From Mytilisepta virgata (Eukaryota > Mollusca > Bivalvia > Mytilida > Mytilidae), in assembly GCA_028015205.1 (NCBI GenBank), contig CM051513.1, positions 42,908,841 to 42,972,840 of the forward strand: a DNA stretch of 64,000 nt, in the 5' to 3' direction. A program made the position numbers and the translations under genes. Below the pieces are notes generated by a model that saw only the letters and a program-made list of their open reading frames with translations, ran no database searches and was not told where the DNA came from. Positions 1 through 64,000 of this stretch are shown here, one piece after another; the first letter of the stretch is position 1; each line of letters opens with the position of its first letter.

Positions 1-160
1 TTTACTGTTTATTCTGCCCTAAATATATTATTTGTAAATATTCTATTGATTTTAGGTATTGTTTGACATTTTAATCAGTTCGGGTCTAATTAGTTCTCGC
101 CGTGATATTGGCTGCAATATCGCCAGCACGGCGTTAAACAACAATCAATCAATCAATCAA
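1..160 (+). repeat. SINE-like repeat with (AATC)n tail
   Basis: The right end has a TTCTCGCCGTGATATTGGCT segment, then CGTTAAACAACAATC and an AATC microsatellite. A reverse-complement copy lies at about 38,872-39,030. The match continues upstream through the AT-rich left part, so this is a dispersed repeat and not a chance motif. No clear tRNA-like A/B box is visible in the part present, and the left end may lie outside the window. Confidence 0.6.
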
Positions 161-340
161 TGAAAGGGAGGGAAATCTTCCGGTATGACAAAAAAAGCAA
201 AATATAACAAAAACGGCAAAAAACCACAAAGTACCAAAATATCGAAAAGATCAGTGTTGTGGAAAGTTGGTGAATAAAGAATCTGAAATGCCTTATTTCA
301 AGATTAAAACATTTAAAGTATCACTGGAGGTAATATTTAA

Positions 341-445
341 ACAGAAATTGTTTCTCCAACAAGGTAGTGCCACTATATACAAATGTATAGGCAATAATTT
401 AACAGAAATTGTTTCTCCAACAACATATAGTGCCACTATGTATAT
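341..445. repeat. 61-bp tandem duplication
   Basis: The phrase ACAGAAATTGTTTCTCCAAC occurs at 341 and again at 402, each time followed by a TAGTGCCACTAT segment. This gives two imperfect 61-bp copies. The small ORF across it is not convincing as a gene. Confidence 0.6.
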
Positions 446-559
446 GTAACAGCAAAATGCAGACCTATGAAGTGCAATTTAATTAAAATGATGTACAGAC
501 AGATAAAAGAACCAGTCAAAACTTAAAGGAATTATTTATTTATAAAGCAACTTTTGCTG

Positions 560-1645
560 TATCATGGAGCCAAATTCAAGACCTTCCATACATCATTCAA
601 AAAATTTCAGCAATAAGTCCAGGACCTTCAATACATCATTCCCATGAAGTTTGGTTCAATTTGCTAGTTTGGTTCAGTTTGCTTAAATAGCTTCAGAGAA
701 GAAAGCAAATATATGCTTTTCCCATAGGGTCCATAATTAAACTATGTTCTGCCCTGGCCGCCATGTTTTTCGGCAGATCGGCAAAATTTCGGCAATCTAA
801 GTCAAGGACCTTCCATACATTATTCCTGTAAAGTTTGGTTCAATTTGCTTCAATAGCTTCAGAGGAGATAGCAAATATATGCGTTCCCCATAAAGTCCAA
901 TGTTAAACTATGTTCTGCGCTGGCTGCCTTGTTTTTTAACAGATCGGAAAAATTTCGGCAATCTAAGTCAAGGACCTTCCATACATCATTCCAGTAAAGT
1001 TTGGTTCAATTTGCTTAAATAGCTTCAGAGGAGATAGCAAATATATGCTTTTCCCATAGGGTCCAATGTTAAACTATGTTCTGCGCTGGCGGCCATGTTT
1101 TTCGGCAGATCGGCAAAATTTCGGCAATCTAAGTCAAGGACCTTCCATACATCATTCCTGTAAAGTTTGGTTCAATTTGCTTCAACAGCTTCAGAGGAGA
1201 TAGCAAATATATGCTTTTCCCATAGGGTCCAATGTTAAACTATGTTCTGCGCTGGCGGCCATGTTTTATGGCAGAACAAAAAAATTTCGGCAATCTAAGT
1301 CAAGGACCTTCCATACATCATTCCTGTAAAGTTTGGTTCAATTTGCTTAAATAGCTTCAGAGGAGATAGCAAATATATGCTTTTCCCATAGGGTCCAATG
1401 TTAAACTATGTTCTGCGCTGGCGGCCATGTTTTTTGGCAGATCGGAAAAATTCCGGCAATCTTAGTAAGGGACCTTCCAGACAAAATTCCTGTAAAGTTT
1501 CGTTAAAATTGGTTCAGTGGTTTCAGAGGAGATAGCCAAAATGTAAAAAGTTTACGGACGGACGGACGGACGGACAGACGGACGGACGACGGACGCCAAG
1601 TGATGGCAAAAGCTCACATGGCCTTTAGGCCAGGTGAGCTAAAAA
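560..1645 (+). mobile_element. Tandem-core (pearl/HINE-like) element, 5' end not seen
   Basis: About five and a half head-to-tail units lie here. The anchor GGCAATCT falls at 791, 957, 1123, 1289 and (as GGCAATCTT) 1455, an exact 166-bp period. Each unit carries CCCATAGGGTCCAATGTTAA and GCGCTGGCGGCCATG. The array runs into a (GGAC)n tract, then GCCAAGTGATGGCAAAAGCTC and a hairpin whose arms are GCTCAC and GTGAGC around a GGCC-containing loop, ending TAAAAA. The same tail closes the elements at 24.1-25.0 kb and 27.0-28.4 kb. Bivalve 'pearl' elements and Helentron-associated non-autonomous elements are known to have about 160-bp tandem cores, so this is my assignment. The conserved 5' end seen in the sister copies is missing here. 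Confidence 0.7.
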
Positions 1646-1752
1646 TCTTTAAATGAAATATTTACAACTAAATGATTTGAATTAAAAATTTAACTTTTTT
1701 TTTTTAAAGATAAACTTTAAAATTAAACATGACATACCTGTAAATAATATGC

Positions 1753-1878
1753 AATGCGTTCAGGTTCAAATACTTTATTTTTAGATGTTTATCTACCAAA
1801 TTCCAGTGGTCAAGTGACGCTTATTTTTTTGGTAAATTTAAGGGTGAGTGACCACTGGATTAAGGACCCGAACGCATT
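1753..1878. mobile_element. Foldback MITE-like repeat
   Basis: The two ends are inverted. AATGCGTTCAGGTTC on the left pairs with GGACCCGAACGCATT on the right. Further in, TCCAGTGGTCAAGTGAC pairs with GTGACCACTGGA. The 126-bp unit would fold into one imperfect hairpin. No coding potential and no clear target duplication were identified. Confidence 0.6.
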
Positions 1879-1879
1879 A

Positions 1880-4000
1880 ACCAATCAGGTATGAATTCTT
1901 ATAAAAAAAGACAACCCCTAGCCCTGTCAATAATTCTTATTCTTATGTAATGAGTAATCTGCTTTTAAGGGCCGAAAGCGCTAAATTGGTTTTGACGTGT
2001 AATTAAAATTTATTCTTTGTCTGTCTAGTGTCCGGATTAATTCGAGGACAAAGGAAGTTAATTTGTAACAATCCATGTCAAACTTTGTTATATAATGTCG
2101 GGCTGTTTTATCTTAGCTCAACGCTTTATCCTAATATTGTTTGAACATCTGCGCGGGGATCATATTTTACTTACATGAAATTAAAGTTTTCACATTACCT
2201 TACTTTTAAATAAAAATGTCAATTAAATATTATATAAGGTTACAAATAAAAAAAATAGATAGTTAAAAATTTATTTGACTATAATTGTTATTAAATTCCC
2301 ATTTGAAACTTTATTTTATTTGAAATAGCTAAAATCATTTATTTTTATGTAATTCAGACTTGTAATGCATTTTGAACAAAATTACTGCATTACACTATTA
2401 AAAATCGCTAAATCGTGGTACTTTATGTTCATTAATTTAATTATTGTTTAAAGATTGCATACTGAATTTAGTACTGCATGAGAACAGACTGTACGTGTAA
2501 AATATATAACAGAACACAAATTCCCCAAAATAATAATAGATATCTCAGGTTTTACAAAAACGACCCTGTAAATACAAAGAATAAAAATCTAAAGTCATAG
2601 TGTGGGGCACGAAAGATAACTCTTATCATACACTATTAAGAGATACCGCACCACGCAAATGAAACAGCTATATGAATTCAAAAATATTTAATTTATCATT
2701 TCCTCATTCGAACAAAAGAAGACAAACAAATGTATATTTTGGAAAATAAATTTTCCAAAACTGTTTTAAATATTTTAAATGTTTCTGTATGTAAAATCTG
2801 GCATTTACGTTCAACCTTGTTTTTATCAAACATATGGAATAAATACTTCACAAATATGCATTATAAACATAGCATATTAGATAGCGCAACATTATGAACA
2901 ATTAGTAAAATCATAAAACAAATACAATAGCTTATCTCACACGAGGTGCAAAGGTCACGACCACTAGGCAAAATCACTTGTCAGCTTCATACAACAATCA
3001 TACTCAATATGGACAACCTGCATGACACATTTTACAATCATACGTTATGTGTTTCCATGACAAACATGACACTTTCTCTAATCAACATATATGAGTTTAA
3101 AAATGAAAAACGAACGATTTTAACTATTTATATGAGTTAATTTGCAACTGAATTTTACTCCATAAAACTTGCGAATTGTTTAATATTCCATGTGTTAAAT
3201 ATTAAATATAGTGAGAACAGACTCATGAATATTTACTTTATATGTTTTAACAGTATTTTATATCATAGATTTTAGTTTTATTCTAATTCTGTGCACTTTA
3301 CATGTTTTTATGTTTCACTTTTTTAAAAAATAAAGATTAACTTTCATGCACAGCTGATTCTTTCTAACCTGTTTTAAGTTTGAATATTAGATATAATTAG
3401 TACCGAAAATATAGCAAAGAAACTGACCTTATAAAGAATAAATCAAAACTACATAAATTCAGATATATACACTGTGGATTTCAATCAACTCAGGAACATT
3501 ACAATATGTAACATGACAGTTCAAAAATTTTTCTCAGAGGGATCAAGAACAAAAGAATTTCCTACCAAAATATTCACATGATGCCTCTAACCAATCAAAT
3601 ATAAAAATTGACAATAACACCAGGACAAACGGGGGCCAACCCTAATTTGCATATAAAATCAATCTGTATTAACACAAGGTATTTAAAAATCAAAGTACTT
3701 CAGTACTGTTTATTAGTATAAACAAGTTAAATCAATAAAGTTCATAAAATACAGTATAACAGTCAATCCATACAAACATTACTATATAAAAATATATTCA
3801 AATTACATACACTGTATAATCAACCGTGTTACACATACAATAAAGCTTTGATGTTTCACAAATACTTGTTAATTGAATTTAAATATTTTAAAGACCCCGT
3901 ACCCCATTCTAAAGTCATCGTGACATAAAAAGACGAAATAGGTCCAAAATTGAACATTGCTTAAAGTAATGTCTACAATTTATATATTATTTCGAATTGT
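1880..4000. other. AT-rich stretch, nothing recognised
   Basis: Short ORFs only (longest about 64 codons), no splice-bounded coding signal and no obvious repeat family. Confidence 0.5.
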
Positions 4001-4002
4001 CG

Positions 4003-4380
4003 AGTAGGCACCTGTGATGGATCACGGGGGCTTAACCCATACAGCTGTATACCGCGTCCCCAGGTGGCGTATAGGGTAGACCCTCTCGTTGTGGGGTTAT
4101 CAGGTCATAATACGGAAAATATGACCGCGGACCATAGTGGGTAACGCGTTGGGAGAATGCCACACTCCCTGCACGCTAAAGACCCCTTCTGTAATTTTCG
4201 AAAAAGAGTAGACTAATGCCGCTAAATTATTCGACCCTACCCAGCCATCCACCTTTTACAGTGGCAGTCAAAATTGGTTCCCCTTTGTGTCAAGTGTTTG
4301 ATAAATTGTGCTGGTTCTCGTCCTGATGAAGCATGAAATATTTGCCTCTGGACGTTAATCAACAATCAATCAATCAATCG
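4003..4380 (+). repeat. SINE-like family A copy 1
   Basis: This GC-richer 380-bp repeat begins near TAGGCACCTGTGATGGATCA. It contains GACCGCGGACCATAGTGGGT and CTAAAGACCCCTTCTG, and ends in TTCTCGTCCTGATGAAGCAT followed by a GACGTTAATCAACAATC tail and (AATC)n. A second plus-strand copy lies at 4,951-5,335, and a reverse 5'-half copy at about 39,703-39,925. The 3' end resembles that of the repeat at 1-160, as expected when different SINEs borrow the tail of one LINE. Confidence 0.7.
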
Positions 4381-4950
4381 AATTGTTGAATATACATGTC
4401 AAATTTAATCGTTTCGTTTTGATTCCCGTCCTTAAAACTGTTACGCGGATGTCTGACGAGCTGTAACCAGGCAATCGAAAGTGATTGCCAACTGGACACC
4501 CGGTTCCATTCTTTATAGAACGCAAGTGTTCCGCAAAGCAGTCACCAAGACGACAACATGCCTCTCCGATATATACCTAATCACAATTGGTACAGAGGAT
4601 TGCCTAAACCAAATTTATATCAGTACAGATACACCCATTTTGAATGATGTATTTGTTGTCAGGGCCAAAGATCTCTTTAGTATCCATGGTGTAGGGGCAT
4701 GTCACACATCTGGATCTTTTATATAGCCTGGTTCCCTGGTAGTCAGTTTTTTATGAGGAAATGTTCGACTTAATCGAAATACTGACTAAGTAGTTTTGTA
4801 GACGGTAAGCAGTGAAGGAAACCGTCTAAAAAATTTCGCACATCAACGGCACTTTTATCACTATGTTGTTAAAATTGTTCATAATGATGTTACGGATGAC
4901 GACATTATGGGAATGGTAAGTAAGGACTAGTGGAACACGTTTGTTGTTAG

Positions 4951-5335
4951 ATTGCCGACCGGAGTTTAGGGCGTTGGGTCTGGTCACATTGGAAAACAGA
5001 TTCAAATACCCTGTCAATGGCCGTTTGGGGAAAACCTCTCCTATAATACGGAAAGCCTGACCGCAGACCATAGTGGCTAAAGTGCCACTTTTCCTACACA
5101 CTAAAGACCCCTTCTGAAGTTTTTGAAAAGGAATGCTAATGCCGCTACAGAAGGCTAAATTATCCGACCTTACTAAAGCATCCTCCTTTTACAGTGGCAG
5201 TCAAAATTCGTTCCACTTTGTGTCTTGTCCCACCCCTGTTTGAATTGTTTGATAAATTGAACTGGTTCTCGTCCTTAAGAAGCATGAGATATTTGCCACT
5301 GGACGTTAAGCAACAATGAATCAATCAATCTACCA
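4951..5335 (+). repeat. SINE-like family A copy 2
   Basis: Colinear with the copy at 4,003-4,380. It shares ATACGGAAAGCCTGACCGCA-type sequence, CTAAAGACCCCTTCTG, TTTACAGTGGCAGTCAAAAT and the TTCTCGTCCT...ACGTTAAGCAACAAT tail. Its first about 100 bases differ. It sits directly upstream of the Harbinger-like exon. Confidence 0.65.
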
Positions 5336-5414
5336 TATTCGAGATATATAAATAAATTTAAACATATCAACTTGTCTGCATACTATCTCTGATTCTGTTT
5401 AATTTCATCAACAG

Positions 5415-5598
5415 AAGAGTTATTCGTAGAGAACGCGTTTTTCGCGATAGATCTGATGATCTTGATTCATTGAATGATGATCAACTGATAGCCCGTTATC
5501 GTTTTCCAAGACGCTGCATAATGGAATTGACGGACACCGTCAGAGACTTGATTGAAAGGCCTACTGTCAGATCACATGCAATTCCACCCCATATTCAG
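5415..5598 (+). pseudogene. HARBI1-like transposase exon (PIF/Harbinger remnant)
   Basis: The exon is bounded by ...CATCAACAG and CAG|GTGAGA and is open in one frame for about 61 codons. The peptide runs RVIRRERVFRDR, then a D-rich linker, YRFPRRCIMELTDTVRDLIE, then RPTVRSHAIPPHIQ. This matches the N-terminal region of HARBI1-type nucleases, with its RxRVFR motif, the 'RYRF...I..L...' helix and the 'T.RSHA' segment. The DDE catalytic exons that should follow were not found within the next several kilobases. I therefore read it as a fragment of a PIF/Harbinger transposon. The flanking GT-AG sites look intact, so a short transcript remains possible. Confidence 0.65.
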
Positions 5599-6086
5599 GT
5601 GAGAAACTTACAGAAAAAATACCATTCCCCTTCTATCTTTTTTTGTTTTCAAAATATGTGCTCTCTATCACGTCCAGTATTTTATGAAGTACAAATTAAG
5701 TGTAACTAATCCCTACTCGGTACCAATAAATATAAGTGCAGCAAATTTATTTATAAGTCAGTGTAACATTTTTGTTTTATATGCTTTACCATAATAAAGA
5801 TTGATATTATTTATATATGTCATAGAAATAACACTGGCAGTAATATTTACACCAGAAGATCAACTGAAATACATCTAAGATCATCTAAACTCCATAAAAA
5901 ACCCAATAAATGACGAAATAAACTTAGAGAAGAAATGGAACAAAATGAAACAATAGAAATACAAATGCATATATAACCCAACTAAATTTAAAACACAATT
6001 TCTGAAACAGTTAGTTATGTCTCGAGAAAACATAGACGAACAGATATAAACCCATACACGCAATTCCTTTGGAGTGGTGATATAAT

Positions 6087-6195
6087 AAAGCGTACTTAAA
6101 ACTAACGGTTTGCATTTTCTTTCTGCCACCCCTTTGGAAAGAGCATCCAGCTCTGCCTCCGTCCAATTTGGTTTCCTTTTGGAATGTTGCTCCAT
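6087..6195 (-). pseudogene. Myb/SANT-like domain start (Harbinger partner protein?)
   Basis: A minus-strand ORF from ATG 6195 reads MEQHSKRKPNWTEAELDALS and continues KGVAERKCKPLV. This is the opening helix of a Myb/SANT-like DNA-binding domain with the expected W-T-E-x-E signature. Autonomous PIF/Harbinger elements encode such a Myb-like protein beside the transposase, and a HARBI1-like exon lies 0.5 kb to the left on the other strand. Similarity stops after about 33 residues, so the rest of the domain is either on an unseen exon or lost. A partial, probably dead copy is the simplest reading. Confidence 0.5.
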
Positions 6196-6659
6196 TACAA
6201 AATGTACTTTCAAGTTTGTTGTCAATCAATGCTGTCTTTTGTTGATGTATATGTTACACAACACACATACAGCAGACGAACTTTCAACCGGCTTTCTTTG
6301 TTGATTATTAAGATCTATCCTTATATATCAAATGGCACCTACATTTTACAAACTACAAAGGTGCACACACGATATAGAGACAACCAAAAAAAATCTCGAG
6401 CAGACGTGATTACATATATATATATATATATATATGTATCCATTCATTCATAAATTCTCAATGAAACTCGCAGACCATCTTCAGTTATAATTTACAGTAT
6501 TACATTTAGTTACCGGACGAAATAACATACCTTTCCAAGCATGCCATACATTAGAAATACTTCAAATTGCATCTTATAGCAGGTGCTTGTTCCATGTAAT
6601 CACAAATGGCGGCTTGTCGGAAATGGTGTTTGCGCAGGTGTATTGAAAGTGAAACTATG

Positions 6660-6830
6660 TTGCTATGCATAATGTTAAACGTAAGAGTTTAACTTAAGAT
6701 TATATCTTACGAATTCTCTTGAGTGTAAAATAAATCTTACAATTGCTTTAGTGAAAAGGACTTAAGATTTCTCTTACGAAACTCGTAAGATTTTATCTTA
6801 AGAATAAACTTAAGATTTTTGTGAAAAGAT
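6660..6830. repeat. Foldback repeat rich in CTTAAGAT/ATCTTAAG
   Basis: Several inverted copies of CTTAAGAT/ATCTTA and TCTTACGA/TCGTAAGA lie within 170 bp, giving a nested foldback. A similar group occurs at 17,870-18,030. It could be a terminal part of the Harbinger remnant or a separate MITE. Confidence 0.4.
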
Positions 6831-7603
6831 TTGCTGTATTAGTAGTAGAGAATTATTTATGTCAAATTTACTAAATATAATTGATAAAAATAGATTTAAT
6901 TTATTGAAAACAAAAATCTTACATTTAATTGTTTTTTAAAGAGGATTGTGAACAATAACATGTCTCGCCGTCATTCCTCTATTTTCCCCTGGCTGCAGAC
7001 AACCCTCCATTTTTTTTTAGCGCAAAGGAGTTTGGTTTTCCCTGGAATTAAGTTCTGCTAGTATTCAACTTTTTGATGGTACGATCATTGCAGTCCCCTC
7101 AACAAGGTACTGTACACCACAAGATTGGAGTGTTCTTTATTTAACACTTTCTAAAAAAATAAGTTCAACATTTTCAGTCTTGTTAATGTGTGTTTTAATG
7201 GAATTCGAACCATAGCTTCACAGCCTCAGAATGTTGGAAAAAAGGCTAAAAGGGTTGACAGATACTACTGTGAAACACATATTATTCGTTGTACACCAAT
7301 ATTCTTGGATTTCGTGGAAACCGTATCCACGAATTTAAAAACCCAACGAAATATTTATGTCAATCAGTTTTATTACGAAGAGATAATGTTCCGGTTCATT
7401 GCCAAGGATGCTAGCTAGCTCTTTGCTTGACCCTTTTTATATTCAAATGGATGATCAAGTTAGAATGACCATGTTAACAGGGGAAAATGTGCTAGTTTTT
7501 TAAACAACGGAATATGGGCTCAGATTATAAATGAAAATATAGAAATTCATCAAACAATGTGTTGTACGCAACTTTTGCCTATATCTTTGTGGACTTTGGC
7601 TCC

Positions 7604-8560
7604 TGGTAAAAACGAAGAAGAATAAATAATATATTATAACTTTATTCTTGGATCTCAAGCATTTGACTATAACAAAACAATAACATAATAGACAAAGAGT
7701 TACATAACATACATTTTAAAAAGTGAAGTTAGTACAATCAGTTTGTTCGGAATTGTGTGAGTTATTTATTATATCAACAGATGCGAATAACTATAACATG
7801 CGCCAGGTGTATTGTAAATTAAACGTAAAATATCACAGAAGGACACATCCTGTTCTTGACATCAAATATGTGCTTATGCAATCATTTACGGTAATAAAAA
7901 TAAACTAAACTTATATGAGAATTAAATAATAAATTATTAGTGTTTGAGTCATACTTAAAGTCGACTGCTTAAAAATGTTTGTTTTATATAAAAAGTGTAA
8001 ATACGGCTTGTTTACAAAATTGTGCATAACGCTTAGGTCAACATTTACGGTAATGTACAGGTAAAATACAGGAACATGAAAATATCAACTTTAACAAAAA
8101 GAGTTATCTCCAACTTGAACCAAAAACGGAATGAAAATACAAGTTTCCGGAAATCAATTGAATATATGAGAAATGTTTGAAAAGCTCGTCACTTGAGTCA
8201 AGAATAAACAAACAAATAACTATTTACAAAACAAATATTTACAATGTTAAAGATTTGCCAAATATTAAATTTTTGAACCAAATATAAAGTTTTTCGAACA
8301 AAGTCCGTAATTTAAACTCGAATAGTCTTTTTAACCTTTCACCGTTATCGAAATAATCATTAAAATTTAAGAACATTGATTACTAAAATAAATTCAATCT
8401 AAATATGCATTTTGACGAAACAAAGTTATTTTCTAACAAATATTATTTATGAATAAAATATAAAATATACACATAAAAATCTAGACTTACCTGGTAAAAA
8501 CGAAGAAGAATAAATAAAATACTATAACTTTAATCTTGGATCTTAAGCATGTGACTAGGG
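7604..8560. repeat. Direct repeat pair about 70 bp long, 887 bp apart
   Basis: CTGGTAAAAACGAAGAAGAA followed by ATAAATA, TATAACTTTA and TCTTGGATCT appears at 7604-7672 and again at 8491-8560. The interval between has no coding potential. The copies could be the ends of an insertion or a local duplication. A partial relative of the 37.1-kb inverted-repeat element (TTCGTTGTACACCAATATTC) lies just upstream at 7,260-7,350. Confidence 0.5.
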
Positions 8561-9425
8561 AAAAAGGAAAACATCTAATTTTAAAGGACCTACACCACGT
8601 GCTTAGAGATCCCGGACCTTCTTCGTTTCAACCAATAAAATGTCATTTGACAAAATATCGAGAATGACCAGTAATATCTGATTGGTCAAAGTTTACAAGT
8701 ATTTTTGACCATCTATGGTGACACGTAGCAACTAAACATTCAATTAAATGGTTTCGGGGCATTATCGAATTATATGTAACAAAAGGGTCTAATTGCGAAA
8801 ACTTGCTTTAAACCTTTTCGTAAGTAATTAATGTCAATTCTTACTTATTTATTTATTTATCACAGCAGAAGTCGGCTTTTTGTCTTTTTTGACACAATCG
8901 CTCAAATTAACTTTTATGTCATGTTTTGAACAAACTATAAATTCCACAAAAATCATGTTTTGACAGTGAAATAAAAGATGAACTAAATTGTTTTAATAAA
9001 TTAGAAAATAAAAGTTTCACAAAAAGTAAATAATAATTTATGGTTTAAAGCTTTCTCAAAATTAATTATTAAAAATAACTTTCTCGAAATATTTTCAATT
9101 TCCAAAGCTGTTATATTTCTTATTTTGGAAATGTAAAATTTCAAAATAACTCTATAGCATCTCCCTTCTGACTCAATTAGCTTTGGACCCCAAAGCTGTA
9201 TACTATCAGCTATAAAATATACAAAATCAAATAATTAATATAAAACACAAACACAAAAAAAAAAATTCACAATATACAACTGAAAATAACATCAATGTCC
9301 ATTGTTGTTGTGTGCGATTCGTAAATGCCCATAATTACATCTAAGAATATTCGTCTAAAGCATTTGAAGTATTCTGCATTTGTATTGGAATGGCAAAACC
9401 TTGGTGAACAAGTAAAAGGTATGCC

Positions 9426-9431
9426 GTAAAA
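9426..9431 (+). other. Target-site duplication GTAAAA, left
   Basis: GTAAAA directly precedes the first base of the left inverted repeat (TATGGAATGCC). The identical hexamer directly follows the right repeat at 26,326-26,331. Confidence 0.85.
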
Positions 9432-10057
9432 TATGGAATGCCATAACTGTCTTATAGTGTAAATATTGAATGTGTTTTGTAGCTTTGTCTTTACGTCCTG
9501 TCATTTCTTCTTTATGTTGTGTGCAAATTCCTTTATGTCCTGACACTAAGTTTCTTTGTTATGTCAACTTAGCTACTTGTGTTGTTAAACAGTTATATGT
9601 TAAGTCATTGCCTCTCTTTGTTATGTGCCATATGCATTACGTTATGTAGTTATCACTGTACATTCTATGGATACCTTCAAACTTTATTGTCTTAAATCTT
9701 AACGTTCTGTCAATTTTTCTCGTTTTCTTGTCTATTTATTCTTACATTATGTCAGTTTATACTTGTGCCCTGTTGGAAATTTGTTTGTTATGTCGAATTT
9801 CCCAAACTTTTTGTTTAATTACTTTTATGTTCTTTCAAAAACTTATTTTGTTATATTTTAATAACTGTTTGTTATGTGTATGCGTATGTATCTCTTGTGA
9901 AAAATGCTATATGTCTTTGTATAACTTATATTTGTTATGCCAATTATTTGGTACTTTTAGTAAACATCCAAAACGTTATGTCAACTCGTCACTTCGTTAT
10001 GTGCAAACACCTATTACGTTATGATAAACGCCTTTGTGACGCAGATAAAAAAAAACG
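9432..10057 (+). repeat. Left terminal inverted repeat (about 626 bp)
   Basis: Near-identical by eye to the reverse complement of 25,701-26,325. Both start TATGGAAYGCCATAACTGTC and end at GATAAACGCCTNTGTGA, CAGAT and an A-run with ACG. Within it, GTTATG occurs nine times by my count, all reading inward, at irregular 20-90 bp spacing. The HECT start codon is 38 bases past the inner end, so the repeat probably carries that gene's promoter. ORFs inside the repeat mirror each other between the two ends and are not credible genes. Confidence 0.88.
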
Positions 10058-10094
10058 TAATCGTGATACAGATCTAGTAAAATTCAGAAAAAAA

Positions 10095-13000
10095 ATGGCG
10101 TTTAATCAAGACCTAACCGTGTTGCTCAATTGCTTCAAAATATGGGCTTTGGCGCCTTAGCTCCAAATTTTATAGAGCAAAAAATAGAAAATGTCCAAAT
10201 GTTAGATTCTCTTACTGACATACATCTGAATTCGCTGGGGTTAACAACGATAGGAGATCGGGCGACATTCAGACACAACGCAAGAAAAGACATTGCTGAG
10301 TCAACAGCCTCAACAAATACCCATGATAGAGGTAATCAATGCAATATTTTTCATGTGCATATTCATTGAACTGTGGCTTAAATTATATTGTCTGAAAATG
10401 TAGCTATGTGAATATTGACAAAAATTGGTGACCCCTATTTTTCAACTTTGTGTTATCATAATTTTAGAATATTTTCGTTTTAGTTATTTTAGAGATAAAA
10501 CGGTACCAGGGGTTACGCGTAGTACCTCAGCCCTTTTTAAAATATGCTGAGTGAGTTAGCCAATATCACTTATAATAAACATATATTCCTAACATCTTTA
10601 TGTTTATATCTTCCTCAGGTAAGACATTTATCTTTATATTTTTGTAAGAAGATCACAAAAGTATTTAGTTTATTTACTGATGTTTCACAGAAGTAACGGA
10701 AAATAATCATTATTGTTTTATTTTGAGTTCAAAGTTAATTTTCAATAGTTTCCCCAAATGAACCTCGGTTGATTAACAATAATCATCTTTTTGATATTAA
10801 TGAAAAGTTTAATTATTAAGATTTAAAACTATTTGGTTTTGTGGCATATTATATATTTTCTTTTATGCAATATTTATTTTTGTTTTATGCATGCTTCTGC
10901 TTAATTGTATTGTGTGTTATAGTAGTGAAGGCCTGCCACGTGGCCTGTGTGTAAACAAAGAGAAGGGCGTTGTCCTTGATTAAAATGATTTCATTTATTA
11001 TATCAATTTGACGTTTTGAAAATTTTTGTAATCGTTCATTTATTCTTTGTTCAGTATAATTAAAAGCATGTTTTATCACCACCTTAATGACCCTCGGTTC
11101 GTGATAAAACGCAAGCTATAAATAGACCTTTGTTTGATTTTCAATTACCGTAAATGTTCTAATAAACAGTCTGGTTTTGAAATGGTTAATTCTATAGAAC
11201 GTTTAAAGGCAATATTTTGGTGAAGTAATTAAGTATTACGATATTTTAATCAGTTACCGTTTTGATACAAATACAAATATTTTATTAGCACAAACTCATC
11301 AACAATAAATGGTTAAGGCTCATGGCGTATTAATTATATAATAGATTATACATAATAAGTGTTGTAAACAATGACTATATTAATATGTAATATTGACTAT
11401 GAATTAAAGACAAATTGACAGTTCTATAGAGTTTGCTCAGCTTTACGCAGGTTCAAACTGTCTGAAATGAAAGAGGAAGTCAATCTTAGAATTGTATATG
11501 AATTGTTATTTAATAAAAAGTTTATATTATTTTAATTTTTTTCAAATTTTGTAGGATCATCGATTATATTTGAAACTTTTTGGTAAAATATGGCCCTTTT
11601 AGTTGAGTATTTTTCACAATGTAAAAGAAAATGTTTTTCATTTTCAATTTATCAGAATTACATACAGAGCAGTATCTCTCATTTCTGTGAATATTTAGAT
11701 GTATCCCTCTTTCAATCATCAGTGTATGAGCACTTATACGGATCTTACATATTGCAGCTCTGTCACTTCTGTGTCTTAAAATATCAACATAGGGGGGTCT
11801 TCGACCCATTATGTAGACGCTCTTGAAAAAGTCTAACTTCTTAGATTCAAGTATGTTTGCATTTTGAACTTGCAAACATTGGTCATTAATTCTTTGTTTA
11901 ATGGAATTTAAATTACCTTTAACATAATTAAAGTTATTAATGATATACGACATTCCAAGTCCATTTAAAAGACTCTTTATCTTTATGACCCAAGGGTTTG
12001 AATCTACAGATTTAGTGAATATATCATATACCAAAGAATTTTCCGTAGAAACTATATGGTTCAGGAAATTGAATATTGAATACAATATTTTATTTTTCAA
12101 GGGAATTCTATTAAGTTCGGCTCGACATCCATCATTAGATGTCTTGCAATGAACCCCTAATATATCTTTGATAAATTTAACATGAAGTTTTTCAAAGGGG
12201 TCAGAATCTTTAAAATTTGAGTCCACCCTCCAAATTTCACCCACCATATGTAAGAATGGGAGAAACTAAACAATCAAACAATTTTTCAAGAAGTCTACAT
12301 GGGTTGTTGAGACCTATAGTTTTCTTTATCTTATAGTATGCCTTCCTGGCCTTTTCCATTAGAGTATTAACAGAAAGACAAAAATTGCCATTATACTTTA
12401 AAACAATACCTAAATAGCAATAATTTGTAACCGTTTCAAGATTTGCATTATCATAGGTAAAATGGTTTAAAAATGTCTTGCAATTAGAATTAAAAATCAT
12501 AATTTTTGATTTGTCAGTATTAACTTGAAGTTTCCATGATGAACAATATTCATGTAAAATATCAAGAGAATTTTGCAGACCCTCTTTGCTTTCAGATAGC
12601 AAAAACAATATCGTCTGCATATAAAAGAATTTTCAAAGAGGTATCCCCAATGGCAACTGGATCCGTATGTTTGTTATCGAGATTACCTATTAGTTCATTT
12701 ATAAAATAGTTAAAAAGAAGGGGGCTCAATACGTCGCCTTGTTTAACACCCCTTTCTAATAAGAATGGAGGGCTAAGCCCATTAGAGAATGTTATTCTAC
12801 ATACTGTATCAGTATACATTGAATGAATAACATTAAAAATTTTAAGGGGGATATTGTGTTTTATGAGTTTAGAAAATAAACCAAGTCGTCATACGGTATC
12901 AAATGCCTTTTTTTATTCAATATAGAACAGAGTAAAGTGTTAATTGAGTGAATGGGTAATGAAGTATCCTGCGTGATACTGTATTTTGTTATTTCAAAAT

Positions 13001-16000
13001 AATTAAGTTCTTTAATAGTAGTTTGCATGCATGTTATTTTGTAATTGTTTCTTTAGCCTTTTTTCAAAATATGCCGAGTTGGCAAATAACACTTATAATA
13101 AACATATATTCTTAACATCTTTATGTTTATATCTTCCCATGTCTGTACCACCAGACCCGGGTAACAAAAACACATCATAACTTCACTTCTCATGAACATT
13201 TTACTGGAGCAAAAACGAGATCCTCTCACATTCCATCTTTCCCATATATATATATATATGCTGTATATAAGCCATGTTTTTATTCTTTCACCATTTATTT
13301 ATAGAAAGTATTTATTTTTACAAAGATGCTGATTGGATGTTTGTTATAATCAAAGATAAGGTAGTAGCCGTATGATTTTCATGGGGGGGGGGGGGGTGTA
13401 AGAAATACGGTTAATACTAGTAACAGTGCTAGCTGGGGGCAAAACAATTTATTTTTTTTGTAACAAGTAGTAAGCAAATTTTTTTCCCACAAATCCATAG
13501 CCTCCTTCCCCCGAAATTCAAATGGTTGCTGTCTAAGATAATCACGAATCACGAGAACACTGCAATCACAGTTCATGGAAAAAATTTAGTTATTTCACGT
13601 TTCACAGGAATGGCCAATCACGCCATAACTAAAAAGAGCCCCCCCCCCCCCCCTCAGATGACGATAACATTTTCAGAGAACACCTTGTTTATCAAAAAAA
13701 TTCCTAAGCCAACTGCCATCCCCACCTTGATTAATACACAGTATATTCTCACGGCCGGGTAACGGTTTATCGAGCTCAGGTCCGTTGAATGGCGGACAAG
13801 TCAAGGGCTGGTCCGTCGAATGAGTCGGACGGGCGTCAGTCGAGATTAAAACAATGTTATTTGTGTTACAAAGCTGAATATTCTTATCGATATAATTATT
13901 AAGATTCTGAAAAAAAGAAAAGTGTCAAACAAAATCATTATTATGCATGAAGATATTAACCCGCAAATTTCACCAGCAGACTGTTCGTCGAAGCCCGTAC
14001 GACCGGTTGTGAGTGAGGCTTAAGATCGGCTGCCCAGTTAAATCAAATGTACTTTCTGTTAATATCTGCTCTTAAATGAATTTGTCATAATAATGCCTTT
14101 TTTTCAGTTACACAACTATTCCGTCCTGGAAGGAGTGGATCTGGAGCAGGAAGAAACAGAAAAAAACTACAAATTAGAACCTGGACAGGTCAATTTTTTT
14201 GTTTGTCTGACAAAAATGCAACTAGAACACCATCTTCATCCGAAAAAATATCACTACAAGGTGCTGGACTTGGTCTCAAGAAAATTCAATTTAGACTCGA
14301 CGACGACGAGGAAGAAGTATATAGGGTTCTGTCACAGGAAAAGGGATTTCCCAGCTTCAAAACATCGGTGGTTTTGAACTGCTCCACTGCACTAACAACT
14401 GCAGAGAACTACAAAGCCTAAAATGTAAATGGAGTGTCGAGTCACTTCAAAAGCTTATTGGCAGCCAAGCCAAAATTTATATTCGCCCAATTCAAAATAA
14501 TATTAGAATTAGTCCAATATCAGAGCCAGTTGTAACATCACTACATGGAGAATGTGAAAACTGTAACAGGCAATATCCATTAAATGAATTGAGAGAGCAT
14601 ATCCTTGAATGTGAACAAAATGGTGCACAGGAAGAGACTGACAAAACTCGACGCTGGAGTATGAACAGGGGAAATCAACATCACCTTCCCTAGACCTAGA
14701 CAATGTTGTTGACTTAGGCACAGGTAGCTTTATAGCTTGTTTTTGTTGTACTATATAGGATATTTTGTCATAAACATGCTTCATATGTTTTTATTTGGAT
14801 CTCCAAACTTTTGAAATCGCGTATGAAAAAGAAAGGATAAAGGGTGTGTGCGACTGAGAAAACTGCCCAGTAGAACATAGAAAACATCATCAATTAGGTG
14901 CTGCCGTGTCCTTTCAACAGTGAGCAACAATCCATACTACATAACAAGGACTAAAACACCCCAAACAAATGTTAAACATTAAATTAAAGTAACCACAAAT
15001 CCCCAAAAATGTATTTCCAAATGAAAAACATAAGAGAGATAACAAAGAATTTACATTATACTAAGATAACCTAGAAATACAAGGTATTGGCTTCGAACAG
15101 GCGCTTCAATAATGCGACTGGGTTTAACATGTTTTGGAGTAAACAACCCATTATTCAATCCTTGGTCAGTAAAATAACTTACATTTTTTTCAAACAAATA
15201 GTCGAACAACACTAATCACCCCAATGTGTACTTAGTCAAGATACGTATCGTTTGCACTAAAATTGACACATTTTTTACTTGTATTGATATTACTAGATAA
15301 TCCATCAGATGAAACCATCGAAGAATCTGTAGACGCTATTGTTAAATTCTGTAAAGAAAGCAATATAACAGACCCAATAAACATCCTCAGAATATGCCAG
15401 TCAAAAATTGTTAAGGGTAGGAAACTCGACATTGTCGAGGAATCTGAGGTGCTTACTGGTGGAACCAATTATATTATGGTAAATAGGGAGGACGTACTCA
15501 ATTCTGCTATTGATGAAATCAAAGACATAGACAACCTACGTCTATGTCTAGAAGTTCAGTTTGATGGTGAGGTAAGGATAATTGATCTGTGCTGTATGAC
15601 GCAAAAATAGGTCTCCGCCAAATCTAGTTTTATTTTGTTTTATCTATTCATTGCAGAAAACAGAAATTACACATGCATATACAAGATAATACTAAGAGTA
15701 TAAGTTCATAGAGGTCTGTAGATTTTAGTATGATAACTGACGTCGTGCATTCGTCATCCAGTATAAGTCTTCGGATAGGCCCCGTGTGTCTTTGCACATA
15801 TAAGATCATCCCGCATTAACTTTACATAAAATTAACATATTTAAAAAAGAATGAAAACACATGGGCTAAATTTACAAAATTATTCATAATTTTAAGCATA
15901 GATTATTCCTGATAGAACAACATACATTTGATAATGCTTTACCCTAAATATTCACCCAAGCTACCTTAAACAGAAATTTGTTTTTAACTTAATCTGTTGT

Positions 16001-19000
16001 ATGTCATCCTCCAACGTCAGAATTTGATTCCACCTTTCGTTCCCTCAAAACCTTAACAGCACTTTCAGAAATAAGATGAAAAAGGCGTGTCTTTTACAGG
16101 AAGTCTATTTTAATTATATATCAGACAACGATCTAAACACCCCTTGATCCCCTCAATCTGATCTAATGTAAACACATGTTTTAGAATCAACTGTATTTCT
16201 CTTATGGTGGCAGCTTTTTATCTGTTTCTCAAATGAATTCATATTCTGATATCACATACCTTGGAGAGTGATATTACTTAATGATGGCAGAAATTCACTA
16301 CATGGATTTGTCTAAAGAGGAGTGATATACGAATCAAGAGTGATTTGATTGGTCGAGCTGAAAGCTTGCCTGAAAACCGATGATGTGATAAGCAGAAGAT
16401 CATTACTTTTTCGTGCATCGCGGACGCCATACAACGCACAAATAAATATTCCCCGGTAAATCATAAGAGAAATCAGTTTCGTATCTCTTGATAATTGAAT
16501 ATCGCAAGATATCAACTCTCGTTATTTGATTTCAAAACCAAACAAACTCGTCAAAGGCTCGTTTGTTCACTGTCGTGTGTACGTAATAAGGAATGGTCTT
16601 TTTTCAGAGGAGGTATCGAGCACACCCGTCTAAAATGCCTTTAATTATGGATCCATGTGTCAGTTGTGTTTTTTTTCGTTTCCAAAATGATCAAGTGTTT
16701 AAGATCTGTTTTAAAATATGGTCGAATCCCAATTATATTGCCAAAAACTGGAGTGAAAAGTTTGTTTACGTCAAGGAATGGTCAAGATGTTTTTTTTTCT
16801 TGCAGACCATTCCTTGGCGTAAACAAAACTTTTCACAGCAGTTTCTGGTAATATTATTGGGTTTACTATTTAAGGTAAAAACATTTCCCAAACACTTGAT
16901 CATTCTGGAGTGTGTTGGAAATATTTAAAAGCAAATACCACATATGACTCAATTGATCAATGCATTTCTAGAATACGGGTATCTACTTCGATTTTTTCAA
17001 CAACAGTTGCCTCGAATTTTAGGGGTACGAGCGGCAAATCTTAATAATAATTCGGATAACGGCCTGAATGTATGACAGAACATAGATATATGATTTCTAG
17101 AATATAATATCATTGTTGAATATGCAATTTCCGTACTGGAATTGCCTCCCCCCCCCAACCCCACACACACACTTTTTTTACCTGCACTCGTTCCGCCATC
17201 TTGAAAAGACAATTCCTTGTCGGGTACACGACAGTGATGTTATATTTTGAAATTAAATAACTCTAGTTGATATTTTGATATATTCAATTTTCACTCGTTA
17301 TGAAACATGTACATATGTACCATTGTTTTCACCAGTATTGAATAATTTTCCATGAGCTGTCATATATTTTTCAAGTTTAACAGTTGAATTATTTAAATAG
17401 CGTCTAAAATTATGTACAGTACTATAATTTTTCAAAAAACTAAGCATGTTGCGAAACAGCTCTTGCGACAATAGATAACAAGAAAAATAAATAGAAATGG
17501 TGAGCTGTAAAACGACTAAAATGTATGAAATATACAAGTCGAATAAAACCAAATATAAAATCGTAATTTTACATTTCTTTACATTTGTAGACTGCTGCGG
17601 ACTTTGGAGGACCACGGAAAGAGTTTTTCGGGATAATACTCCGAGAAATGAAGGAACAATATTTCGATAATATCAAAGAATGGTCTCCAGATTACGTCAT
17701 TTTGGGGAAAATAATGGGTTTGTAAAAATGATATGCATTAATTAACACAATATCATACTAATAATTAAAAACTGATGATTTTTATTTGTAAAACTTAAAA
17801 AAAAAATTCAAATGGCTAAAGTAATCATGCTTTATTTTCATTATATTTTGTGCGAAACGTATGTTAGTGTTAATTTCAATATTTGAGATGCAACAATACT
17901 TAGGACATATTAGGTAGGACAATCCTAAGATGACTTCATTACGGGGTATAAGACATATATCTAAGAAAAGTCTTAAGATGCTCCTAAGATATGTCCAAAA
18001 ATATATCTTAGGAGATATTTGACCAACGCATACATTGTAGAAAAAAATTGTATTATTAATCATATGCAACATGAAACAAGATCAATTTATGACCTGTATT
18101 TTCTTAATCTTTCGAGTTTGTGTTTTAGACCGGCAACCAACAGTTTTTTTCAAATAAATTTATTTCAGCTCTGAGTTTGCTGCAAAATGGAAAACTTCCT
18201 AAAGTCCTTTCCGTGGATCAAGTGGAGGAAGTGTTCAAAAGTCACAGCTTGAGACCTTGTGTAAAAGATCTTCGAAAAGGACTAGATTCCTTGGGTATTT
18301 ACCAGGTATACTACTAGTATATTTAAATATATGTTGACATATATACAAAATTAAAGTTGCTCCCTTATTTGAAAGTCTGAACTTATGAAATATTGTCATT
18401 ATACACATCGATAAAAAAAAACAACAGCGTGCATATATATGTATTCCCTGTCGTACATATACGCCGGCAGTTTCATGATAAAGCTAATTCTTTAGAAACC
18501 ATTCTGTCTTTATTGACCAACCGAAACATTACACTGCATAATCAAGGATAAAAACAAAATGATAACTATTACATTGGAAATTTGTCAATTTCGCCCTCCG
18601 TAGTTACAAGTACCTGTATTTACATGTGTACCCTTTAAAATAATGGGTCATGCAAACTGTAAACTGTTAGAAAGTTGAATTGTATACTGTATACCACAAA
18701 ATTGGGAGAGTATCGGAGGAAACAGAAATTGATAAAAGTTACCGGTTTTGGAGAACACGATTACCTAATTTTTACAAACGTCTATTGTTACAGATTGCGA
18801 AAAATATAGAAAATGTGAGAGACTCAGTTCGTTGCAGTGTACATTAGTTTACTGTCACAATGTTTACCATTTCTGTTGTCTAAAAGTTCAGAATTCCAAA
18901 TAGCATTATATTTTAATTTCAGATTCTTATAAATACGTAACTTAGGTACTTTTTTAGATTTCATAAAAGTTCTCAATTCCGTATCAAGATAGTTTAGCAA

Positions 19001-20208
19001 ATGGTCTACACAACTATACCAGCCCGCTTTGTATTGGGTGTAAGTTTGGAGCGCATACTGACATGTTAATACCGATTTTTACATTTTTGGCAAGTTTTAT
19101 GAAACATTTAATGAAATGCGCCGCCATACATTTATGGTGAATTGTGCTGGATTTTATAAATAGATTTTACAACTCTGTTAATTTCAATGTTTTTTTTCAA
19201 ACATTTGAATGAGTTGTTGATTAATAATATTATTCATTATGATGTACACATATATTGATATATATATAGTGTCACCAGAATATTCTGTTTCGTGTTTATT
19301 CATTTTACCATTGAACCAATGTTCATGCATGATTAGAAAGTTAAATAAAATCATCACATTTGTCATACAGCTTAGACTTCAAACGTCTTTCAATCTAGGT
19401 GTATTTTTACAGTAATTGTTTTAACCTCTACTTAAGTTGAAATTTTGGGCCGATTTCAATCCTTCCAGAACCTTGTCCTTCAACATACACGTATGACCAG
19501 TTTTAGGGGTTTATTTACTAATTCTGATTGAATCACCCTTTCTATTTCAGCTAACAACGAAGCTGCCTATGTTGGTACATTTGTTTACACCTGGCGCTTC
19601 GAGACATCTGACATCTATACTGCAACCTCAACTCAGTCCAGAAGGGTCTAATAGAAAAAAGCGAGAATCTGTGATGTATAATCTTTTTGTGAAATACGTA
19701 CGAGAAGCCGCTAGTGAGTTTAATATTCCCTATAACGTCGAGGTACCTAAATCGCCCAGTGCACACAAATGGAACATATTACTTTATTTTGAACGCAGAA
19801 TAAAATCTATGAACTTTTTTTGCAGACATTTCTAAACAGTATCCTTCTTTTAACTTTTTCTTATTTTTGTCACTGGAACATATTTTTCACCATGGTCGGT
19901 TTGGGTACCCTTGTCAGGAATAACCTGTAATTTTACAAATTTGAACTCGTATCTACTTGTCAAATAATAACAATTTTGTAAAAAGAAAATTTGAATAATG
20001 GTTCTGAACAAATGGTTCAGGGGTTTGAATACGGAATGAATCTAAAATGAGTAATACTCTGTCCCGAGAGGTTTTTACACCTTGAGGTAATTTTTGGTAT
20101 ATTCATGTTTCATCATTGTTTTTGAATTGATTATTTTTTGCTATTTTAAAGAGCTTGATATTTTGTGTGTTCGTTGTCCTACCTGTCTACCTTTTAAAAC
20201 GTTCAATA

Positions 20209-20252
<44 letters not shown>

Positions 20253-20641
20253 AAATATCTTTTGATTTGTCCAATATCATTCAATAACTTATATTTACAT
20301 TAATCATTTGGAACCTGGGTATAATCTGACAATTTGGCTCACAGTTTTATTCACTGTAATTTTTTTTTTGTTTATATTTAATAGGTGGACGCAGAGGTAC
20401 AATTGATCTGCGAAGTATTTTGAGATTTGCGACTGGTGCGGATGAAGAACCGGCCCTAGGTTTTGGTATCACCCCGTCAATTCATTTTGTTGAAGGAACC
20501 TCTTTCCTTCCCACTGCAAACACTTGTATCAACAGAATGAATTTGACTATTGCAGATTCTCATGACGTAACACTTGGGAAGGACTTCATTTTCAATTTGT
20601 TCGATTATGCCTTCACTAATACCTATTTTGGTATGAAGTAA
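10095..20641 (+). CDS. SAM-like/C2HC/HECT E3 ubiquitin ligase, transposon cargo (7 exons)
   Basis: Exons: 10095-10331, 14108-14723, 15297-15571, 17591-17717, 18169-18305, 19551-19713 and 20385-20641. All introns are GT-AG and the phases agree throughout. They give about 604 residues once three one-base losses are allowed for (near 10115, 14367 and 14643). Domains in order: a SAM-like helix bundle (residues about 8-60, ending SLGLTTIGDRATFR); a linker ending in QAKIYIRPIQ; a C-x2-C-x12-H-x3-C finger (about residue 230); and a HECT domain (about 340-604) with DFGGPRKEFF, LLQNGKLPK and the catalytic LPTANTC, Cys about 567. HECT enzymes form a thioester with ubiquitin and transfer it to substrates. 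The architecture recalls the G2E3-like proteins that are expanded in fish, corals and bivalves. The start ATG lies just inside the left inverted repeat and the stop is TAA. Intron 1 holds a LINE and intron 3 a foldback repeat. Substrate unknown. Confidence 0.85.
10530..10616. repeat. Direct repeat flanking the LINE, left copy
   Basis: A segment of about 85 bp containing ATAATAAACATATATTC and CATCTTTATGTTTATATCTTC recurs at 13,053-13,137 with few differences. The pair brackets the minus-strand reverse transcriptase fragment inside intron 1 of the HECT gene. It is too long for a usual LINE target duplication. Confidence 0.65.
11564..12900 (-). pseudogene. Non-LTR retrotransposon reverse transcriptase, truncated and frameshifted
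   Basis: Minus-strand frames in series encode the later part of a reverse transcriptase. First comes RGVKQGDVLSPLLFN with the palm motif YADDIV (about 12,600). Next is SWKLQVNTDKSKIMIFN with the thumb region and CLVSPILTYGG. A 227-codon frame follows, with EKLHVKFIKDILGV and a cysteine-bearing tail (CSVCNSD). The frame breaks just after YADDIVF, where the T-run looks one base too long, and again near 12,240. The N-terminal endonuclease and the front of the RT are missing, the usual 5' truncation of a LINE. I do not assign a clade. It sits in intron 1 of the HECT ligase gene in the opposite orientation, so it inserted after the host transposon formed. Confidence 0.85.
13053..13137. repeat. Direct repeat flanking the LINE, right copy
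   Basis: Partner of 10,530-10,616, sharing CACTTATAATAAACATATAT and the following CATCTTTATGTTTATATCTTCC. Just downstream, poly-G (about 13,383) and poly-C (about 13,639) runs of roughly 14-15 bases occur in otherwise unremarkable intron sequence. Confidence 0.65.
16490..17300. mobile_element. Foldback element (about 810 bp) in intron 3 of the HECT gene
   Basis: The sequence is a long imperfect palindrome centred near 16,796. The inner arms are strong: GTTTACGTCAAGGAATGGTC at 16,765 faces GACCATTCCTTGGCGTAAAC at 16,804. Further out, AAAATGATCAAGTGTTT pairs with AAACACTTGATCATTCT. The outermost AGATATCAACTCTCGTTATT pairs with a region near 17,250. There is no coding potential. It is a non-autonomous foldback or MITE-type insertion of unassigned superfamily. 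Confidence 0.75.
17870..18030. repeat. CCTAAGAT-rich foldback in intron 4
   Basis: Repeated inverted CTAAGAT/ATCTTAG motifs (for example CTCCTAAGATATGTCC against ATATCTTAGGAG) form a small nested hairpin region. It resembles the one at 6,660-6,830. Confidence 0.4.
18306..19550. other. Intron 5 of the HECT gene, nothing else recognised
   Basis: AT-rich intron with GT at 18,306 and a pyrimidine tract plus TTTCAG before 19,551. No nested element was identified. Confidence 0.6.
20209..20248. repeat. (TA)n microsatellite
   Basis: About 20 TA units in intron 6 of the HECT gene. Other (TA)n tracts occur at 6,412-6,436, 24,285-24,350 and 55,436-55,460. Confidence 0.9.
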
Positions 20642-20657
20642 GCAAGAAGTTTTGAAA

Positions 20658-20663
20658 AATAAA
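20658..20663 (+). promoter_or_regulatory. Candidate polyadenylation signal of the HECT gene
   Basis: AATAAA begins 17 bases after the TAA stop. It is a plausible but early signal, and the hexamer is common in such AT-rich sequence. Confidence 0.35.
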
Positions 20664-22003
20664 GACGAAACAGAAATTTTAATATCAAATATACAATTTA
20701 TAAAGGTCATTTGTTTGTTGATCATGTTGATTTAAGTGTATATATTTTAAGTTTCATACTTGAATTCATACTTCAATTTAAATTGCATTGTTAATATCAA
20801 CTTAACTTTCTTCATAACAATTGTGTACATGTATATGGAAATTACTATGACATCAGACATTAATGGGCTGCAGATTTCTATAATGTAACAGCAAAAAGGG
20901 CTTTTTCTTGTTGTTTTTGTAAATGTGTATTCAATGTTGATGACAGGAGCTCATGGCATATACAATGTACTTGGTTCTAACAGAGAAACCGATTTTTCAA
21001 ACGTGAGCTTCATGCACCGATCGAATACAATGTACACGATACTGATGGAATAGCCATCGAGATTTACTTACACAAGTAATAAATTCGTTGTGGTGGTAAG
21101 GTGTTATAGCCCATATAAAAACTTGAAGATTCAAAACCGACTTGAACTTTCATTATACAGAGAATAAATCTACATTTTTGTGAGCAAGCAATTCCAGTAT
21201 GGTCTTATATGATGAAGGCTATCAGCATTAAAAGTCAGATAGTGTGCCTACAATGTGTAACATCACCATCGGATCTCTCTACTTTTTACAATTATGAAGT
21301 AATAAAAACAACAAGTACCCATCTGCATTATTGTAAAAAACGTACTAGATGCCGTAAAATTTATCAACTTTATACACATTCATTTTCCTGTAAAAATCAT
21401 AATTTATTTCAAAATCAATGTTTTCAGCTTGCATAGGATAGAATTATATATATCCAAAGCGACAAATAAAAAATTGAAGGATAAAAGTGTTTTTTACGTG
21501 AAACTAGTCTCAGGTACCCCTGTCAAACTGTGGCGATTTAAAAGGAGAGAAAAAAGTATTGTATGTCATAACCAGCCTTAAATAAAGACACATTATTCGG
21601 AATCATTATCACAAAACTTTACCTGTCAGCAAAACGTAGAATATAACGAAAATATGAAGAATTTGACCTAACCTGAGTTTGCGTTTGTTTATCCACCGCT
21701 TCGCAAGTACCTATATCCGGCGGTGATGCTACACAGTGCCTAGATTAAATGTAAATAAAGGGAGAACACATTGAATTTAGGTCAAGTATAGCTGACTTGG
21801 TGGTAAATGACCCCCATGCTAAAAATATAGTATAGAATATCTTTTAATAAAAAAACATTTTGATTTGACCCCCAGGAACATTATGGCTAAGCTAAACTAT
21901 AATCAAAGATTGGTATGTCATTTTTGTTTTGTTGAAAAATACTCATTGTACAAAAAATAACTGAACATGTTCGAATCATTTTTTACTCATATAGCAGACA
22001 TAG
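20664..22003. other. Intergenic gap between the convergent genes
   Basis: About 1.3 kb between the 3' ends of the HECT gene and the transposase gene. It has only short ORFs and no repeat or third gene that I recognise. Confidence 0.5.
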
Positions 22004-24284
22004 TCAATGCAGTTCAGGTGTGGGAAATACATGAGTTTCTATTATTGATTTTGTTTTTTCGTATATATCGATTCCATAGTTAGATGATTCAGCACCATCA
22101 GGGCATTGTGATTCAAGATCTTGCTGGCAGGTATCTGTGAAAATAAAGTCAGGGGGAAACAACGACGGCCTTTGCTCTTCTTCTTGATCAACATCTTCCT
22201 CTACATTTGAAACATCTAAATCATCAACCTGGGGAACTGGATTATTAACATACCCAGCAGTAAATAAACAGATAGGTGATGCTTTCACAGTTCTTATTCT
22301 ATGTTGGTTCCAAGCAGACCGCCATATTTCTAAATTGTGGTTTATTCTGTTCATAAACACATAATGGAGTGCATACAGATGTAGATCGTTTATGGGGCCA
22401 AGGGAACCACAGTCTTCGAGATAATAAAAAAGATCATAAAAGAATGAAAGAACTCCATCAAATACATCCCGCCATAATCTCTCGATTCTTTGATTGTGGG
22501 TGCTTTTCCAGTTATCATACCCCCACTGGAAAGACCTCTTGTTTCTGCCATATATTCTGCAATTTTACAGTTTTCCATTCCTTGGTCCGATCGAACTTTT
22601 AGGGGTGTCCCATATTCATCAACACCGATTCGGAAACAATTATAAATAGTATCTGCTTTATTGTTATTGGTGCATTTTAGAAACACGACAAAACGGCTAA
22701 AGCCGTCAATGCCACCGGCTATAATAAAGTTCCACCTAATAAGCTTGTGGTTTGTATCTATATGCCATAGGTGATTGGGTGCCTGTACACTATAAACTCG
22801 TCTGGGAAGTTTGTTTTTTGTTCTTTCATGTATACCATCGCTATCAATTCTTTCGAGAGATTTTCTTAAACGAGATCGGGTAATCTGTTAAAAAAAATCA
22901 TATTTTACATTACCAAGATCATGAAGTTTAAATGAAAGACTCGGACACTCAGACCTTTACAGTTTGTTTGGCCGAAAAGATCATGTGACCGTTTGTCATC
23001 AGTTGGCGTGATCCACTTTCAGAACTGAAACTGTTTAATAATAACCGAACCTAGTCTTATATAAGACCATATTAGAATATTACAGTATATGAAACAACTT
23101 CAACAATTTGAACTACACTTAACAGCAATGCTCATAACCTGGACATGATAAAAATCTAACCAATATAATAGATTATTGACGGTTTCTGTCGAGGTCAAAC
23201 ATTATACTTTCGAAGAAATAACTAATATATAAAATAGAACATTTCTTTTTAGAAGAACTGACTTTTTATCACAGAAAAAGTATATTACAGTAAAAAGATT
23301 TCCCAAGGGCCTGCGAATATTGCCCTAAATATGTTAACCCTACGCAAATATTATACATTCTTTCTTCAAATAATACAAAAACCCGGGAATGTTTTTTTCC
23401 CCAAAATGTTAGTTATAATATTTAATACACTTTCAACATTGTTTATATATAGTGTCGGTATGCTACTACTTTGGTCTGCAGTACATGTCAATTTAAGAAT
23501 ACATAATTGCCACCAATGTAGAATTTAGATTTACATTGTACAATTTTGACAAAAGGAATGTCTTTGAGTGTAAACAATTTGTTATTTCAAATGATTAATC
23601 AGAGTCTTCTACGTCAGGAGCATGTAATCGCTAACCAGGATGAAAGCTTAAAACCAGACGGTAATGATTGACAGCTATGTTGGTTCGCTTACATGTCATA
23701 AAAGGGTCATCTAAAGACCATTGAATTGCTAAAAAAGATCAATAAGAATTGACTCCATGGTTTCAAACAAAGCTAAATTGAATTGACTTTCCAAGGGATC
23801 CTCACTTGTTAAACTATGTTCGACAATGATCGACATTTTGAAACGCGGATTGGAATACGGAAAAACAATTCTAAAAGAGGACCAACTAAAGGTAGTTGTT
23901 GCTCAGTTTATTTTTACACAGGTCAAACAAATCGTCCCCCAAATAAAATATGGGTTTTTCACCTAGATAATATTTATACGTAAATAAATTGTGTAGTTGT
24001 TAATATAATTCATACATAAACATTGGTCATATTTATTGTGTTATCTCGGTTAACCTTTTTTGTGGAAAATGCCACACTAACATACACTTCGCATGGTGTC
24101 CTTCCTTATACAAGAGGCTCAGGGGACTGAGCCTGTATCGCTCACTTGGCAGTCATAAACTTTTGATTTGATTTGACGGACTAGATTAATTTCTGGAAAT
24201 TTTGTAAATGCGGATCTTCCCTAGATGCTTCAAACCAAATATAAGTTCATTGGCCAAACAGTTTCAGAGGAGACGAAGTATAAC

Positions 24285-24352
<68 letters not shown>

Positions 24353-25592
24353 CTTCTGGCAGCCATTTTGTTTCACAGACTAGGTAGATTTATGCAAACT
24401 ATGTAAAGGACCTTCCATAGACGACCCATACCAAAAATCAGTTCATTTGGCTTTAAGGTTTCAAAGGAGAAGCAGTTTTAAATTTCAACCAATCAGAACA
24501 TGTAAGTCTCATGGCGGCCATTTTGTTTCATGTACTAGAATGATTTATGCACATTTTGTAACGGACCTTCCATAAATACTACAAAAAATCATTTCATTTG
24601 TCTTTACGGTTTCAGAGGAGAAGTTTTAAATTTCAACCAATCAAAACATGTAAATGCTCATGATGGACATTTTGTTTAACGTACTATTTATGCAAAAGTT
24701 GTAAAGGACCTTTCAAAGATGCTATATACCAAAAATCAGTTCATTTTGCGATACGGTTTCAGAGGAGAAGAAGTTTTAAATTTTGACCAATCAGAACATG
24801 TAAATGCTCATGGCGGCAATTTTGTTAAACGGATCGGGATGATTTATGCAAACTTTGTAAAGGACCTTCCATAGAAGCTTCAGGCCGAGTTTCAGTTCAA
24901 TAGGCCCAGGGGTTTCAGCTAGAGGAGAAGATGAAAATGTAAAAGTTTACGGACAGATGGACGGACGGACATACGACGGACGCCAAGTGACGACAAAAGT
25001 TCACATGGCCTTTGGCCACGTGAGCTAAAATGGATACCAACTCGTTTAAGCAGTTAGATTTACATGTTTTTCCTTGGACAAAGGGGCATGAAATGTACAA
25101 TTTAAATAATTCTATGTAGATATTGTCCATTACCTTTATTCCTCTGACAAACAATAAATTACGTAACATCTGTTCTCCACATTTAGGAAATTCTGCTACT
25201 AAATTTGACATGTTAATATCTAGCTCATCATCAATGTCTGTATATGTCCTTATACCAATACCGTATGTTCTCATTCTTCTGTATATGGTGCTCTCGGAGA
25301 TAGAAAGTAATGTTGACATATCTTTCACCGAAAACCCCGCTTCTATAAGGTGTTCAAGTATGTGTTCACTGACATTATATTCTTTTTTAAACGAACTTCC
25401 ACCTTCAACGATCTCTGCATTACCATGTTTTATGCATTCTACTCTCAATTTCATCATGTCAGCCGAATTTGTTAGTCCTAACGAATTCATTTCATATTTG
25501 GATAATGTGCCAACTATTCCAGGGTATATTTTCTGTTCTTTAAATTTCGAAATAAACGTTTCCATTCCTAGTTTTGCTAAAATTTCCTCCAT
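22004..25592 (-). CDS. SAM-like/HTH/DDE integrase-type transposase (2 exons)
   Basis: Exon 1 runs 25592-25134 (153 codons), with donor AAG|GTAATG. Exon 2 runs 22884-22004, with acceptor TTAACAG and stop TGA. This gives about 446 residues once one missing base is allowed for in an A-run at 22,504-22,507. Domains: SAM-like residues 1-60 (EQKI, NSLGLT); a helix-turn-helix at about 87-108 (SISESTIYRRM); and an integrase core with D196 in LWHIDTNH, D253 in VRSDQG and E288 in NQRIERLWRD, followed by an acidic tail. The last D and E are 35 residues apart, normal for retroviral-type DDE folds. It should cut and join the ends of the surrounding transposon. The family resembles the rve/'integrase core' proteins of fish, cnidarians and fungi. 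The start codon is 109 bases inside the right inverted repeat. The 2.2-kb intron holds a tandem-core element. Confidence 0.87.
24105..25032 (+). mobile_element. Tandem-core (pearl/HINE-like) element in the transposase intron
   Basis: The 5' end is CAAGAGGCTC...GAGCCTGTATCGCTCACTTG, followed by a (TA)n tract. The core units are spaced about 143-156 bp (GGACCTTC at 24,408, 24,563, 24,706 and 24,862). The 3' end has GGACGGAC, GCCAAGTGACGACAAAAGTTC and a hairpin around TGGCCTTTGGCCA ending GTGAGCTAAAA. The 5' GCTCAC and 3' GTGAGC are subterminal inverted repeats. It inserted after the transposase gene arose. Confidence 0.75.
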
Positions 25593-25700
25593 TTTGACAC
25601 TTTCTTTATCATTTATTTAGCGCTCGTTTTACCATGTTAATGTGATATTGAAACAAGCGCTTCAAAAACCTAGCCGTGGAACAACTATATAATTTGTATG

Positions 25701-26325
25701 CGTTTTGTTTTAATCTGTATCACACAGGCGTTTATCATAACGTAATAGGTGTTTGCACATAACGAAGTGACGAGTTGACATAACGTTTTGGATGTTTACT
25801 AAAAGTACCAAATAATTGGCATAACAAATATAAGTTATACAAAGACATATAGCATTTTTCACAAGAGATACATACGCATAAACATAACAAATAGTTATTA
25901 AAATATAACAAAATAAGTTTTTGAAAGAACAAAAAAGTAATTAAACTAAACGTTTGGGACATACGACATAACAAACCAATTTCCAACAGGGCACAAGTAT
26001 AAATTCACATAATGTAAAAATGACTAGACAAGAAAACGAGAAAAATTGACAGAACGTTAAGATTTAAGACCATAACGTTTGAAGGTATCCATAGAATGTA
26101 CAGTGAAACTACATAACGTAATGCATATGGCACATAACAAAGCGAGGCAATGACTTAACATATAACTGTTTAACAACACAAATAACTACGTTGACATAAC
26201 AAAGAAACTTAGTGTCAGGACATAAAGGAATTTGCACACAACATAAAGAAGAATGACAGGACGTAAAGACAGAGCTACAAAACACATTCAATATTTACAC
26301 TATAAGACAGTTATGGCGTTCCATA
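25701..26325 (-). repeat. Right terminal inverted repeat (about 625 bp)
   Basis: Reverse-complement partner of 9,432-10,057. CATAAC occurs ten times exactly by my count, with further one-base variants, all in one orientation and irregularly spaced. These are good candidates for repeated transposase-binding sites. The outer end reads CAGTTATGGCGTTCCATA, itself a short palindrome (TATGG/CCATA). Confidence 0.88.
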
Positions 26326-26331
26326 GTAAAA
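26326..26331 (+). other. Target-site duplication GTAAAA, right
   Basis: Identical to 9,426-9,431 and adjacent to the last base of the right inverted repeat. Confidence 0.85.
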
Positions 26332-26990
26332 GGTTGTTGTAACATCTTAACCAAGTTATATCAATACACAATGCACACATCCGTTGTTATACGCAATCCT
26401 TAACCGATTTCGGTAAAATTATTTTACCCAATTGTCGATATATGTCCGTTGTCGATTTTAAGAAACGATAGTAAATGAGAAAAGCGTAGTGCACACATCT
26501 GTATTTGACAGTTGTTTCCTAACAAGACTGAATACACATGACCGACTTAATACACACGCTGGTCAATACACACATCCGTTTTTAAAAGCAATCCTAAACG
26601 TAATACACTCAAAAATCAATATCAGTATTGTTGATGTTCCTATCGATTAAAAAAAAATAATCGTAAATGAGAAATGCATATTAAAGGAAATAAATGCGAG
26701 AAAATTGTCACACTCGGGTAAGTATTAATTATGGATTGTGTTGACAGAGTGGACGATTTTGATTTCAGATAGTAGTAATTTATTTCTTTGTATCCATGGC
26801 ATTGATGCATTTTAAGGACATTATGTATTCCGGTTTACGATCTATACGTAAAAAAATATACACAAGTAGTGTTAAATTAGGTCTTAATTGAAACATGCAC
26901 GGGTGTTTGATATCTATCAGCATCGAGGATGGATTGATTATAGTAGATAAAGAAATACATAAAGTTAACGTAATAACACGATTAAATATA
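26332..26990. repeat. AT-rich flank with an imperfect duplication of about 200 bp
   Basis: CACACATCCGTT with GCAATCCT, followed by a CGATTTTAAGAAACGATA- or CGATTAAAAAAAAATAATCG-like segment and GTAAATGAGAAA, occurs near 26,370 and again near 26,570. No gene recognised. Confidence 0.4.
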
Positions 26991-26994
26991 TAAT

Positions 26995-28448
26995 AACTAG
27001 AGGTTCTCAAGAGCCTGTGTCGCTCACCTGTATCTAATGTGATTTTGGAAATTATGTAAAATTATATAATGATTGAGACCAAGATTGGTTTAATTTGACA
27101 CAGTATTTAAAATTAAAAACAGGTCATCTTAGTGTAGTCTTACAATAGCTATTGAAGACATCTTATCATTATTATTTTTGAATATGTGGTCAAGTTGTGA
27201 CCATTCAGAATTTTTTTTACAATTTTCTGATAGACTTCTAAACATCTTGGATGATGGATCGGCTACAAAGTAACAACACTTGGTCAGCACCTCATAAGGA
27301 ACATTCATGCTATGTTTTGTTACATTCCATTCAGTGGTTCTCTAAAAGAAGTCATTTGTATACATTTCCCGTAGGGTCTTAGTCCCCCGCTGGCGGCCAT
27401 CTTGGATGATGGATCGGCTACAAAGTAACAATGCTTGGTCAGCACCTCATAAGGAACATTCATGCCAGATTTAGTTTCATTCCATTAAGTGGTTCTCTAA
27501 AAGAAGTCATTTGTATGCATTTCCCATAGGGTCCTATGTTAAACTAAGTTCCCCGCTGGCGGCCATCTTGGATGATGGATCAGCTACAAAGTAACAACAC
27601 TTGGTCAGCACTTCATAAAGAATATTCATGCCATGTTTGGTTTCATTCCATTAAGTGGGTCACTAAAAGAAGTCATTTGTATGCATTTCCCATAGGGTCC
27701 AATGTTAAACTAAGTTCCCCGCTGGCGGCCATCTTGGATGATGGATCGGCTACAAAGTAACAACACTTGGTCAGCACCTCATAAGGAACATTCATGCCAG
27801 ATTTAGTTTCATTCCATTCAGTGGTTCTCTAAAAGAAGTCATTTGTATGCATTTCCCATAGGGTCCTATGTTAAACTAAGTTCCCCGCTGGCGGCCATCT
27901 TGGATGATGGATCGGCTACAAAGTAACAACACTTGGTCAGCACCTCATAAGGAACATTCATGCCAGATTTAGTTTCATTCCATTCAGTGGTTCTCTTAAA
28001 GAAGTCATTTGTATGAATTTCCCATAGGGTCCAATGTTAAACTAAGTTCCCCGCTGGCGGCCATCTTGGATGATGGATCGGCTACAAAGTAACAACACTT
28101 GGTCAGCACCTTATAAGGAACATTCATGCCAGATTTAGTTTCACTCCATTAAGTGGTTCTCTAAAAGAAGTCATTTGTATGCATTTCCCATAGGGTCCTA
28201 TGTTAAACTAAGTTCCCCGCTGGCGGCCATCTTGGATGATGGATCGGCTACAAAGTAACAACACTTGGTCAGCACCTCATAAGGAACATTCATGCCATGT
28301 TTGGTTTCATTCCATTCAGTGGTTCTCTAGAAGAAGTTCAAAATGTAAAATGTTAACGACGACGCCGGACGACGCCGGACGACGACGGACGACGGACGCC
28401 AAGTGATGAGAAAAGCTCACTTGACCCTTTGGGTCAGGTGAGCTAAAA
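26995..28448 (+). mobile_element. Tandem-core (pearl/HINE-like) element, complete, with 166-bp units
   Basis: The 5' end AGAGGTTCTCAAGAGCCTGT is followed by TCGCTCACCTG. Core units are anchored by GGATGATGGATC at 27,249, 27,404, 27,570, 27,736, 27,902, 28,068 and 28,234. The last five intervals are exactly 166 bp. Each unit includes TTTCCCATAGGGTCCWATGT and CGCTGGCGGCCATCTTGG, also present in the 560-1,645 array. The 3' end has a (GACGAC)n stretch, GGACGCCAAGTGATGAGAAA and a hairpin with arms GCTCACTTGACC and GGTCAGGTGAGC. There is no coding capacity. Mobilisation by a Helentron is an inference from structure. Confidence 0.8.
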
Positions 28449-28449
28449 A

Positions 28450-29030
28450 GCAGAGTAATCCAGTGAACTTATACTTTATAGTCTCGATAATTAACAACTG
28501 CTGCTCTTTACTCCAATTTCAACCTTTTCATATTAAGTCATCATATTTTGTATTGTGATTTAATGATTTATAATATTTTAATCCTTCTATTTTTTTTATA
28601 TTGTTATTTTTTTGTTAATTATCAATTAAGTGATTGATACATTCTTTTAATAAATAAATGGGGACTATCTAATTGTGTACATTTAACGGATTTAATATAA
28701 TCAAATCAAACTGCAAAACACGTTTTCACATACAGGTATGGAATAAATTAATCAGACAGGATGTTTTCCTTAAATAAATTAAGAGGTCCAATTAAAATTA
28801 AGTATACAAGCCAGTTAGAAGAAAGCTATATTATGTACACAGGTATTAAATATAAATATAAATGAAAACTGCTCAATTATAGAAACCACAAGTACTCTAA
28901 TTATAGAAGCCACAGGTACTCTAATTGTAAAAGCCACAAATACTCTAGTTAAAGAAGCCACAACTACTCCTAGGAGATAAATGTGTCAAGGAGCTTCGAT
29001 CACTTATCATATGTTCACTTTAGCTGTTTC
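28450..29030. other. AT-rich stretch with a short imperfect tandem array
   Basis: Near 28,880-28,975 a unit of about 29 bp (AGAAGCCACAGGTACTCTAAT type) repeats four times. Nothing else recognised. Confidence 0.5.
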
Positions 29031-29189
29031 ATTAGATATGTTTACGTGTTTCTGTCGCATGTGTTCACCCTACGGTGGTGTAACAGACTATATGCATCAT
29101 GTCAACCAATTGTTTGCTGATGGTGTAAAACCAGAAGACAATGCATGGCTCCAGCAGTTTTGCATTCCGACGAAAAGTATAACACAAAA
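29031..29189 (+). CDS. Exon-like segment, unidentified (CxxC-containing)
   Basis: An open stretch ends at ACACAAAAG|GTAGGA and encodes FTCFCRMCSPYGGVTDYMHH and then VNQLFADGVKPEDNAWLQQF. Composition and the donor site look coding, and a CxxC pair is visible. I do not recognise the family. It may belong to the DUF4218-type locus on the same strand or be a fragment. Confidence 0.35.
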
Positions 29190-29885
29190 GGTAGGACATA
29201 TAACATATTTTTTTATAAAAACCCCTCCCTCGTATATGCATAACAACAAGGTGTCCAACAATATATTTTTAATTTACATGTGCATGTTTTGAATATCACA
29301 GAATCATAATTTAAGTTATTAACAAATATGAATTTATAGAACGTCACTCAATGGGAAAACAACACAACCTCTGCTGTCGACGTCAGGAATACTTAGTTTT
29401 CGTAATATTTCTTCTCGGTAAATATCGCTGTTGTCTGGAACTTTAGGCCACACTAACATTTGGCTTGGTGTAATTATGGAGAAAAGACACCCGAATCATA
29501 GGGCCATCTGGTCAATCTGTAAAAGAAACCCCGTTTCTCAATGCATGCAGCTTTTCGCATTTTTTAATTTATTTTTGGAATATGCAATAGAAACATAAAT
29601 GCTAAATGCTAATAAATGAAATACGTTTTAAATTTCAACAAAACCTCAACGAAGTCAATGATTTCATATCTGAAACAGATTAATAATGCAATTTTAATGT
29701 TTGAGAACTAAAATGTTCCGTTGTCCACAAAAAAATATTAACCTGTCTCCCTAAAAATGTGCTTTTATATATTTTTATTTACTTCACTTTACATATAGAA
29801 ATTGATCTGAATTGAAAAATAAAACATTAGTCTAAAAAATATATACAGGTAAATGATAAAAAAAAATCAAACGAAATAAGCATGC

Positions 29886-30164
29886 TTACTGTGGTTTAGT
29901 GGTCTCTGATGGGTGGTTTTCCGATGCACCATCTGAAAACTCCATGGCTACAAACTCTGAAACCTCTTCAACGTCAGCCACATCCAGAAATACCTCTTCT
30001 GATAACTCTGTACCTTCCAGTACATTGGTTTCAGTTTCCTCAGATGTATCATCAGTTGCTGAGGGCTCGGAGTCATCACCTGATGTGTCAGCAGACCCTT
30101 CTCGGCTATTTTTCATTTGCTGGCGTCGGCCTCTTTCCCTTTCTCGCTGTCCTTTACAAACTGA
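29886..30164 (-). CDS. Exon-like segment with Arg-rich then acidic Ser/Thr/Glu tail
   Basis: The segment follows a TTTTTTCAG acceptor. One frame reads CKGQRERERGRRQQMKNSRE, then a long acidic, Ser/Thr-rich tail to a TAA at 29,886 (alternatively a GTAAGC donor at the same place). The tail looks disordered and could be the C-terminus of the minus-strand gene at 31.9-32.8 kb, but I could not connect the phases. Another short exon-like segment (30,348-30,406, LEGRSTLGP) and one at 30,790-30,908 (MDKEERSRFATVQILLKKRN) lie between. Confidence 0.4.
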   Translation of the reverse strand, partial: SVCKGQRERERGRRQQMKNSREGSADTSGDDSEPSATDDTSEETETNVLEGTELSEEVFLDVADVEEVSEFVAMEFSDGASENHPSETTKPQ

Positions 30165-31876
30165 AAAAATTATAAATTAATGATATTTCACCTTATTAAT
30201 CTATTTTTCTCTATGAATGAACGATTCATTAAAATACATATCTAATTAAAATATGTGACTGATTATAATAAAAAGTTAACTAAATTGGTATTCAAACAAT
30301 TTTTATATAATAACGATAAATTATTTTTAATTTAATTACCTGGTCATATGCATCAAGGGGCCTAATGTCGATCTTCCTTCAAGACACCTTGCTTCCTTTC
30401 TGAAACAGAATGCCATGGTCAGTAAAGAATAATGTGTATCGTGGTAAGTAATATATATTTCCCACTAATATGATGTTTATTTACATGTAACGTAATCAAA
30501 TTGTAGCTTTCGGTTCAATGGTCCTATAGCTTTCTGAAGAACTGAACGACGATATCTATATATCACAACACATCATATGTGCAATCAGTTTGAATGTCTG
30601 AACATTTGGTGACCCTACGTGTTATGTTCCTCTGCTTGACCATTATCCATATACTCTCATACGTATGTACAAGAAAGGATAGAAAGATTTCCCTTTCATA
30701 AAATGACCTTGATAAATTCTTAATCGTAAGGCAAGTGTATCAATGAGACAACTGAATAAAATATTGATGTGATAATAAATGTTATGCTTAGACCAATTTC
30801 TTTCAAATTGCGAAGATCATTCATATATGGCAGGTAAGCTACATCAGAATTTCTTTTCTTCAGCAAGATTTGAACAGTTGCAAACCTGCTTCTTTCCTCT
30901 TTATCCATTTCTAAAAATACAAATTATTAGAGTATAAATAAGACTTGTTTTGATGCAATTTATCCGTGTATAAAGGAGATCTTTTGACTCAAAAACCGAA
31001 CAAAGTCCACACGACTTCAAGTTTGTGGGTGACTTTATACACCGATAAATTGCTGAAAAATAAATTATAATAAAAAATTGATATAATGTTCATATAAATT
31101 ATATAAATTTTAATAACCTAATTTATCGATCTTAAATAATAAAAGGAATGTGGACCTTCTTTCTTATTAATATGTCCAAAATTAAAAATAATGAAATGTG
31201 ACACGGGGGAACAAAGAACACTAATAAATAATCCTCTGGAATTTCATACCTGCTTCTACTGCTGGATACTGGATCACCTTAGCTTTGACAACTGGGAAAT
31301 CATTGTTATCTTATCTTCAATGTTATTTACTGTTATTGTTAACTATCTACCTAATTTTTCCAATATTAAGAAGAAATCAAGTTGGTCTTTTGAAGTAATG
31401 ATATATATTCTATATCTGAACTTCCCCAAATTTAAGTAGTTCTGTTGTCTTTTCTTCTTCGTAGTGAAAATAATCAGTTGGGTAGGTTATCTTACGTCGT
31501 ACACTTCCACTGGATAAAAAAAATTGACATGAAAATTTAATAAAAGCGGTGTAGATTTAACATGTTGACTTACATCACACTTTATAATATGACGACTACA
31601 TACTGATTTACCGCAATATCTGAGTGAAAGAATATTTGGTAACTATGTGGTAACTAAACTCGCATGTGTTGTGATAAAAACAGTCGGTATTTCTTTCTAG
31701 TTTAGTGACGTAACAATTGCATCAGAGAGATAAATAGGCAGTCAGTTTTATTTCAATTTATTTCTTCTAAAATGTTAGATCCTGTACAATGTAATTAAAA
31801 ATAAATACATTAATATTAACAACACACACAAATAATTCAATAGCTTTCAGTTTTGAGGAAAAAAGCTTTAACTTAC

Positions 31877-32828
31877 GGAGACTGTTCCTTTCTCTTTTTG
31901 TAGGAGATGCAATTTGCCACGAATTTCCTTACAAGGGTCTGTTTTCTTCAGACATGTTAGGCACCATTTCCTACAACTAAATAAAGAGTATATTTTAGTC
32001 TTGATAAAATATTCGTTCCTTACCACTGATGATCTGAAATTCAATTATAATTTTTAAATAGTGTTTCCAGATATTTATAGCATTTGAAAGTAAGTTCATG
32101 TTTAATCTTTAGTGAATAATTCCATCATTTCCAGATGACCTTCATTCTGAAAAGATTTTTCCCAATTAAAAATTTCTTACAACTTTGATATGAATAACGT
32201 GTAGTTGTGACCCTTCATCGATCTTAGCATCATATCATCTACCAGTTTTCGAATAACTGCCTGACAAAATATAGAGTTATCATTATGTAAAGTTATTATT
32301 TTAAGCAAATATAATAAAGTTTACTACAAACAACCATATGAATAACACTAAAACTTAAATTACCATATATAATTAATTACATAAAAAAATAAAATTTATA
32401 TTTTTATTGTGCCACTTATTGAATGGCGTATTATACAAAAATTTACACCATCTTATGAGACACGCCACTTAAAAATATTTACATTTAAAAATAAATACGT
32501 CATACATGAACTTTTTTCTAAAGCTCACTTAAAGCCGTGGCTAATACTCTATAAATCTTTACTTTGTTTCGGTTACATTTCATTAATACAATAATAACGA
32601 TATTTACATCATGTATTTATGATATTTCATGAATGCATATATTAAGAGTATTTCTTACATGGAAAAAGTTCCTCTGTTTTAATGCGCTGTCCCTTTCTTC
32701 GCGATCCAAGGACAAAGTCTGTGATTTTGGTGTAAGTAGATTGTCCAGATCTATCTCTTTGGGCCTAAGGAATGGCGTCATGGAATGATGCATGTGACTC
32801 TGACTCGATGAAGGTGTATAAGTGGTAC
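31877..32828 (-). CDS. Unidentified spliced gene, three phase-matched exons
   Basis: Exons 32828-32659, 32270-32181 and 31976-31877 have consensus acceptors and GTAAGA/GTAAGT donors, and their phases join without a stop. The joined peptide includes a Ser/His-rich start (SSSQSHMHHSMTPFLRPKEI) and NFFHAVIRKLVDDMMLRSMK. A cysteine-rich piece follows (FCRKWCLTCLKKTDPCKEIR) that may bind a metal, then a Lys-rich helix. I do not recognise the family. It lies head to head with the plus-strand DUF4218-type locus and could be a second gene of the same transposon or a host gene. The first exon and 3' end are not established. Confidence 0.5.
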
Positions 32829-35112
32829 CTGAAAAAGAACAGCAGACAGGAAGATATGGGAGTAATCAATGGTTTAGACCTTGATCCAAATCAAACCCTC
32901 ATATAACCTTACATATGAGATGAACCCTTACCTTATGGTACACAAATCATAACTGGGATTATAATACTAGAATAACAAGTGGAAACCATGGTATATTTAC
33001 TAAGCAAGAACAAATAACTTTTAACAGGAATTGAAACTTTGAACAAAATTATTCTTCATTCAAAAGTGTAATTTAAAAAAAAACTTGTATGGCTTATCAA
33101 AGAGGGGACAAATTTGATTGAACACGAGAAAGTGCATGAAGTCTAGTAATGGCCTGGGTATCTTTCTTAACTTATTTCTTCTTTATTTATTTGTAATAAT
33201 AATATTCATTTTGATAATTCTCCTCAGTCCTGACTGAACTATTTATTATGAGATCGATTTATATGGTGATTCAAAGACAAAATCATGCAAAAATATGCAC
33301 TGGTTAAAATCAGCGTACTTATTTGAATAACAAATTTGTAAGCGTTTCACAGTACTGCTGCCGATTAATTTCAACGTCATCATTATAGATTGACATCGTT
33401 TTACTCTATTTGATAAACAAAATCAATGGGAAATGATAAATATTCTTCGATTGTTTTGAGTTTTATCAATCGGTCATTGACAAAGATTTTATTCTATTTC
33501 ATTGTAAGGCCAATAATGCATTTAAAAGTAGTAAACGAGTCAGCCACGTGATCGGAAGTAAACAATTACATGCGGGAAATTTAAAAACTTGAAATACGGA
33601 AAGCGCTGCAGTAACGGTTGAAGGCGCTGCGGTCAATACTGATAGCGCTGAAAACCGCAGTGCTAAAACGGCCTGGGGAAAACACTGGAGTGAAATATAA
33701 CACTCTCCTGATAACGTATAAAAAGGAAAAATAATACATTTGGTATTGAAATTATTCAGAAACGATCAGTAAATATTTTTTTATGAAAATCCAAACAATT
33801 CTAACCTAATAATATGAAAATCCAAATAATTCTAACCTAATAATATGAAAATCCAAAAAATTCTAAAAAGGATGGGAAATGGGGTAATTGAACATGAGAC
33901 AAACTTTTATAAACTAAAATACTAGACCACCATAAAACAAAATTATAAGATCACAATTGTGACCTTAGCTCTCAAACCAACAAGCCTGTGACCCTAACAA
34001 AAATAGAAGGCAAAAAATATATATGCTTTTTTCTAACATGTCTAAGTTTGATTTTAATATTTTATTGTTTTTCCAAAAAGTTCTCCAAGAAAAAGCGTTG
34101 AGAGTCCTATTATTAGACTGTAAATCCATTTTCCCCTGGATTATTCACTCAATTTGTAAAAGGAATGACGCATATCAAGTGTAAAAAATGTCAAACCATT
34201 GAAAATTATAGACATACAATATATCTACATGCATGCGCAAATTACCAGATGGATAAGTGCAAAACAGGATCAAACTTAGAGAGAACATAATTTTTGGGGG
34301 GAATTTGTTTAATTTGTGTTAATTTAAATATGCAAAAATTAAAATAATATCCCGAACAATTGACCCTGTTTTATAAATGACATACATGTATATTGTTAAT
34401 GATTGTTTTGGCCGAAGGAGAATACATGTATAATCTATGACATAGTTTTAAAACTATATCAGTGGGAATTTTTACCGTTAAAGTACTCTATCAACGGTTG
34501 ACAATTTAATCTTTTAGATTATAATATAGAAAAAATTATACATGTTCCTTCAGATATAACGTACTTTAGGCTCATGAGAACAACATCATACATTTTACTC
34601 AGATAACTCTGTGACCTCATATATTTTCATTATCAATTTCAAAACTCGCGAGGAAGCATTAAAAAAATCATTATTTAGGAATCATTCAGAATATACACCG
34701 TCATGACCGTGGAGTATGGAATAAAGATTTTTACTATATTTCTACTTTAGTTACATCAGAGGTCTACAATGCACATGTAAGATGTTGTGCAACTAGAACT
34801 AGATATTGATTAAGAGGTATCCTAGTTCTGCCCTTTAAGAGTGTCATGCCCTTGATGCTCTTTATTTGGTCATATTGTCCTAACCACAAAAGATCAAAAT
34901 AGACCCTATTTACTTATGGATTGACAGTTTTTAAAAATTTTTTGACATTTAAAAGAATGGTGTAATTTCACCCATAAATTCTTCAAGTAAACCAAACAAA
35001 TTTTAGGTGAAGTTTGTAGATGAAAATCTTAGTTCCCACATTCATTCATGTGTTCAAATGTATGTCCTCAGTGTTGCTAAAAATATTTTTTTTAAAATCA
35101 ACTATTTTGTAG
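32829..35112. other. Gap with no recognised gene; small 31-bp tandem repeat
   Basis: ATGAAAATCC starts at 33,783, 33,814 and 33,845, a 31-bp unit repeated nearly three times. The rest is AT-rich with no splice-bounded coding signal that I trust. Confidence 0.5.
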
Positions 35113-38100
35113 AAGAAAAGTAGAGTTGATTTTACTACTGAGGAGACACAGCTTCTTATTGAAGCTTATCATGCTGGCATGAATAGTGTCAAGGCCCGTG
35201 GAAAAATTGAGGAGGCTGCTAAGAGGTTGAATTTACTTTCAACCAAAAGAATACAGGTTTGTATGAAAGTAATCTAAGAATTAGTAAATATATAAAAATT
35301 AGAGACGTCAGTTATATGAATGAATTGGTTGTCCTTTCTCCTTACTGTAAAAAAATATCAGTTGAGTCCGGCATTATATTTTTTTTAATTTAAACATGGG
35401 TACGTAACATTCAAGAACATTATTTGCTAAAATAACCTCCTCCCCCAACCTAACTCCACAAAATATTGCTCAAATGATTTAATCCAATCACAGACATCCT
35501 CAAGTGATCTTAAGAAGGTATCTCAGCAAAAGTGTATAAAAAGAAGGCCTAAATTATGTGAAGTTTACAACATAAATGAAAAAAAAAATTCTATTAAAGA
35601 CATATTGGACAAATATTTTTCAACATTTTACTCAATAAATTTTTGCTTTAAAAAATGGACACTCTACAACCAAGAGATTTTCATTTTTGATGTGTGAGCT
35701 TGTAATGATGAGTTACAGATCAAGTTCTACTGTCGGGTTGATCAGATAATATTTGTGAGAGTTGTTGCCATTTAAAACAGGAAATTTAGACTAAATAATT
35801 TTATTAGTTTTCCAGATTTTTTGGGAATTGTTTCTGATGAGTTACATGTATAGATCAAATAAGAGTTTCATGTTGTTCTGACAGAGTAATTGTCATTTGA
35901 AAAGGGACAAATTGACAGTCATGATCAATTTTCCTAACATTTTAACAGCTGGAAGGAATCTTTGTATTTGTCTTAGCAATACTCTGAGATATTTAAAGTC
36001 TGAATGCTTGATTAAATGATCTTATTTAAATATTAGTAAAGATAAATATTGCATATTAATAACGATTGCTTGATTAATTTTAACCATCCTTCTTTTTTTA
36101 GACATGGATTGGGAATTTTAGAAGGAAAGAAAAGGGGGCATCATCCAAACCAAGGAAAAGGACCAACAAGCAGGGCCCAAATGCCTACTCTGAGTATGTT
36201 AGTACGCAAAAACGAGGTAAGAAACAGTGCTAGAATTATTGCTTAATACACTATGAATGATCATTTATAAGATAAATAAACCAAAAAAGCATGATAAACA
36301 TCTATTATTTTGTGTAAATCATTCGTGCACAGAAATATGAACAAAAGAATTCAATGAAAACATCATATTTCTGGAATAACTTTTGTCAGGTACTTATGTG
36401 TTTAAAACACATTATTATTATTCTGTTTAAATCTTGAGATTCCAATTGCAGAAAATGTTTATTTATTATCAGGAAGTAGGCATAGTGCCCATAACTCCTT
36501 CTAAGCCCATGAGTTATTGTAAAGGAAACTTTAAGAAAATATTCATTAACTTACGGGATTGTACATCTTTTATTTGTTGAAAGTCTTGAGTTCAATTTCA
36601 ATATTAATCTCACTCTGAAAGTGGAGGCTATATTGCATTCACCTAGTCAGACTGTTTGTCTGTCTGTTAGTCGCACAAATACTTGGTCACATTTTTCGTT
36701 GGAACCATTACATGGAATGACTTTACATTTGGGTAGGAGCTTGACAACGATGAGTTGTAACTTTTGAGGAATTTTTGGATCTGTCAGACAGCTACTAACT
36801 GTTTGCCAATACTTAGTTTTCAATATGATTAATGAACTTAAAAATTTTCATCACAAAAGTACTATTGAACAGGATGACTTAATTCTTGGTCAGCCGCTTG
36901 AAAATGAAGTTGTAACGTGTTTGTACTTTTTGGATCTGTCAGGCACCTACTTCCTGTTTGCCGATACTTAAAATACAAGTGGGGGGTATTCCTGGCACGA
37001 CATCTTGTGCATTCTTGTTTCATTTCTACACAGGGAATAGTATTTTATATCTACAAAATATCCTTTATCAGCGAGTGAATTCAAAGGAAATTATTCATTT
37101 TCCAAAAATGAAATTTAGATACTGTGGATTCATTAATATTCGTTGTATACCAATTTTCGTGGTTTTCGTGGGTCCCAGTAAACCACGAATTTAAATATCC
37201 AACGAAAAATAATATTTTTACTCTTGTTTAAATGCACTGAAGTTTGAAACCACGGAGTTTTGAACAATTGCGTTTTTACAGCATGTACTTGAATTCTGAC
37301 ATATGATGACTTAGCTATATCCAAAGAGGACACAGTGTTTTATGTAATTTTGTCTTTGGTAATATATAAACGCTCAAACAATTTTCTTTAAAAAGATTTT
37401 GACTGTGTACATTGTCGCGGAATTCACTTCCGGTTTTTTTATTCAAACATTCAAGAAAAATCTTAATCCTAAGTAGACCTAAACAATACAGACTTTCTCA
37501 TAAATTACAGTAAAAACATCTTGTCAAAAGATAATAAAGCAGAAATTATTGATCGTAATCGGATTAAAAATATGTATGTATATGCCCCGAGGTATTTGGT
37601 GACAAGTGATTGCAATTTTGTTAATATATATTTCACACCTGTTTATCCTAATAAGTAAATAATTACGGATTTTGTTAATCTTGTTAAATTCATGACAAGC
37701 TTTAATTGTTCCGTTACAAATTTAAAGAATCTGTTTGTCAGACTGTTTAATGAGCGCTTTAAATCAGTACTTTACTGTACAATATCAAGTCAGATCGGCA
37801 CGTTTTGTCGCAGTATTTTCATGATATCTGATGTGCCAATCCACGAATTCAAGTATTTCAACAACTTTTTATATTTTTGTCCAAGCCAGCAATCCACGAA
37901 TTTAAGTATCCCACGAAATGCATTTTTTCCTCTATCCACGAAAATAAATGAAAATCCACAGTAGATGACATGCTGAGATCAGGATATCAATATTAATCAA
38001 TATCCTTTATTATGGTCTGATTAGGATTTTATATTTTAGGAACAACTTACAAGTCAGAGTATTTCAAAGAGTGCTCTGAGAATTACAAGGCTCTGCCTGA

Positions 38101-39705
38101 AGAAGAGTTGCAGCACGTTAAGGCTCAGGCAGCAAAGAAGCGCAAGAATGTTCTTGGAGACCTTTCAAGGGAGGAGTTGTTCCAGCATTATATGTTGGAA
38201 CTTAGTCATATTGTATGTTTAACTTACTTTTTTCCATTTTGTTTGCATGCATCAAGATATAAGTTGTGCTTTATTATGCCCCAACAGAAATAGCACATTT
38301 ACTCTCCCAAATTAATCTCAACTTCAATCAAAAGTTGTCAAAATATAACACACAGTATAGACTCTTTCAGTAAAAATTCTCAGGAGGGGAGAAAGCCTTT
38401 TTTTATTGGTTGATTGGTGTCTCATATGAATAAGATGTCGTATGAGTGCCAATGAAACAGCTCTCCATCCACTGATATATAACACTCATTGAAGTGTTTA
38501 TTTTTAATGTAGGAGAAGTGTCTATACTCTTGTACACACTCTTTCATCAAAACTTGATAAACACCACTGCACTAAAAAAGCAAAAAAAAAATCAATTGTT
38601 CTTAATTAAAATTGCAAACAAACCAGTGTTCTACTTTAATTTCGAAACGTAAACTTAACTTGTTCAGTATATTAACAGGAACATGTTAGACTTAAATAAC
38701 AAACAGCAAAATCAACTCTTTATAGCATATAAAAAAGATTGCATTAGACGCTGTGAATTTTTATATGCATATTTGCCACATCTTGGTTAAATTTAACTAA
38801 GTTCTTTAAACTCATTGTGGTAATGTGTATGTTTAAATGACATTTTTTTTTATCAAATTGTACTTTGATTGATTGATTAAATATTGTTTAACGCCGAGTT
38901 GGCGATATTACAGCCAATATCACGGCGAGAACTGATATGAAGTGGAATGGAGCTGATTAAAATTAAATATAGCATCTAAAACCAATAGACTATTTACAAA
39001 TAGAATAAATTCCAGTATAAACAATAAAATACATATATGACAAAAGTAACAAAAAAAATTCCAATATCACAGACAAGCTATCAGACAAATACAATCAATA
39101 AATTAATATAATACAAAACAATAACAAATTAAAATTCTGGATAAGGACTATAACCAAATTGTACTTTAATTACTTCTTGTCAGATTTGATATTTTATGCA
39201 ATGTGTGTTGTTTGATTTATATTTTGAAATTTTTGTTTGTAATATTACATACTGAATGTATTTCATGAGGGCCTCAGGGAAGATTAGTTGTATAGCTAAC
39301 TGTGTTACTCTCTTTAAATAAAGAATCATTATTATTATTATATTGGCAGCCTGTTTCACTTTATAGCAAATAATACAATGGAGAAAAAGGGACCAAAAAT
39401 TACATCCTCTGCAAACACAGACAATCTGAAGCACTTGAATGTTTTGCAATGGTGCTAATTTCAATATACATATATTGTGTTCATTTTCTCTTTTCTTCAA
39501 TTAATATTTTGACATTTAATTATTTATATCATTTTATTTCTTAATGCTCCTTCAGGAATCAAAAAACATAAAATATTGTGCTTTGAATTGAGTCAATGCT
39601 AATGAACAAATTTTCATGTCTATTTTTGCATCATTTACAGAAAGTATCCATTGATCAGAAAAGGCCTCGGAGGTCAGCTGATGGTGAAGACTCTGTACAA
39701 AAAAA
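35113..39705 (+). CDS. Spliced exons with homeodomain-like and HMG-like segments
   Basis: Exons 35113-35256, 36102-36216, 38040-38212 and 39641-about 39705 are phase-compatible with AG/GT borders. The first two join into a helix-turn-helix of homeodomain type: FTTEETQLLIEAYH, AAKRLNLLSTKRIQ, then TWIGNFRRKEKG, where the W-x-x-N-x-R helix matches a homeodomain recognition helix. Next comes a basic linker, then NAYSEYVSTQKR and YFKECSENYKALPEEELQHV, which resemble an HMG box. The last exon is Lys/Arg-rich (DQKRPRRSADGEDSVQKK) and runs into an antisense SINE-like copy. An inverted-repeat element (37,122-37,961) lies in the third intron. I infer a DNA-binding protein, perhaps the N-terminal part of the transposase-like locus that follows. 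Confidence 0.55.
37122..37961. mobile_element. 840-bp inverted-repeat element flanked by TA
   Basis: The left end CTGTGGATTCATTAATATTCG and the right end, whose reverse complement is CTGTGGATTTTCATTTATTTTC, form terminal inverted repeats. TA lies immediately outside each end (37,120-37,121 and 37,962-37,963). Multiple CCACGAATTTAA motifs lie inside. A truncated relative lies near 7,260-7,350. There is no transposase, so it is non-autonomous. TA duplication suggests the Tc1/mariner group but other groups also use TA. Confidence 0.65.
38872..39030 (-). repeat. SINE-like repeat, reverse copy of the 1-160 family
   Basis: Read on the minus strand it matches window positions 1-160, including the TTCTCGCCGTGATATTGGCT segment, CGTTAAACAATATT and the AATC tail. 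Confidence 0.6.
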
Positions 39706-39925
39706 GTCAGCCTACTCTTTTTCGAAAACTACAGAAGGGGTCTTTGGCGTGCAGGGAGTGTGGCATTCTTCAAACACGTTACCCACTATGGTCCGCGGTC
39801 AGGCTTTCCGTATTATGACCTGACAACCCCCCAACGAGAGGGTCTCTCCTATCCGCCACCTGGGGACGCGCTAGACAGCTGTGGGTTGAGCGCCCGTGAT
39901 CCATCACAGGTGCCTAGTGGCAGAA
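39703..39925 (-). repeat. SINE-like family A, partial reverse copy inside an exon region
   Basis: Reverse complement of the 5' half of 4,003-4,210: TAGGCACCTGTGATGGATCA near its end, TGACCGCGGACCATAGTGGG in the middle and CGAAAAAGAGTAG at its truncated border. It directly follows coding sequence (…SVQKKSA), so it interrupts the exon or provides its last codons. Confidence 0.7.
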
Positions 39926-40009
39926 TGGTAAAATTTAATTTGAATGCATTATTTAAAACCAATACCATGGAACATAAGCACATTTTTTAGCAATGTGTTA
40001 ACCAAAGAG

Positions 40010-41881
40010 CAGCTTACCACCAGCACCATTCTCACTGACATCAGCTGAAAGAGACTTGGCCGACAAACGACTACAGGCAACAAAAGTCCCGATTAACTTT
40101 GGTGTCATTCCACACACGCTGTTCAACAAGATATGTGGGGAAACCAAGTCGCATTCATGGTTGCAGGTAAAGAAAAAATGATTTTGAATTTTATAACATC
40201 TACTGTAGATATTTGTGTGAAATTTTCTTAACCAATACTGTACCCTTTGCAATTTGTGCATTTACCATTAGGAATCGTCGTAATAATCAACTGTTTATAT
40301 TCATAGATGTGACTCTGATGGGAAGTAAAAAAAATGTCCCAAAACATTTTTAATTTTGCATAGTTCATCTTATCCATTATTAACATTCACAATATCACAT
40401 TACAAGCCAGTAGAAATTAAAAAAAATAAAATTTCTTGGTGTATATCATGAGACAATTTCCAACTGAGATATCTGTTTTCTTATACATATTTTTACTATT
40501 TGTTTTAGTTTTCAGCTTTTGACCAATGGAATAAATCGGCAGTCTGAGGGATATGCTAGGGCAGCAACAGAGATCCACACTTTTCAGCATACTCATACCT
40601 CTAGGAAAGATGTTTCACTCTGAAACCGACTCTGGGAAGCATTGGTGACCTTGAAATCCAGTGGCATTAGGTACTGTCATTAATGGAGAGGGATTTCCCA
40701 GCTTCACAGCCTTTTTTTTTATTGTTATGTAAATATTTACAAATTGTACACTTTTTATATTTTTAAATATATTTTAAATTCATAAACTTGATACTAATAT
40801 TTACTCCAGATAAAAGCCAGACTAACTTTTTATAGTATTTAAACATTAGACTGTTCATGCCATCAAAAACAAATATGATGGTTACTTTTATTAAGAGATA
40901 AACTATTGTAGGTGTATATTAAATTGACCAGAATCACGATGCTATTTATTGAAGGTTCTTCTTTTGAAATTTGAGACCTTTGTTTTTTATCTTCTCCATC
41001 ATTTGCCGGCTTACATCAAGTTGTATGGACCACCCCCAAGTTTCTGGATGTACCCCTACGAACGGTTCAACCATACTCTAGCAAAATCTGTAAACAGTTA
41101 CCAGAATCCAGAATTATCAATCATCAAGAAAATGGAGGTAGGTAGAAGCTGAACTGTTATTCATTCTTCAGTATCAATTAAGGCTTTTGGCATACTGCAA
41201 AACAGCATTTATCACAACATGAAACCTAAATTTAAGAGTCTAAAACTGTCTTGCATACAATAAACTATCCAAACATACCGAAATAAATTAATGCACTGTA
41301 TGGCCATTTTATTGACTGACAACTCATCAGCAGTGCTCGAGATCAAAATGTTGGGAAACTGTTGAAGATATAATCAAAAACCGAAAAAAAATAAAACAAA
41401 CAGAAATCCAACTCAGCTAAGGGTTACCTCTGCATGAAAAGGAAGAGCATTAGAAATTTCATATATTAATTGTCATGTATCAGGCAAATTCTCGTTCTTT
41501 AGTTATTACAACATGCTCCTCGTGGGATCTTCAGTTATGTAAATATATGACTTACTTAAAATATCAAAAAATATAAATCTTAATAATGGCTTTAATTTTC
41601 TTAATTCTGTTTTTAGGTCCATTGGCTTATTACCATGCTGGACAGTGCTGTTTTTGGAACCATTACAAGAAAACCAGATGCCACACAGTTTGCCCGTCCT
41701 GTCAAGTGGTTCTCACAAAACAGTCGTCAGACCACCTATTGAACATGAGAGAAGAAGCCTGGTTACTGTTTTCGGAGAGGCACCAGATTCTATAACTGTT
41801 TACCACTATGCGCGTTTGGCCAGTTATGTTTACAGAGACTCTGGTATTGAGTTTGAATCGAAAGCGAAAAGGGCTCGATAA
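40010..41881 (+). pseudogene. DUF4218-type transposase C-terminal region (CACTA/EnSpm-like), frameshifted
   Basis: Four exon segments: about 40010-40167 (LTSAERDLADKRLQATKVPI, GVIPHTLFNKICGETKSHSW); about 40510-40700 (FDQWNKSAV and LRDMLGQQQRSTLFSIL, in two frames one base apart); about 40970-41133 (LLHHLPAYIKLYGPPPSFWM, YPYERFNHTLAKSV); and 41618-41881 (HWLITMLDSAVFGTITRK, then a frame change to VVRPPIEHERRSL and SITVYHYARLASYVYRDSG). The LHHLP...GP...WMYPYERFN signature is that of DUF4218, found C-terminal to TNP2 transposases of CACTA elements. The catalytic TNP2 domain was not found. Frameshifts near 40,545 and 41,710 and a stop-rich stretch around 40,650 argue for a decayed copy. Exons at 35.1-39.7 kb may be its N-terminus. 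Confidence 0.6.
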
Positions 41882-41899
41882 TATGGTTTAGAGGTTTTG

Positions 41900-43070
41900 T
41901 GGGGAAAATAGTTTTTTATGCCTCAGTTAATAGTGTAAAATACAATTTAGCATCAATTCAGTGGTTAGGTGCAACAGAAAAGTGTAATGACTGTTAGTGT
42001 TACAAAGTCATTGAATCCGCCGAAAATCGTGAAACCATTCTACATATAGAATATTTATCACCCCCACTAATCCACATGTATGAGGACAATGCTTTGTGGT
42101 TGCCTGTAGTTTCTATAATACTAAATTTACGAATTAGCCAAATAGGCGGCAAAACGCGTGGTTCAAAATAAACGATGTATGGTTCAGATTATAAAGGTTA
42201 TTATCGGATTTGACAATCTGCATTTATAAATTTAAACTGCAGTTTTGTTTATGTGCAAATGGAATTTGTATCCACTTATCCGATATGAATTCTCCCAACA
42301 TATCCCTAAGAAGGTTCTCGAATGCATACGTTTAACACGTTGATTTAAATAAACAAGTATGCACATATTTTAAATGTAATATTATTTTTGTTTGAAATTA
42401 CGGAAGAAGAATAAAACAAATTAAAAAAATTCTCCTTCGAGTGGGATGTTTCCGCTTCATGTATTCAGGGTTGTTTTTCTACAATAACGCAATTTCTCCT
42501 AACTGTAAAGGTTATGAACTTTGAAAATTATGAAGAAGTAAGGTAAAGTTCAGAGAAATTCCTAACTTAGTTGTTTTTTGGATTGCTCGGATGTTTACCT
42601 TGCACAAAGTGATAATACCAACCATTATCTATTTTTAAATTATTTGTCATGTGACCTATCTAAATATATATCTCTAACATACAATTCCCTAGATAAAAAT
42701 ATTTTTAACAAATGGTCATCTTTAGCATTAATAACGAAATTTATCTCGGACATCTTTATAAACTGGACAGCACACGCAGCCACACACTAAAAATGCTTTT
42801 ATCGTCTGATTATTGGATATATTTGTGAAATCAATCCTCGCTTGCCATGACGACAATGAAACAATTGGAACAATTATTTTCCAAAAAAAAAAAGCTCTAC
42901 CTTACTCACGGCATCTTTTGAAAAATTCATCCGTCTCTAAGGAAATCTACAATTTCATTTTCATATTTATTCTGAAGGAAAAAGGTAATGTATTATGAAA
43001 TGTGTATTTAATGAAAGCTTAATTTTCATCAAGTTCCAGTTCAGAATTAATTGTAACAATAAAACAAGAG
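41900..43070. other. AT-rich gap, nothing recognised
   Basis: Only short ORFs up to about 70 codons without domain signal, and no obvious repeat. Confidence 0.5.
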
Positions 43071-43073
43071 GCT

Positions 43074-44295
43074 CTCAAAGAGCCTGTAATCGCTCACCTG
43101 GGTTACTGCTTTTATAGTCAAACATAGGTAATCAACAATTACAGAGTCCGCTTCGTTATGTCATTTAATTTGAAATTAATGGTTTACTGGTAAGATTGCA
43201 ATATCCCTAGCATCAGAGATGCATGCATGTGCAAGATAAATTGTTCCTACCATGTACAGTGACTGAGATTTGAACTCGGATGTAAACTTGAATGCAAGTC
43301 ACTGATGGCGAAAATATAGGTCAAAGTGACCTAATTTTGCCTGGATGCTGACCTGCCTTTTGAGATGGATGTACAATAAGTTGATCCTATTATGTATAGT
43401 AACTGAGATATAAACTAAGACTTGTACATTTGGTGCACCATTATTATTTTTCTTTATGCACATGCACATGTGTTTATTGTATATATATCTTAGGGATGGG
43501 TGTTCCAGGGAACACGTGTGTTGCCTGCTCAACAACACTTGAGCTCAACAAATCGAAAAAGTGTGGGCGAGTAAATGAACACAAAAATTCTGGAAGGAGT
43601 TGCGAATAAACCAATGTAAATGTCCGTATTAACAAAGAGCAGATTTGGCTCCGGAAAAACTTAAAAATGAGCAAATCAAAATTCGAAATATTAGGTGCAC
43701 AACTTGACCACCTGAAGAAAAAAATCCTTTAAGTTTGGTTGAATTCTGATAAATGGTCGGAAGAAGTTGCGGATTTACATGTTCGTATTGACAAAGAGCA
43801 GATTTGGCTCTGGAAAAACTCGAAAATCAGCAAAATCAAAATTCTGAGTATTAGGTGCACAACTTGACCTCCTGAAGAAGAAATCCTAAAAGTTTGGTGG
43901 AATTCTGAAAAACGGTCTGGAAGGAGTTGCGGATTAACCAATGTAAATGTCCATATTGACAAAGAGCAGATTTGGCTCCACAAAAACTTGAAAATCAGCA
44001 AAATCAAAACAACTTGACCACCTGAAGAAAAAATCCTGTAAGTTTGGTTGAATTCTGTTAAATGGTCTGGAAGGAGTTGCGGATTAACATGTTTGTATTG
44101 ACAAAGAGCAGATTTGGATCCGGAAAAACTTGAAAATCAGCAAAATCAAAATTCTAAGTATTAGGTGCACAACTTGACCACCTGAAGAAGAAATCCTGAA
44201 AGTTTGGTTGAATTCTGATAAACGATCTGGAAGGAGTTGCGGATTAACAGTGTGACGACATGGGACGACGACGACGACGCAAGACGACAGATATA
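43074..44295 (+). mobile_element. Tandem-core (pearl/HINE-like) element, different core family
   Basis: The 5' end AGAGGCTCTCAAAGAGCCTGT plus TCGCTCACCTGG matches the starts of the elements at 24.1 and 27.0 kb. The core is different: AACTTGACCWCCTGAAGAA recurs near 43,700, 43,860, 44,012 and 44,170, about 152-160 bp apart. The 3' part has a (GAC)n run (GACGACGACGACGACGCAAG) but no GGCC hairpin, so the end is degenerate or truncated. Shared ends with unlike cores suggest modular exchange of the core repeat. Confidence 0.65.
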
Positions 44296-44299
44296 GGCC

Positions 44300-45900
44300 T
44301 CTTAACTTTTATTTTGATTTGTCCATCGGATAAGTAAACTTCAGATTTACTTGTCCAAAATGAATTGTTACTTGTCAAACAATGCAGAATTTCATTTTAG
44401 GCCACTACAAATTGATTCCATGTTCTTCGGACTTGCTCGCCCCTGTGAAGTTTGAAAAAAAATTTTTTTGACTGTTTTCTTTTTCCTCAAGATTTCTCAC
44501 TTCTCTTCAAAGCAAATAAGTATTTTAAAGATAAAATTTTTCTGCTTGCTCCTGAATTTCAGTGAAAATTGGAATTTTCAGGTAAAAAAAAACATGTTAG
44601 CGTGCTAGTAAATATCAGAATTTTACATTTTATAAACAAAAAACACATTCCCCTTACAAAATTTTTGGCTTCGCTTCACAAAATTGAATTTTTACAGAAA
44701 AAGCAATTAAAATAAAATTTTGCACGCTCCCTTCTCTATTTTCTGAAAAATGTCCAAAGAACTATGAATTGATTTGGAGTGGCCTTATCTGAATTTTTCA
44801 GTTGTCCTTTGGGCAAGTAGTTCTAAATTTGACTTGTCCGAGTCCAATTTGGACTGGTAGGGATAAGTCGGACAAGCCTTAATGTAGAGCCCTGCAGATA
44901 GTGATCCCTATGCGTCGATGCTGCTTACAGCAGGCGACACAAAAACCAATTAGAGACGACAGTCAATCCGAAAACTTATCCTTCCTTGAGATTTGTAAAC
45001 GACACAGGCCTTTTAAGTATAAAAATATTAGTCTTTGAAGAAAAGGTTCAACCTGGTTAGAGCTTCCAAACATGATTCAATGGGGATTTCCGTTTCCTAT
45101 GTGGAATTTGAGTGAAAACAATAAAATGGCATATTACAATGCCACATCCTTAAAACGTACAGCAAAAAAAAAACAAATTAATGTTCTGTAGATGGCCATT
45201 TTGATAATTAATATCTCTTCTGAACAACTAAAAGTCCAAAAGATGGAAAACCAACAAAACACATGCTAACAATTTGAATGTCAAAAGAAACACAAGTAGA
45301 ATAGAGATCTTATTACAACTTGAACAGGAATTAAGTTTCATTGAAATCCATTGACTTGATTTTACAAATATGTGTTGTAAAAGCTGGATGTATAATAATG
45401 ATGATGAAGTTAATTAGAAGAGTGTGATATATTTTCCAGTTGCATATGATACAAAACAAACGAGACTTTAGATAAACATGAGTATTTAATAAAACAAACT
45501 ATGACAATATACATTATACAAGCATCTTGTTAGCTGTTCATATATTTCTGACTTTAATTAAAAAAATTCAGAACTATATTTTGTTCTTGATTCTTTTTGA
45601 TATTATATATTGGAGTATATTTTGTGTTTTATAAATGGGAGTGGAGAAGTAAAAAAATATTTTTTTAAAACAAAGATTGCACATGATCATGAAAGTGTAC
45701 ATGTACCGGTAGTAACAAAATGGTTTGCAAGATAAAATAGTATGTTAATTTCATCTTTTACTAAAACATAAATGATTTAATGGTGTCTTTTTTCTTGAAA
45801 GCTGATTGTCTAGTTATACTCAACTTGAATAAATGTCAACTTTAAAAGTAATCTACATAAATGGTCAACTGAAATTTTTGTTATTTATGGCAAATGGCAG
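44300..45900. other. AT-rich stretch with ACTTGTCC/GGACAAGT motifs
   Basis: Between 44,315 and 44,885, ACTTGTCC, GGACAAG and related motifs recur in both orientations, suggesting an old unclassified repeat. No gene recognised. Confidence 0.4.
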
Positions 45901-45904
45901 TATT

Positions 45905-46735
45905 TGTACAAAATGGGGGCTCAGCAAAGCATAGCAGGATATGATGGAAATAGGTGTAAAATTGGGCAAGTATTGCCAAAAAATGATTGTGGATTTCTAA
46001 GTTGCTGGAAAGGGAGTGAGGAGTATAAGTAAGTTGCTGGACACAATCATTTGTTGGATTAGGTGTAGAAAAAGAAAGAAATTTTTTTTCGACTTTAATA
46101 ATAAATTTCAATTTAACATTGTTTTTTTTTATCAGTTTGATGAAATGAATATGAAGAGCATCTGTGCCATGATGTACAAACATTATAATGTAGTAACAAC
46201 ACATTCCTTTTGCTATAGGAAGTTTTAGAATTATTTAAATAAAGTATATGAAAGAAAATATTGGTTTTCTAATCTATCATAAAAGATATTATGAAATGTA
46301 CATTATTATGCAATTTTTTGCAAGTAGTAAGTTTAAAAAAACGGGGGCTACGCGTAGCAGGATACAATTGAAAAAAAAGATAGTTAGGGCAAGTGTTGAT
46401 ACAAAAGTTAGTGTGGATTACATAAATTGCTGGATTGAAAGTGAGTGTGGAATAAGTAAGTTGCTGGACAGAGTTATTTGCTGGAGTAGATATTTAAATT
46501 AAATGAAAAAAATTTGATGAAAATTAAAAATTTTACATAAAAAGCAAATTTGAGATTTTTGAAACTTTTATCTCTTTTCGGGGACAAGTAAAAAAAATCT
46601 GACTGATATAAGCTTTGTTAATTTTTTATAAGTTAATAGGTCTTCTAGAATCAAAGTTCTGGTGTCCACAGACGTGAACAGCGACGCAGGGGTCATACCA
46701 TAATACGACTGAAATTTTTTTTTCGGTCGTATAAA
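45905..46735 (+). repeat. Interspersed repeat, two copies, hairpin end
   Basis: Two related segments (45,905-46,100 and 46,335-46,735) carry GGGCAAGTGTTGATACAAAA- and AAGTAAGTTGCTGGACA-type sequence. The second ends in GTGTCCACAGACGTG and a short hairpin CGACTGAAA...TTTCGGTCG. A third copy lies at 52,325-53,215 in the RPA-like gene. The terminal hairpin fits a non-autonomous rolling-circle-type element, but this is tentative. Confidence 0.5.
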
Positions 46736-47658
46736 AACAACAAATTAACCATTTTTTGTAATATTAGTGAATTATCTATTCACCAAAACAATTACATGTA
46801 TCTATCCATTATAAATGAAATCATAAAATGTACATCACTATGCAAGTAAAAAACAAACGTTCTCCTTTGTTGGATGAATTTACAAATATATTAGCATTCC
46901 CAGGAGTATCATGTATACCAATATAAAAAGGAAAAATATGGTAGAACTGCACATGAAAATCACAATTTCTTATGACTGTTCCATCAATGGATAGATGGTA
47001 GTCATGGAAGGTACTTATAAATAGGGGAAAAACCCAGAGAAGTGAATTAAGATTTTTAAAATTTTAATCCCAATATTAAACTTTCAAATATTTCATCCAT
47101 ACCAATAAATTAAAAGTGATTTCTTGGGTGTTATGTATGTTTTAATGGAACAAGTGTGGACCCGAATAGGTGTGTCGGTGAGAAATTGTTAAAAAGGTAA
47201 AATGCAAATGAAATTGAGGTCAAGGACACAAGTCATTTGGCAGACTGATATGAAATACCCAGGACAAAACCACATACCAAATATCATTGACCTAACACTA
47301 ATGGATCAAATCAGAGAAACTTAACATAACATAACCATTAAAGCATGACAAAAAACCCCTAATTTTACCGCTTCATATATAAATAAATGTAATCTAGAAT
47401 CATTTTAACTACTTGAAATAACTCTTGAAATTTGCATTATTATGCAAATACTGTAAAATTGAAAATTTTCGTCACTACAACTACTAGTAATTACTGCAAA
47501 AATCACAGTAACAAACAAGGAAAAAAAATATCCTTCTTTTTATACAACAAAGATATCTTATTATCTTGCAAAGGTTTCATCAAACTAATAACGAAATCTA
47601 GATCATCATGCAAAACATGTATTACACTTAGCATGTCCATTGTAGGAAAAGTTCCTCT

Positions 47659-47916
47659 TTATATTTTCAGGAGCATACTTATTTTGTTCTTTGAAAGACT
47701 GCTTATTTTACTGATTGTTATATTTTGAATGTTGGCCTTCATTTCACAATTTGTAAGAAGGTATGCCTCTATTTCATCTGGTGTTGTTAGATTTTTTGTT
47801 CCAGGAGAGGCTTTCAGAACTTTTTCACTTTGTGTAAGTCTTTTGGTTGTGTTGTTAACTTCAACCACCAATTCACACTTCTTTGTGATTTTTAATTTTT
47901 CAGTTTTTTGCGTCAT
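47659..47916 (-). pseudogene. Truncated copy 1 of the RPA-like final exon
   Basis: An 85-codon frame starting at MTQKTEKLKITKKCELVVEV is nearly identical to the C-terminus of the RPA-like protein. The OB-fold part is missing, cut at the duplication junction near 48,023. The end differs slightly from the full copy (ISMLLKI instead of a stop after SKNK). Confidence 0.75.
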
Positions 47917-48681
47917 CCCACATTTTGTGCATTTAAATATTGGGAGCTCTTTGTTATTTTCTCCAATATATTTTGTGCAGATTGCACAACAAGCAAATGA
48001 GATGCATTTGACGGATACAATACTGTTCCATCAATGCATAGATGGTGGTCATGGAAGGTACGTACTTATAAATAGGGAAAAAACCCAGAGAAGTGAATTC
48101 AGATTTTCAAAGTTTTAATCCCAATATTAATCTTTCAAATATCAATAATTTAAAAGTGATTTCTTGGGTTTTATGTATGTTTTAATGGAACAAGTGTGGA
48201 ACCAAATAGGTGTGTCGGTGAGAAATTGTTAAAAAGGTAAAATGCAAATGAAATTGAGGTTAAGGACACAACTCATTTGGCAGACTGATATGAAATACCC
48301 AGGACAAAACCACATACCAAATATTAATGGATCAAATCAGAGAAACTAAACATAACCAATAAAGCATGACAAAAAAACCCTTAATTTTACCGCTTCATAT
48401 ATAAATAAATGTAATCTAAAATCATTTTAACTACTTGAAATAACTCTTGAAATTTGCATTATTATGCAAATACTGTAAAATTGAAAATTTTCGTCACTAC
48501 AACTACTAGTAATTACTGCAAAAATCACAGTAACAAACAAGGAAAAAAAAATATCCTTCTTTTTATACAACAAAGATATCTTATTATCTTGCAAAGGTTT
48601 CATCAAACTAATAACGAAATCTAGATCATCATGCAAAACATGTATTACACTTAGCATGTCCATTGTAGGAAAAGTTCCTCT

Positions 48682-48939
48682 TTATATTTTCAGGAGCATA
48701 CTTATTTGGTTCTTTGAAAGACTGCGTATTTTACTGATTGTTATATTTTGAATGTTGGCCTTCATTTCACAATTTGTAAGAAGGTATGCCTCTATTTCAT
48801 CTGGTGTTGTTAGATTTTTTGTTCCAGGAGAGGCTTTCAGAACTTTTTCACTTTGTGTAAGTTTTTTGGTTGTGTTGTTAACTTCAACCACCAATTTACA
48901 CTTCTTTGTGATTTTTAATTTTTCAGTTTTTTGCGTCAT
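48682..48939 (-). pseudogene. Truncated copy 2 of the RPA-like final exon
   Basis: Same 85-codon frame as copy 1 with a few substitutions (KCKLVVEV, KKLTQSEKV). It is truncated at the junction near 49,047. Frames have stayed open in both partial copies, so the duplication is recent. Confidence 0.75.
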
Positions 48940-49733
48940 CCCACATTTTGTGCATTTAAATATTGGGAGCTCTTTGTTATATTCTCCAATATATTTTGTG
49001 CAGATTGCACAACAAGCAAATGAGATGCATTTGACGGATACAATACTGTTCCATCAATGCATTGATGGTGGTCATGGAAGGTACGTACTTATAAATAGGG
49101 AAAAAAACCCAGAGAAGTGAATTAAGATTTTCAAAGTTTTAATCCCAATATTAATCTTTCAAATATTTCATCCATACCAATAAATTAAAAGTGATTTCTT
49201 GGGTGTTATGTATGTTTTAATGGAACAAGTGTGGAACCAAATAGGTGTCTCGGTGAGAAATTGTTAAAAAGGTAAAATGCAAATGAAATTGAGGTTAAGG
49301 ACACAAGTCATTTGGTGACTGATATGAAATACCCAGGACAAAACCACATACCAAATATTAATGGATCAAATCAGAGAAACTAAACATAACCATTAAAGCA
49401 TGACAAAAAAACCTTAATTTTACCGCTTCATATATAAATAAATGTAATCTAAAATCATTTTAACTACTTGAAATAACTCTTGAAATTTGCATTATTATGC
49501 AAATACTGTAAAATTGAAAATTTTCGTCACTACAACTACTAGTAATTACTGCAAAAATCACAGTAACAAACAAGGAAAAAAAATATCCTTCTTTTTATAC
49601 AACAAAGATATCTTATTATCTTGCAAAGGTTTCATCAAACTAATAACGAAATCTAGATCATCATGCAAAACATGTATTACACTTAGCATGTCCATTGTCG
49701 GAAAAGTTCCTCTTTATATTTTCAGGAGCATAC

Positions 49734-52700
49734 TTATTTGTTCTTTGAAAGACTGGTTATTTTACTGATTGTTATATTTTGAATGTTGGCTTTCATTTCA
49801 CAATTTGTTAGAAGGTATGCTTCTATTTCATCTGGTGTTGTTAGGTTTTCAGTTCCAGGAGAGGCTTTCAGAACTTTTTCACTTAGTGTAAGTCTTTTGG
49901 TTGTGTTGTTTACCTCAACCACCAATTCACACTTCTTTGTGATTTTTAATTTTTCAGTTTTTTGCGTCATCCCACATTTTGTGCATTTATATATTGGTAG
50001 GTCTTTGTTGTATTCTCCAATATATTTTGTGCAGATTGCACAACAAGCAAATGAGATGCATTTGACAGATACAATACTCATTTTTTCTATTTCTTCTGTT
50101 TTTGGATTCTCAAAGGGGTTTTCTACTTCTATGATCTTCTCAAGATCATTTATCTTCTTTATGGTTGTGTCTACAGTTGTTGATAGAGATTTAGTTCCTT
50201 TGTAAATACGTACAGAGACATTTGTCATTTTGTAAGAATTGTTGACTGTGATGTCATCATTATGCTTCCCCCAAACTGCTAACTTCATATATGCTGTATC
50301 ATCAGCTGCCATAATTTCCTTAAGTTTCATCACTCCATTTTTTGTGTTTTGGTCTCTTTCTTCTTCTTGAGAAATAATCTTTACTTTGATGTTAGACTGC
50401 AACAGAAAAAAAACATGAATTATTTAATGATACACAAGGAGTTTTAGCATGGGTTTTCCACTTTTGTGTAAAATATTTGCACTTGAAAAAATTTAATAAC
50501 AAGTGTGGAACCAAATAGGTGTGTCGAGCTTGCTCGATGGCAGATAGATTGCCGGGAAATTGTTGGACAAATGGCAAGGAAAATGAGGAAATATACTACA
50601 AGTGTGGACCCAAATAGGTGTCTTGCTTGTCAGCACATGGATTGCTGAGCAGTGATAAAAAAAGACATTGTGATCATTGATGTCTAACATGTAGCATCTC
50701 AGATATGAACATCAATGACCCAAAACAGTCAAGTGTAAAATATGGGTTAGAGTGACCCATGTATCATTTGCAGCAGCAATACTCTCCAAGACACATCCAC
50801 TGACCAAGGATGAATGATGTACCGCATGTACTATCTCAGATATGAATCTTAACGCAAACTTTAACCTGAGTCATTCAAGCATAAAATGTAGGTCAGAGTG
50901 ACCCAATTATCATCTGCATCAGCAACACTCTCCAAGATGCATCCACTGACCAAAGATGATTGATGTTCAACATGTAGTACCTCAGATACGAACCTTAACG
51001 TGGAAGGTTTTTTTTTTTCATTTTTGGGACAATATAGGCATATTTTTAATTGATACTGGGTCCTATAACAATCATTGATTTAACACTCTGTCAACTCTGT
51101 CTATAGAAGGCATCACAAACAAGGTAAAAAGAAAAAATTGAGTTGCAGGTTCTGTGGTGCCAGGTATACCCCCACTCGAACCATGTTACCCAACATTTTT
51201 TCGTTAACAGGAAGCTGACAAGAGCAACAAAAAATGCTAATGTCTCATAAATATAAAGTCAAACACCAAGTTTGAAATAAATTTGTCCAGCAAGAACTAA
51301 GAGAATTGCGACAAAATAAAAAAAGCTATTGTTCATAAAAGGGAAAAATGGCAAAGTGCCTCAGATATGAACCTTAACGTGAACTTAAACCTGAGGTGGG
51401 ACGAATGGACGAACACTCAGTCACTCGGATGGGCTAGATACTATATCACTGCCCCAAATTTGAAATAAATCTGTAAACCAGGAGCCAATAAAATAGCGAC
51501 GAAAATTTTCACTTTTGTACAATATAGGGAAAAATCCCAAAGTTTCGCCAAACAGGAAGTTAATATCCTAGAGCAACAAAAATTGCTTACGAGATATGCC
51601 CCATATATATAAAGTCAGACACCAAATTTGAAATAAATCTGTAAACCAGGAAATTTGTGACGAAAATTTTCACTATTGTCAAATATAGGAAAAAACAAAA
51701 AGTTCCGCCAAACAGGAAGTTTATATTGTAGAGCGACAAAAATTGCTTTAACATATGGCCCATAAATATAAAGTCAGATACCAATTTGAAATAAATCTGT
51801 AAACCAGGAGCCAAGAAAATTGCGACGAAAGTTTTCATTATTGGCAATATAGGGAAAAATGGCAAAGTCCCCCAAGCATGAAGTTAACATTGTGGAGAGA
51901 CATAAATCGCTTACGACGTATGCCCCATATTGCAAAAAAATTTGCAAATTAAGTGAAGATTTTTACCTTTCCATATTCATTCACATTATTTTGAATGTAT
52001 AGAAGACTTCTGTAGGGATCCTCAAGAATCTGGCAATTAAAATTCAATCTTCTTGCTGGTGTAGTAATTTTGGTGTGTTGATTTATTTTTATGTCAAATT
52101 TTCCACTGAAATACTTGGAAGGTGTTCTTGAGATATTTTCAAAGCGTAAAGCTGTCCTGAAATAAAAAAATAAATGTATAATTTTCTATTCTGGACTTGG
52201 AAAACTGAAGATGTTACTGAACTGCTGCACTAACTAATGATATAACCACATCATTATTAATCATAATTTGTTTGATTAAATTTGCTAAGATTCTGAAATT
52301 TCAACATCACATAAAAATAAGAAAAACGGGAACTACATAGCAGGATACGACAAAAAAAAAAGGTATGTTAGGGCAAGTGTTGATACAAAAGTTAGTGTGG
52401 ATTTCATAAATTGCTGGACCCAAAGTGATCCAAAGTGAGTGTTGAATAAGTAAGTTGCTGGACAGAGTTATTTGCTGGACTAGATTTTAAAATTACATGT
52501 AAAAAATCTGATGGGAAATTTTTTTTTTTCACATAAAAAGCAAATTTGCGATTTTTGCCCCTTTTGGCCCTTATATTTCCCTTAGGGGACAAGTAATAAA
52601 AAATCTGACTGATACAAGCTTTGTTAATTTTTCATAAGGAGTTAATAAAAAAAAAACTGCATCAAAATCGGACAAACAATAAAAATTTTTTTTTTTGAGA

Positions 52701-54237
52701 TTTGCCCCCTTTGGGCCCCTTTTATCTTGTAAAAGGTAAATGTGAGGTCAAATCTGTTTGGCATACTTATGATGCGTTATTTTTTAAGGAACAAAATGAA
52801 GCAAACTGCATCAAAATATGATAAAAAATAATCTTTCTACAGCGACCTATGCGAAAATACCCAACATTGCCCTTTTTGGCCCCTTATTCAAACACTCGGG
52901 GCCATAAATTCCTTTTTTGGCACATAGCTTCCTTTTGTGGCTACAACCATTATGGTGTAATTTGGTAAGAATCCTACTTTGAAAACCAAAGTTACGGCAT
53001 CTACAGACACGAAATTACCCCAAAATGCCCCTTTTTTGCCCCTAATTCTGACATGGGTGGGGTTTCATTTTCACCGCTAACCTTTCCCCTGTGGCTAGGT
53101 ACCATGTGTTAAAATATCCTAATGATCTGTCTTCTAGAACCAAAGTTGTGGTGTCCACAGGCACTGACACAGACGTGGACCCAGGGATCATATTATAATA
53201 CCACCAAAAATTTGACATCCAACAACAAATGGCCCATTGCCTGGGGTATTATGCTCTGCACAGTACAATATTACATTTTATTTTCTGATCTATGTGAACA
53301 GTGATGTTGAAATTCACAGGACAAAAGGAAATGTCTGGTAAAAATTGTTCTGGTCTGGTGAAAGATTTTGCATTTTTTGGTTGAACATATAGGGAAAAAA
53401 GTCCAAATGTGCCATTCGGTCTGGTAAATCCAAAATCAATTTCGCCATGACTGTGTGAAACGGTTCAGCCAATTAGTCTGGAATTTGATGGTCGTACTGT
53501 AACATCTGTGCTTTGCATTCGTCTGAAGTTTTTGGTTTTTCAGTCTGAGGTGGGTCAATGCCCAAAAACTTGTACATATTTACATTTGAATTATGGCTTG
53601 TGGAATCGTGCCGTAGAATCAATAAGGTCTGGTATGTTTGGAAACCAAACGTGATTTGGACGACCTTTTTTGAAAAGTTTAATCTACCGTTATCTTCTAG
53701 ATTTTCATGCTAGTAGTACGGCAAAAAGGTTTTTGGTCCACACTGCCTGGGGCAATTCACTTAATCATAAAAGACCTGTGGTGTTGTTTATTGTCTCAGT
53801 ATACAGGTTTGTCATGTGTCTGAAGTATTAGTTTATTAAGATAGAGATAGAAGAAAACAAGGGACGTAATTCAAATGGAATTGGAAATTGGTCAATTTAT
53901 TTCATTTTAGGGATAAATGTTATACCAAATTTCATCTTGGGGTTATCAAACGTACTTTCTGAAGGGTAAAAATTTACCATCCAGCCTCCACTTTCGGATG
54001 TTTTTTGGGGAATGAACTATGCAGAACTTACTTTTCAGTTTCCATTGTTAATAGTTTTTGTCTTTTTTCTTCACCCGAGTATGCAACTACATCACTTATT
54101 TTATCTTTTTCTTGAATTTTAGCATTGAAGAATGTTATGCCTGTCGTCGGGCTTTTCATAGGCGTAACGTTATGTATGTAGCCTTCTGCTACAGTAGTGG
54201 TAGTATCATCATAATCGTGTTTTCTTTTCGACGCCAT
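49734..54237 (-). CDS. RPA-like OB-fold and zinc-ribbon protein (3 exons)
   Basis: Exons 54237-54032, 52156-51967 and 50396-49734 have consensus GTAAGT/GTAAAA donors and CAG acceptors, with phases that agree. They give about 352 residues. The start MASKRKHDYDD has a good context (GCCATGG). The first OB-like segment spans exons 1-2 (EGYIHNVTPM, FFNAKIQEKDKISDVVAYSG). The second, in exon 3, has KLKEIMAADDTAYMKLAVWG and YKMTNVSVRIYKGTKSLSTT, the pattern of an RPA70 DNA-binding OB fold. It is followed by a C-x2-C...C-x2-C ribbon (CCAIC...YKCTKCG). Such proteins bind single-stranded DNA in replication or repair. RPA-like genes are also carried by some Helitrons, and a Helentron lies 3.6 kb upstream on the same strand. 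Whether this gene is host-derived or element-borne is open. Intron 2 has tandem repeats, and the final exon is partly triplicated downstream. Confidence 0.75.
50670..51950. repeat. Two tandem arrays in intron 2 of the RPA-like gene
   Basis: First array, about 50,670-51,010: units of about 145-150 bp with ACTCTCCAAGAYRCATCCAC and AGAGTGACCC. Second, about 51,200-51,950: TGAAATAAAT at 51,273, 51,461, 51,629 and 51,787 within units of about 158-188 bp (CTGTAAACCAGGAGCCAA, CAAACAGGAAGTTAATAT). Period and layout again resemble tandem-core elements, but I did not find the conserved ends. Confidence 0.6.
52325..53215 (+). repeat. Interspersed repeat in intron 1 of the RPA-like gene
   Basis: Related to 46,335-46,735. 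Shared parts are GGGCAAGTGTTGATACAAAA, AATAAGTAAGTTGCTGGACA, TCTGACTGATAYAAGCTTTG and TTCTAGAAYCAAAGT with GTGTCCACAG. It is longer, with internal TTTGCCCCNTTTGGGCCCCTT-like tracts. Confidence 0.5.
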
Positions 54238-54289
54238 GGCTGATTTTCCCGCGAAAAAATGTGTTCGGTAAAATTCGGAAATTATCAAA

Positions 54290-55255
54290 ACAATTATTCT
54301 ATTTGATTAATATGTTTTAAATCTTTATAAAATTTTAGCTTGTGACAAATAAAAGGGAATTTTATGTTAAATTCGACTTTTAAAATGTTTTCAAAACATT
54401 TTATCTGGACAGAGCTACTTTTCGGATGTAATCGGTTATGTTCGACTATGTTTCAATCGTAACTACTCGGCAATTCTAGCTAATGTTCTTCAACGTAGCC
54501 AGAAAGGCCGAGTTACGATTGGTTTTAATCGGTACACCGGCAAAGCTTAACCATTGCTGCTTGCGATTGGTTTAGTTTCGGTCAAAGGTTAATCCCATAA
54601 CATAAAATCAATATTTAAGGTGGTAGATCAGAAAACTCCGTTATTGTATCAGTTGCAATATTTTTTTAAACCAGAGAAAATATTCTAACTTATCGGAAAA
54701 TTTGTCAGAATTTATATATTTTTATTTAAAAAAACACTAAGACCAGAAACATTTGGTACTAACACCTTACAATATAGAAATGTATAAAATCAGATTTTTT
54801 GAAAAGGGGGGGGGGGGGGGTAACTCTGTTTATTTTTTTTTTTTTTTGAAAGAAAATACGAAATTGGGCATTTTACCAGTTTTCATGGTACTGAGAGAAA
54901 TTCATGATGAAAACCCTCTTACATGTATCCAAAATAAATAGTTTCCTTTGAAAAATTTCATGTCACATTACCTGGGGTAATTTTATAGGACGTTTTGTAA
55001 AATCCAACACAAAGAGTTTTCTTTCTTTTCAATGCTAAATCCCATAGGGAACTTTCTTTTCACTCTATAAATTTTATTTGTAAACCAAACATTGGAATAG
55101 TGTTATATTCTGTTAAGACTAAGCAAGTTTGATACTCAAACCCTCTTTTTGTTAGATGGGAATGTGAAATATTAATAAAATTGCCAAAAATGCATTACAT
55201 GAAATGTGATTAAAAGACAGTAATTGTAAATGTGCTAAGACAACTGCTATATATA
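54290..55255. other. Upstream region of the RPA-like gene, nothing specific
   Basis: Contains the presumed promoter, but no TATA box or other element stands out. A poly-G run (about 54,806) and a poly-T run follow. No gene seen. Confidence 0.4.
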
Positions 55256-55259
55256 TATA

Positions 55260-55435
55260 CAGTCGACTCTCGTTATGTCGAATTGCTTTGGACCACAGAA
55301 ATTAATTCGACTTAACCATAAATTCGAGATATCAGGAGTAAATTCCTATAGCTATTACTGTTAATGGTCCGAAAACTCTGTTCGAGTTATCCGGAATTTC
55401 GACTTAAATGTGTTCGAGATAACGAGAGTCGACTG
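55260..55435. mobile_element. pogo/Tigger-like MITE (176 bp)
   Basis: Perfect terminal inverted repeats CAGTCGACTCTCGTTA and TAACGAGAGTCGACTG are flanked by TA in (TA)n DNA. Internal TCGAA/TTCGA motifs continue the inverted repeat. Ends beginning CAG with CTCG and TCGAA are typical of pogo/Tigger-group Tc1/mariner elements. It is non-coding and non-autonomous. Confidence 0.85.
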
Positions 55436-55469
55436 TATATATATATATATATATATATATTGTATTGTA

Positions 55470-57835
55470 TTGTATTGTTACTTGCTGTAGGTAAAGACAG
55501 GGACAATACATAACTAATTATAAAACTATTAAGAACAAAAAATGTTTTTGACAAAGAAAAAAGAAAGATTTTTGATTTTGGAAATATATGAATAGGTTGG
55601 GGTTTTGGAGTGGTAATTGCACATCCATACCAAATAACAGTGACAACAAAAGGCTGAATCAATCAAAGGGAGAGACCAGTAAGGAAAATCCGCATAAAAT
55701 ATAATCCAAATCCTCCCCCCCCCCCCCCTGTTGGTTTGCGTTGGTTCCAAGTCCGACTATTGTGAGTTCCTTATGTTGTTATACATATATAGCCTCATCG
55801 TGACTTCAAGATGCTAAACAACAATAAAAGCGTTGTTCGTTTGTTAAATTGGATTTTCCCTGTATTTATTGTGATGTTGTCTTATGTACATTTACTACAT
55901 ATCCTTCCTATTTTTCTTATTTTTGTATTGTTTGTTTTTTGAATTGGATCTATGATTAAAGTTGTTTTTCATTGTTTGTGTTTTCTATTATCTTTCCTTT
56001 TGTATTATTCCTGAAAAGACACATGAAGTATTTTATTTGTTTATCACTAGTAAACTTACATATTATCATGAATCATCTACTGTCATTTGGTTCCACATTA
56101 TCTGATTGAGCTGTCATCATTATGGTTCTGCTGAGTTTGATGGTCAACTGGAAGTTATGATTGGTTGAATATGCTGGTGAAGGTGTATGTCCATTATATT
56201 TTGGAGTGAACAAATACTGGTATATGACATTACTGAATAATGAATTGTCCAATGTTCAATCAACTTTTCTTGTAAGTGTCTTTCAGTGGGATAAGAAACT
56301 TGTACACAATTATTGTTGCAATTTAAAATATTTAAGATCTTTGCTGAGAACAATTAAACAAAAGAAATCTTTTGTAGATATACAATTCAATCATAAATAT
56401 GTACACGAGTTGAAATAAAATTTCGGTAGTATATGGTACTAATTATACAGAACAACTGTTGTGAAATAATTTCATGGAAAGGCATAATCACAAAACCTAT
56501 CAAAGTTTATGTAGCAAATTAAATCAAATATACAGCAAAATATGAAATTAGTATATAAATATTTTTATATACAAAAAAATGTACAAATGTAGGCTGAAAT
56601 TTATTCTCTTAGTCCATAAAAAAATATGTACTACTTAATTGTAATAGTTTATGAACAGCCATTTAATTTTAATGGAGTCTAATTAATTTTGGATAGAATT
56701 TTATTTTCAAAAAGCAAAAATCATAACTTTTTTTTGAAACATTCTTGTTCCTATTTAAGATTTTTGTAAATCTCTTTTATTATTGCCAACTTTAATGTTC
56801 AGAATACTGCAAAATGGAAATTAGGATAAATCAGAATAAAAAACCTTTTAAAAGTTAGTAGTAAACGGGTTTCCTAATTTGTTGTCCCCCTCTTGAAAGA
56901 CCACCCCATTTTCCATTAAAAAAGTGTCCCTTCAAAACAGTTGACCCTTGACGATCGTTTATTTATGCTATTATTGCATATCCAAAAATGAAGCCCAGTT
57001 TCCCTCATGAATATTCATTGCATTTAAATTAGAAAACAATCATGTGACGTCATCGTCTAACGCTACTACGCTGAACCTGTCAAACTGTCTTTATTGCTTT
57101 AAACACAGATTTTATGGTTAATCCTGTCACTGTTTTCTTTTTAAACCCACTTTGGCATTTCCGTGTGACGTTTTCAATGTCAAAACAAAACGTCAATAGT
57201 GTTTTTTTTAGGGAAAAAGCTTTGATTGATGACTTGATACATTTTGAAATCAGTATATTTTGATCCGCCGTGGGAACCTTGAGTTTAAAAACTACATAAA
57301 TAAGGTTTGTTGTGGTATTTTTTTTGACAATCAAAGATTTAATTTTTACCCCAGAAACCTGTCCTTGTAATGACTTTGTACATACAGTTTGGCAACAAAG
57401 TTGGGTGATTTGACGTTTTCAGCCATTTTGACTAGCTAGTTCTAATGAAAAGTTAAAGGTCTACTGCTTTGAATTTTTAAAGAACTAGGGAACCTCCAAA
57501 TTGGCTCCTGTGTTAATCTGACATGACTTGTTTAATTCAGAATTTAATGTCCTATCAAGATTTAACCCAGAACTTGATTTACAGCTCAGTTTTTAGTCAA
57601 AATAGTTATTTTTTTAAATATTGCCTATCAGTTCAATGGAATTCCGGTGCCCGTATTTTATCCAGAAATTACAATATGCTAATTAGCAAATTGCACATGA
57701 TTTCTGGCTATGGAAAACATAATGCAATCCAATTTAGCCTTTCAAGAGGGTGTAGCCTTTCAAGAGAGGGACTATTGTACAGATGCATGGAAAGGAATGG
57801 TGTGAGTGGGAACCCATTGCTATATCAGACCACTC
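55470..57835. other. AT-rich gap between the MITE and the Helentron
   Basis: Only short ORFs (up to about 105 codons) without domain signal. A 12-base C-run near 55,717 and a CCTTTCAAGAGGG duplication (57,739/57,757) are the only repeats noticed. The Helentron 3' end is probably near its right border. Confidence 0.5.
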
Positions 57836-57838
57836 AAT

Positions 57839-57873
57839 GAACATTTCACATTGCAGTGCAATATGAAATGTTC
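57839..57873 (-). terminator. 17-bp-stem hairpin just past the Helentron stop
   Basis: GAACATTTCACATTGCA and TGCAATATGAAATGTTC are inverted with one mismatch around a single G. On the minus strand the hairpin is followed 10 bases later by CTGA and then T. Rolling-circle transposons carry a hairpin near the 3' end, and canonical Helitrons end CTRR before a T. A four-base match can be chance, and Helentrons often use other ends. Confidence 0.55.
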
Positions 57874-57901
57874 AAATTTTGTATTACGCCGGTTCATATA
57901 T

Positions 57902-59671
57902 CTAAAGATCAAGAGCTGTGTAGACAATTTTGTGGTCAGACCAGTAAGCTTCAATTACATCTGTTTCAATATTGACATCTGAATTCACTTTCACAAACAT
58001 TAAATCCAAAACTGATCCATAGTCCGAGGTCACTTTTGATACAACTTGTTTGCTGTTAAAAGTCTCTTCCATATATGTCAAGAAATTATTGTTCCCTGCA
58101 ATGATGTTCAGGTTAAAGTCTCCCATTATCAATATGTTTGAGTTCACTGTATCTAAAGAGGGGAACAGCTTAGTCATCAATACATTCTTCAGTTCTTGCA
58201 AACTACATTCTGGAGATTTATAGAGCAATACAGTTTGTATATGTCCTTTTGCTGATGTAATATCTGCCATGATAAATTCCACCAGAGAAGATGAAAACTT
58301 CATTGTATCTTCTACAATAAATTCTCTTCTCACATACATTGCCAGTCCATGAAATGGTCTTAAATCATTGGTTTGTTTCTGATCATTTCTGATTGGTAAT
58401 GCAAATCCAGGTAAACTATATTCTTTATCTGAATCTCTGGGTGTAAGCCTTGTTTCTGCAAAACCAACAATGTCTGCATCTATAACGTTTTCTTCTTGTT
58501 TAACATCTTGAAAATATGCATGAAGTGACCTAGCATTGTTAAAAACGAACTTTAAAATTTCAGGATTTATTGTGTATATTGGTTTATAACATAGCTTTAA
58601 AACGGCCTCTGTTTTTAATCTTTCCAATTCCTCTTTAACAGCATCTGAAACTGTTATTTTGGTTTCACACAAGTCTAGGATATGTAACCCATGTAAAGAT
58701 CTTACTCTACTGAGAGCTACATAATGAATATGTGGGATTTTGGCTTTGCATTTGGAATTCAAACTTACAACCACTTCATCTACTGTATCACCTTGTGATT
58801 TATGTATTGTTTTGGCAGCTGATGGACGTAGGGGAAATTGTATTCTCTCAAATGTCTTGTTTCTGTATGTAAAGGATCTTTTAATATCAAAAATTGGAGT
58901 CCATGACTTTCTGATGTCTTTTCCATATAAATTACTACATTTCAATCTAGAGGAAGCACCAATTTTTTCATCATCAAATTTAACCCATACAATACTAGGT
59001 CTAGAGGTTTTATCTTTTTGCCTGTTTTCAACCAATTTTACTTCACAAGAAGAACCATTTGTTAGTCCATCAGTTACATCTATATTGGCTGTGAGATCAT
59101 ACTTCATGCCAACAGCAAGTGTTACTTCATTGGCAAGATTTGCTGTATCTGACTGATTTTTTGGCAAACAGGCCAATATTTTCTTTTTGATATCTAAAGA
59201 TACATCACCAAGAACTGTATCAAACGATTTGACATTAATTTTCTGGGTATGTAATCTTTCAATATATTGAAAGTTAAAACTGTCTACAAGTTGATTGTCA
59301 ACAAATAAATGGTTGGCTGTTGAAGGATACCTTTGGTCATCATATTTGACTATTCTAGACTGTAAAATTTCTAAGTCCTGTTCAGACAATTTATCTTCTC
59401 TTAGTCTATTCAGAAGTTCGGCAAATTGTCTGTCATCTTTTTGTCTCATGATTTCTGTCAATTCATGCATTCTGAATAGCTCCTTCCAATGATTTGGTGA
59501 CAAAGATGATAGTCCTTTCTGAAGATCATCAAATATCCAACCATCAAAAACTGGTTTCAGTTGAAAAAAGTCCCCAACTGCAATTATACTGACTCCTCCA
59601 AATGTTTGTCGATTGTCCTTGATCTTTTGCAATCTAGTTTGAAGAAGAGAGAACATTTTGTTTCCAACCAT
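57902..59671 (-). CDS. Helentron helicase C-terminal part and EEP endonuclease
   Basis: This 589-codon frame follows the Walker B segment DIIIDEISMVG, whose first codons lie just upstream in this frame. The helicase part carries GVSIIAVGDFFQLKPVFDG (residue about 30), a Q-D-x-E-I-L-Q-S segment, and near residue 290 AAKTIHKSQGDTVDEVVVSL with HYVALSRVRSLHGLHI, as in PIF1. From about 375 a complete EEP (AP-endonuclease-like) domain follows, with catalytic motifs in order: FNNARSL, AETRLT, IMGDFNLNI (about 515), DLMFVKV and SDHK (about 575). The enzyme should unwind DNA 5' to 3' and nick the target. The frame is continuous with the preceding helicase frame if one base lost near 59,702 is restored. 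Confidence 0.9.
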   Translation of the reverse strand: MVGNKMFSLLQTRLQKIKDNRQTFGGVSIIAVGDFFQLKPVFDGWIFDDLQKGLSSLSPNHWKELFRMHELTEIMRQKDDRQFAELLNRLREDKLSEQDLEILQSRIVKYDDQRYPSTANHLFVDNQLVDSFNFQYIERLHTQKINVKSFDTVLGDVSLDIKKKILACLPKNQSDTANLANEVTLAVGMKYDLTANIDVTDGLTNGSSCEVKLVENRQKDKTSRPSIVWVKFDDEKIGASSRLKCSNLYGKDIRKSWTPIFDIKRSFTYRNKTFERIQFPLRPSAAKTIHKSQGDTVDEVVVSLNSKCKAKIPHIHYVALSRVRSLHGLHILDLCETKITVSDAVKEELERLKTEAVLKLCYKPIYTINPEILKFVFNNARSLHAYFQDVKQEENVIDADIVGFAETRLTPRDSDKEYSLPGFALPIRNDQKQTNDLRPFHGLAMYVRREFIVEDTMKFSSSLVEFIMADITSAKGHIQTVLLYKSPECSLQELKNVLMTKLFPSLDTVNSNILIMGDFNLNIIAGNNNFLTYMEETFNSKQVVSKVTSDYGSVLDLMFVKVNSDVNIETDVIEAYWSDHKIVYTALDL

Positions 59672-59688
59672 TGAAATTTCATCTATGA

Positions 59689-60426
59689 TTATATCACATT
59701 CAAATTTCTGTATTTCATTCTTAGAGTGTTAAGAACATCACAAGACAATGTCTGATTGAGTCCCTTATTTGGTTGTATACTGAATGCACTATGTATGGTT
59801 ACACCATTGATATTGTAAGCTGCTTTACCAGTTGGTGCGCAAAGTAATATCCTTATATCATCTGGATCTTCTCCTTCTTTTGAACACAAATATCTGTGTA
59901 GTCCTTGAAAAAGAGCTTTTACTACTACTGACTTGCCAACTCCAGCACCACCAGTAAGAAAAGCATACAAAGGTTCTTGTTTAGTTTTAACCCAGTGTAT
60001 GATATGAAGGAAAAATTCTCTTTGTTTATCATTTAAAGATCTACACAAACTTTGATAATCATTATTATCCATTCGTATTCCTTGTACAATAATGTTTACA
60101 GGTCTTTGAGATATTCCAAATTCCTGGCCTATATCATAATTTCTGTGTTCTATTGGACGATCAGGATTAAAATGTATATACTGTTCTGCTTCTACAGTAC
60201 CCTCTTCTTCATCTTCAATCTCTGTCTGCTGAGTACCAGGTGCTAACTCATCAAACTGGACACAATCATTTTCAGCTTGTTCCATTGCTCTTTCTAATTC
60301 TTCAACATTTTTCTGATACTGTTTAGCCTTCATTTCTATGCTTCTACAAACAGTTTTGTACATTTCCTCAAATGTTTCAAATGAGCCTTTCAAATTGCTT
60401 TCATTTCTCCAAGGATAGAATAACAT
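59689..60426 (-). CDS. Helentron PIF1-type helicase N-terminal part
   Basis: This 245-codon frame starts inside the protein at LFYPWRNESNLKG, the standard Helitron segment joining Rep to helicase, so the ATG at 60,426 is not a true start. After an acidic stretch it enters the helicase: SLCRSLNDKQREFFLHII, then Walker A LTGGAGVGKSVVVKAL (about residue 155-170), LLCAPTGKAAYNINGVTIHS and DVLNTLRMKYRNL. It breaks at a TAA immediately before the Walker B segment. That segment is open in another frame one base away, so the two frames form one helicase. Confidence 0.9.
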   Translation of the reverse strand: MLFYPWRNESNLKGSFETFEEMYKTVCRSIEMKAKQYQKNVEELERAMEQAENDCVQFDELAPGTQQTEIEDEEEGTVEAEQYIHFNPDRPIEHRNYDIGQEFGISQRPVNIIVQGIRMDNNDYQSLCRSLNDKQREFFLHIIHWVKTKQEPLYAFLTGGAGVGKSVVVKALFQGLHRYLCSKEGEDPDDIRILLCAPTGKAAYNINGVTIHSAFSIQPNKGLNQTLSCDVLNTLRMKYRNLNVI

Positions 60427-60482
60427 TAACCTTTCTCTGTAAAAATTTTCAGGGTCTGTTTTCTTACTGAAATTAACATGTC

Positions 60483-63400
60483 TTATAACCCGAAGTTTTT
60501 CCTTTGTTTAATAGTTATTCCATTTCTTAATGTTATATTAATATTTCCAGTATTTTGGAATGTACCTTCAATTCCATGTTCATCTTGGTCAGACATGTTA
60601 TTTTCGATGTCATTTTCTGCTTCGCTTTGTTCATCATCACTTGACTGGCAGTTTGAATCTTTTTTGGGAAATTTTATTTCCAATTGTGAAATGTAGTCAG
60701 CAAGACACCAGTTCTCGAGAGCGTTTGGGCGCTTAGAATAACGCTTGATATCATTGTCCGCTTCAATTTCAGTTGACTGTGGTGGTAATTTCTCCAATGC
60801 TGTTTTTTGTTTCAACAAGAATGTTCTTTTGTTTTCTGGTGAAGTATTTATAAATGTAACTTGTCTTGTGGCTTTTGTTAAAGGCATCTGGAGTGTTAAA
60901 TAGACTGCCTCCTGAGCACAAGTTTCAACTGAATTTGTGAAATAGTTCCCTATGTGCCTTACTTGGCGCTTTAAGTCCATGTTACCTTGTCTAGCTTCTT
61001 TTGCAGCTTGATCAAGTAATGCACTCATGCCTTTCTGTGATTTACTTATGTACGACACAATATACATGGCACATGCATATGGATCCAGAACAAACTGCAA
61101 GTCATGATTAGCTTTCCATGCAGTGAGAACTATTTTCATGTATGGATTTATGCGTACCTCTAATGGTTTTCTCTTTAAAAACACCTTAGGACCATTCAAA
61201 CTGCTTCTGATTATTTTAATATACTCATCTTCAGTTATTTTAAGAAAATCACTGAGAAACTTATCAAAATCCATGCTACAAATATCTTCAACTTCATGCA
61301 AAAGGTTAATTTTTTTCTGCATTTCTTTGTACAATGCTTTATACTTATCGACTTCTGTTTCAAGAGGTTCTAATATTGTTGTATTTTGCATTGGAGGTAA
61401 TGGAAATCCAAAGCGGCAGACTGGATGGCCATTTTTTCTGCAAGTTTTAGCGTGTTTATGTGTTTGTAAGCTTATCAAGTCTTGTAACTCTGCAGAATAT
61501 GCACAAGAGACATGTCTGTCAATGTAATCAGCTATAACTTCCTCTGAATCTTTTTTGTACATAGGTGCGTTTCCAACCCAAATAAGCATATGAATGTGAG
61601 GTGAACCTCTTTGCTGAAATTCAACCCTATAAAAATAATCAGAAATTTTACCAATTGGGTCAAATTCACTTTTTAGGACTATTTTGATGAACTGTTGAAC
61701 ACGGTGGTCAAAAAATCGAGCACATGTCACTGGATCTTTCTGTACTAGTCTTGTTTTGTCTAGCCAACTCATATTTGTTAATTCTTCATCAGTATAGTCT
61801 TTGCCATCATTTAACTGTCCAAGTACTTTCAACAAATCATTCCATTTTGTGTCCGCAGAGGAAAATGATCCAAACCATGTTGGCAAACCAAGTTGCTTAA
61901 TCATAGCAAACACATCTTTTTTTCTTTTCTCCAGATAAACAGGTGAGTTTCTTAATGTACGAAAGATAAAATATCCTTCGTCTAATCTGACTAGATCATT
62001 TACTGTTGAAGGTTGTAAAACATCTTTAACTGTCCAGGTTTTTCCTTCAGATTTGCATCTTCTTAATGCAAGGTTAACCTTATCAGAAATGTTCTTGATT
62101 TGAATTTTTTTAAGTTTGAAGAATAAATTTGGCACTGACTGTGCTGCTCTTCTATCAACTAATCTCAATTCCCATTTCACAATGTCTGAGTAATGGACAG
62201 GAACACTTCTGTGTTTATTATCAGTTCGTTTTTCACCACAAAATATTGTTGGAAATGACAAATACTCTGAATCAGGATCATTGTATAAACTAATTGGATG
62301 TTGTCCTTCTCCTGGTGCAAAAATGTAATCTTTGTCATTACTTTGATCTGCTTCAATTTCGTCAAGCAATGTGTCAGTGTTTCCAACATACAATTCTCCC
62401 TCGTCAATTTCACTGAAGTTATCCGAATCTTCATTCTGATTTTGTACTTCTTGTTCATCTGAATTTTGAACTTCATTTTCATCAAAATGATTAATTTCCT
62501 GTATTTTGTTTATCCAATCACTATCTATCTGTAAGCCAGACGACTGATACATTTCACTTTTCTTCATTAAATAGTGTAAAGCGCAAATAACAGCCAGAGG
62601 TCTGACATTTTCACTAAAATCACATTTCTTGTAAGTTAGTTTTTTCTTCAATTTGACAGATATTGTACCAGATTGCTCTAAGTTTCTTGGAAGTGAACTA
62701 ATTTTTGGTTGCACATCAACTGGAACATTAACTACATTGCCTTTTACAGAGAGCTGTCCTCCTCTTGGCAATTGCCTAATCTGCATAAAAGGAATGCGCA
62801 AAGATATGAGTCTCTCCTCTAAAGGATACAATTGTAATTCTTTTGGTTTTTCAGGAAATTTCATTTGGTTAGCAACGGAAAGTCTGGGAATCTTGTTTTG
62901 TTTTAAAGCAGTTAAGCAAGTATGACAAATCCATTCTTTGCCATCAACAGATATATAATTAGTTGTATATAATGACAAATATGATCCATGTGGTTTTATA
63001 TTTGTGGCATTAACAACTGAATCACTAAACCATGTTTGTTGACAGCAGGTGCAAATATAAGATGGACCACTTGCAGTTTTTTCTTCAAATTCCTTTATGC
63101 ATTCCTCTAATGTTGAACCCTGTGCTTTCTGTTTTTTTAAATTTTGTTCATGTTGTGAAAATTCCTTTAACTGTCGTTTTCGTTTCTTTAGAGTTCTATC
63201 ATAATCCCTACATTCATCTAAACGAGAATGTCCTGCATTTTGTTTTGCCAATCTTTCTTTCACTAAATTTTCTGGTATAGACCTCTGATGTCTTTTCCTA
63301 TTTAAATCCTTTCTGGATTCAATATTTCTATAATTTTCATCTTTTCTTACTGATCTTTTCATATCCCTTTCTTTTAAGCGTTCGGCACTTCTAAATTCTG

Positions 63401-64000
63401 TATCTTCTCTTACTAATCTTTTTGTATCCCTCTCTTTGCTTTTAAAATTTGTATCTAATCTAGCTTTTCTTTTTAACTGTTTTTCTTTTACACGTTGAAC
63501 ATTCCTTAATTCTGTATCTTCTCTTACTAATCTTTTTGTATCCCTCTCTTTGTTTTTAAAATCTGTATCTAATCTAGCTTTTCTTTTTAACTGTAGTTCT
63601 TTTACACGTTCAACATTCCTTAATTCTGTATCTTCTCTTACTGATCTTTTTGTATCCCTTTCTTTGCTTTTAAAATCTGTATCTAATCTAGCTTTTCTTT
63701 TTAACTGTTGTTCTTTTACACGTTCAACATTTCTAAATTCTGTATCCTCTCTCGCTAATCTTTTTCTATCCTTTTCTTTTACACGTTCAACATTTCTAAA
63801 TTCTGTATCCTCTCTCGCTAATCTTTTTCTATCCTTTTCTTTTACACGTTCAACACTTCTAAACTCTTTGTCATCTCTATATAGTCTTTTAGATTTCATT
63901 TCTTTTTTTCTTTCTTCACATCTGAACTGTTCATCTTTCCTTGCCAATCTTTTAGATTCTAGTTCTTGTTGTTGAAATCTTTCATCTTGCCTTTTCTGTC
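60483..64000 (-). CDS. Helentron Rep part with zinc finger and HUH nuclease (5' partial)
   Basis: The frame is open to the window edge; the first in-window residues read QKRQDERFQQQELESKRL, so the start is beyond 64,000. Residues are counted from 63,947. Positions 1-215 are tandem charged repeats. A finger with CTCC...CHTC lies at about 299-345, followed by the conserved LYPLEERLISLRIPFMQIRQ region. The HUH motif is GSPHIHMLIWV at about 782, and the catalytic tyrosines lie in YACAMYIVSYISK at about 956-968. Rep nicks and joins single strands in rolling-circle transposition. The frame ends at TAA 60,483, but RVIRHVNF and then YRERLMLFYPW continue in another frame one base away, showing one lost base near 60,493. 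Confidence 0.9.
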   Translation of the reverse strand, partial: QKRQDERFQQQELESKRLARKDEQFRCEERKKEMKSKRLYRDDKEFRSVERVKEKDRKRLAREDTEFRNVERVKEKDRKRLAREDTEFRNVERVKEQQLKRKARLDTDFKSKERDTKRSVREDTELRNVERVKELQLKRKARLDTDFKNKERDTKRLVREDTELRNVQRVKEKQLKRKARLDTNFKSKERDTKRLVREDTEFRSAERLKERDMKRSVRKDENYRNIESRKDLNRKRHQRSIPENLVKERLAKQNAGHSRLDECRDYDRTLKKRKRQLKEFSQHEQNLKKQKAQGSTLEECIKEFEEKTASGPSYICTCCQQTWFSDSVVNATNIKPHGSYLSLYTTNYISVDGKEWICHTCLTALKQNKIPRLSVANQMKFPEKPKELQLYPLEERLISLRIPFMQIRQLPRGGQLSVKGNVVNVPVDVQPKISSLPRNLEQSGTISVKLKKKLTYKKCDFSENVRPLAVICALHYLMKKSEMYQSSGLQIDSDWINKIQEINHFDENEVQNSDEQEVQNQNEDSDNFSEIDEGELYVGNTDTLLDEIEADQSNDKDYIFAPGEGQHPISLYNDPDSEYLSFPTIFCGEKRTDNKHRSVPVHYSDIVKWELRLVDRRAAQSVPNLFFKLKKIQIKNISDKVNLALRRCKSEGKTWTVKDVLQPSTVNDLVRLDEGYFIFRTLRNSPVYLEKRKKDVFAMIKQLGLPTWFGSFSSADTKWNDLLKVLGQLNDGKDYTDEELTNMSWLDKTRLVQKDPVTCARFFDHRVQQFIKIVLKSEFDPIGKISDYFYRVEFQQRGSPHIHMLIWVGNAPMYKKDSEEVIADYIDRHVSCAYSAELQDLISLQTHKHAKTCRKNGHPVCRFGFPLPPMQNTTILEPLETEVDKYKALYKEMQKKINLLHEVEDICSMDFDKFLSDFLKITEDEYIKIIRSSLNGPKVFLKRKPLEVRINPYMKIVLTAWKANHDLQFVLDPYACAMYIVSYISKSQKGMSALLDQAAKEARQGNMDLKRQVRHIGNYFTNSVETCAQEAVYLTLQMPLTKATRQVTFINTSPENKRTFLLKQKTALEKLPPQSTEIEADNDIKRYSKRPNALENWCLADYISQLEIKFPKKDSNCQSSDDEQSEAENDIENNMSDQDEHGIEGTFQNTGNINITLRNGITIKQRKNFGL
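63340..63900 (-). repeat. Coding tandem repeats in the Rep N-terminus (63- and 114-bp units)
   Basis: Two near-identical 63-bp units (CGTTCAACAT at 63,721 and 63,784) encode KDRKRLAREDTEFRNVERVKE-type 21-residue repeats. Three 114-bp units (63,493, 63,607, 63,721) encode 38-residue repeats alternating RKARLDTDFKSKERDTKR with REDTELRNVERVKE. All are whole-codon lengths, so copy number can vary without breaking the frame. The peptide is highly charged and probably helical. Confidence 0.85.

Follow-up and report, generated by a model that had tools for sequence, protein, structure and literature searches.

Organization of the element and its ends

The window analysed here is a 64,000-nucleotide stretch of the Mytilisepta virgata genome, in which a transposon copy of 16,894 bp occupies positions 9432-26325. 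Its left terminal inverted repeat (TIR; 626 bp, 9432-10057, plus strand) and right TIR (625 bp, 25701-26325, minus strand) were identical at 599 of 624 aligned bases (96.0%), with three single-base indels. The element begins with TATGGAATGCC and ends with GGCGTTCCATA, its termini reading TATGG..CCATA, and is abutted by the hexamer GTAAAA at 9426-9431 and 26326-26331, a target site duplication (TSD) read directly and compared with empty sites. The near-identical repeats, TATGG ends and flanking GTAAAA described by the initial annotation were confirmed by alignment and reading. The left TIR carried nine GTTATG motifs in a single orientation and the right TIR, by alignment and motif count, ten in the same inward orientation; 1000 dinucleotide shuffles of the left TIR gave a mean of 0.5 and a maximum of 5. 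No full TIR was found elsewhere in the window, where two weak partial matches (50-63 bp, ~74%) were detected.

Two genes lie between the TIRs. The transposase gene is on the minus strand and has a SAM-HTH-DDE architecture: exon 1 (25134-25592) encodes a SAM-like domain, recognized by profile comparison, and a helix-turn-helix (HTH) with weak matches, and exon 2 (22004-22884) encodes the DDE catalytic core (PF24764). Exon 2 of the window copy is interrupted by a 1-bp frameshift between the second D and the E. The joined protein matched PF24764 with an E value of 2.5e-71 and the two open reading frames separately with 1.2e-38 and 8.9e-29, which bears out the integrase-type DDE transposase first recognized here. 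The transposase fold matches integrases, and the catalytic spacing, measured in the copy C2a, is DD34E. An HHCC motif ahead of the core was absent by pattern in C2a and in all 120 relatives listed.

The second gene is on the plus strand and comprises seven exons. Exon 1 (10095-10331), delimited by tblastn to HECT relatives and a GT donor, encodes a SAM domain; it is frameshifted in the window copy and open in two sister copies. Exon 2 (14108-14723), placed by homologs and sister copies, encodes a middle domain and a C2HC-like zinc finger, and has lost 1 bp and 40 bp in the window copy. Exon 3 (15297-15571; GT/AG, phase and homologs) contains a linker and the start of the HECT domain, followed, on the basis of homologs, by exon 4 (17591-17717), with the GGPRKEFF motif of the HECT N-lobe, exon 5 (18169-18305) and exon 6 (19551-19713), which copy comparison showed to have lost 15 bp relative to both sister copies. 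Exon 7 (20385-20641; PF00632) encodes the C-lobe with the catalytic Cys (PTANTCINRM) and the stop. The joined window protein matched PF00632 over profile positions 213-281 of 306 (E 1.6e-6; 28.5 bits against a cut-off of 23.9), and in C2a the HECT protein is an open frame of 622 aa. Structure matches of the HECT protein were taken up by the HECT domain and none placed the middle domain. Judged by its fold and catalytic Cys, this gene is a member of the HECT E3 ubiquitin ligase family, with ubiquitin transfer as its predicted activity. Both genes are frameshifted in the window copy, while both frames are open in one other copy.

The initial annotation had rightly noticed a second gene but had called it unrelated to the transposase; it encodes a HECT ligase whose N-terminal SAM domain is common to the transposase. 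Of 29 HECT relatives, 12 matched PF00536 (SAM), the best with an E value of 1.1e-7. The transposase SAM was found by profile-profile comparison to the HECT SAM and the tankyrase SAM; by Pfam alone it appeared in 3 of 19 relatives at E values up to 0.05 (best 0.0052), and in the window copy at 0.11. The two SAM domains are homologous and both were present in the three families checked. This common N-terminal domain suggests that ligase and transposase may work together. SAM domains bind many partners.

The size of 16.9 kb was borne out by measurement, but nested repeats and a LINE remnant make up part of it. Two short copies, C8a and C2b, lack a segment of HECT intron 1 (10399-13166), positions 10398 and 13167 adjoining directly in them, so that either a nested insertion occurred here or a deletion occurred in the short copies. 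A minus-strand remnant of a LINE reverse transcriptase lies at 11564-12632 (RVT_1, E 1.1e-4, below the curated cut-off). This remnant is not private to the window copy, as the stretch is also present in C2a and absent from C13a. Further repetitive sequences are a degraded palindrome resembling an insertion, located in HECT intron 3 (16476-17306), and, in the transposase intron, tandem units of ~150 bp (24344-24917) and a dispersed repeat (24811-25030) that recurs at 1419-1644 and partly at 28329-28448.

Further copies and empty sites in the genome

The initial annotation had proposed looking for other loci with both TIRs and for an empty site, and the same 1.03-Gb genome contained both, the latter as unoccupied relatives of the insertion site. 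At least 45 genome matches to the TIR were obtained. Two further two-gene copies were located on other large contigs, with different TSDs and unrelated flanks. Among the nine two-ended copies whose ends were read, eight showed a perfect 6-bp TSD, each different, and the ninth (C14a) a 5-bp match out of register; a further copy, C7a, lacked one end. The number of TIR matches together with these distinct TSDs indicates that the TIR arrangement did not arise by chance. TATGG..CCATA was present in the window copy and two long sister copies, and C5a and C5b differed at base 4 or 5 of one end. In other families, a 6-bp TSD was found at two of three loci, C9 being the third, and one of these TSDs (TGTTTT) lay in a T-rich site. 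When the flanks of nine copies were compared (18 flanks of ~500 bp), no similarity between copies was detected at E values up to 1e-4.

The two empty sites, C13:47958145-47958367 and C5:36776842-36777063, are continuous across the insertion point, and each has a single copy of the duplicated hexamer, with one substitution in it. As they are nearly identical to each other, they represent one repeat family and not two independent witnesses. These genomic comparisons show that the window element inserted as a unit, duplicating a 6-bp target; further copies, distinct TSDs and empty sites all agree with the transposon initially proposed. Across the three long copies, left ends were 98.1-99.5% identical to each other and right ends 97.0-98.2%, compared with 95.2-96.5% between left and right. 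Because same-side ends match better, the divergence between the ends predates the insertions. Dating the insertions by the divergence of the TIRs was discarded, as left and right ends had already diverged when the copies moved.

Linkage of the HECT gene to the transposase

A convergent transposase of this type was found within 30 kb of 23 of the 33 HECT loci of the genome, compared with 0.025 expected by chance. The pairs span about ten families, of which they are copies, and are therefore not independent. In the paired families, HECT pieces were ~39-51% and transposase cores ~39-65% identical to those of the window. Among the matches listed, 10 of 33 HECT loci had no nearby transposase core and 29 of 52 transposase cores were without a HECT gene, which means that the ligase is not a universal partner.

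Between copies, nonsynonymous change was below synonymous change in both genes, with HECT dN/dS values of 0.23-0.34, although these estimates rest on few substitutions; for the transposase alone, the reduction between the window copy and C2a was not significant. Introns differed by 1.44% between the window copy and C2a, compared with a HECT dS of 2.5%, and by 2.12% between the window copy and C13a. Since introns diverge less than synonymous sites, the constraint on HECT relative to introns is milder, ~0.6 for the window copy and C2a. Altogether, the linkage to the transposase, the dN/dS values and the homology of the two SAM domains support that the HECT gene belongs to the element.

Relatives of the HECT protein, annotated as uncharacterised or HECT-domain proteins, were found in bivalves, cnidarians, hemichordates and a crinoid. 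In viral contigs, 12 stretches were pattern-matched in each of two scans and none encoded relatives of either protein. Matches in prokaryote contigs were confined to three contigs of a sponge-symbiont MAG, which are probably host contamination.

Discussion

The available text of PMC10045372 describes IS3EU elements as having TA..TA termini, usually 6-bp TSDs and an integrase-type DDE transposase without HHCC, and that of PMC12730594 gives the ends of fungal IS3EU as TAYGG..CCRTA. The TATGG..CCATA ends, 6-bp TSD, DDE core and missing HHCC all fit the IS3EU superfamily guessed in the initial annotation. Membership in IS3EU is thus supported by termini, TSD and transposase, as compared with published descriptions. 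On this reading of its sequence, the window holds a now-defective copy of an IS3EU DNA transposon with two genes. Its ~625-bp TIRs with motif arrays, transposase SAM and HECT gene go beyond the IS3EU description; it is the available published descriptions that set the element apart, and Repbase IS3EU entries may already show some of these traits.

Ginger1 elements carry ubiquitin-like proteases, and we know of no HECT gene in them. Like the window element, Ginger1 is a eukaryotic TIR element with an integrase-like DDE transposase (PMC2836005), but it has 4-bp TSDs and is absent from the list of groups lacking HHCC in PMC10045372. Fungal TET+ IS3EU elements carry other accessory enzymes, a TET/JBP dioxygenase and an alpha-kinase, the accessible portion of PMC12730594 mentioning neither HECT nor ubiquitin. 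The VTD and OTU Helitrons resemble the window element in being mobile elements that encode an enzyme of the ubiquitin system; as far as the text available goes, theirs is a deubiquitinase, which removes ubiquitin, alongside a RepHel enzyme (PMC9741609), whereas the window element combines a DDE transposase with a ligase predicted to add it. The literature searched contained no description of an IS3EU element with a HECT ligase, although a Repbase entry may already show this gene. In the available text of PMC8195603, HECT is mentioned solely as an effector that immune proteins have, and that of PMC6431247 describes ubiquitination-related domains in the retroelement Burro and mentions neither HECT nor IS3EU.

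As the best explanation of the whole, which we hold tentatively and somewhat short of probable, the element would be a two-gene IS3EU whose ligase is docked to the transposase through SAM domains and acts at the element ends. The transposase would bind the GTTATG arrays of the long TIRs via its HTH, and the DDE core would cut and join the ends with a 6-bp stagger. Through its SAM domain, the ligase could attach to the transposase or form a polymer with it, a contact that would place ubiquitin-ligase activity at the element ends. There, the ligase would most likely ubiquitinate repressors of the host or proteins of the chromatin at the element, or else the strand-transfer complex once it is spent, allowing that complex to be removed and repaired. 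It is possible, if rather doubtful, that this extends to an animal IS3EU lineage, with about ten families in this one genome, that has a self-made ligase SAM-docked on the transposition complex, clearing repressors or the spent complex. Cut-and-paste is only the presumed mode of transposition: the empty sites are relatives that never held the element, as opposed to excision sites, and the IS3 elements of bacteria are copied out by way of a circular form.

It is also conceivable, though again with less than even probability, that the HECT protein acts on its own in counter-defence, marking host silencing or DNA-damage proteins for degradation, with a SAM that binds host SAM proteins or itself instead of the transposase. 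The many partners of SAM domains and the conserved catalytic domain are compatible with this, and the deubiquitinases in Helitrons offer a precedent in the available text of PMC9741609. However, homologous SAM domains occur on both proteins in the three families checked, and mutual contact or a common assembly is the easiest explanation of such a pair. A chance-captured host gene without function for the transposon is improbable: transposase cores without a HECT partner (29 of 52 among the matches listed), a middle domain without a known role and the mild constraint relative to introns would suit such a passenger, but the same convergent arrangement recurs at 23 of 33 loci across divergent families, HECT dN/dS between copies is below 1, and relatives, recorded at the level of the protein, occur in cnidarians, hemichordates and a crinoid. 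This possibility is already largely refuted.

Very improbably, the element would belong to a neighbouring superfamily (GingerRoot, IS481EU or Ginger1/2) instead of IS3EU. Phylogeny separates IS3EU, GingerRoot and IS481EU poorly in the available text of PMC10045372, and GingerRoot shares the 6-bp TSDs and, for the most part, the TA..TA ends; however, TATGG..CCATA fits the TAYGG..CCRTA of IS3EU given in the accessible part of PMC12730594, and the 6-bp TSDs of the element differ from those listed for IS481EU (~4, 15 or 25 bp), Ginger1 (4) and Ginger2 (4 or 5) in the same portion of PMC10045372. GingerRoot is compatible with the same features, and the available text of PMC10045372 treats it together with IS3EU. 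A segmental inversion duplicate has a negligible probability, since the 4% difference between the TIRs, which would resemble an old inverted duplication, is countered by the empty sites, which refute it, the distinct 6-bp TSDs, the unrelated flanks of nine copies and the closer match of same-side ends across copies than of left with right.

Little is understood about the accessory genes that DNA transposons carry in animals. In the one genome studied here, a DDE transposase is repeatedly accompanied by an E3 ligase, across about ten families. If the SAM link is real, the two proteins would provide a defined, testable pair for the use of the host ubiquitin system by a transposon. These results also suggest that some of the genes annotated as HECT in the genomes of bivalves may belong to transposons.

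Mobility of the two-gene element

The IS3EU DNA transposon at 9432-26325 (16,894 bp), carrying a HECT gene (exons 1-7, 10095..20641, forward strand) and a transposase gene (exon 1, 25134..25592; exon 2, 22004..22884; reverse strand), is a mobile unit that inserts with a 6-bp duplication. As described in the initial annotation, its ends are near-identical inverted repeats with the termini TATGG..CCATA, and GTAAAA adjoins both; these repeats (9432-10057 and 25701-26325) share 599 of 624 aligned bases. GTTATG motifs pointed in a single inward direction, ten in the right TIR and nine in the left; in 1000 shuffles of the left TIR, they averaged 0.5 and never exceeded 5. These motifs look like an array of putative protein-binding sites.

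When the left TIR was searched against the genome (1.03 Gb, 109 contigs), at least 45 matches were obtained. Ten TIR loci, window copy included, were inspected, among which C7a was without one terminus. The other two-TIR loci that had been looked for were indeed found: eight of the nine two-ended copies showed perfect 6-bp TSDs, all different (GTAAAA, CATATG, CGAAAT, GGTTAG, TAAATG, TCTTCC, GTATTG and TATTCT), while the ninth, C14a, had only a 5-bp match offset by one. No similarity between copies was detected among their 18 flanks at E up to 1e-4. The empty site of the window insertion, a check set beforehand, was also present: using the joined window flanks with a single TSD as query, two mutually near-identical loci (C13:47958145-47958367 and C5:36776842-36777063) read through the junction within a dispersed repeat, the hexamer carrying a single substitution and the sequence close by some indels. 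The copy C13a sits within a tandem repeat whose adjoining unit represents its empty site. The distinct TSDs, dissimilar flanks and empty sites therefore exclude a segmental inversion duplicate. Separately, C5:10524407-10538240 (L041-L042) was a composite locus with several TIR copies within a single end pair and the TSD TCTTCC.

Reading frames, length and nested sequences

Two sister copies containing both genes, C2a (C2:36242221-36260808, 18,588 bp) and C13a (C13:92243795-92263699, 19,905 bp), showed about 95-98% identity to the window copy over long blocks. Relative to both, the window HECT gene had lost a single base from exon 1, two stretches (1 bp and 40 bp) from exon 2 and 15 bp from exon 6; in the transposase, exon 1 was 3 bp shorter and exon 2 one base shorter. 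These lesions may be assembly errors. In C13a, the transposase was frameshifted and HECT was out of frame with a damaged last exon. When the exon model was applied to C2a, both frames were open (622 aa for HECT, 447 aa for the transposase). The genome thus holds a copy with both genes open, but not at the window locus.

A LINE-remnant stretch of about 1.6 kb, present in the window copy and missing from C13a, falls within a 2.77-kb segment (10399-13166) that is entirely missing from two short copies, reflecting either an insertion in the window copy or a deletion in the short ones. A 62-bp direct repeat (94%; 10553-10614 and 13076-13137) lies near the ends of this candidate nested segment. The 16.9 kb also holds a palindromic stretch, AT arrays, and dispersed and tandem repeats in introns. 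Since a second-family copy reaches 12.8 kb, the large size does not come from the nested insertions of the window copy alone.

Elsewhere in the window, two overlapping ORFs (57902-60507, reverse strand) encode a PIF1-like helicase together with an endonuclease/exonuclease-type domain that scored just under the cut-off, a combination resembling that of a Helitron/Helentron protein. Three units at 47659-50423, spaced 1.02 and 1.05 kb, each contained a similar ORF without a Pfam match at E 0.001.

Association of HECT and transposase genes

Among 87 HECT matches, 58 were used, the remaining 29 being further exons of the same loci; among 94 transposase matches, we used the 52 with the catalytic core and left out 42 that were N-terminus-only matches or extra pieces of listed loci. 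A convergent core lay within 30 kb of 23 of the 33 HECT loci in the genome, where random placement (200 trials) predicted 0.025 such pairs. By eye, from positions and identities, the pairs fell into about ten families and are thus not independent; the most widely spaced pair (C11, 27.5 kb) is questionable. No partner was listed for ten of the HECT loci or for 29 of the 52 cores. A second family had TATGG ends at C7:11628116-11640960 (TSD TGTTTT, T-rich site) and in a C28 copy (TSD CATGTT). On this genomic evidence, the HECT and transposase genes belong together.

Similar HECT loci without a listed core nearby (C65:97654-102433, C24:343796-348573, C6:30582588-30587359, C11:60759901-60764679 and C6:40273005-40277785) could represent a different kind of transposon, elements with deletions or a host gene. 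Pairs of opposed transposase N-terminal fragments 0.5-1.4 kb apart (C3:34717559-34718948, C7:6899754-6902097, C14:109116688-109118963 and similar others) look as if they were short non-autonomous elements with a SAM-HTH exon in each arm. Similar transposases (44-47% identity) in LWTN01000118.1, LWTN01000139.1 and LWTN01000127.1 (L051-L053), filed as a bacterial sponge symbiont, are probably sponge host DNA within the symbiont bin.

Both genes are constrained. Between C2a and C13a, dN/dS was 0.23 for HECT (15 nonsynonymous, 18 synonymous; p 0.0001) and 0.15 for the transposase (6 and 10; p 0.0004); between C2a and the window copy, it was 0.34 (12 and 10; p 0.013) and 0.44 (5 and 3; p 0.22), respectively. 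Intron and intergenic divergence from the window copy was 1.44% for C2a and 2.12% for C13a. Constraint is milder by the intron yardstick because, between the window copy and C2a, these sequences diverge less than HECT dS (2.5%); in this pair, dN relative to the intron value was about 0.6 for HECT and 0.3 for the transposase.

The N-terminal SAM domains of both proteins are homologous, as their alignments matched each other (97.7%, E 1.3e-12). The HECT-SAM profile matched 113 of 120 transposase N-termini and 0 of 600 shuffled ones, and the transposase-SAM profile 17 of 56 HECT proteins, 22 of which had a SAM detectable by their own profile. The C7/C28 family and a third (C9) carried SAM on both proteins. 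With Pfam alone, the transposase SAM was weak (window copy, E 0.11; relatives, 3 of 19). The N-terminus of the transposase profile matched the SAM of tankyrase (E 0.0064), a domain that polymerises.

Relation to known elements and possible mechanism

IS3EU is an already known superfamily with TA..TA ends and usually 6-bp TSDs (excerpt of PMC10045372). Fungal IS3EU elements have TAYGG..CCRTA ends and, in contrast to the window element with its HECT, the accessory genes named in the excerpted text are TET/JBP and alpha-kinase genes, without HECT (PMC12730594). Ubiquitin-system enzymes of mobile elements are known from Helitrons carrying deubiquitinases (excerpt of PMC9741609). Our literature search, whose reach did not include Repbase, found no paper combining IS3EU and HECT, and the related-literature matches listed held nothing of the kind.

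In the mechanism that we propose, the transposase HTH would bind the TIRs and the DDE core would cut and join the element ends. Cut-and-paste is usual for elements of such kind, but bacterial IS3 copies out via a circle, so either pathway may apply to the window element. The SAM domain would recruit the HECT ligase, which would then ubiquitinate host repressors or the spent complex; in phage Mu, the transposition complex is removed by the host unfoldase ClpX.
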